33,039 nucleotides of DNA, taken from Gammaproteobacteria bacterium (GTDB taxonomy: Bacteria > Pseudomonadota > Gammaproteobacteria > GCA-001735895). Where the stretch lies: assembly GCA_024229615.1 (NCBI GenBank), contig JAAESG010000404.1, positions 1 to 33,039 of the forward strand. Reading direction: 5' to 3'. A model generated the notes under the pieces. The model did no database searches. It saw nothing but the letters and a program-made list of their open reading frames with translations, and had not been told where the DNA came from. Both the position numbers and the translations under genes were made by a program. Positions 1-33,039 of this stretch are shown one piece after another (position 1 is the stretch's first letter; every line of letters begins with the position of its first letter).

Positions 1-1
1 C

Positions 2-265
2 CCACCCAAGCAGGGGCTTGAATTTGGCAGTAATGAAACCATCAAACAAGCGGTCATGGTGGGCATGGGTATCGCGGTAATCTCTGCACACACCGTCGCC
101 GCCGAAATCAGGGAAAAACGACTGGTCGCGCTCGACGTCAAGGGTTTACCGATTAATCGCAAGTGGTTTGTCGTCAAGCACGGCCAAAAACGTTTTTTAC
201 CTTCTGCACAGGCACTGTGGAATTTTATCGCCCGTAACGGCAAACATTACCTGCCCCAACCCTGA
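2..265 (+). CDS. LysR-family regulator, C-terminal part (cut by window edge)
   Basis: The reading frame is open from base 2 and ends at a TGA at 263-265, giving the last 87 residues of a protein whose start lies outside the window. The stretch GSNETIKQAVMVGMGIAVIS is typical of the effector-binding domain of LysR-type regulators, especially the CbbR-like branch, where residues after the SNETIK motif line the ligand cleft. It is followed by the usual WFVVKHGQK strand and a final helix (LWNFIARNG). It would act as a cytoplasmic DNA-binding regulator, but its DNA-binding half and its target genes cannot be seen. Family assignment is good; the CbbR-like subtype is a guess from this motif. Confidence 0.85.
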   Translation, partial: PPKQGLEFGSNETIKQAVMVGMGIAVISAHTVAAEIREKRLVALDVKGLPINRKWFVVKHGQKRFLPSAQALWNFIARNGKHYLPQP

Positions 266-622
266 ACTCTTCGAATTCTCCTCAGAAACCGGCGCTGCGA
301 ACGTCGCAATCTTGCAATTGCTCCTCAGTCCACACTAATGCAGTGCATTGCAAAGAAAGCTCCTCAAAATCAGGCATTGATTGCTGGAGGACCGTCGTCA
401 GTGAACGATCCTGACGATCAGAACCGCTACTAGCCCGCACGAACGGTACTAGAATTCCGAATATGGCATACGAAATACAAGCAAAAAAAGGGGGGATTAA
501 CGCGTAATTTACCCCATTTGGGTGATGACTTTCCAACAAACAGTCATTACCCTAGGTTTCGCATACAAATTATGCATCTAAATTCACTCTTGGAAATTAA
601 TAGAGTACGGGGGAGGAATATT
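266..622. other. Intergenic stretch without a convincing gene
   Basis: I see no credible gene in these 357 bases. An 85-codon minus-strand frame (282-539) has no family resemblance and no ribosome-binding site. The heptamer CTCCTCA occurs three times in the same orientation (278, 321, 360), spaced about 40 bases apart. The right end is the leader of the PEP-CTERM-like gene. Confidence 0.5.
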
Positions 623-1342
623 ATGGGAATCCCAAAAATCGTTGCAAAAAGGCTTGTTTTCGCGACCATTTTGCTGAGCCTGTCGTTTGCGGCGCAATCC
701 GCACTGATTCGCGTCTCACAAGAATCCGCCGCAGGTCTCGGAGACTTCGATGACTATGTTCTGGGCTCCATATTCGCCTACGATTCGCTGCTAAGCGCGG
801 TTGACTACTACAACTATGGCGCCATTGCTGCCTCTTTCCAAGATGGTGCGCGGGACGTAACGCTCACTTCGAACAAGTCCCATACCTTCTTCGTCAATGG
901 CCCGGATGGCCTGTCGGCATTTTTCGTGCACGACAAACCGAACGACGGTTTGGGTGGAATGGCTGATATGACGCTCGATCTTGTCGGCGATACCGCAGGC
1001 TTTCTTGTAAGGGATGACCCCAGTGAGGGCATCATAGGCACCGGTAGTGGCCCAAACCATTTCGAGACGGACCACAGGTGGATTGCGTGCTGCACCGACG
1101 GCTTCGTGATCGGGGCACTGGATAACAACTGGTCGCTGTTCGCAGAGTTCGACAGCCGCAGCTGGTCAGACTTCGACGGCTGGTGGGTCTTCGACGGAGC
1201 TACCTCGATTGACCTGACTGGCGACTTCGACAAGCGGGTGCGCTTCGATCTAAACCCCGTCCCGGTTCCCGCGGCAATCTGGTTATTCGGTACCGCACTG
1301 GTGGGCTTTGTTGGTATGTCCAGGCGCAGGAAAATGAGTTAA
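623..1342 (+). CDS. Secreted PEP-CTERM-like protein
   Basis: A 239-residue exported protein of unknown function. I chose the ATG at 623 because GGGGGAGG lies 6 bases upstream and the product then begins with a normal signal peptide (MGIPKIVAKR, hydrophobic core, SFAAQSA). The upstream in-frame start at 518 would bury that signal. The C-terminus has the VPVPAAIWLFGTALVG membrane segment followed by SRRRK, a variant of the PEP-CTERM sorting signal in which VPxPAA replaces VPEP. Such proteins are normally exported, processed by an exosortase and linked to extracellular matrix. No exosortase gene is in the window. The middle part (Asp, Trp, Phe and Gly rich) matches nothing I recognise. The gene is followed closely by a Rho-independent terminator. 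Confidence 0.8.
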   Translation: MGIPKIVAKRLVFATILLSLSFAAQSALIRVSQESAAGLGDFDDYVLGSIFAYDSLLSAVDYYNYGAIAASFQDGARDVTLTSNKSHTFFVNGPDGLSAFFVHDKPNDGLGGMADMTLDLVGDTAGFLVRDDPSEGIIGTGSGPNHFETDHRWIACCTDGFVIGALDNNWSLFAEFDSRSWSDFDGWWVFDGATSIDLTGDFDKRVRFDLNPVPVPAAIWLFGTALVGFVGMSRRRKMS

Positions 1343-1365
1343 CCCTCAGTCCTCGCTTTTATTTG

Positions 1366-1393
1366 AAACCCCGCCGTCGTGCGGGGTTTTTTT
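1366..1393 (+). terminator. Rho-independent terminator of the PEP-CTERM-like gene
   Basis: AAACCCCGC (1366-1374) pairs perfectly with GCGGGGTTT (1381-1389) around a 6-base loop, and the T-run extends to 1393. It lies 23 bases after the stop codon. Confidence 0.9.
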
Positions 1394-1567
1394 ATGTCTA
1401 CCCACTATCGACACCTGACTGATCATCGGCTCCCTACCCCAACCTATTGCGACCCTGCCTGCCTGAACAGCAATGTAACTCGCACTCCCGAAACGGCGGT
1501 TCGAGGTTACGCAACACTTCCAATATGGCCGGCAACTCGTCTATTCGGAATTATCCGTGGCTTGCCG

Positions 1568-4500
1568 TTAATATTTCAACGCATAGTAGACCACCGGTAT
1601 CACCACCAGGGTCAGCAGAGTCGATATCAGAATGCCGAAGATCAGGGTGATTGCCAGACCGTTGAAGATCGGGTCGTCCAGAATAAAGAAGGCTCCCATG
1701 ATAGCCGCCAGCGCGGTCAGCGTTATCGGGCGCGCACGCACTACCGCGGCCTGAATCACGGCTTCCTTGAAGGGAACTTCGTCAGCCGCTTGCTCATTAA
1801 TAAAATCGACCAGCAAGATCGAATTGCGCACGATAATACCGGCGAGCGCGATCATGCCGATCATCGATGTCGCGGTAAACTGGGCACCGAACAGTGCGTG
1901 GCCCGGCAATACACCTATCACGGTCAGTGGTATCGGTGCCATGATAACCAGTGGTACCGAATAGGACCTGAACTGCGCTACCACCAGCAGGTAAATCATC
2001 AACAACCCGACTGAGTACGCGAGCCCCATATCGCGGAAGGTTTCGTAGGTTATCTGCCATTCACCATCCCACTTGAGGCTATATTGATAGGGATTGTCGG
2101 GTTGACTGATCATATATTGCTCGATGGGTTTATCCAGCAAGGGTGAAACTAGTTCAGACTTAAGCTTCGCCAGCATTTCGAACATGCCGTATAACGGGCT
2201 ATCCAGTTCACCGGCCATATCGGCGGTAATGAACACCACCGGCAACAGGTCTTTGTGATAAATGCTACTTTCGTTACCGGTTTTCCGTAATGTGACGACC
2301 TCAGACAGCGGCACCAGCCCGCGACTGGCGGAACGCAGCTTGAGCGACAGAATACGGGTGATTTCAGCCTTGTCGCCCTCGCTCAACTCGAGTCTTAATG
2401 GAATCGGATACTTCAGGTTATCGCGATGCAGGTAGCCGATATCCTCGCCACCGACCAAAGTCGCAATCGCATTGGCGATACTGGCCTGATTCAAACCGAG
2501 GCGCGTCGCCTTTTCCCGATCGATTGTAAATACCCAACGCTCGGATTCGGATTCACTGCTGTCGTCGATATCGACAATTCCGGGGGTCAGTTGAAACACT
2601 TTACGCAGATCCCGCGCCACCTGCATCTGACCGTTGTAGTCGATTCCGTAAATCTCCGCAACCAACGGTGCCTGCACTGGAGGCCCGGGTGGCACTTCGA
2701 CAATCTTAACGTTTGCGCCATATTTGCGACCAATGCGCTGCAACGGCTCGCGTAGCGACAAAGCGATCTCATGGCTTTTCCGATCACGCTCCGATTTATG
2801 GCGCAGATTGACCTGGATATCAGACAGGTTGGAAGCGGCGCGCAAATAGTACTGACGCACAAGTCCATTGAAATTAATCGGCGCCGCCGTGCCGATATAA
2901 CCCTGGTAATCGGTCACTTCGGGCACTCCCGCAATCATCTCGCCGAGCTCGGCGATGACGCGTGCATTCTGTTCGAGGCTGCCGCCTTCAGGCATATCAA
3001 CAACGACCTGGATCTCGGATTTATTATCAAACGGCAACATTTTCAGAACCACCAGTTTAAATCCCACCAGGCTCAACGAACCCAGGATCAGGACAACGAT
3101 CGCCAGCAGTAGTAACCAACGATTGCGCCGCCCCTTTCGATCGTCGAGCAACGGTTCGAAGGCGCGCTTGAAGAATGGGTAAAGGATCTGAGCAGCTGAC
3201 GAGTCTGCGGCCTGTGCATGCTGTTTGGGTGACAGCATCTTAAGGCTGAGCCAGGGTGTCACGATGAACGCCACCGCCAGCGAAATCAGCATACCGATGC
3301 TCGCGTTGACCGGGATTGGGCTCATGTAAGGCCCCATCAAACCGCTTACGAATGCCATGGGCAAGAGCGCCGCAACCACCGCAAAAGTCGCCAGTATCGT
3401 CGGTCCCCCAACTTCATCGACGGCACGCGGTATCGCCTCCACCAAACTTGAATTGCCGGATTGCATGTGGCGATGGATATTCTCAACCACGACAATTGCA
3501 TCATCGACCAGGATCCCGATTGAAAAAATCAACGCGAAAAGCGACACACGATTCAATGTAAATCCCCAGGCCCAGGATGCAAACAGAGTCAACGCCAGCG
3601 TGACCACAATCGCGACACCGACGATTACCGCTTCGCGCAGGCCCAGGGCAAACACGACCAGTAAAACCACGACCGCGGTTGCGAACACCAGCTTCTGGAT
3701 CAGGGTCAGGGCTTTTTCATTAGCGGTCGCGCCATAGTTGCGAGTCACCGTAATTTCGACGCCTTGCGGGATCACGATCCCGCGAAGCTGATCGATGCGA
3801 CCAATGACCTGATCCGCCACCTGGATCGCATTGCTACCGGGCTTCTTCGCAATCGCCAGTGTAACCGCTGGATACTGACCTCGCGCGCTGATCCCCTTAT
3901 CAGCGGCCGCGGGACCGGTTCCAAACCAGACCAGCTGATCGGCCTGCGACGGCCTGGTTTCAATCACGGCGATATCGCCCAGCGATACTGGTACGCCATC
4001 AGATAAGCCGACAATCAGGCTCTCGATTTCGGCGGTTTCGCTTAAAAAAGTACCGGACTGCAGTGTAATTTCACGATTATCACGCACCAGGCTGCCGGCG
4101 CTGCGCGACTGATTAGCAGCGATAATGCCCGCCTTGACCTGGTCCAGGTCGATATTAAATCCGGCAAGTTTAACCGGGTCCAACAGAATTCTGACTGCCT
4201 GCCCGGTGCCCCCGAGGGAGTAGATATCCCGTGTGCCGGCTACCCGCTTCAACTCTGCTTCGAGCGAATGCGCGACCTGCAGCAGATCAACCCCACTACG
4301 TGCTGGATCCTCGCTCCACAGGGTCAGGGCCACGATGGGTACATCATCGATACCACGCGGTTTGATGATTGGCTGACCCACACCCATATTTTGCGGCAAC
4401 CAGTCGGCGTTGGAAAAGACCTTGTTATACAGCCGCACAATCGCCTGTGCACGATCTTCACCGACCTCGAATTGAACCGTCATGATAGCGAGCCCCGGTT

Positions 4501-4774
4501 TCGAAACCGAGTAAACATGCTCGATACCGACAATCTCCGACAATACCTGCTCGGCGGGTGTGCTGACCACCTGCTCCACTTCGTAGGCCGTCGCGCCGGG
4601 AAATGGGACAAACACATTGGCAAACGTGACGTTGATCTGCGGTTCTTCCTCGCGCGGTGTAATCAGCACCGCAAAAATCCCCAGCAAGATTCCAATCAAC
4701 GCCAGTAGCGGCGTAATCTCCGATTGCAGGAAGGTCTTCGCCACCCACCCGGACGGACCGAGAGGCCGACTCAT
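1568..4774 (-). CDS. RND-family efflux transporter, inner-membrane subunit
   Basis: A 1068-residue proton-driven exporter of the AcrB/MdtB type, which would form the inner-membrane trimer of a tripartite pump. Visible features are the first membrane helix (about residues 22-39), the porter-domain entry FPGATAYEVEQVV, the TM4 proton-relay motif GILVDDAIVVVENIHRH with paired Asp, and the TM10 motif GIIVRNSILLVDF. In TM10 an Arg stands where AcrB has the relay Lys. Length is normal (AcrB 1049). Its ATG overlaps the stop of the upstream adaptor gene as ATGA (4771-4774), so the two are translationally coupled. Substrate is unknown; the sequence looks like a hydrophobe/amphiphile exporter of environmental bacteria rather than a CzcA/CusA metal pump, since the metal-pump TM4 signature is absent. 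Confidence 0.93.
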   Translation of the reverse strand: MSRPLGPSGWVAKTFLQSEITPLLALIGILLGIFAVLITPREEEPQINVTFANVFVPFPGATAYEVEQVVSTPAEQVLSEIVGIEHVYSVSKPGLAIMTVQFEVGEDRAQAIVRLYNKVFSNADWLPQNMGVGQPIIKPRGIDDVPIVALTLWSEDPARSGVDLLQVAHSLEAELKRVAGTRDIYSLGGTGQAVRILLDPVKLAGFNIDLDQVKAGIIAANQSRSAGSLVRDNREITLQSGTFLSETAEIESLIVGLSDGVPVSLGDIAVIETRPSQADQLVWFGTGPAAADKGISARGQYPAVTLAIAKKPGSNAIQVADQVIGRIDQLRGIVIPQGVEITVTRNYGATANEKALTLIQKLVFATAVVVLLVVFALGLREAVIVGVAIVVTLALTLFASWAWGFTLNRVSLFALIFSIGILVDDAIVVVENIHRHMQSGNSSLVEAIPRAVDEVGGPTILATFAVVAALLPMAFVSGLMGPYMSPIPVNASIGMLISLAVAFIVTPWLSLKMLSPKQHAQAADSSAAQILYPFFKRAFEPLLDDRKGRRNRWLLLLAIVVLILGSLSLVGFKLVVLKMLPFDNKSEIQVVVDMPEGGSLEQNARVIAELGEMIAGVPEVTDYQGYIGTAAPINFNGLVRQYYLRAASNLSDIQVNLRHKSERDRKSHEIALSLREPLQRIGRKYGANVKIVEVPPGPPVQAPLVAEIYGIDYNGQMQVARDLRKVFQLTPGIVDIDDSSESESERWVFTIDREKATRLGLNQASIANAIATLVGGEDIGYLHRDNLKYPIPLRLELSEGDKAEITRILSLKLRSASRGLVPLSEVVTLRKTGNESSIYHKDLLPVVFITADMAGELDSPLYGMFEMLAKLKSELVSPLLDKPIEQYMISQPDNPYQYSLKWDGEWQITYETFRDMGLAYSVGLLMIYLLVVAQFRSYSVPLVIMAPIPLTVIGVLPGHALFGAQFTATSMIGMIALAGIIVRNSILLVDFINEQAADEVPFKEAVIQAAVVRARPITLTALAAIMGAFFILDDPIFNGLAITLIFGILISTLLTLVVIPVVYYALKY

Positions 4775-5811
4775 AAACCGCTATCCAGCTGACGTTTATG
4801 CTCGATCCCGGCACGTACCGGGTCAAGTGCAACGCTTTCACCGGCATCGAGTCCGGCCAGAATTTCAACCTGCTCGCCAAATAGATTGCCGGGTCGCACC
4901 TGTCTGAGTGAAAGTTGACCCGCGTCATCGAGCACGTAAACCGCGTTAACCTCCGTACGCGATACCAGCGACTTTTGCGGTAACAAAATGCGTTCGGTGC
5001 TACCGATGGTCAAAGCCACCTTAACCAGCATGCCCGGATACAGGTCGTTTTTCATCTCAGGTAAATCCAGACGCACGGGAAAACTGTGATTTCGCGGGTT
5101 TGCGAACGGATGGATCGTAATCTTGCCCACTTCGAGCGAACGTCCGTCTTCGAGCAAAACCACACGAGCGCTACGGTGGGTACGTAACCCGGAAATAATC
5201 GACTGCGGTACATACGCACTGACTCGCAACTGTCCTAGCGCATATCCGGTCATAATAGGCTGACCCGGGCTGGTCGTTTCACCGGGTTCGACATGCCTTT
5301 CTACCACCACGCCGCTGTAAGGCGCACGGACCACGGTATAACCCAGCTGCTCCTCCGCCTGAGCCAGATTGGCAAGGCTGGAGGACTTTCGAGCCTGTGC
5401 CGCCTTCAGATTGGCCCTGGTCTTATCGAATACCGCCTGGGATATCAGCTTTTTACTGCGTAAGTCTTCGTTGCGCCTGAATTCCAGTTGCATATCCTGC
5501 AGGTTTGCATCTGCTTCATCTAGTGCAGCGAGGGCCCTTTTCTGCTGCGCGACATACTCCTGATCGCGTATTTTCAGCACGATTTCTCCCCGCTCGACGA
5601 AATCGTCGATATCGAAATTCACCATTTCGATCTTGCCGGCTACTTCGGCTGATATTGTGGCCTGCTGACGCGCTTCGACAACGCCGTCCAGGTGATACTC
5701 GAGCGGCATCTTCACCCATTGCAAAGTGACAGATTGAAGCGGGCCGGCTGCATTTGCAGAAATCGCTATCAAGCCGGAACCGATGGCCAAGAATTTAATC
5801 AAAGACTGCAT
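4771..5811 (-). CDS. Periplasmic adaptor subunit (MFP/HlyD family) of the RND pump
   Basis: A 346-residue membrane-fusion protein that would bridge the RND transporter and an outer-membrane channel. Order of parts: signal peptide ending ISANAA (about 1-22), first lipoyl/barrel half (GVVEARQQATISAEVAGKIE), a coiled-coil hairpin of about 90 residues rich in Ala, Leu, Glu and Arg, second lipoyl half (VVRAPYSGVVVERHVEPGE) and beta-barrel domain. I chose the ATG at 5811 because GGAG lies 7 bases upstream and the signal peptide starts there; the in-frame ATG at 5847 lacks this. The stop codon overlaps the start of the RND gene. A perfect dyad overlaps the likely promoter upstream. Confidence 0.92.
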   Translation of the reverse strand: MQSLIKFLAIGSGLIAISANAAGPLQSVTLQWVKMPLEYHLDGVVEARQQATISAEVAGKIEMVNFDIDDFVERGEIVLKIRDQEYVAQQKRALAALDEADANLQDMQLEFRRNEDLRSKKLISQAVFDKTRANLKAAQARKSSSLANLAQAEEQLGYTVVRAPYSGVVVERHVEPGETTSPGQPIMTGYALGQLRVSAYVPQSIISGLRTHRSARVVLLEDGRSLEVGKITIHPFANPRNHSFPVRLDLPEMKNDLYPGMLVKVALTIGSTERILLPQKSLVSRTEVNAVYVLDDAGQLSLRQVRPGNLFGEQVEILAGLDAGESVALDPVRAGIEHKRQLDSGL

Positions 5812-5853
5812 AATATGACTCCAGATTGATTGCGGTGGATAATTCAAAATGCT

Positions 5854-5875
5854 TATATTAGTATTTTCTAATATA
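5854..5875 (-). promoter_or_regulatory. Dyad operator in the promoter of the adaptor-RND operon
   Basis: TATATTAG (5854-5861) and CTAATATA (5868-5875) form a perfect 8-bp inverted repeat with a 6-base spacer. On the minus strand the dyad sits between a -35-like TTGAAT and a -10-like TATAAG separated by 19 bases, and its right arm overlaps the -10. A bound regulator would control access of RNA polymerase. The long 19-base spacing resembles MerR-type promoters, while the AT-rich dyad would also suit an ArsR/SmtB-type repressor. No gene for either is in the window. A near copy lies at 6943-6964. Confidence 0.7.
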
Positions 5876-5941
5876 GATTCAATACTACCATAGAGGTATT
5901 ATCCAGCGTTGTAAGGACCTGCCTCTTGATGACGGACACAA

Positions 5942-6403
5942 ATGCAGGCTATCGCCGCGGCTTTAAAGATTTTATTCCTCGTGCTTTTCGCTTTGACGTC
6001 GGTGACAGCAATTGCATCGAATCGACTCGCAAATCATCCTTCCCATTACCTCGAAATGCATTCCGAAGACCCGGTAGACTGATGTCCCTGGCAAGCCGAC
6101 ATTTTTGACGATGCCAGAAAACACAACCGACTGGTATTCGTATCGTTAGGCTATTTCTCCTGCCACTGGTGCCATGTCATGCACCGAGAGACTTACCAGA
6201 ACGATAAAGTTGCGATGATCCTGAACCAGAATTTTATCGCGGTCAAAGTCGATCACGAGCTCGATCCCGATCTGGTATTTTTCTCGCCGATGACACTGTG
6301 GCTTGAAGTGGCACTCAAAATACCAAACCTGGATCCAACTGTCCGTGGTGATGCCACCACAATGTTGCAACGAGCCAGCCGTGAAATGCTCAACACACCT
6401 TAA
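5942..6403 (+). pseudogene. Broken YyaL/DUF255-type thioredoxin-domain gene
   Basis: From the ATG at 5942 the frame gives a signal peptide, then ASNRLANHPSHYLEMHSEDP and VD, and a TGA at 6080-6082 exactly where the family has Trp (PVDW). The same frame continues with the family's thioredoxin site FSCHWCHVMHRETY and FIAVKVDHELDPD. Homology stops there. Full-length relatives (YyaL/SSP411 family) run on for several hundred residues with a glycoside-hydrolase-like barrel, but here about 45 unrelated codons lead to a TAA at 6401-6403. So this is an N-terminal remnant with one nonsense change and a large 3' deletion. Residual translation from 6179 could give only a 74-residue piece. Confidence 0.75.
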
Positions 6404-6448
6404 TCTTTACAGCAGCTTCTTCATCATGCTGCGATTCGAACACGCCGG

Positions 6449-6473
6449 CTAGTACTCCTTCAAGGAGTACTAG
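6449..6473. repeat. Perfect 12-bp inverted repeat with one central base
   Basis: CTAGTACTCCTT (6449-6460) and AAGGAGTACTAG (6462-6473) are exact reverse complements separated only by C6461. It lies in gene debris between two remnants. There is no T-run, so it is not an ordinary terminator. It could be a dimer-binding site or the scar of a mobile element. Confidence 0.8.
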
Positions 6474-6518
6474 GTGGAATTCGAATTCGGGTAGGCCCTA
6501 CAGCAGGCATACGAAAGC

Positions 6519-6830
6519 GTGATTCACGAAATCGTGTTCAATCCGGCGTATCCGCTGGCCGAATCGCACTACCAGGAGCCGGGCTGGGACAATTGCAGAC
6601 TGAACAACGTCAACCAGCATTTCATTACCGCAATTCTCGGTTCAAAGCCTATCGGTGAATTTGCCAGGTGCCAACCCTATCTGGATTTGATCACTCCGAT
6701 CTCAAATGATTCGCCTCGTACCGAGAAGACCGATCCCAAATACTGTAAGGGCTTCACCAACTGGCCTGCGATCGGCATGGAGTTCCACCTCCTGGACCCT
6801 CGCAAATATCCGACTACCCCCTCCTCATGA
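6519..6830 (+). pseudogene. C-terminal remnant of a dienelactone-hydrolase-like alpha/beta hydrolase
   Basis: The frame from 6519 to the TGA at 6828-6830 contains NVNQHFITAILG, QPYLDLITP and KYCKGFTNWPAIGMEFHLL. These match the pattern near the C-terminus of predicted dienelactone hydrolases (N-x-x-N-Q-H-F-x-T-A-F-L, YLDL, YWKGF-x-N-x-x-A-x-G-L). The nucleophile elbow and the N-terminal two thirds are missing, an in-frame TAG lies a few codons upstream, and there is no ribosome-binding site for the GTG at 6519. I read it as a non-functional 3' fragment. Identification rests on motif memory only. Confidence 0.5.
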
Positions 6831-6942
6831 TCTATATTGCAGATTTTGTAAACAGTACAGCCACATAACGACCCGACATACGCATGTGGTTAGGAGGGTA
6901 TATATCCGATAACCCCACAATCTATCCCAGAATAGTTATTCG

Positions 6943-6964
6943 TATATTAGCTTTTACTAATACA
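6943..6964 (+). promoter_or_regulatory. Second copy of the dyad operator, upstream of the repeat protein
   Basis: TATATTAG (6943-6950), six spacer bases and CTAATACA (6957-6964) match the site at 5854-5875 at 15 of 16 arm positions. The right arm runs into TACAAT (6961-6966), a good -10 hexamer, just as the first copy runs into TATAAG. No strong -35 is visible (TTATTC at 6936 at best). The repeat-protein start codon is at 6995. Shared sequence, spacing and placement indicate the same regulator. Confidence 0.7.
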
Positions 6965-6994
6965 ATGGCGTTTCAATTTCAGGGGGATCAAACC

Positions 6995-7615
6995 ATGATC
7001 AAAAAAGTTTTTCTAACATTCGTACTTGTTTTGGGCCTGGGCAGCGGTACCGCCTTCGCCACCGAAGCGCCGGCTACCAGCACCGTTCAACCAGCCGAAG
7101 CAATTAACCCGATGGCCTGGATGGGCATGATGAACGCAGGTGTTCCTAATGCTCAGCAGATGAACCTGGCACGTCCGGAGGGTTACCAGGCATTCATGAA
7201 CCCGATGAACTATGGCCAATTCATGAACCCGGCTACTTACGGGCAGTTCATGACGCCACAGTTTTACATGCAATTTGCGGATCCAAACAACATGATGGCA
7301 TGGATGAATCCGGCCGCTTACAGCGCCTATATGAATCCTGCCAGTTACATGCAGATGATGAATCCGATGGGCTACATGCAGTTCATGAATCCCAATACTT
7401 ACATGCAAGCTATGAACCCGGCCAATTACCAGGTATACATGAATCCAAATACCTACATGTCGTGGATGAATCCGAATGCCTACGTCCCGGGCGCTGCTAC
7501 CGCGAGTTATGCAAACCCCAACGCAGATTTCAACTTCTTTGACCCGAATGCATGGACCAACATGATGGCACCACAGGTTCAGGCTCCCGCACAACCCGAG
7601 GCACCGGCTCAGTAG
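6995..7615 (+). CDS. Exported protein of eleven tandem nonapeptide repeats ([FYW]MNPxxYxx)
   Basis: A 206-residue exported protein. The ATG at 6995 has AGGGGGA 7 bases upstream and gives a clean signal peptide (MIKKVFLTFVLVLGLG, cleavage after AFA near residue 22). Residues 67-165 are eleven gap-free repeats of nine residues with consensus aromatic-Met-Asn-Pro-x-x-Tyr-x-x, for example FMNPATYGQ, YMNPASYMQ and FMNPNTYMQ. The third and fourth units diverge (FMTPQFYMQ, FADPNNMMA). A Met-rich lead-in (NPMAWMGMMN) precedes them and a Pro/Ala/Gln-rich tail (about 193-206) follows. The protein has no Cys. I do not recognise the family. Regular Met and Tyr spacing would fit Cu(I) or hydrophobic-ligand binding, or a self-assembling fibre or coat, but this is speculation. 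It shares an operator with the RND operon and lies upstream of the CPFC thioredoxin-fold gene. Confidence 0.85.
   Translation: MIKKVFLTFVLVLGLGSGTAFATEAPATSTVQPAEAINPMAWMGMMNAGVPNAQQMNLARPEGYQAFMNPMNYGQFMNPATYGQFMTPQFYMQFADPNNMMAWMNPAAYSAYMNPASYMQMMNPMGYMQFMNPNTYMQAMNPANYQVYMNPNTYMSWMNPNAYVPGAATASYANPNADFNFFDPNAWTNMMAPQVQAPAQPEAPAQ
7193..7489 (+). repeat. 27-bp coding tandem repeat array (11 units)
   Basis: These bases encode the eleven nonapeptide units of the repeat protein, with no gap in phase. Units differ in sequence at DNA level (codons for Asn, Pro and Tyr vary), so the array is old or selected at protein level rather than a recent slippage product. The antisense strand is also open for 193 codons, which is a by-product of the repeat. 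Confidence 0.85.
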
Positions 7616-7690
7616 TCATAACTAAATGATTGAATTGTGAACGCGAAAATGGGAAGCTCGGATGCCTGATTCAAAGAAATTTTTTTGACG

Positions 7691-8245
7691 ATGGCAAAAA
7701 AGCTTCCCATATTTGCGCTTCTACTCTGCATCTTACCCACCTTCCTGTACGCGGCGACACCGCGAGATCCGTACCAGCACTTTTTCGAGCAAACGCTCGG
7801 CGATTTGAGCGAGGAGCTCGAAATTGCACGGGAATCCGGAAAACAGGGCGTTTTTGTTTTCTTCGAGATGGACGAATGTCCTTTTTGCCATCGCATGAAG
7901 CAAACCGTACTCAACCAACCCGAGGTACAGGATTTCTTTCGCCAGCACTTCCACTCGATCACAATCGATATCGAGGGTGACATCGAAATCGTCGATTTTG
8001 ATGGGCAGGACACCACGCAAAAAGAGTTCGCGCGACAAAACCGGGTACGCGCCACCCCTCTGATGGCGTTTTACGATCTGCAGGGAAAACGGATTTTCAA
8101 GTACACCGGTGCCGCTTCCGGGGTGCAGGAGTTCATCTGGATGGGCGAATACATCGTGAACCAGGTTTATTTGCAAAAAGACGATTCGGGTCGCAACATT
8201 CGTTTTACGCGATTCAAACAAATGAAAAAGAAACAAACCCTTTAG
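7691..8245 (+). CDS. Periplasmic thioredoxin-fold protein with CPFC site (SoxW-like)
   Basis: A 184-residue exported protein. A signal peptide (about 1-21, ending FLYAA) is followed by a helical lead and a thioredoxin fold: strand GVFVFFEM, redox site C63-P-F-C66 in DECPFCHRMK, and the conserved cis-Pro at P123 in VRATPLMAFYD. It resembles the SoxW/thioredoxin-like proteins that reduce or oxidise periplasmic thiols; the partner is unknown. I chose the ATG at 7691 over an in-frame TTG two codons earlier; neither has a strong ribosome-binding site. It starts 75 bases after the repeat protein and is followed by the TolC-like gene, so it may share their transcript. Its target could be a pump or sulfur-metabolism component, which is inference. 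Confidence 0.85.
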   Translation: MAKKLPIFALLLCILPTFLYAATPRDPYQHFFEQTLGDLSEELEIARESGKQGVFVFFEMDECPFCHRMKQTVLNQPEVQDFFRQHFHSITIDIEGDIEIVDFDGQDTTQKEFARQNRVRATPLMAFYDLQGKRIFKYTGAASGVQEFIWMGEYIVNQVYLQKDDSGRNIRFTRFKQMKKKQTL

Positions 8246-8311
8246 CGACTCAGTAAAATTGCGCTAACATTCCTGCTGTTGTCCCACAGCCCCAGAGTAT
8301 CGGTTGAAACA

Positions 8312-9616
8312 ATGATAATAAAAATCTTAAGCCGATGGCCGATGATATCGATGCTGACCCTACTGTTTCCTTTCATGGCATCGGGCGAATCGTTACCCGA
8401 ACCGCTCAGCCTCGAGGCCGCATTGGAAACCTCCCACAACCCGCTACATTTTGACCTGGTTGAAATCGACCAGCACCTACGAGCGGCCAGGGCCGAAATG
8501 GGCATCCAACAGGGCGACAACGGTTTCAGCCTCGATCTGGTAGGCCGTATTCGCGAGGTTGGCCTCTCCGATGCGGCTGACGATGATGACGAAAGCAACG
8601 ATAGCGCCGCCAGTCTGATTCTTTCCAAACCGCTCTACGACTTTGGTCTGCAGAATTCTCGTGAAACGCAACTTGAGCTTCAACTTCAGGCCCTGGAGCA
8701 ACAAAAACGCCTGGTCATCGAGCAACGCCGCCTGCGCATCATGGAACAGTATTTTGCAGTATTGAATGCCGACAATGACTTCATCAGTGAAAATGAAGCC
8801 CTTGCGATCGGCTTTATCCGTTATGACAATGCAGTGCAAGATCAGGAGCTCGGGCTGGTGGCAGCAATTGAGGTTGTGCGGCTGCAATCCGAGTATGAGG
8901 TTATACGCCAAAAGCGCTATCTCGCCGAACACCAGCAGCGTTTAACGCGCGCCATACTGGCCGAGTCGATGGGTTATCCGGGTCAACTGCCTTCCGATCT
9001 GGATATACCTCAAATTGACACCAGGCGCAAACTATCGGGTGACATCGAGGCATTGGTCGCGCAGGCTCTGCAACGCAGTCAGGAAGCGCGGGTGGTGTCT
9101 GCCAACACACAGGCGGCCCGGGCTGCCATCGGCATTGCCGAAGCGACCGATAATCCGAGTCTCGAACTGGAGTTTCAAGTATCTTCCTATGAACGCGAAA
9201 GCCGCCTGCGTGACGACTGGCGGGCCAGCCTCTATTTTCAGATTCCACTTTATTCCAGCTCCCCCGGAAATAATGTCGACCTTGCCAAGGCGCGTTACAG
9301 ACAGGCAATTGCCGACCAACAACAATTGCAATCGCATTTGCGTCTCGAGGTTCTCGGCCTGTGGCAAAAGATCCAGCAACTGGGTTTCAAGATCCAGGGC
9401 AAAATCGTCGAACAGGACTATCGAGACCGATACCTCGATCGCAGTCGCGCAGAGTACGAACTCGAATTCAAGACCGATCTCGGTGATTCAATGGTTTTGT
9501 ATTCGCGCAGTAATACCGAGCGCTTGCGAGCTCTCTATGCATTCGAACTGGCCTATCAAAGGCTTGTTTCACTGGTCGGCATCGATTTTCTCGATCAATT
9601 CAGCTCAACGCAATAA
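8312..9616 (+). CDS. TolC-family outer-membrane efflux channel
   Basis: A 434-residue outer-membrane factor. The ATG at 8312 starts a signal peptide (MIIKILSRWPMISMLTLLFP, cleavage near ASG-ES). I rejected an in-frame TTG at 8279 because it pushes the signal inward. The rest is mostly long Gln-, Glu- and Leu-rich helices in two related halves, as in TolC/OEP proteins; examples are LEAALETSHNP early, and SSPGNNVDLAKARYRQAIAD, then SRAEYELEFKTDLGDSMVLY in the second half. It would form the trimeric exit duct for the RND pump or for the adaptor encoded next. It begins 66 bases after the thioredoxin-fold gene and ends 11 bases before the second adaptor gene, so these form an operon. An acidic insert (DAADDDDESNDS, near residue 90) is unusual. 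Confidence 0.85.
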   Translation: MIIKILSRWPMISMLTLLFPFMASGESLPEPLSLEAALETSHNPLHFDLVEIDQHLRAARAEMGIQQGDNGFSLDLVGRIREVGLSDAADDDDESNDSAASLILSKPLYDFGLQNSRETQLELQLQALEQQKRLVIEQRRLRIMEQYFAVLNADNDFISENEALAIGFIRYDNAVQDQELGLVAAIEVVRLQSEYEVIRQKRYLAEHQQRLTRAILAESMGYPGQLPSDLDIPQIDTRRKLSGDIEALVAQALQRSQEARVVSANTQAARAAIGIAEATDNPSLELEFQVSSYERESRLRDDWRASLYFQIPLYSSSPGNNVDLAKARYRQAIADQQQLQSHLRLEVLGLWQKIQQLGFKIQGKIVEQDYRDRYLDRSRAEYELEFKTDLGDSMVLYSRSNTERLRALYAFELAYQRLVSLVGIDFLDQFSSTQ

Positions 9617-9627
9617 CGGAGATTGAT

Positions 9628-10389
9628 ATGCGTTTTTTGCTAACCCTATTGTTATGCTTCGTTTCGACCCAGGCCATCGCCATCGATCTCAACGGGCATA
9701 CGGAATTCGCACAACGCATGGCACTGAACAGCAGTATCAGCGCCAGGGTCAAAACGATTCATGTCGCCGCAGGAGATCAGGTTGTGGCGGGAGAAGTTTT
9801 ATTGACTCTGGTATCAACCGGGTTACAGGCCAACGTCGATATCGCGCAAGCAAAAGTCCACTCGCTGGCACCGATCCTGGAAAAAATGCAAACCGAATTG
9901 GAGAAGGCACAGGAACTGTTCGACCGCGATTCACTGGCTCTGGTCGAGTTAGGCAATGCAGAACAAAACCATGCCATTGCCGGGGCCAACCTGGCAGCCG
10001 CCAATGCAAGATTGGTGCGAGCGCTGTTCCACCTGTCACAGGCTGAATTGCGTTCACCGATTAATGGCGTCGTGCTAAGCATCGATAGCTTTGCCGGGCA
10101 ATTCATCAACACCCGTGACGGGTACCAACCCCTGTTGACCGTCGTGGATAGTTCCTCGATGATCGTGCGCGCAACATTGCCGCTTGAACTGTGGAGTAAT
10201 TCATTGCTGAAGCGCTCCGCCAGGGTCCGTTTTCAGAAACAGATCTTCAAAGGCGAGGTAGTTGAGATCGGCAGTCAGGTTAACGTTGGCGATAACAATC
10301 ACCCGTCGGTTTCACTACTGGTCAAGTTTAAAACCGGGGGTAAGCTGCCCGCTGGATTACCAGTCATTGTTAATCTTGCAAATAACTAG
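9628..10389 (+). CDS. Second periplasmic adaptor (HlyD/MFP family), short form
   Basis: A 253-residue adaptor with a signal peptide (MRFLLTLLLCFVSTQAIA). It has a first lipoyl half (ARVKTIHVAAGDQVVAGEVL), a helical hairpin of about 80 residues, a second lipoyl half (LSQAELRSPINGVVLSIDSFAGQF) and a short barrel. It is roughly 100 residues shorter than the first adaptor and lacks the membrane-proximal domain. CGGAG lies 7 bases before the ATG and the gene follows the channel gene after 11 bases. No second inner-membrane transporter is encoded next to it, so it may pair with the RND protein at 1568-4774 or with a transporter elsewhere. Confidence 0.85.
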   Translation: MRFLLTLLLCFVSTQAIAIDLNGHTEFAQRMALNSSISARVKTIHVAAGDQVVAGEVLLTLVSTGLQANVDIAQAKVHSLAPILEKMQTELEKAQELFDRDSLALVELGNAEQNHAIAGANLAAANARLVRALFHLSQAELRSPINGVVLSIDSFAGQFINTRDGYQPLLTVVDSSSMIVRATLPLELWSNSLLKRSARVRFQKQIFKGEVVEIGSQVNVGDNNHPSVSLLVKFKTGGKLPAGLPVIVNLANN

Positions 10390-10503
10390 TGCTCTTTCAA
10401 GGTGATGCTGATGTGGATCAATACCTCGACCAGGTTTAGGAATCAATGTTAGGATAGTCGAATAACGGCAGGTTATATCAATCGCCAGGCAAAGGAAAAC
10501 AAC

Positions 10504-10914
10504 ATGTATAAAACAATTCTGGTACCCATAGATATGGCTCACGTCGCCGAAGGTAAGGTAAATATCGATCTTGCCGCAAAACATGCCACCGGGGGCTCAA
10601 AGGTCATTTTGCTGAATGTTGTCGAAGACATTCCAAATTGGGCGGCCGTTGAACTACCCGCAAACCTGCTCGAAAAATCGATCGAAGCGGCACAGACCGA
10701 ACTCAAGGCAATCGCCAATGCGAGCGGCATGAAAATGGACGTGGTAGTTCGTACCGGCCATTCCTACAATACTATCCTCGATGTAGCCAAAGAGAAAAAC
10801 GCCGACCTGATCATCATCGCCTCGCACCGACCAGGCCTGCAGGATTACTTTCTCGGTTCGACAGCAGCCAAGGTTGTGCGCCACGCACGTTGCTCGGTAC
10901 TTGTAGTCCGCTAA
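10504..10914 (+). CDS. Universal stress protein, UspF-like
   Basis: A 136-residue cytoplasmic single-domain Usp protein. It begins MYKTILVPIDMAH and ends with IIIASHRPGLQDYFLGST followed by AAKVVRHARCSVLVVR, the layout of E. coli UspF/UspG-type proteins, which bind ATP. The exact G-x2-G-x9-G-S/T pattern is partly relaxed (only the second half, G followed by GS/T, is clear). AAAGGA lies 6 bases before the ATG. Its own leader of 114 bases suggests separate transcription from the efflux block, and it converges on the cupin gene. Role: general stress tolerance; the partner is unknown. Confidence 0.9.
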   Translation: MYKTILVPIDMAHVAEGKVNIDLAAKHATGGSKVILLNVVEDIPNWAAVELPANLLEKSIEAAQTELKAIANASGMKMDVVVRTGHSYNTILDVAKEKNADLIIIASHRPGLQDYFLGSTAAKVVRHARCSVLVVR

Positions 10915-10940
10915 ACGAGAGAAACTGCCTCTCCGCCGTA

Positions 10941-11306
10941 TTACTTAAAACCCGAACCCGGTTTGACGTATTCTTCTCGGGGTGGTGCAAAGACATCGTA
11001 AATCACAGCGCCTTCGGGCCCCGCGGTAAAGCCGTGTCTGACATTTCCGGGGGTGCGCCAGAAATCGCCGACAGTTACGCTAGTTTGTTCCTCCCCCTGG
11101 GTACGCAAACCCGAACCATGGACACAAAATCCCCATTGTTCCTGTGGGTGTGAATGTATTTCTCCAGACCTGTTTGCGTCGATTCGTACAATCGAAATCA
11201 TGGCGTCCTGTCCGGGGAAAACACGCGTTGTCATGCCATCGGCCAACTTCCGGCTGATTCCCTGCTCGAGGGCATCGATATTAAAAAAATTATCACTTTC
11301 GGACAC
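10941..11306 (-). CDS. Small cupin-domain protein
   Basis: A 121-residue single-domain cupin. Motif 1 is G-E-I-H51-S-H53-P-Q-E-Q-W-G-F-C-V-H-G-S-G and motif 2 is PGNVRH91GF, which together offer His and Glu ligands for a metal. I prefer the GTG at 11306 because AGAGGA ends 7 bases upstream. The TTG at 11312, two codons earlier, lies too close to it. Such cupins often act as isomerases, dioxygenase-like enzymes or sugar/amino-acid sensing domains, and the substrate is not evident. It is the last minus-strand gene below the amidinotransferase-fold gene, separated by a large inverted repeat. Confidence 0.8.
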   Translation of the reverse strand: MSESDNFFNIDALEQGISRKLADGMTTRVFPGQDAMISIVRIDANRSGEIHSHPQEQWGFCVHGSGLRTQGEEQTSVTVGDFWRTPGNVRHGFTAGPEGAVIYDVFAPPREEYVKPGSGFK

Positions 11307-11348
11307 GGGCAATTCCTCTTTGGTGAAAGCTCAGAATCAAAATGCTAG

Positions 11349-11484
11349 CCCGCATTTCTTACCACCTTTCGTAGTGAGACGACGAGAGGTCGTGCCCTGC
11401 CTGTATATTGCGCTCTGACCGAGCCAAATGCAGGCAGGGTGCGGCATAGCGTCGTCGCAGTAGGAGGGTGGTGAGAAATACGGG
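11349..11484. repeat. 136-bp imperfect inverted repeat between genes
   Basis: The left arm (11349-11406) and the reverse complement of the right arm (11427-11484) agree at about three quarters of positions by hand count. Exact blocks include ATTTCT, ACCACC, GACGACG and CCCTGCCTG. Many mismatches are transitions that still allow G-U pairing in RNA. The loop is about 20 bases. It fills most of the gap between the amidinotransferase-fold and cupin genes. It could be a MITE/REP-like element or a long RNA hairpin limiting read-through. Confidence 0.8.
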
Positions 11485-11513
11485 AGCGCTCCTGTCTGGT
11501 TTAAGGGCAGCGC

Positions 11514-12506
11514 CTAACCGACCGAATCGCGTACCAGCGGACAGGTCGAGCAGTGGATACCACCACCATTGAGTTGAACCTTGTCGTAGTCAATTTCAAT
11601 GGTTTCGATGTTAAGCTCGGCAAACGCAGTCGCGGTTTGGGTTGAAATACCACGCGGCATGATGACTCGGCCCGGTGATACCGCCAGGCAGTTGATAATC
11701 CACGGATCGTCCTGCTCGCAGATTTCCACCGTTCTAATACCGATTTCTTCGAGTCTTCTAAGGAATGAATAAGGCAAGTGGTCGGGGTCGACGATGGCGA
11801 CATCGACATCAATCATGGTCAACAAGCCATCGATATGAATATCGTATCCAGGCATATCGATACGTATCAACTCCACTCCCTGTGCATTCAGTACTTGTTC
11901 AATCTGGTCGCAACCTTCGTCGTTGACGCAGATCGATCGTGCGATGACCGCAGTTTTCGAGTTGAGCCACGCAAAACTGCCTCCCTCAGCCATTGCCGTG
12001 GTATGCAGTGTTCGCATTATCGGCATACCAAGATTGGCTAGCGTCTTGCTAACGTGCGCTTCTTCACCACGTCGGATACTGCGTGCCAAACGCGTTACGA
12101 TCGCACCTCCGTTGATCGCAAACGATGAATCCCGGGTATAAACAGATTTGATCCCGTCGGGCTCCACACTATCGAGGAAAACAACTTCCACGCCTTCACT
12201 ACGCAGGGTCTGAACCAGCATCTCGTGTTGGGCGCGGAACTCGTCCCAGTCTGGAATTACATCGCTCTGAAAATACCAGCCCTGTTCCAGGTCGCCGAAA
12301 GATCCAACCTCCTCGATGCGCCTGGCGGGATCGATGATACTCATTTCCTCACCGGGGCGGTGCATCAGGCACAGCCTGATCTGTCCAACATCATTATCGC
12401 AACCCCACTGCCTGCCCCAAACTGAATGCTGTTGGCTTGCATCCTCGAAACCCGGTTCCGGCTGCGAGCCGAAAAGTTTAATGGTCTGGTTATATATGCT
12501 GGTCAT
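11514..12506 (-). CDS. Amidinotransferase/arginine-deiminase-fold hydrolase (DDAH-like)
   Basis: A 330-residue pentein-fold enzyme. The catalytic set is visible: VYTR125D126SS, E174GG, the His-Asp pair in YDIH224ID226, and a nucleophilic Cys in NGGGIHC319STCPL. This family includes arginine deiminase, dimethylarginine dimethylaminohydrolase and glycine amidinotransferase, all of which attack the guanidinium carbon through the Cys. The single short domain favours a DDAH-like hydrolase of an arginine derivative, but the exact substrate is open. The ATG has AGGTG 7 bases upstream. The guanidino theme is shared with the ureohydrolase and creatininase-family genes nearby. A second Cys at 322 is close to the nucleophile and may matter for regulation. 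Confidence 0.85.
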   Translation of the reverse strand: MTSIYNQTIKLFGSQPEPGFEDASQQHSVWGRQWGCDNDVGQIRLCLMHRPGEEMSIIDPARRIEEVGSFGDLEQGWYFQSDVIPDWDEFRAQHEMLVQTLRSEGVEVVFLDSVEPDGIKSVYTRDSSFAINGGAIVTRLARSIRRGEEAHVSKTLANLGMPIMRTLHTTAMAEGGSFAWLNSKTAVIARSICVNDEGCDQIEQVLNAQGVELIRIDMPGYDIHIDGLLTMIDVDVAIVDPDHLPYSFLRRLEEIGIRTVEICEQDDPWIINCLAVSPGRVIMPRGISTQTATAFAELNIETIEIDYDKVQLNGGGIHCSTCPLVRDSVG

Positions 12507-12810
12507 GATGACACCTGTCGATAGTTTTATTGCAGAGTGATCAGCCCGATTTTACGGCACATTCAGATCGAAACCAGTCCGATAACAATATTATCACCTT
12601 ACTTCAATCAGATCAGGTTTGGCCTGCATGTCCCGATCAAGTCTGTCATGAAACCATCTTTATTCACCAGCCACTCGCATCATTTCAGCTTACCCGGAGA
12701 AGCTGGCACTGGTGGTCTATTATGCCAAATCGATTGAACATCATTACAAGCCTAACCCTTAACCACGCGATGCCAGGTCAAGCGCTACAGGAAATTGGGG
12801 ATCGCCGCTC
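12507..12810. other. Intergenic stretch between two minus-strand genes
   Basis: I see no complete gene in these 304 bases. A short plus-strand tail (about 12680-12760, reading AYPEKLALVVYYAKSIEHHY and ending TAA) looks protein-like but has no start and no family I can name. The left end carries the leader of the DDAH-like gene. Confidence 0.4.
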
Positions 12811-13734
12811 TCAAACGGCCATTTCTTCCAGCAAGCGACTTCTGAAAACCAGATAGTAGGCTCCGAACAGGACTCCTATCGCAGCACCGCTGATGTGGGC
12901 CACGTAATTTACGTAGGAATTGTTGTCCAACTGACTGATTTCGTAGACATCCCAACCCACATACCAGATGGCAATCAACAAAGCGGGGACTCGAAAAATA
13001 CGGAAAAACAGGAAAAACCAAAAAAAACAACGAATCTTCACTGTCGGCATCATCACCCCCAGAGCGGCAACAGCCGCCATAACCACACCCGATAATCCTA
13101 TGGTGGGTAACGCATTTTCGATACCCGCCATGGCGAAGCTGTAAGCCAGGCTGGTACCCAGGGTTGCGATGGTGATGAAAAGGACAAAAACCAGGCTGCC
13201 GAATACGAGCTCTACCGAAGCGGCAAAGATATAGAAAAACAGTAAATTGCCCGCCAGATGCATCGCACTTCCATGGGAGAAAGTAGAAGTTACCATTTTA
13301 ACTATGTCGAGATCGTGCGGGTTGTATGCGAGATCACTGGTCAGGTGTTCAGGCACATCGCGCTCAAACTTGCGGTAAATATCTGACAGCTGTTTTTCGA
13401 CATGCTCAAGATTGGCTTCGACCGAAGTAAACAACTTGATCGGTTTAACCAGCCTTGCCAGACGATCGATCGTCTGATTGGCGTCTTCACTATCACGAAT
13501 CGATTCGAGTATGATCGCACAGCGGTTTCCCTCCCCTTCACCGGGCACACGGTGCAACCAGGCCAGTTCCCGCCTGCTCAGGTCCTGCACACAAAACTTT
13601 TCTATTGCCTGAAAGTATTGCTGATCGATTGAACGCTGTTGCCAGTAAACAAATGTGCACAGGATACAGATCAGCAGCGTCAGAATTGGCAATCCACTTC
13701 TACTCGCGTCAATTCGATAAGGAAAAAAAAACAT
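12811..13734 (-). CDS. Rhomboid-family intramembrane serine protease with long N-terminal insert
   Basis: A 307-residue membrane protease. I chose the ATG at 13734 because AAAGGAG lies 5 bases upstream; a longer frame to 13830 has no such site. Rhomboid core residues are all present: H154 and H159-L-A-G-N163 (oxyanion region), the nucleophile S215 in GLSG, and the catalytic H280 in YVAHISGAAIG. After a first membrane helix (about 13-31) there is a charged, probably periplasmic region of about 110 residues (32-145) before the core, larger than in GlpG. The C-terminus is short. It lies among metabolic genes with no obvious substrate nearby. Confidence 0.9.
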   Translation of the reverse strand: MFFFPYRIDASRSGLPILTLLICILCTFVYWQQRSIDQQYFQAIEKFCVQDLSRRELAWLHRVPGEGEGNRCAIILESIRDSEDANQTIDRLARLVKPIKLFTSVEANLEHVEKQLSDIYRKFERDVPEHLTSDLAYNPHDLDIVKMVTSTFSHGSAMHLAGNLLFFYIFAASVELVFGSLVFVLFITIATLGTSLAYSFAMAGIENALPTIGLSGVVMAAVAALGVMMPTVKIRCFFWFFLFFRIFRVPALLIAIWYVGWDVYEISQLDNNSYVNYVAHISGAAIGVLFGAYYLVFRSRLLEEMAV

Positions 13735-13896
13735 GGCCGCTCCTTTGCCGGTGACTGTGCTCAATACACGGAAAACTGTCAAGCTCAAACCGAACCTGGG
13801 CGCCGAGGAATGACGGGATGACTCGACCAATACCTGAATCCGCAGGTTCAGGTAATAGTGATCTCGTTACGCTGAATCATGCCTGGCAAGAATAAC

Positions 13897-14424
13897 TCAC
13901 CTGATCTGGTTAACGTCTTGCCACCATTGCTGGAAAGCCTGCTCGGTAAAAGGCAGCACGCTACCCAGTTCGCCACTTCTCTCCTGCCACACCGGCAGAG
14001 CCGCTTCGGGAACCGATATCAACAAGGGGATGCCTTCGACAATAGTCTGCATAATTTCATCGATCAATCCCTTACCGCTTTGTTCCAGTTCACCAAACTT
14101 TTCCACCACCATCAGCTCGCATCGATCGTTGATCGCATTGAGCAGGATAGCGGTGGTTTGAGTCAGTGCCGAAACATCTAGGCCGCATTCATCGTCGCTT
14201 TGCGCCGGGCGCGAAATCGGAATACGGTGATCGTTTGAAACATCGATGGCATTGAGCCCGACGATTTCCCCGTTGGCATTGAACAGTGCTTCCTGCAGAA
14301 CCCCGCCAATATGGATATCCAACGTCTTTTGCTTGTCGACGAATTTCAACAGCGCCATGCGATCGCCCGTTTCGGGGGTATAAACCGCGGCGGCGAACGG
14401 CGACATGGTTTGATCGTAGGTCAT
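13897..14424 (-). CDS. DUF2478-like protein
   Basis: A 175-residue cytoplasmic protein. The stretches VVEKFGELEQSGKGLIDEI and GIPLLISVP, and the ending GELGSVLPFT then QQWW, match the pattern of DUF2478, a NTPase-like family of unknown function often found near molybdenum or metal-uptake genes. The N-terminus has GDRMALLKFV, where the family has its helix after the first strand, but no classical P-loop is seen. I chose the ATG at 14424; 14406 is also possible and neither has a strong ribosome-binding site. It shares orientation with its neighbours but has a 95-base gap before the oxidoreductase gene. No molybdenum gene is in the window. Confidence 0.7.
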   Translation of the reverse strand: MTYDQTMSPFAAAVYTPETGDRMALLKFVDKQKTLDIHIGGVLQEALFNANGEIVGLNAIDVSNDHRIPISRPAQSDDECGLDVSALTQTTAILLNAINDRCELMVVEKFGELEQSGKGLIDEIMQTIVEGIPLLISVPEAALPVWQERSGELGSVLPFTEQAFQQWWQDVNQIR

Positions 14425-14519
14425 AGGCGCCAAACTACCATCAATTATCCCGAGTTACACTGACAGTTTGTCGTTCGCATGGTTGCCAATGCCTTAACAA
14501 CAAAAACGACATGACAAAC

Positions 14520-15929
14520 TCACAGGGTAATGGGAAATCCCATTTTCTGCACGATCCAGATCCATGGTTTACGCCAACCACCTTTTTCATCCAGCGTATC
14601 CAGGGCATACATGGTGATTTTGGCGCCTATCCAGCGAAACGGTTCCGGCGGTATGTAGTTGGGGACAGTTTTCGCGAAGGACAGTCTGGTTTCAGGGATA
14701 TCGATTCCATCGAGTATGGCCAGTCCGATACGGGCGCCAAATCGGGAAGCGGTAACACCGAAACCCGAATATCCACCGGCATAGACCATGTTGCCGCCGT
14801 GGTAGCGCTGGTAATGCACCGCCATACGGGTGGTCAGCCCGATCGGTCCGCTCCAGGCGTGAGAGAATTTGATTTCTTCTTTTAATTGCGGAAATGTCCG
14901 GTAGAAAGACTGCACCAGACGTATATAGGGTGCCGGTGTTTTGTCCAGCGCCGGATCCGTGTTATTGCCAAAAAAGTAATTCAGCCGTCCACCGAACAGA
15001 ATACGGTTGTCGGCAGTCAGCCTCATGTAATTCAACTGGGTTCGGGTGTCGTAAATCCCCTGCCGATTTTTCCATCCGACACTTTCCATCTGAGCCTCGC
15101 TCAACGGTTCGGTCATCAAAATCCGGTCCCGAATGGCCGCGACCCGGGTCTTGATTTTCCTGTGACCCGCACTCCAGGCATTCGTCGCCAACAGCACTTT
15201 GGCTGCATCTATCAGGGCACGAGGTGTCTCAACTTTTACTCTGCCAGTATTGTACTCGTTGCTGACATGCGGCGTATTTTCGTAAATTCTGACACCGAGC
15301 TTCAGTGCCAGAGCTTTGAGTCCCCGCACCAACTTGCCGGGATGAACAATGCCGCTGCGTTGCTTCGACCAGACCCCTCCATGGAAGATTGGCGAGTTAA
15401 TTTGTGCCTGTATCTCCGCCTTGTTCATCTTCTGCGCATCGTGCCCGTACTTGACATAGAGCTCGTAGTCTTCATCGACGGTGGCGAGCCCCTGATCCCC
15501 TATCGACACCTTCATTTCACCACCCCATTCGATGTCACAGTCGATGTTGTGCTCTTCGACGGTTGCCTTGAATCCATCCATATTTTCGCGTCCCAGCTTT
15601 TCCAGTTCTTCGACTTCGCCCGGAAACATTCGCTCCGTATTGTCGATACCGTGCATCACCGAGGTCGACATGATTGCCGCAGGTCGCCCGCTGGCGCCAT
15701 TGGCAACCGATTGTGCCTCGATCAAAACCACATCCCGTTCAGGATTCGCCTGGCGGGCATGAATCGCGGCCCACAGACCACAAAAACCACCGCCGACAAC
15801 CAGCAGTTCACAGCTGATATCATGTTCCAGCGCAGGTTCGTCTTCGACGGGCCCAAGGCTATCCAGCCAGTAGGTATCAAAGGTGGTGTTGTACAAAGCC
15901 TGTTTGGCTAAATCGACATCTGTAGTCAT
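14520..15929 (-). CDS. FAD-dependent DAO-family amine oxidoreductase
   Basis: A 469-residue flavoenzyme. An N-terminal extension of about 40 residues precedes the dinucleotide-binding motif ELLVVGGGFCGLWAAIHARQ (Gly at 46-48 and 51), followed by VVLIEAQSVANGASGR and, near the C-terminus, the second FAD segment MVYAGGYSGFGVT. Relatives such as gamma-glutamylputrescine oxidase (PuuB) and glycine/sarcosine-type oxidases oxidise primary or secondary amines to aldehydes. It starts 58 bases after the ureohydrolase gene on the same strand, so a two-gene operon is likely: the ureohydrolase releases an amine or amino acid from a guanidino compound and this enzyme could oxidise it. The precise substrate is not determined. 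Confidence 0.85.
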   Translation of the reverse strand: MTTDVDLAKQALYNTTFDTYWLDSLGPVEDEPALEHDISCELLVVGGGFCGLWAAIHARQANPERDVVLIEAQSVANGASGRPAAIMSTSVMHGIDNTERMFPGEVEELEKLGRENMDGFKATVEEHNIDCDIEWGGEMKVSIGDQGLATVDEDYELYVKYGHDAQKMNKAEIQAQINSPIFHGGVWSKQRSGIVHPGKLVRGLKALALKLGVRIYENTPHVSNEYNTGRVKVETPRALIDAAKVLLATNAWSAGHRKIKTRVAAIRDRILMTEPLSEAQMESVGWKNRQGIYDTRTQLNYMRLTADNRILFGGRLNYFFGNNTDPALDKTPAPYIRLVQSFYRTFPQLKEEIKFSHAWSGPIGLTTRMAVHYQRYHGGNMVYAGGYSGFGVTASRFGARIGLAILDGIDIPETRLSFAKTVPNYIPPEPFRWIGAKITMYALDTLDEKGGWRKPWIWIVQKMGFPITL

Positions 15930-15987
15930 GATTTTTTCCAGGTAAGTCAGAATTCAAACAATTCGTTATAAAATCCGATCGTTAATC

Positions 15988-16938
15988 TCAATCATCTCTC
16001 GCCACCGCACCGGGAAGGGTACACAGCATTTCATAAAGCAGATTTGCGGCCAGTGACGCCGTAATCCCGCCGTGATCATAAGGCGGTGAAACCTCAACCA
16101 GATCGCCGCCTATGATATTGAGCCCGCGACAACCTCGCACAATCTCAAATGCCTGCGCCGAGGTCAGTCCACCCGGTTCCAACGTTCCGGTACCGGGCGC
16201 ATAGGCAGGATCGCAGCCATCGATATCAAATGAAATGTAAACTGGTCCGTCTCCGAGTTGATCTCTGACCTCCTGCATCAGCGGTGTGAGGGATTTATGC
16301 CAGCAATTTTCCGCCTGCACGACCCGAAACCCCTGCTCGCGCGGCCAGTCGAAATCGTCAGCGGCATAACCCGTCGTGCGTAGCCCTATCTGCACCACAC
16401 GGCCTGGATTCACCAGCGACTCTTCGACCAGGCGCCGAAACGGCGTTCCGTGGGCTATCTTTTCACCAAACATCAAATCGTTGACGTCGGCGTGCGCGTC
16501 GACATGAACGACACCCACCGGCCCGTGTTTCTTCGCCAATGCCCGCAGTATCGGCAGCACGATGGTGTGATCGCCACCCAGCGTAAATGGCGCCGCACCG
16601 AATCGCGTAATTTCATCGTATGCCTTTTCGATAATATCGACCGACTTCAACAGGTTGAAGGTGTTGATGGCGACATCGCCGAGGTCGGCAATTTGCAGTG
16701 AATCGAACGGCGAGATGCGCGTCCACATGTTGTAGGGTCTGATCATGGTCGATTCAGCACGTATCGCACGCGGCCCGAAACGGGCCCCGCCTCGATGCGA
16801 CGTACCCAGGTCGAAAGGTACGCCGACAAAACAGGCATCCAGACCTTCGGCACTGTCATTCGCGGGTAAGCGCATCATCGTTCCCGGGCCGGCAAAGCGT
16901 GGCAATTCATTGCCCCCGATGGGCTGATTAAATTCCAT
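15988..16938 (-). CDS. speB: Ureohydrolase (guanidinobutyrase/agmatinase type)
   Basis: A 316-residue dinuclear-metal amidinohydrolase releasing urea. All metal ligands are visible: GGDH124, VHVD147AH149AD151, and SFD238ID240GCDPAYAPG. The beginning (GNELPRFAGPGTMMRLP, then RFGPRAIRAES and MIRPYN) matches the Pseudomonas GbuA/GpuA type (guanidinobutyrate or guanidinopropionate) more than E. coli agmatinase, from memory of those sequences. Symbol speB denotes the family only. GAGGTGA lies 8 bases before the ATG. It is the first gene of an operon with the DAO oxidoreductase and is divergent from the creatininase-family gene across 336 bases. Confidence 0.88.
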   Translation of the reverse strand: MEFNQPIGGNELPRFAGPGTMMRLPANDSAEGLDACFVGVPFDLGTSHRGGARFGPRAIRAESTMIRPYNMWTRISPFDSLQIADLGDVAINTFNLLKSVDIIEKAYDEITRFGAAPFTLGGDHTIVLPILRALAKKHGPVGVVHVDAHADVNDLMFGEKIAHGTPFRRLVEESLVNPGRVVQIGLRTTGYAADDFDWPREQGFRVVQAENCWHKSLTPLMQEVRDQLGDGPVYISFDIDGCDPAYAPGTGTLEPGGLTSAQAFEIVRGCRGLNIIGGDLVEVSPPYDHGGITASLAANLLYEMLCTLPGAVARDD

Positions 16939-17274
16939 TAGATAGTCACCTCTATCAGTTCTGTATCGTAAAAAGGATGGGCTTGGCTTGCATCATCCCT
17001 CTTTTGTCGTATCGGGGGCAAGTCCAAACCGGGCCTTTATTATCATGGGATTGCCGTCAACCGGGCCGCGCATTCTATCGATCACCGAGTCTGTGCCCCC
17101 TGATCAACAACTAGTGGCTCAACCTGTAATGCCCATTTACACATCACAAGCCTGAGCTGCTGGATTGACAGCGCTCTTCTGATGTTTCAATCTTGCTGCG
17201 TCAAATCTCAACAGCCCGGATTTATCGATAGTACTGTGTTGAGGCCCTGACCCAAAAACCACACGGAGTATTCA
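16939..17274. promoter_or_regulatory. Divergent control region between ureohydrolase and creatininase-family genes
   Basis: There is no gene in these 336 bases. A possible plus-strand promoter is TTGACA (17165-17170) with a weak CAATCT 17 bases later. The left end has the ribosome-binding site of the ureohydrolase gene, the right end CGGAG for the creatininase-family gene. I see no strong operator dyad. Confidence 0.4.
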
Positions 17275-18015
17275 ATGCGTCTACAAACCGCAACCTGGCC
17301 CGATGTCGAAGCATATCTCGAACATTCTGATGCTGTCATAGTGCCTATCGGCTCGACCGAGCAACATGGTCCGAACGGTATGCTCGGAACCGACGCCATA
17401 TGCCCCGAAACAATTGCCTTCGGGGTAGCCGAATCGATGCAAGTGCTGGTAGCCCCGACCCTCTCTATCGGACAAGCTCATCATCACCTGGGTTTTCCCG
17501 GCACCATCGCGTTACGACCCAGCACCCTGCTCGCGGTGCTCGTGGATGTGGTGCGATCGCTCTATCGTCACGGCTTTCGCCACGTCTATTTTCTGAATGG
17601 CCATGGCGGTAATGTGGCCACTGTGAACACAGCCTTCCAGGAGATTTATGCCCAGTCGACGTTCGGCGATGCCAGCCTTTCAGATTTGCGTCTCAGGCTT
17701 TGCAACTGGTATATGTCTCCCACGGTTGGAAAACTCTCAAAGGAATTGTTCGGCGACCAGGAAGGTAGTCACGCAACGCCATCAGAAGTCTCGCTGACTT
17801 TTTATGCCTACCCTGACGACGTCAAGTCCACGCCCATGTCACCAACACTCGCCCCAACCGGGTCGATACGCGATGCGGACGATTACCGTACCCAATTTGC
17901 CGATGGGCGCATCGGCTCAAACCCGGCCCTGGCGACAGTAGAAGCGGGTGCGCGCCTGTTCGAGGCCAGCGTCAACGATGTACTTGAAGACTTTCGTGGA
18001 TTCATCTCAACCTGA
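17275..18015 (+). CDS. Creatininase-family amidohydrolase
   Basis: A 246-residue metal-dependent cyclic-amide hydrolase. The signature PIGSTE29QH31GP with D40 in LGTD, FLNGH110GGN, and a later Glu in HATPSEVS supply the usual ligands of creatininase and its relatives (creatinine amidohydrolase, mycofactocin MftE, FAPy deformylase). The common His after GP is Asn here (GPNGML). CGGAG lies 6 bases before the ATG. A role in creatinine or another lactam in the guanidino pathway fits the neighbours, but no creatinase is present. Many creatininase-family proteins act on other substrates, so the specific reaction is open. Confidence 0.85.
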   Translation: MRLQTATWPDVEAYLEHSDAVIVPIGSTEQHGPNGMLGTDAICPETIAFGVAESMQVLVAPTLSIGQAHHHLGFPGTIALRPSTLLAVLVDVVRSLYRHGFRHVYFLNGHGGNVATVNTAFQEIYAQSTFGDASLSDLRLRLCNWYMSPTVGKLSKELFGDQEGSHATPSEVSLTFYAYPDDVKSTPMSPTLAPTGSIRDADDYRTQFADGRIGSNPALATVEAGARLFEASVNDVLEDFRGFIST

Positions 18016-18019
18016 ATCC

Positions 18020-18659
18020 GGAGCACTGGAAATAGTTCATCTCTACTTCCCCTGTCGCCTGACCATCATGAAAAAAGCCCGGGCCCAGGAGTTGTTCAGG
18101 CACGATGGGGAATTTTATCAATATCCCGCGCCCGATTTTACCTGGCAGCACAACACGAGCCCGGCTAACCCCGAACTGGTAGACATCAAAACCAACCAGC
18201 TCAGGCAAATCGGTCTGACCCCACGGCCATTGCAGCAACCCCCACCCGCCACTGTAGCAGGTTGTCGATGGCCACCGCTCGAACGACTGGGCCGGCCGTA
18301 ACGGGCCCAACGCGATCATGTGGATTCCGACGGTCAAAGCGCTGAAGGAACGCTTCGAGGTCTATCGCAATGCTCGAAGTGAAGCCGAAGGGCGCGACGT
18401 ACCGCTGGGCGAAGGCATCTCGCTGGTACGCGATATGTTCGTCGCCGATTCGATGGATGAAGCACGCGAACTCGCTGGCGAGGACATCATCACTTACCTG
18501 AGCTGGATCGCGCACTGGCGTGGGCTCGGCAGTCACATGGATCCTGGCGAAGTATTACCCGAGACACCCGGCAAACTCGACCTGCTGACCTACGAATTTC
18601 TGCATCCACGTAACATGCTGTTCGAAACCCCGCAAAAGATGGTGAGAAATGCGGTCTAG
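18020..18659 (+). pseudogene. Broken luciferase-like (LLM) flavin-dependent monooxygenase gene
   Basis: Only the C-terminal part is left. Frame one reads GALEIVHLY, then FRHDGEFYQYPAPDFTWQH and GLTPRPLQQP. At the five-C run 18239-18243 the homology moves to another frame (an extra C), which reads HPPL-TAG-QVVDGHRSNDWAGRNG and runs to the TAG at 18657-18659 (GKLDLLTYEFLHPRNMLFE). The TAG at 18255-18257 stands where the family has Trp (PPLWQV). So there are three defects: lost 5' half, frameshift and nonsense codon. The 3' section from the ATG at 18318 could still yield a 113-residue fragment. It lies 5 bases after the creatininase-family stop codon, so it may once have been in that operon. Confidence 0.8.
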
Positions 18660-18706
18660 GACCTGTTAAAGTAGTGGAAATTTTCCGGAAATTTTGAGTT
18701 TTAAAA

Positions 18707-19207
18707 ATGACTGACGACAACGAAGCACTGGGAACGATTGCACTGCTTGATGGTTGCTATGAGGCACGCTTGCAACGGGTCATCGAGCACGATCAGGCTG
18801 ATGTCTGGGCGATGCTGACCGCTCCATCACGATTTGTTGAATGGCTTGCGCCGGGAGAAATCGAGCTGCACAAAGGCGGTAGCGCGAAGCTGGACTTTGT
18901 CGATAGCGGCATTGTAATCGACAGCAGCGTCAGCGAATGTGAAGCCCCGCGCTTGCTTGAATATTCCTGGAGCGCGCCAGGTGAACCGCTCAGACCGCTA
19001 CGCTGGGAAACTGAAAAAGTCGAAAACGGCACCCGCCTGACACTGACGCTGCGTAGCCCGCAAGACGAAGATATCGCACGCACCTGTGCCGGTTGGGAAG
19101 CGCATTTGATGATGTTGATGGCGGCCATCGAGGGCGTGCCGATCAAGTTCCCGTTCGACCGCTTCATGGCTACGCGCGAAGAATACAAGCAGATGCTGGC
19201 CGACTAA
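18707..19207 (+). CDS. SRPBCC/AHSA1-like domain protein
   Basis: A 166-residue START-like ligand-binding protein. The pattern EARLQRVIEHDQADVWAMLT, FVEWLAPGEIE, a central beta-sheet (LLEYSWSAPGEP, LRWETEKVENGTRLTLT) and the long C-terminal helix AGWEAHLMMLMAAIEG is that of the AHSA1 branch of SRPBCC proteins. Such proteins form a hydrophobic pocket and often have unknown ligands. The ATG at 18707 has only a weak AT-rich leader. It is the last plus-strand gene of this block and converges on the oxidoreductase at 19533. Its function here is unknown. Confidence 0.85.
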   Translation: MTDDNEALGTIALLDGCYEARLQRVIEHDQADVWAMLTAPSRFVEWLAPGEIELHKGGSAKLDFVDSGIVIDSSVSECEAPRLLEYSWSAPGEPLRPLRWETEKVENGTRLTLTLRSPQDEDIARTCAGWEAHLMMLMAAIEGVPIKFPFDRFMATREEYKQMLAD

Positions 19208-19532
19208 CCACACACTCTCACTGGCTCTTGCTAAGGCGCCCCGATTGAACGCCCTGTCGGCCCGTTCTGGCGTAAATCACTAGTTATTACGTCTAGTGGT
19301 CTTTCAATTTAATAATGACGGGTGCAAAGCGTCCCAGTTAGTGTGGGACAAGTGATACGGCATCCCGACGCAGTCCCACGCCAACTGGAACCCTCCCTTC
19401 GGGCACGAAGGAAAACGGCCCATTTTCTCGATCTTTTTCGTTGCGTAGTTCCCACTATGCGTCTCAAAAGATCAAAAAAATGGACTCGATTTCCCACTCG
19501 CCTCGCTACGATTCCCTTAATCCGGCAGGCTC
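19208..19532. repeat. Convergent intergenic region packed with inverted repeats
   Basis: The 325 bases hold no gene but at least four dyads in a row. CACTAG and CTAGTG flank 9 bases near 19278-19298. CCAGTTAGTGTGGGAC (19334-19349) pairs at 14 of 16 positions with 19373-19388. CCTTCG-GGCA-CGAAGG (19396-19411) is perfect. A 64-base hairpin spans 19420-19483, with GATCTTTT/AAAAGATC exact and TGCGTAG/CTATGCG pairing by G-U. They may act as terminators for the two converging genes, but there is more structure than that needs, so a small RNA or a MITE-like element is possible. Confidence 0.7.
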
Positions 19533-22067
19533 CTAACACAGAATTTTTTCCCGTTTCGGATCGTAAATTGCACCTTTCACGATAGAGGCCTGGCTGCGCT
19601 CGCCAAAGGCTTCGACCATGAAATTCTCATGCTCGAGCAGTTCCACCGGCAGGTATCCGAGCACCAGGCTCTTGCCGACCGTATAACCGAAGTTGCCGCT
19701 GCTGGTTTGTGAGACCACCTCGCCATCACAAAAAATGGCTTCGCCACCAAAAACCGGCAAGGAATCGTCCAGCGCGAGGCAGACGAGTTTGCGCTGCACT
19801 CCTTCGCGTATGATTTCTGCAAGCGCCTCGGCGCCGATGAAATCCCCCTTGTTCCAGTCGATCAGAAAATCGAGCCCGGCTTCAATCGGATTGTAATCCG
19901 GTGTGATGTCGGCGCCCCAGGCGAGATAACGCTTTTCCAGTCGCAGACTGTCAATCGCGCGATAGCCGATATTGGTGATACCAAATTCGCCGCCGGCTTG
20001 CTGAAGTTCCTCGTATACATACTGCAGATATTCAGAGGGAATATAGAGTTCCCATCCCAACTCGCCGATGTAAGTCACACGGTAGGCAAGCGCCGGCGCG
20101 TACCCGATTCTGACATCTCTGGCGCTCATGAATGGAAATGCAGCATGACTCAGATCATCGTCACAAACCTTTTGCAATACTTTGCGCGCCAGCGGTCCCG
20201 CCAGATTGATGACACCATAGGCAGAGGTGATATCACGTATTTCCACCTGCTTGAACGCGGGTGAATTCCGTAGACCCGATTCCTCACCCGAGCGAACCCA
20301 TTGCTCGCCCGATCGAGTCCATAGCTCGTCGTTGGAAACTTCGAAATCGTTATCACGATAGCGCTCAACTTGCAGATGGCTTTCGATCCAGTGCCGATCA
20401 CGGACACCGAGACCAGACCCGGTAATCAGCCAGAAACAATCCTGCGAACGGCGGATGACAGTCACGTCCGCTTCGATCCCGCCGCGTTCGTTACACAGTT
20501 GGGTGTAAGTCGCCCCACCCGGTTCACGGTCCACATTGGCGACCGACAGGTACTGCAGAAAATCGCAGGCCTGTGCTCCGCTGATTTCAAGCTTGGTGAA
20601 CGATGACATGTCAATCAGCACGACCGCTTCACGCGCGGCACGATGTTCGCGCCCGACGGTGATTTCCTGTTGTGGCCGGTCGAAACCATGCACATCCTGC
20701 TGCGGGATATCCCCATAGCTAAACCAGTTAGCCCGCTCCCAGCCAAATTTTGCACCGAATACGGCACCCTGCTGTTTCAGGGTCTGGTAAAGTGGGCTGC
20801 GGCGCACCCCACGTGCCGACTCGAGCTCTTCACCCGGCCAGTGAATCGCATAGTACTTGCTGTAACTCTCGACCGCGCGATCGTGCAGGAAGCGCTGACC
20901 GGCATGCAACGGGCCGAAGCGGCGTACGTCGAAAGACCACAAGTCGAGCCCGGGGTCGCCATGCATCATCCAGTTGGCGAGCGCCTTGCCGGCTCCTCCC
21001 GACGCGGCTATGCCGGAAGTGAAGGCGCAGGCCACAAAGAAATTATCCAGACCCGGGAGCGGTCCCATGATGGGCTCGCCATCGGGTGAAATCGGTATAG
21101 GCCCATTGACGATACTGCGCATGCCAAGCTCACCCAGCAGCGGTATGCGCCGCATCGCGGGTGCAAAGAATTCCTCCAGTCGATCCATGTCCGCATCAAA
21201 AAGATGACGTTCATTTTCCCAGGGGAAACCTTCCCGAGGATTGACCTTGCGCGTTTCTCTCTCCCATCCACCAATAGCGAGTGCGCCCGGTTCCGGCTTG
21301 GCATAGTACCCACCATCGGGATCGCGCAGGGCTGGCAAGCCAGGTGGGATCTTGTCGGACTTCTCGGTCACCAGGTACTGATGCTCAACGACACCGGCAG
21401 GAATCTCGACCCCGGCCATCCAGCCAACCTGCCGCGCCCACAGACCCGCGGCATTGACCACGGTACCGACCTCGATCGTACCCTGGTCGGTGACCACCTG
21501 CGTGATACGGTTGCGCTCACGTCGCAATCCCTTGACCATCACGGCTTCGAAGATTTCACCCCCGTTGGCGCGGATACCCCTGGCGTAGGCCTGAGTCAGG
21601 CTATTCGGATCGATGTAGCCATCTGCTGGAATAAAAGCGGCACCGACCAGATCACCGGTTTCGATCAGCGGAAATACATCACCCGCCTCGCTCGGAGTCA
21701 ACAAGTGCATCTCAAAACCAACCGCTTGAGCGGCAGAAAAAGACTTCAGTAATTCTTTCCAGCGATCCCCGCTTTGCGCGAGCCTGAGGCTGCCAAATTT
21801 GCACCAGCCCGGATCCTGACCGGTTTCATCGGCCAGCCCATCAAACAATTGCACGCTGTCACTCATCAGGCTCATCAGGTTTTGTTGCGAACGAAACTGA
21901 CCGACCAATCCCGCCGCGTGCCAGGTTGCACCTTCGGTGAGGCTGGCCTTTTCCAGCAACACGACATCCTTGACTCCGCAACGAGTCAGGTGAAACGCGA
22001 TGCTAGTGCCAATCACGCCACCGCCAATAATGACGTAGCTTGCGCTGTTCGGGAGAGTTTTCGACAT
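19533..22067 (-). CDS. Dimethylglycine/sarcosine dehydrogenase-like flavoprotein with GcvT domain
   Basis: An 844-residue two-part enzyme. The N-terminal DAO-type domain has VIIGGGVIGTSIAFHL (residues 12-27) and GATWH50AAGL, where His is the residue that carries covalent FAD in dimethylglycine dehydrogenases. The C-terminal part (from about 430) is the GcvT-like tetrahydrofolate domain, with IGYAPALAYRVTYIGELGWE and YRAIDSLRLEKRYLAWGADI. Such enzymes oxidatively demethylate dimethylglycine or sarcosine and pass the one-carbon unit to folate. AGGA lies 8 bases before the ATG. It follows the MttB-like gene after 32 bases, so the two are one operon, fitting stepwise demethylation of a methylated amine. 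Dimethylglycine versus sarcosine or another N-methyl substrate cannot be told from sequence. Confidence 0.9.
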   Translation of the reverse strand: MSKTLPNSASYVIIGGGVIGTSIAFHLTRCGVKDVVLLEKASLTEGATWHAAGLVGQFRSQQNLMSLMSDSVQLFDGLADETGQDPGWCKFGSLRLAQSGDRWKELLKSFSAAQAVGFEMHLLTPSEAGDVFPLIETGDLVGAAFIPADGYIDPNSLTQAYARGIRANGGEIFEAVMVKGLRRERNRITQVVTDQGTIEVGTVVNAAGLWARQVGWMAGVEIPAGVVEHQYLVTEKSDKIPPGLPALRDPDGGYYAKPEPGALAIGGWERETRKVNPREGFPWENERHLFDADMDRLEEFFAPAMRRIPLLGELGMRSIVNGPIPISPDGEPIMGPLPGLDNFFVACAFTSGIAASGGAGKALANWMMHGDPGLDLWSFDVRRFGPLHAGQRFLHDRAVESYSKYYAIHWPGEELESARGVRRSPLYQTLKQQGAVFGAKFGWERANWFSYGDIPQQDVHGFDRPQQEITVGREHRAAREAVVLIDMSSFTKLEISGAQACDFLQYLSVANVDREPGGATYTQLCNERGGIEADVTVIRRSQDCFWLITGSGLGVRDRHWIESHLQVERYRDNDFEVSNDELWTRSGEQWVRSGEESGLRNSPAFKQVEIRDITSAYGVINLAGPLARKVLQKVCDDDLSHAAFPFMSARDVRIGYAPALAYRVTYIGELGWELYIPSEYLQYVYEELQQAGGEFGITNIGYRAIDSLRLEKRYLAWGADITPDYNPIEAGLDFLIDWNKGDFIGAEALAEIIREGVQRKLVCLALDDSLPVFGGEAIFCDGEVVSQTSSGNFGYTVGKSLVLGYLPVELLEHENFMVEAFGERSQASIVKGAIYDPKREKILC

Positions 22068-22099
22068 GGGAAATCCTGCTGCGAGGTTGATAGATGACC

Positions 22100-23623
22100 C
22101 TATAGCCGCTGCTTCTTTCGCCGGCGATTGGGGCGCCGCTCACGTTGTGGCTCATTACTACCGATATCGAGTCGCTTCCATCCTTGCTGAAGTTTTGCAT
22201 CCCCCGCGACCAGGCCATCGAATTCGGCACGAATACGCGCATCGACATCGGGATCCAGTGCAACCGGATTCGAAACCGACAGAATATCGTAGGCCTTGTT
22301 CAGGGCGCGTTGCTGAATCGTAGAGCTACCCTCCAGTTCCCAGTGCTCGCGCAGCTTGCGATCTGCCAGTTCCGGCATAAAACTGGTCGTGAGCATATGT
22401 TCCAGGGTCGCGGGATTGGCCGCGAACATGCCCGCCGGTCCGGTCTCTTTGATCTCTTTGACCGAAGCCGCTTCTTTGCTGAAACCGAACCCTTCGCGTA
22501 CACGCCTGATCATCATCGCAATCTCATTGTCGATCGTGGCCTGGCCGAAGTCAAAAGTCATCAATGCATCCTGTAAACCGCCCATGACGATGAAATCGGC
22601 TCCGGACATGGCGCCCATGAGCGGCGACATACCTTTTTCGAAACCGGCCTGGGCATCGGCAACCTTGGAATTGGTCAGGCCAAGATAGCCGCCCGCGGGC
22701 ACATTGTAAAAACGCGCCATCTGACAAACCGCCGAATTCATCATGCCGACTTCGATCGCACCCGGCGCGTAGGCACCATCACGCATATCGGCGAACACCG
22801 GCAGGAAATTGTAGATTTGAGCGGTGCCGGCACGGGACATCTGCGCCAGGGTTGCCGCGGCAAGCCATTCGGCATTCATGATGACCAGCATGCCGGGCAG
22901 TGTCAACGGTGTGCTTAATCCACCCATCGGCGCGATCGTGCCATATGCCGTAATCCCGTTTTCGGCAAAATACATCAGCGTATCGGTGCTGTCGAAATCC
23001 ATGGTCAGCGGCGAAACCACCGCGCAGTAACCAAAATTGATGAACGGACGTTCCCAGAAAGCTTCTTTCGAACCAGCGATCAACTCGCCCAACTTGATCA
23101 CCTGCTCTGCCTCGCGGATGTTGTAAACCGAGGTGCGGCAAGGTTTAACACAATTCTTCAGCGCTGCGTAGAAACGGGTCAGGCTGAATTGATCCCTGGG
23201 CGCGTCGTCGGCAAGCGTCGATATCGAAAAAACGTCGAAGCCCGGCAACTCGTTTACCAGATGTGCAATCCGCGCGATATCATCCGATCTCGAGCGGCGC
23301 GTCACCCCGCTCACCGGGTCGACGATATCCGGCGCCGAGCTTGCCGTCGCGAACACGGGTAGTTCGCGCGGAAAAGTGACATCAAAGGCAGGATCCCGAC
23401 CGCGAAGGGTGATCGTAGGGGGCACCAGCGCCCGGTATTTTTCGACCACGGTTGCGGGCAGACGCACGATCTCAGTTTCATGGTTGACGATTGCACCGTG
23501 TTCGGCGAAACGTTTGCGCGCTTTTTCGTTGCGCACCTGCAAACCGACTTCCTCGAGAATTTCAAGCGAAGACTGGTGTACGTAACTGATATCGTCACTA
23601 TTCAGGTAGGAGAAGAAGTTCAT
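22100..23623 (-). CDS. MttB-family (trimethylamine/betaine) methyltransferase, non-pyrrolysine type
   Basis: A 507-residue member of the trimethylamine:corrinoid methyltransferase superfamily. The start (SLEILEEVGLQVRNEKAR), MGGLSTPLTLPGMLVIMNAE and the YLGLTNSKVADAQAGFEKG segment are characteristic. The frame is open with no in-frame TAG, so it lacks pyrrolysine and belongs with the MtgB-like branch, whose known members demethylate glycine betaine and other quaternary amines. The C-terminus has an unusual basic tail (RERRPNRRRKKQRL). No corrinoid protein (MttC-like) or its activase is in the window. It is first in the operon with the dimethylglycine-dehydrogenase-like gene and divergent from a LysR gene. 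Its ribosome-binding site is weak. Confidence 0.88.
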   Translation of the reverse strand: MNFFSYLNSDDISYVHQSSLEILEEVGLQVRNEKARKRFAEHGAIVNHETEIVRLPATVVEKYRALVPPTITLRGRDPAFDVTFPRELPVFATASSAPDIVDPVSGVTRRSRSDDIARIAHLVNELPGFDVFSISTLADDAPRDQFSLTRFYAALKNCVKPCRTSVYNIREAEQVIKLGELIAGSKEAFWERPFINFGYCAVVSPLTMDFDSTDTLMYFAENGITAYGTIAPMGGLSTPLTLPGMLVIMNAEWLAAATLAQMSRAGTAQIYNFLPVFADMRDGAYAPGAIEVGMMNSAVCQMARFYNVPAGGYLGLTNSKVADAQAGFEKGMSPLMGAMSGADFIVMGGLQDALMTFDFGQATIDNEIAMMIRRVREGFGFSKEAASVKEIKETGPAGMFAANPATLEHMLTTSFMPELADRKLREHWELEGSSTIQQRALNKAYDILSVSNPVALDPDVDARIRAEFDGLVAGDAKLQQGWKRLDIGSNEPQRERRPNRRRKKQRL

Positions 23624-23710
23624 CGCGCCGTCATCCGCAAGCAGTCTTAATTTACGCCAACTTTAGGCAGCACCCGATCTTGCGTCAAACAATAATTGCT
23701 GCCAGTATCT

Positions 23711-23725
23711 ATAAGTAAAACTTAT
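23711..23725 (+). promoter_or_regulatory. LysR-type operator between the MttB-like and LysR genes
   Basis: ATAAGT-AAA-ACTTAT is a perfect 15-base dyad and contains the T-N11-A pattern of LysR binding sites. It lies 11 bases before the LysR start and about 88 bases before the MttB-like start, the usual place for a site that autoregulates the LysR gene and controls the divergent operon. Confidence 0.75.
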
Positions 23726-23736
23726 TTGAAAATCGC

Positions 23737-24660
23737 TTGAAACGTCCACGCTTAAATATTCTGAGAACCTTTGCAGCGGCGGGTCGATGCCTGAGCTTTT
23801 CCGAGGCTGCGGCAGATCTCAAAATCTCCCAGGCCGCCGTCAGTCAGCAAATGCGTCAACTGGAAGCCTATTTGAACTCGCCGCTGTTTGTTCGTCACCA
23901 CCGCAGGTTATCTTTGACCAGCACGGGCCTGGCTTATTTCGAGGCCGTACACGAAGCCCTGGATCGCCTCGATACGATTACCGACCAGCTGTTTCCAGCA
24001 CAACATCACCAGAGTGTAACGCTTCATTGCACCGCAGGCGTCGCGGCGCTATGGCTGATACCGCAACTCAAATCCTTTCAACGATCACATCGCAATATCG
24101 ATCTGCGCCTGAAGACGCTGGATCATGCCGATGACCATCGCAAATTATCCACCTCAGAACTTGAGATTTACCTGCCCGGCAAATCTCCCATTGAGCGAAA
24201 TGCCGTCAAGCTTCTGACCTCGACCATTACGCCGGTCTGTTCGCCGGCTCTGTTTGTACAGGCAGCACGACCACAACAGCCTGACGATCTGCATAAATTC
24301 GGGTTGATTCATGTGCTCGGCTACGACGATGACTGGCACCGCTGGTTCAACAAACACCTGCAAACGGATGTCGATGTGTCTCAAGGGTTACTGGTCGATG
24401 GATCACTCATCGCCATCGAAGCCGCGCTGCGCGGCGATGGCGTCATGCTGGGCCGACGCCCCTTCATCGACCATCACCTGCAATCCGGGGAGCTGGTGGA
24501 AGTGTTTGCCAAACCCTGCCATTTGTATACGGATTACTACTTAAAACAACCACCCAAAACCACGATACAACGCGAGTGCAGCGTCGTCGTAAAATGGCTT
24601 ACCGATCTCGCTGCCCAAAGTATCACCAGCCATTCCGAAAATAATGAGAATTCTGTATAG
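23737..24660 (+). CDS. LysR-family regulator (GcvA-like) of the MttB operon
   Basis: A 307-residue regulator. The N-terminal winged helix reads LNILRTFAAAGRCLSFSEAA then LKISQAAVSQQMRQLEAYL, followed by a PBP-type effector domain with VTLHCTAGVAALWLIPQL and GDGVMLGRRPFIDHHL, the GcvA-like pattern. The start is a TTG at 23737 with no clear ribosome-binding site; no other start keeps the whole helix-turn-helix. It is divergent from the MttB/dimethylglycine dehydrogenase operon, with a perfect T-N11-A dyad in between, so it very likely controls that operon. The inducer could be betaine, dimethylglycine or a related methylamine (inference). Confidence 0.9.
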   Translation: MKRPRLNILRTFAAAGRCLSFSEAAADLKISQAAVSQQMRQLEAYLNSPLFVRHHRRLSLTSTGLAYFEAVHEALDRLDTITDQLFPAQHHQSVTLHCTAGVAALWLIPQLKSFQRSHRNIDLRLKTLDHADDHRKLSTSELEIYLPGKSPIERNAVKLLTSTITPVCSPALFVQAARPQQPDDLHKFGLIHVLGYDDDWHRWFNKHLQTDVDVSQGLLVDGSLIAIEAALRGDGVMLGRRPFIDHHLQSGELVEVFAKPCHLYTDYYLKQPPKTTIQRECSVVVKWLTDLAAQSITSHSENNENSV

Positions 24661-24778
24661 CAAATCGAAACAGGAGCAGGCCGCGATACACAGGATGTAT
24701 ACCAGGCAAAATTATATTGAAGTCTAACTTAACCTCACTTCGGGTATCCTGAAACCCCGGGACCCCTGAACCTGTCAC

Positions 24779-25933
24779 ATGCATACCGGCCCACGAGAAA
24801 TATCAGTACCCTACCGCCCGATTCCGCTGGAAGTTCCCAAAGGCATGAAAGCCAATGAATTTTTCAATAGCACGGAAAATCTGAACGATCTGGTTCATAA
24901 CAACGGCCTCCTGCAAAACAGTGAAAACCTGCTGTACTACCGCAAGGCACTGGGACACTCAAATGTCTTCGATGCCTCGATCATTTATAACACATCCCAG
25001 GTCATTCTGGATCCGCTGGGCAGGCCCGTGCGCCGCACCCAGGTACCTGACAATGTACGCAGTGTGTGGAACCGCATGAACCAGGTCCTGATGGGCTACA
25101 TGCAGGACAATTTCCCCGATCCCGAAGCACAGCTGATTCTTTGCGGAGAGGCCAGCCTCGATGCCACCTGGCCGATGACTTCACCCGGAGTACCCAGCAT
25201 ACGTATGCTGCATAATCATTTCATCGCCTTTGACAAGCAGCAACTGGCAAATGCTAGCCTGGCCGATCCGAATTGCCCCAACCTCACCGATGGCGGTCAG
25301 CACAGCCTGTTCGAAAGCCACATGCACGAAGTCTACCACGCGTTTTTCGAAACCATGGACCTGAGCCTGTTGAGACAGACAAGCGGTAAGGTATCGCAAA
25401 TCAAGCTCACCGGTTATCCGCAGGGATTGCCATGCTGGGAGATTCTCGGCGGCATGGAAACGATAAACTCGGTACAATTCTGGCGCGAATACGACGTCAT
25501 CCTGAAAGGATTCATCGATTTTTACCGTAGCTTTTTCAGCCAGGTTTCGACGCGCAACGCACCGATTCCGGACAATATCTACTTCCCCGAGCAGGTCACC
25601 GAAAAGCTGTTGTTCAATAACGAGTTTCTGGGTGCGGCAAAAATTGTTCGCGACCAGTGCATCAAAAATGCCAGTTACGCCAACCTGATTCGCTGGCAGC
25701 CCGCTTTCAAACAGCTCATCTATCGAAACGATGCCGGTAAATGGATTGTTACGATCAGCCAGAATTCGATCGGCAATGCGATCACCGAGTTGCTCGGGGT
25801 CGTCGTCAAGCGGGTGCCCGATGCCGTTGCCTACAAACAGACCGAACATTCACTGGTCGAGCACCTGTTAGCTGCGAGACAACGCTTGATAACCGCCGAT
25901 CTCGGTGAGGCGATAAAAACCCAATACTGGTGA
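24779..25933 (+). CDS. Conserved-looking protein of unknown function, 384 aa
   Basis: I do not recognise this protein. It has no signal peptide and no membrane segment, and its composition is that of a globular cytoplasmic enzyme. Notable patches are PSIRMLH145NH147FIAFD, a His-rich strand reminiscent of nucleotide-binding folds, and ESHMH183EVYH187AFFE, which contains an HExxH pattern. Either could be a metal site, but no family supports this. Codon and amino-acid use is like its neighbours. The ATG at 24779 has no strong ribosome-binding site. It follows the LysR gene after 118 bases and ends at a terminator shared with the converging aminotransferase gene. It may be independent of both. 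Confidence 0.75.
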   Translation: MHTGPREISVPYRPIPLEVPKGMKANEFFNSTENLNDLVHNNGLLQNSENLLYYRKALGHSNVFDASIIYNTSQVILDPLGRPVRRTQVPDNVRSVWNRMNQVLMGYMQDNFPDPEAQLILCGEASLDATWPMTSPGVPSIRMLHNHFIAFDKQQLANASLADPNCPNLTDGGQHSLFESHMHEVYHAFFETMDLSLLRQTSGKVSQIKLTGYPQGLPCWEILGGMETINSVQFWREYDVILKGFIDFYRSFFSQVSTRNAPIPDNIYFPEQVTEKLLFNNEFLGAAKIVRDQCIKNASYANLIRWQPAFKQLIYRNDAGKWIVTISQNSIGNAITELLGVVVKRVPDAVAYKQTEHSLVEHLLAARQRLITADLGEAIKTQYW

Positions 25934-25937
25934 GTTG

Positions 25938-25962
25938 AAGGGGATTGTCATCGCCCCCTTTT
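25938..25962 (+). terminator. Terminator between convergent genes
   Basis: AAGGGG (25938-25943) pairs with CCCCTT (25955-25960), the stem extends inward as AT/AT with one bulged base, and a short T-run follows. It lies between two converging stop codons and could serve both strands. Confidence 0.65.
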
Positions 25963-25965
25963 CCT

Positions 25966-27345
25966 CTATCGAATACCAAGCTCCCGCTCAACCTCGGTAA
26001 TACATTCATCGACAATCGACATCGCCTGATCCATTTGTGTTTCGTTGGTGATCAACGGTGGTGTAAACGTCAGCACGTTACCCATCGTCGTCTTGAAGCT
26101 CAATCCTCTGTCCAGCGCCTTGTATAGCACTTTATCGGCTGCTTCTATGGCCACTTCACGGGTATCGCGGTCCAACACCAGCTCGGCACCAAACAGCAGT
26201 CCCCTGCCGCGTACGTCACCGATCAATGGATGAGCGCCTTTCATTTGGGTGAGTAACGATATGGCCTGATTACCGACCCGGGCCGCATTGTCAACCAGAC
26301 CTTCCTGCTCGATAATCTGGATCGTGGTCAGCGCGGCACGCGCGCAGACCGGGTTTTTTTCGTGGGTATAGTGCCCGATGGCGAAATGCCCCGTCACATC
26401 GAGTTCCGGCCGACAGACGACCGCGGAGATCGGCAACACGCCGCCGCCCAGCGCCTTGCCCAACACCATGATATCCGGCACGACCTGGTCGTGTTCGCAG
26501 GAAAACATTCTGCCGGTCTTGCCCAGTCCGGTCGGGATTTCATCAAAAATCAGTAACGCACCAAACTCATTGCAGGCGTCGCGTACCTTTTGCCAGAAGC
26601 CGGGAGGCGCGATGTAGGGAACCGCGCGAGTGGGCTCCGCAATAACAGCGCCAACGTCACCCTCTTTCTGCAGAATGTAGCGAATCTGGTTTGCACAAAG
26701 ATCACCGCTACCCTCGCTGACATTCCAGGCATTGCGATAATCGCCGAACGGCGGCACGTGCAGAGCACCTGCCAGTGGAGGCCCGATCGGCGAGCGGAAC
26801 ATTTGCTCGCCACCGATACTGCTGGCGCCAAACCCCGCGCCGTGAAAGGAATCCCAGAATGAAATTGTCTTGAAACGACCGCTTGCAATGCGCGCGATTT
26901 TCATCGCGATTTCGACAGCATCGGACCCACCAGTAGCAAAAAGCACCTTGCTCAAGTCTCCCGGCGCAATGGCCGCCAGCTTTTCAGCCAGTTCGACCGC
27001 GACATCGCAGGTATAGCGGCGAGGCGCGAACGGTAATTCCTGCATTTGACGGGTAATGGCTTCTATCAGGCGGGGGTGGCCGTAGCCGATATGGTGAACA
27101 TTGTTGCCGTGGAAATCCATGTATCGCCTTCCGGACACATCTTCAATCCACAAGCCTTCGACTTTACTGACGCCCATCAGGCAAGGAGTTGAAACGGATT
27201 GATGCAGAAATGCACTGGCGTCTCGATCCAGCAACTCCCGGGATTTCACATCGAGGTTCCTGTCCTGCCAGGCCTTGCGCAGGGGGGAGTGATTGACATC
27301 CCCTTCTGCGCCAGCCGGTATGAGGGGGTCGGTGGAGTTGGACAT
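25966..27345 (-). CDS. Class-III PLP aminotransferase-fold enzyme (possibly PbfA-like lyase)
   Basis: A 459-residue fold-type I PLP enzyme. Visible residues are GG140SDAVEIAMK (phosphate binding), FD268EIPTG (pyridine nitrogen Asp) and VLGK297ALGGG (Schiff-base Lys). Class III includes omega-aminotransferases and some ammonia-lyases. The N-terminal pattern ASAFLHQSVSTPCL and RRYMDFHGNNVHHIGYGHP reminds me of the (R)-1-hydroxy-2-aminoethylphosphonate ammonia-lyase PbfA. That is memory-based, and no other phosphonate gene is in the window. GGGAG lies 9 bases before the ATG. It is second in an operon after the 2-hydroxyacid dehydrogenase (63-base gap). Confidence 0.85.
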   Translation of the reverse strand: MSNSTDPLIPAGAEGDVNHSPLRKAWQDRNLDVKSRELLDRDASAFLHQSVSTPCLMGVSKVEGLWIEDVSGRRYMDFHGNNVHHIGYGHPRLIEAITRQMQELPFAPRRYTCDVAVELAEKLAAIAPGDLSKVLFATGGSDAVEIAMKIARIASGRFKTISFWDSFHGAGFGASSIGGEQMFRSPIGPPLAGALHVPPFGDYRNAWNVSEGSGDLCANQIRYILQKEGDVGAVIAEPTRAVPYIAPPGFWQKVRDACNEFGALLIFDEIPTGLGKTGRMFSCEHDQVVPDIMVLGKALGGGVLPISAVVCRPELDVTGHFAIGHYTHEKNPVCARAALTTIQIIEQEGLVDNAARVGNQAISLLTQMKGAHPLIGDVRGRGLLFGAELVLDRDTREVAIEAADKVLYKALDRGLSFKTTMGNVLTFTPPLITNETQMDQAMSIVDECITEVERELGIR

Positions 27346-27409
27346 CAGAAATTTCTCCCGTCAGATTTCAGTTCTAATACAGCTTTCTTGAGCAGGCCAG
27401 TCAGGCATA

Positions 27410-28441
27410 TCAGATCGAGGACACGAAACTAACGCCATGTTGCTGAGACAACAGACGCGGATCCTGCGAGCGAATCTGCAGTGGCTTTCCATCCAGCGCC
27501 TCAAAGCAACGTTGCAGTGTTTCGGCTTCCAGGCGAGCCATCGACTCCTGCGTATAAAAGGTTAAATGCGGCATCAGAATAACATTTTCCATTTGATACA
27601 GCTCACTGAGCAGGTGACCGGATTGAGTCACCGGTTCCTGGCTGAAAACATCGAGACCGGCACCTGCGATTTGACCGGTTTTAAGGGCATTCAACAGTTC
27701 CTGCTCGTTAACCACCGCACCGCGACTGGTATTGATCAGAAATGCGCTCGATTTCATGCTACTGAATTCTGCTTTTCCGATGAGTTCACGGGTTTCTTCA
27801 TTGAGTACGCAATGCACAGAAACGAAGTCACACTGGACAAGCATATCGCGAAGGTCTTCAATTCTGGTTACGCCGAAGTTATGCATATCCTCTGTACTGG
27901 TATGAGGACTGTATCCCAGAACCTGCATACGAAAACCCGACCCGGCCATTCGCGCCATACTGCGACCGATCCGGCCAACGCCAATCAGCCCAAGCGTTTT
28001 ACCCGCGAGATCACCCCCCATCCATATCGCGGTTGGCCATGCCCAACCGTCTTGCTGCATTGTGTTGTGAACAGGAATGAGCTTCTTGGCCAGTGCTATC
28101 ATCAGCGAGAAGGCGCCTTCGGCGACGGTTTCCTCGGCATATTCGGGGATGTTCACAATCGGAATTCGACGGGCCTTTGCGGCTTCGATGTCGATAGCAT
28201 CGATACCTACCCCGTACTTGATAATGGCTTTAAGCCGGGTTGCACTATTGATGACCTCCGCAGTAATGGCGGTATAACACATCAGTAACAGGTCGGCATC
28301 GCGCACTGCTTCGACGAGTTCTGACTCGCTCACGGATTCGGCAAGCAAAACAAGCTCGGCACCAGTCGCAAGGAGTGCTTCATCGACCTGGGGACACTCC
28401 AGTTCGCGGTCAGTTCTGACAATCTTGATTCTGTTTTCCAT
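27410..28441 (-). CDS. D-2-hydroxyacid dehydrogenase (phosphoglycerate-dehydrogenase-like)
   Basis: A 343-residue NAD-dependent dehydrogenase. The NAD-binding motif is GLIGVG155RIGRSMA, and the catalytic triad is R240 in NTSRGAVVNE, E269 in FSQEPV and H292 in MPHLTFYT. The conserved KYGVGIDAID near residue 76 and NIPEYAEETVAEG near 97 complete the family pattern. Length is normal for the PGDH/glyoxylate-reductase branch and there is no ACT regulatory domain, so serine biosynthesis is less likely than a catabolic role on a hydroxy- or keto-acid. GAGG lies 8 bases before the ATG. It leads the operon with the class-III aminotransferase and is divergent from a LysR gene. Confidence 0.9.
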   Translation of the reverse strand: MENRIKIVRTDRELECPQVDEALLATGAELVLLAESVSESELVEAVRDADLLLMCYTAITAEVINSATRLKAIIKYGVGIDAIDIEAAKARRIPIVNIPEYAEETVAEGAFSLMIALAKKLIPVHNTMQQDGWAWPTAIWMGGDLAGKTLGLIGVGRIGRSMARMAGSGFRMQVLGYSPHTSTEDMHNFGVTRIEDLRDMLVQCDFVSVHCVLNEETRELIGKAEFSSMKSSAFLINTSRGAVVNEQELLNALKTGQIAGAGLDVFSQEPVTQSGHLLSELYQMENVILMPHLTFYTQESMARLEAETLQRCFEALDGKPLQIRSQDPRLLSQQHGVSFVSSI

Positions 28442-28510
28442 TGATCTGCCTCGCGGAAATGGTGCATCGATTCGATGCGCATAGTATAAGCATCATATTT
28501 GGCGTACAAT

Positions 28511-28530
28511 AATTAATAATTCAGTTAATT
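28511..28530 (+). promoter_or_regulatory. AT-rich dyad in the LysR/dehydrogenase divergent promoter region
   Basis: AATTAA (28511-28516) and TTAATT (28525-28530) are an inverted repeat with an 8-base spacer, 25 bases before the LysR start chosen here. It is a plausible LysR target, but AT-rich dyads arise easily by chance. Confidence 0.35.
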
Positions 28531-28555
28531 TATGATAATAGATTTTATATTAAAT

Positions 28556-29437
28556 ATGAGTTATAACTTATTGAAATCATTTCACTCTGTATGCATGACA
28601 GGATCGATCAGTAAAGCCGCAGATCATCTCAATGTGACCCAACCCGCCGTATCTATCGCATTACGAAAACTGCAAAAACTGCACGGCATATCACTACTGA
28701 CGCGCAATGGCCCCAAAATCAAATTGACGCAGGATGGCGAAGCCTTGCAACTACTGGTCAGTAGAATGTTCGATGCAGAAAACATGGTCACTAATTTTCT
28801 GCAAAGCGGGGAGAATCTCGAAACCGGTTTACTGAAAATTGCGTCCGACGGACCGCTATTACCGCTAAAGCTACTCACCCTTTTTCGACACAACCATCCC
28901 GGTGTCGCTCTGGACATTCGCTTTGGTAATAATCTCGAGTGCTGGAATGCGTTGATTCGGCGGGAAGTGGACATCGCGCTGATTGCCAAAAGTGGTATCC
29001 CCAATCAGGCCAACGATCATGTTCGAATGTATCACATTCGTAAATCGGGGGTCTCGGCTGTTCTACCCGATAACCATCCCCTTACTAAAAACAAAAGCCT
29101 GCACCTTAAGGAACTGCTGTCACAACCGCTGCTATTTCGAGAGACGGGATCCAATACTCAAAAGCTGCTCGACACAACTTTGGCAAAATTGGGACATAAG
29201 GTCGCTCCAGTAGCCGTTTTATCGTCACGTGAAGCGATCATCAATGCGGTCGCCATGGGACTCGGAATTGGTTTCTCACTCGACGACGAAGCCATCGGTT
29301 ATCGAAATATCGACAGTATTCCACTCGCCGAACTACGCGACATTTCAGATGATGTCGTGGTTACACTGCCCGCGTCCGTAAAACGAAAAATAGTTCATAC
29401 CGCTTTCAACTATGCCAAACTACTCTCGGCCAACTAG
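28556..29437 (+). CDS. LysR-family regulator next to the dehydrogenase-aminotransferase operon
   Basis: A 293-residue regulator. The ATG at 28556 gives MSYNLLKSFHSVCMTGSISK, the standard distance to the LysR helix-turn-helix (LNVTQPAVSIALRKLQKLHG); an earlier in-frame ATG at 28532 adds eight residues. Neither has a ribosome-binding site. The effector domain shows LLKIASDGPLLPLKLL, and REAIINAVAMGLGIGFSLDD near the C-terminus. It is divergent from the 2-hydroxyacid dehydrogenase gene and so probably controls it. The N-terminal style resembles regulators found near aminophosphonate genes, but this is a weak hint. Confidence 0.9.
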   Translation: MSYNLLKSFHSVCMTGSISKAADHLNVTQPAVSIALRKLQKLHGISLLTRNGPKIKLTQDGEALQLLVSRMFDAENMVTNFLQSGENLETGLLKIASDGPLLPLKLLTLFRHNHPGVALDIRFGNNLECWNALIRREVDIALIAKSGIPNQANDHVRMYHIRKSGVSAVLPDNHPLTKNKSLHLKELLSQPLLFRETGSNTQKLLDTTLAKLGHKVAPVAVLSSREAIINAVAMGLGIGFSLDDEAIGYRNIDSIPLAELRDISDDVVVTLPASVKRKIVHTAFNYAKLLSAN

Positions 29438-29640
29438 CAGTTTCAATATTCAGTGAAAATCCCTTACTCAACTATCGCCTGGTCTCTAATAGTGTTCACG
29501 TAGGTTAGGGAATCTCTGCAAAACGCATAATCGTAGTTGGGTTTTTTGTGCTCTGCCAGACCAGGAAAACTCATGCTGAGCTTTCTTTGATCCTGCAGAA
29601 CTATGATATTGTCCACATACCAGAAAGTTGACAATCCCCA

Positions 29641-29691
29641 ATTAACAACTAGAAGTTAATGGGTCGCGCCCTAACGACCATAAATGGCGCG
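29641..29691. promoter_or_regulatory. Two dyads upstream of the HEPN-like gene
   Basis: ATTAAC-N8-GTTAAT (29641-29660) is a perfect inverted repeat, and CGCGCC (29665-29670) pairs with GGCGCG (29686-29691) around 15 bases. They end 32 bases before the start of the HEPN-like gene. They could be an operator and a leader hairpin. The rest of the 286-base gap (29438-29723) shows nothing. Confidence 0.45.
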
Positions 29692-29723
29692 TTCCCTGTT
29701 AAACAAACTGGCGGGATTCTGAG

Positions 29724-30224
29724 ATGCAGCACCCCAATACCGTAGTGCATGTGGCCCTGGATAATAATAGAGATATCGCAGCGGAAGTCGGCCTGTTGCT
29801 GAGTTGCTACAAATTGATTGAGCTTTACATGTTCGTGGTTTTTGAAAAACTATCCGATAGCAGTCGGGATGAATCCAAAGCGATACTCGGCAGCGTTAGC
29901 GGGTTTAATCAAAGAATGGACATCTTGAGAAATTTACTCAACGATACCAATGACAGCGATGTAGACAAGGGTTTTAGCGCGGAGATATTCGATCGTGTCG
30001 AGGAGTGCAGCAGGATACGCAACAAATATACGCATAGTATTTATTCCCAGCCGAGCGTCACGAGCGAAGAGGAATGGCGAATCGGTTCGTGGTTTGGAGA
30101 CGTCAGGAAAATCAATTTTTTCGAATACATTAGCCTCGAATCAATTCGAAACGAACGCAATATATTGCGCAAAACCATTCGGGATTTAAACTACTTTGGA
30201 AACTTGTTATTGCCCAATACCTGA
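29724..30224 (+). CDS. Orphan HEPN-like protein (RNxxxH motif)
   Basis: A 166-residue mostly helical cytoplasmic protein. Its key feature is SRIR99N100KYTH104SIY, the R-N-x3-H motif of HEPN domains, whose Arg and His form a metal-independent RNase site in dimers. The motif is preceded by a helix with acidic and hydrophobic residues (FSAEIFDRVEECSRIRNKY), as in HEPN proteins of the Abi, MAE_28990 and Cthe_2314 groups. GGGA lies 8 bases before the ATG. No MNT-type nucleotidyltransferase or other antitoxin gene lies beside it, unlike HEPN-MNT pairs. Defence or growth control is a reasonable guess; the fold assignment rests on this one motif and the predicted helices. Confidence 0.6.
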   Translation: MQHPNTVVHVALDNNRDIAAEVGLLLSCYKLIELYMFVVFEKLSDSSRDESKAILGSVSGFNQRMDILRNLLNDTNDSDVDKGFSAEIFDRVEECSRIRNKYTHSIYSQPSVTSEEEWRIGSWFGDVRKINFFEYISLESIRNERNILRKTIRDLNYFGNLLLPNT

Positions 30225-30340
30225 TAGCCTGGATTCCTGACGGGATATATCGATTACCGCGCCTTAAGGGCGATTGCAATTTGACAACCTTGAAACCAAC
30301 GCGCCGACGCAAAAAATCGCAGGAGGCTGGTGACAGCTAA

Positions 30341-30829
30341 CTATAGGTGGAAAAGGAAATTGAACTGAACAGAATCGACATCATCACGAACGACGTACTC
30401 ACCGCGAAGTTCCACTTGATCGCTGGTAGCATAACTCACGCCTGCACCGACCATCAGGCCACTATCGTCTCCGATATCCAGGCCCAAACGAGCCAGCCAA
30501 CCAAATTTTTCGCCGATAAGCCCTTTGACAACGTAATTTCCCCATATCCCGGTACTATCGTGCGAAAAACCATAATCCATAAAACCAAATTCCACCGAGC
30601 TGCTGACTCCGTCCATCACATTAACCTCATTTAAATCATAAGCGGCAAAAAACTGGAAGCCAGTTTCATCGTCATGACGAACCGAGTTACGTGAAACACC
30701 TGCACCGATTGAAAACAGATCTTTATTCAGCAACGGTTTACTACCCTCTGCAATAACGGGCGTAGTACCGACGCCAGACAGCAGGATAAAAAACAGGGCT
30801 GACAGGTAGTTGGGGATAGGTCGTATCAT
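30341..30829 (-). CDS. Small outer-membrane beta-barrel-like protein
   Basis: A 162-residue exported protein. The signal peptide is MIRPIPNYLSALFFILLSG with cleavage near VIA-EG. The rest alternates polar and hydrophobic residues in strands (FSIGAGVSR, FQFFAAYDL, SVEFGFMDYGF, YVVKGLIG, LARLGLDIG, LMVGAGVSY, VELRGEYVV, SVQFNFLFHL), about eight in number, ending in a hydrophobic strand as outer-membrane barrels do. It resembles OmpA/OmpW-sized eight-stranded barrels, and no family motif is recognised. A weak GGA precedes the ATG. It has no operon partner; the gene upstream is a remnant. Confidence 0.7.
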   Translation of the reverse strand: MIRPIPNYLSALFFILLSGVGTTPVIAEGSKPLLNKDLFSIGAGVSRNSVRHDDETGFQFFAAYDLNEVNVMDGVSSSVEFGFMDYGFSHDSTGIWGNYVVKGLIGEKFGWLARLGLDIGDDSGLMVGAGVSYATSDQVELRGEYVVRDDVDSVQFNFLFHL

Positions 30830-31123
30830 TTTAAATCCGCAGTCTTGGAACAGGTTGATATTTCAGGGTATCTTAAGCACAGTTAGACCGGTGTTCAAGA
30901 CGAACCTGCACCGGACCGATATAAAAAAATGGCAATTCAGCAGCAAAGGTTTCCGAAAGCAAACTCGCCACCCTCTCCTTATCACTCGGCACAGGGAATG
31001 GGGGAATTTAATCAGTTGAACCCAATCTCTGGATTGCTCGTGTAGACATCGGTAAAAATCGGTCGCCTCAATAATCCGACACGACATTCCCAAAACAATG
31101 GAGCCGACAACGCCCGAGGAACC

Positions 31124-31444
31124 TTAGGGTCTCGTAGGCAGCCCGGGTGGCAATGGTCCCGACGGCGGTAGCGTGCCCTCTTCATCGTGTTGCTCATCGC
31201 CTTGTAACGGCGGATTGAAGACGCTGATGAGATGAAGATCGGAAGAGGCTTCCACACTATGACGATCGTCTGGACCAACGATATACATGGTGCCCGCTTC
31301 CAGCGGCCAGACCTGACCAGACGACAGGTCCTCAAGTAAACCTTTGCCGGCGATAATGTAGTTGGCTTCCCAGTGATGCTTGTACCAGAGTACCTCGTCC
31401 AGACCGGCAGTACAGCGAACGTCTGATACGGTGAACAGAAGTAT
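31124..31444 (-). pseudogene. 3' fragment of an ectoine-synthase-like (EctC) cupin gene
   Basis: The minus-strand frame ending at the TAA 31124-31126 reads LDEVLWYKHHWEANYIIAGK, GLLEDLSSGQVWPLEAGTMY, DDRHSVEASSDLHLISVFNP and PLQGDEQHDEEG. This is the order of motifs in the C-terminal two thirds of ectoine synthase (WYKNHxEAxYCIEGxG, PGxxYALxxxDxH, VCVFNPPLTGxExHDExG). There is no usable start codon, an in-frame TAG lies at 31445-31447, and the N-terminal strands are missing. The homology ends where a LeuB-like fragment on the other strand begins. It is a pseudogene; the original could have been true EctC or an EctC-like cupin. Confidence 0.75.
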
Positions 31445-31688
31445 CTATGAACCGAGCCATGGCAGTGTGCCGGACATATCCGGCAAAGGTATCGCCAATC
31501 CGATAGCAGCGATTCTGTCGGTTGCGACGATGTTTGAGTATGCATTTAGCCGGGTCAATATCGCGCGTGAAATAGAACATGTGGTGGAGCAAACACTGAC
31601 GCGTGGGATCATGACACCGGATCTCGGTGGAACCAGCTCGACCGCTGAGACTACAACCGCTGTCTTAGAAACATTTTGCGCGAATTGA
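31440..31688 (+). pseudogene. 3' fragment of an isopropylmalate/isocitrate dehydrogenase-family gene
   Basis: The frame reads IYEPSHGSVPDISGKGIANP, IAAILSVATMFEYAFS and GIMTPDLGGTSSTAETTTAV, then stops at 31686-31688. This is the C-terminal quarter of the LeuB/tartrate-dehydrogenase/isocitrate-dehydrogenase family (motif EPxHGSAPDIAGKGIANPxAxILSxAMML). The N-terminal three quarters, with the active-site Arg and Tyr, are absent. An open frame reaches back to 31380, but there it encodes the antisense of the EctC-like fragment, so it is not a native start. LeuB versus its relatives cannot be decided from this piece. Confidence 0.8.
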
Positions 31689-31739
31689 AAGTGTAGTATG
31701 GGAATAGAATACCTGCTTCGTTACCGGTACCGAAAATAA

Positions 31740-32510
31740 TCAGGCCCAGTCGGCCTGACGCCTGCGAAAGAACGATACATTCGAGAAAGGCAGCCGCTGG
31801 ATTTCCGTAATATTAGTAACGGTCTGGCGTCGCTCGGACCATCCATCAAGCCAACGCGCAATTCTTTCAAACTGTTCGAGGTCGGGGCGAACTCGTGATG
31901 GTTGCATCTCATGCAAACCAATTCCCTGCTCGGCCGAATGCACGTAATTCTGACTGTCACGCAGCACCGCTACGATGGGGATGCCGAGCGAGTTAAGAAA
32001 ACGCATCAACTTCGCGAGACTCTTGGTATGCTTGCGGGTGCGATTCGCGACGACCGCCAGCTTGTGATCATTGCGATTGACTTTCGCAACCAACAGCAGG
32101 TCGGCAATGCAACGCGAGGCTGCGTCGATGTCCATGGACGACGGCAAGACGGGTACCAGAATCTTTGTTGAGTCCCGCGTAATCTTCCGCAACTCATCAG
32201 GGCGAATGCCGGCCGGCGAATCCACGATCACATTGACCGTGTCGTCGGGAACGCGCAACTGCCAGCTGCGGGTAACCTGCATTGATTTTTTATAGGCTGC
32301 TATGCCGTGAATGGCTGGCAAAGCTCCCGGGCGACGCTTCAGCCATTTTATCGTCGAGCCTTGTGGATCGAAGTCCATGATGGTCGGCTGCCTGCCCTGC
32401 TGCGCATACCAGGCGGCTAAATTGGTTGCAATTGTTGACTTGCCGCTACCCCCTTTAGGGTTGAGGATGACGATTTTGTTCAGATTGTCTTGTTGCGGCG
32501 ATATCAGCAT
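31740..32510 (-). CDS. Orphan ParA-family ATPase
   Basis: A 256-residue deviant-Walker ATPase. The Walker A motif is NPK19GGSGK24ST with the signature Lys, followed by ATNLAAWYAQQG, MDFDPQGST (Walker A' with Asp) and VIVDSPAG (Walker B). This is the ParA/MinD/Soj type, acting in partition or positioning of DNA or protein cargo. No ParB gene or parS-like array is nearby. I prefer the ATG at 32510 over a TTG at 32528, as the family starts shortly before the strand KIVIL; neither has a strong ribosome-binding site. The C-terminus ends in a basic patch (FFRRRQADWA). It could serve a chromosomal cargo or be left over from a plasmid or integrated element. Confidence 0.85.
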   Translation of the reverse strand: MLISPQQDNLNKIVILNPKGGSGKSTIATNLAAWYAQQGRQPTIMDFDPQGSTIKWLKRRPGALPAIHGIAAYKKSMQVTRSWQLRVPDDTVNVIVDSPAGIRPDELRKITRDSTKILVPVLPSSMDIDAASRCIADLLLVAKVNRNDHKLAVVANRTRKHTKSLAKLMRFLNSLGIPIVAVLRDSQNYVHSAEQGIGLHEMQPSRVRPDLEQFERIARWLDGWSERRQTVTNITEIQRLPFSNVSFFRRRQADWA

Positions 32511-32554
32511 GCTGTAAATGTCACGCAAAGCGAGCCAAAATTCCTTGCGTCAGT

Positions 32555-32938
32555 TCACATACTACCCGAGAAACTGGCGATTTTAGGACGAGTTACGGCC
32601 CTCAGCGGGTATCTGACCAGTGTAAAGCAATTATGTACCGCGATATTTGCTGGTCTGGAAAACGCATAAATATCGGAAAAACCACGTAAAAACGGAGTCA
32701 GATTACAAGAATCGATGTGAGATGGCCGCCCAATTGAATCAGGATTCATGGACCATTTTCGGTTTCTTGTGACCTGGATAATCCGGGGACAAAATACAAT
32801 GGCACTTACCTTATTCTCAGCTTCTTGCTCGTTTTCAGCCACAACATATCGAGTCGCGTAGAAACCCATCCTAGAATGCTTTCCTTCTTTTTCAAGCCAA
32901 AAGTTTTCGCCATTTAGTGAAACTTGGTAATGAGTCAT
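32555..32938 (-). CDS. Small protein of unknown function
   Basis: A 127-residue protein. Its first third (MTHYQVSLNGENFWLEKEGK then MGFYATRYVVAENEQEAE) looks like a small uncharacterised family with a GFYTTRFVEA-type motif that I have seen in proteobacteria but cannot name. The last two thirds (after about residue 48) look less ordered and may have lost their original frame: other frames soon hit stops, so a 3' frameshift or degeneration is possible. AAGGAG lies 10 bases before the ATG at 32938. It reads toward the ParA gene, which starts 44 bases after it. Confidence 0.55.
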   Translation of the reverse strand: MTHYQVSLNGENFWLEKEGKHSRMGFYATRYVVAENEQEAENKVSAIVFCPRIIQVTRNRKWSMNPDSIGRPSHIDSCNLTPFLRGFSDIYAFSRPANIAVHNCFTLVRYPLRAVTRPKIASFSGSM

Positions 32939-32964
32939 CGAACTAATACTCCTTACAATGAAAT

Positions 32965-33013
32965 ATCTTAGCGTTTATACGAAGTGCAGAGCACCGCGTA
33001 TAAACGCTAAGAT
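32965..33013. repeat. Perfect 17-bp inverted repeat near the window edge
   Basis: ATCTTAGCGTTTATACG (32965-32981) is exactly matched by its reverse complement at 32997-33013, with a 15-base spacer. There is no T-run. It lies upstream of the small minus-strand gene and could be a regulator site, a recombination site or the tip of an element outside the window. Confidence 0.85.
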
Positions 33014-33039
33014 GTTGTGACTCCCACCGCAGTGGCAAC

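Follow-up and report, generated by a model that had tools for sequence, protein, structure and literature searches.

An exported family of nonapeptide-repeat proteins in Gammaproteobacteria, with possible structural functions for extracytoplasmic sulfur

Little is understood of the way in which bacteria retain solid or polymeric sulfur outside the cytoplasm, and of the proteins that envelop it, those studied best come from a purple sulfur bacterium. The locus described here raises the question of what a gammaproteobacterium might do with an exported protein in which a nine-residue unit rich in Met, Asn-Pro and Tyr is repeated eleven times. It lies in a stretch of 33,039 nucleotides (contig JAAESG010000404.1, assembly GCA_024229615.1), which we refer to as "the window", and its product is referred to as the "MNP-repeat protein". 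No sulfur genes immediately adjoin the copy in the window, and the context of sulfur oxidation from which our answer is drawn becomes visible only through the comparison of relatives. The features of the window are collected in Table 1.

Table 1. Coordinates of the MNP-repeat protein gene, its parts and its neighbours in the window
Feature	Position	Strand	Remarks
RND permease	1568..4774	-	Pfam ACR_tran; conserved divergent neighbour
RND periplasmic adaptor	4771..5847	-	NCBIfam RND_mfp 1.9e-60; conserved divergent neighbour
MNP-repeat protein gene	6995..7615	+	206 aa; mature 184 aa, 20.7 kDa; ATG, Shine-Dalgarno, start kept in orthologues
Sec-type signal peptide MIKKVFLTFVLVLGLGSGTAFA, 22 aa	6995..7060	+	predicted cut after AFA (MIKKVFLTFVLVLGLGSGTAFA, then TEA); by inspection, similar leaders in orthologues
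Twelfth unit LARPEGYQA, degenerate, in phase upstream of array	7166..7192	+	P and Y at consensus positions
Array of 11 gap-free nonamers (99 aa), consensus [FYW]-M-N-P-x-x-Y-M-Q	7193..7489	+	translation and alignment
C-terminal part with isolated FFDPNAWTNMM motif and Pro/Gln/Ala-rich tail	7490..7612	+	
Exported thioredoxin-like protein (CPFC motif)	7691..8245	+	next gene downstream; Pfam Thioredoxin_2 8.6e-20; conserved neighbour of window subfamily
TolC-like outer-membrane efflux protein	8279..9616	+	Pfam OEP 8e-22; conserved neighbour
Short HlyD-like periplasmic adaptor	9628..10389	+	Pfam HlyD_3 9.9e-14; neighbour

The start at ATG 6995 is preceded by a GGGGG Shine-Dalgarno sequence (6982-6986, 8 bases 5' of the codon) and is shared by the orthologues, whose alignment gives no support to the longer start at ATG 6884 in the ORF list. 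An antisense ORF of 193 aa over the array (7013-7594) is a mirror of the repeat and was not taken as a gene, and scans for promoters and terminators yielded no more sites than in shuffled sequence. The mature protein contains no Lys, His or Cys and only one Arg, is nearly uncharged (pI ~4; GRAVY -0.46) and carries 10 MxxM motifs.

A first-pass annotation of this DNA had described a clean signal peptide followed by eleven exact nonapeptide repeats with fixed Met-Asn-Pro and Tyr positions. The leader is indeed clear by inspection and is found in the orthologues as well, and the frame, the extent, the period and the eleven gap-free units were all confirmed; the units are not exact copies, however, and among the positions thought to be fixed only Pro occurs in 11/11, Met and Tyr being present in 10 of the 11 units each and Asn in 9. 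An aromatic residue (F, Y or W) opens 9 of the 11 units, the exceptions being one M and one A, and positions 8 and 9 are M and Q, respectively, in 6 units each. The period itself is real. Displacement of the mature protein against itself by nine residues yields 59 identities versus 17.5 +/- 3.9 (maximum 34) in 5000 shuffles, and at lags of 7, 8, 10 and 11 the identity does not rise above that of the shuffles. Among 39 distinct family ORFs, a few of them partial or short, the motif spacing is exactly 9 in 300 successive cases, and the next commonest spacing, 18, was seen 18 times. The DNA of the units is identical from one to another at a mean of 0.57 (range 0.30-0.78).

No confident fold was obtained for the protein with AlphaFold on a 15-row alignment (pLDDT 45, pTM 0.20). 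The model contains 7-residue helices split at NP, which we regard as a suggestive hint only; the composition, and a break at NP in each nonamer, suggest that the chain is a succession of very short turns or helices in which Met and Tyr would be regularly placed.

The low-complexity composition and the want of a confident fold might be expected of a non-functional product of repeat slippage, but this explanation is already refuted by the data on selection, and we give it hardly any weight. In comparisons with close orthologues dN for the array (0.03-0.06) is far below dS (1.26 to saturation), and dN for the rest of the protein is 0.19-0.28 (about 0.2-0.3). The 15 rows of the alignment represent the window protein and 14 related proteins, 13 of which have the 11 units without indels, the exception being the most distant row (L017); in some rows the eleventh unit ends two residues short. 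Between species, units of the same index are 80% identical versus 49% for units of different index, which indicates that the array is old and fixed and not the result of a recent expansion. Strong purifying selection acts on the array, in agreement with the earlier suggestion of selection on a regular structure, and the period and signal peptide, whose loss in relatives had been named as grounds for abandoning that suggestion, are both retained in orthologues and paralogues.

As judged by sequence comparison, the MNP-repeat proteins constitute a new, unnamed family. The first-pass annotation knew of no named family with this unit and proposed a profile search that might place the protein in a characterised one; no such family was matched, since NCBIfam and the sequences of the PDB gave no hit and no Pfam match reached its cut-off; those to JmjN and PAGK were weak, fell short of it and were treated as chance. 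No account of MNPxxY repeats turned up in searches of the literature. A scan of genome contigs detected 16 loci, all labelled Gammaproteobacteria, including one in the Olavius algarvensis Gamma 3 symbiont (L004, 79% identity; genome G029), which belongs to the genus of the window's organism and has been called an aerobic sulfur oxidiser (PMC8549751). Related genes were found in 19/95 close relatives and in 7/369 genomes of a class-wide draw of Gammaproteobacteria (six families); in a phylum-wide draw of 398 the window's own genome was the sole positive and the other 397 were negative. The family is thus restricted to a few lineages, and these mostly carry dsr and sox genes.

A tree of the family separates an A type, to which the window copy belongs, a B type, a C type and some outlying copies, with weak support for the deep branches. 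The window's own genome encodes a C copy (contig C328, L002) in addition to the A copy. Three of the C-type copies (L002, L034 and L042) lie between genes for a MATE-like transporter and a protein resembling 2-oxoglutarate-type oxygenases, and another (L046, G003:C38:40305-40865) contains an in-frame TGA. The MNP copies of genome G364, four in number and divergent, each lie on a contig of their own (L081-L084), and none is near recognised sox or fcc genes in the stretches read.

The association with sulfur oxidation can be seen at two levels. At the level of genomes, dsrA was detected in all seven positives of the class-wide draw versus 118/369 overall (P = 3e-4, or ~1e-3 when the six families are counted in place of genomes). 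In the window's own genome dsrA, soxB and three matches to SoxY were detected, but none to FCSD. Among the 19 positive relatives a clear dsrA match is absent from G015, G025 and G028, whose completeness is 94%, 87% and 71%, respectively; G015, with a C-type copy, has no dsrA match, yet soxB and SoxY are present. The converse is common, in that many dsr-positive genomes, some of them in the window's own genus, are without the family. A search for photosynthetic reaction centres in 18 sets, intended to bring up a member of the Chromatiaceae, detected one phototroph, which had no strong dsrA match.

At the level of gene order, B-type genes in the window's genus (L054, L057) have as neighbours fccA, fccB, soxY, soxZ and genes for a DUF302 protein, a TlpA-like thioredoxin, cytochromes and a Met-rich CxxCH protein. 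In a member of the Arenicellales (L014) fccAB lie directly upstream of the MNP gene; G054 (L051) combines two MNP copies with the CxxCH protein, DUF302 and soxZY; G253 (L079) has DUF302, the CxxCH protein, a sulfur-transporter domain and soxB; and at L018, where a short MNP-like ORF gives a weak match, fccAB, DUF302 and the CxxCH protein are near. If five genomes of the genus that have one cluster in common are counted as one context, fcc or sox genes occur within 10 kb in ~5 of some 14 separate contexts. Under a rough and assumption-laden null of six fcc/sox loci per 3.5-Mb genome (0.034 per context), which can serve as a guide only, the probability of 5/14 is ~1e-4, or ~1e-3 for 4/13 when L018 is omitted. 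Four relatives with long contigs carry the A-type gene on one contig with soxB, at a distance of 21-41 kb, and with dsrA, at 40-67 kb; this represents a single conserved arrangement and not four events. These results tie a repeat family to fccAB, soxYZ and soxB in dsr-carrying bacteria, one of which is the symbiont of a worm.

Other exported proteins recur in these clusters. A DUF302-containing protein is encoded next to MNP genes and soxYZ, soxB or fccAB (L051:14669-15703, L062:2147-3235, L018:3689-5083). A Met-rich family has members in the fcc/sox-linked clusters at L057:8145-8684, L051:13595-14590, L018:5121-5708 and L079:8917-9855; some have long MNPMM repeats, and the member tested had no family match. 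A third family, C9, is Met-rich with a conserved Cys (MKC.[ST]EPVMWDTW) and segments separated by [ND]P, often adjoins MNP genes (L013:5181-5858, L014:6657-7373, L051:10088-10774, L080:632-1339) and has no match in Pfam or NCBIfam; AlphaFold on three C9 sequences gave a weak model (pLDDT 59, pTM 0.45) with helices separated at [ND]P. The last two families resemble the MNP-repeat protein in export, Met content and [ND]P-broken segments, and are adjacent to it in several clusters, but C9 differs in its longer, less regular period and its Cys, and the other companion in having one CxxCH motif along with M/NP-rich repeats.

Our leading explanation, to which we assign a probability of about one half, is that sulfur-oxidising Gammaproteobacteria export the MNP-repeat protein as a structural protein, that it serves as an envelope or scaffold, or as part of one, for extracytoplasmic sulfur deposits, and that it works in the manner of the sulfur-globule proteins (Sgp). 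A role as coat or scaffold is suggested by the composition and the NP break taken together with the sulfur-gene context. The protein would leave the cytoplasm by Sec export, and its nearly uncharged Met/Tyr/Asn-Pro nonamers might form a regular chain in which very short turns or helices follow one another, each begun anew by Asn-Pro. Aromatic and thioether side chains could recur along one face of such a chain; this face would rest on the hydrophobic zero-valent sulfur or polysulfane generated in the periplasm by Sox and the enzymes of sulfide oxidation, and might also self-associate into a coat, with the neighbouring exported thioredoxins and cytochromes acting on the sulfur. The localisation on sulfur, the formation of a coat and the parts played by Met and Tyr are what we infer from these observations. 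Of the roles on which the first-pass annotation had speculated, an assembling sheath comes closest to this explanation. If the explanation is correct, the nonamer might provide a peptide unit, both simple and designable, for tests of how zero-valent sulfur is bound by proteins.

The comparison with SgpA-D, the exported, repetitive proteins with regularly spaced prolines that envelop the sulfur globules of Allochromatium vinosum (PMC10386293), was made through published descriptions only, and we do not class the MNP-repeat protein as a member of that group. It is like them in its N-terminal leader (by inspection), in its regular prolines (one every nine residues, in 11/11 units) and in coming from a sulfur oxidiser. 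The sgpD gene adjoins an exporter of hydrophobic or amphiphilic compounds (PMC10386293), to which the RND neighbour of the window gene is a parallel but not a proof. In contrast, the published spacing in SgpD is mainly P-X2-P, SgpA-C are described as extremely hydrophobic (the MNP-repeat protein has a GRAVY of -0.46), and SgpD is reported to be almost exclusive to the Chromatiaceae; a DNA pattern built on the SgpD proline spacing matched mostly Gly/Pro simple repeats. Most likely the family functions in an already known way, as a variant on a known functional kind. It is possible, though on balance doubtful, that we are dealing with an undescribed architecture, in which 7-residue helical turns restarted by Asn-Pro, with ordered thioether and aromatic side chains, bind and coat zero-valent sulfur outside the membrane in a few sulfur-oxidising gammaproteobacterial lineages, along with the Met-rich CxxCH and Cys-bearing companions and independently of the Sgp of purple sulfur bacteria.

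The surroundings of the A-type gene are conserved in relatives in the order RND permease and adaptor, a DsbH-like protein, two unknown proteins (C7, C8), the MNP-repeat protein, exported thioredoxin, TolC and short HlyD. In the window C7 and C8 are missing, and there is an interrupted DsbH-like remnant at 5963-6400 (+), in which stretches matching residues 7-111 and 539-583 of a relative of 599 aa (L053) adjoin in one frame. The nonamer period and the TolC and HlyD neighbours raised the possibility of an RTX protein, which was rejected on the consensus and the leader: RTX repeats (GGxGxDxUx) are Gly/Asp-rich and bind Ca2+, and RTX proteins are exported through a C-terminal type I secretion signal (PMC3034196, PMC6891781) and not by an N-terminal signal peptide, whereas the repeats described here are built on Met, Asn-Pro and Tyr and follow an N-terminal leader; no RTX model was among the Pfam matches.

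The evidence of gene linkage would also serve for an extracytoplasmic accessory of sulfide or thiosulfate oxidation that forms no globule coat, such as a polysulfide-binding carrier or scaffold, or one that joins FccAB or SoxYZ, cytochromes and thioredoxins. The cytochromes, Met-rich CxxCH protein and thioredoxins of the clusters would suit such a role, but a repetitive composition of low complexity is found more typically in structural coats and the protein has no recognisable redox or binding domain, so that we consider this alternative unlikely, albeit worth keeping in view. The first-pass annotation had instead speculated on Met as a ligand for Cu(I) or hydrophobic compounds. A binder of Cu(I) or another soft metal, with MxxM sites formed by M8-x-x-M2 across neighbouring units, might act as a periplasmic buffer or as the efflux partner of an RND pump, and the Met-rich Cu(I)-binding periplasmic proteins are likewise exported and have MxxM pairs. 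The ten MxxM motifs, the divergent RND/adaptor pair and the TolC and HlyD genes downstream are consistent with that part of the speculation, which is weakened by the lack of His and Cys, by a permease that scores higher with multidrug models than with CusA/CzcA models (474 versus 260 bits in NCBIfam, all under curated cut-offs), by the absence of copper genes from the conserved neighbourhoods scanned and by the B- and C-type copies, which are without such an RND context. The typical Met-rich Cu(I) site also has far fewer repeats, and metal binding seems to us improbable. Slightly more improbable still is an extracellular or surface protein (of a sheath, a matrix or an interaction with a host) that is unrelated to sulfur and occurs by chance in sulfur oxidisers, several of which are from marine animals or sponges. 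Several positive genomes come from a worm symbiont or from what we presume to be sponge- or sediment-type samples, and TolC and HlyD are nearby, but the linkage to fcc and sox recurs in several lineages, the leader is N-terminal, and the annotated neighbours include no type I ABC transporter.

Two further observations lie outside these arguments. The window carries a catabolic region at 11514-23623, with genes for arginine deiminase/DDAH-like, FAD oxidoreductase, arginase-family and creatininase-family proteins, a GCV_T-DAO fusion and an MttB-type trimethylamine methyltransferase. In two dsrA-positive genomes (G072:C21:13622-14454 and G343:C46:27598) the opposite strand reads repeat stretches rich in Gly/Met/Tyr or Gly/Met/Asn, which are possibly other structural proteins.
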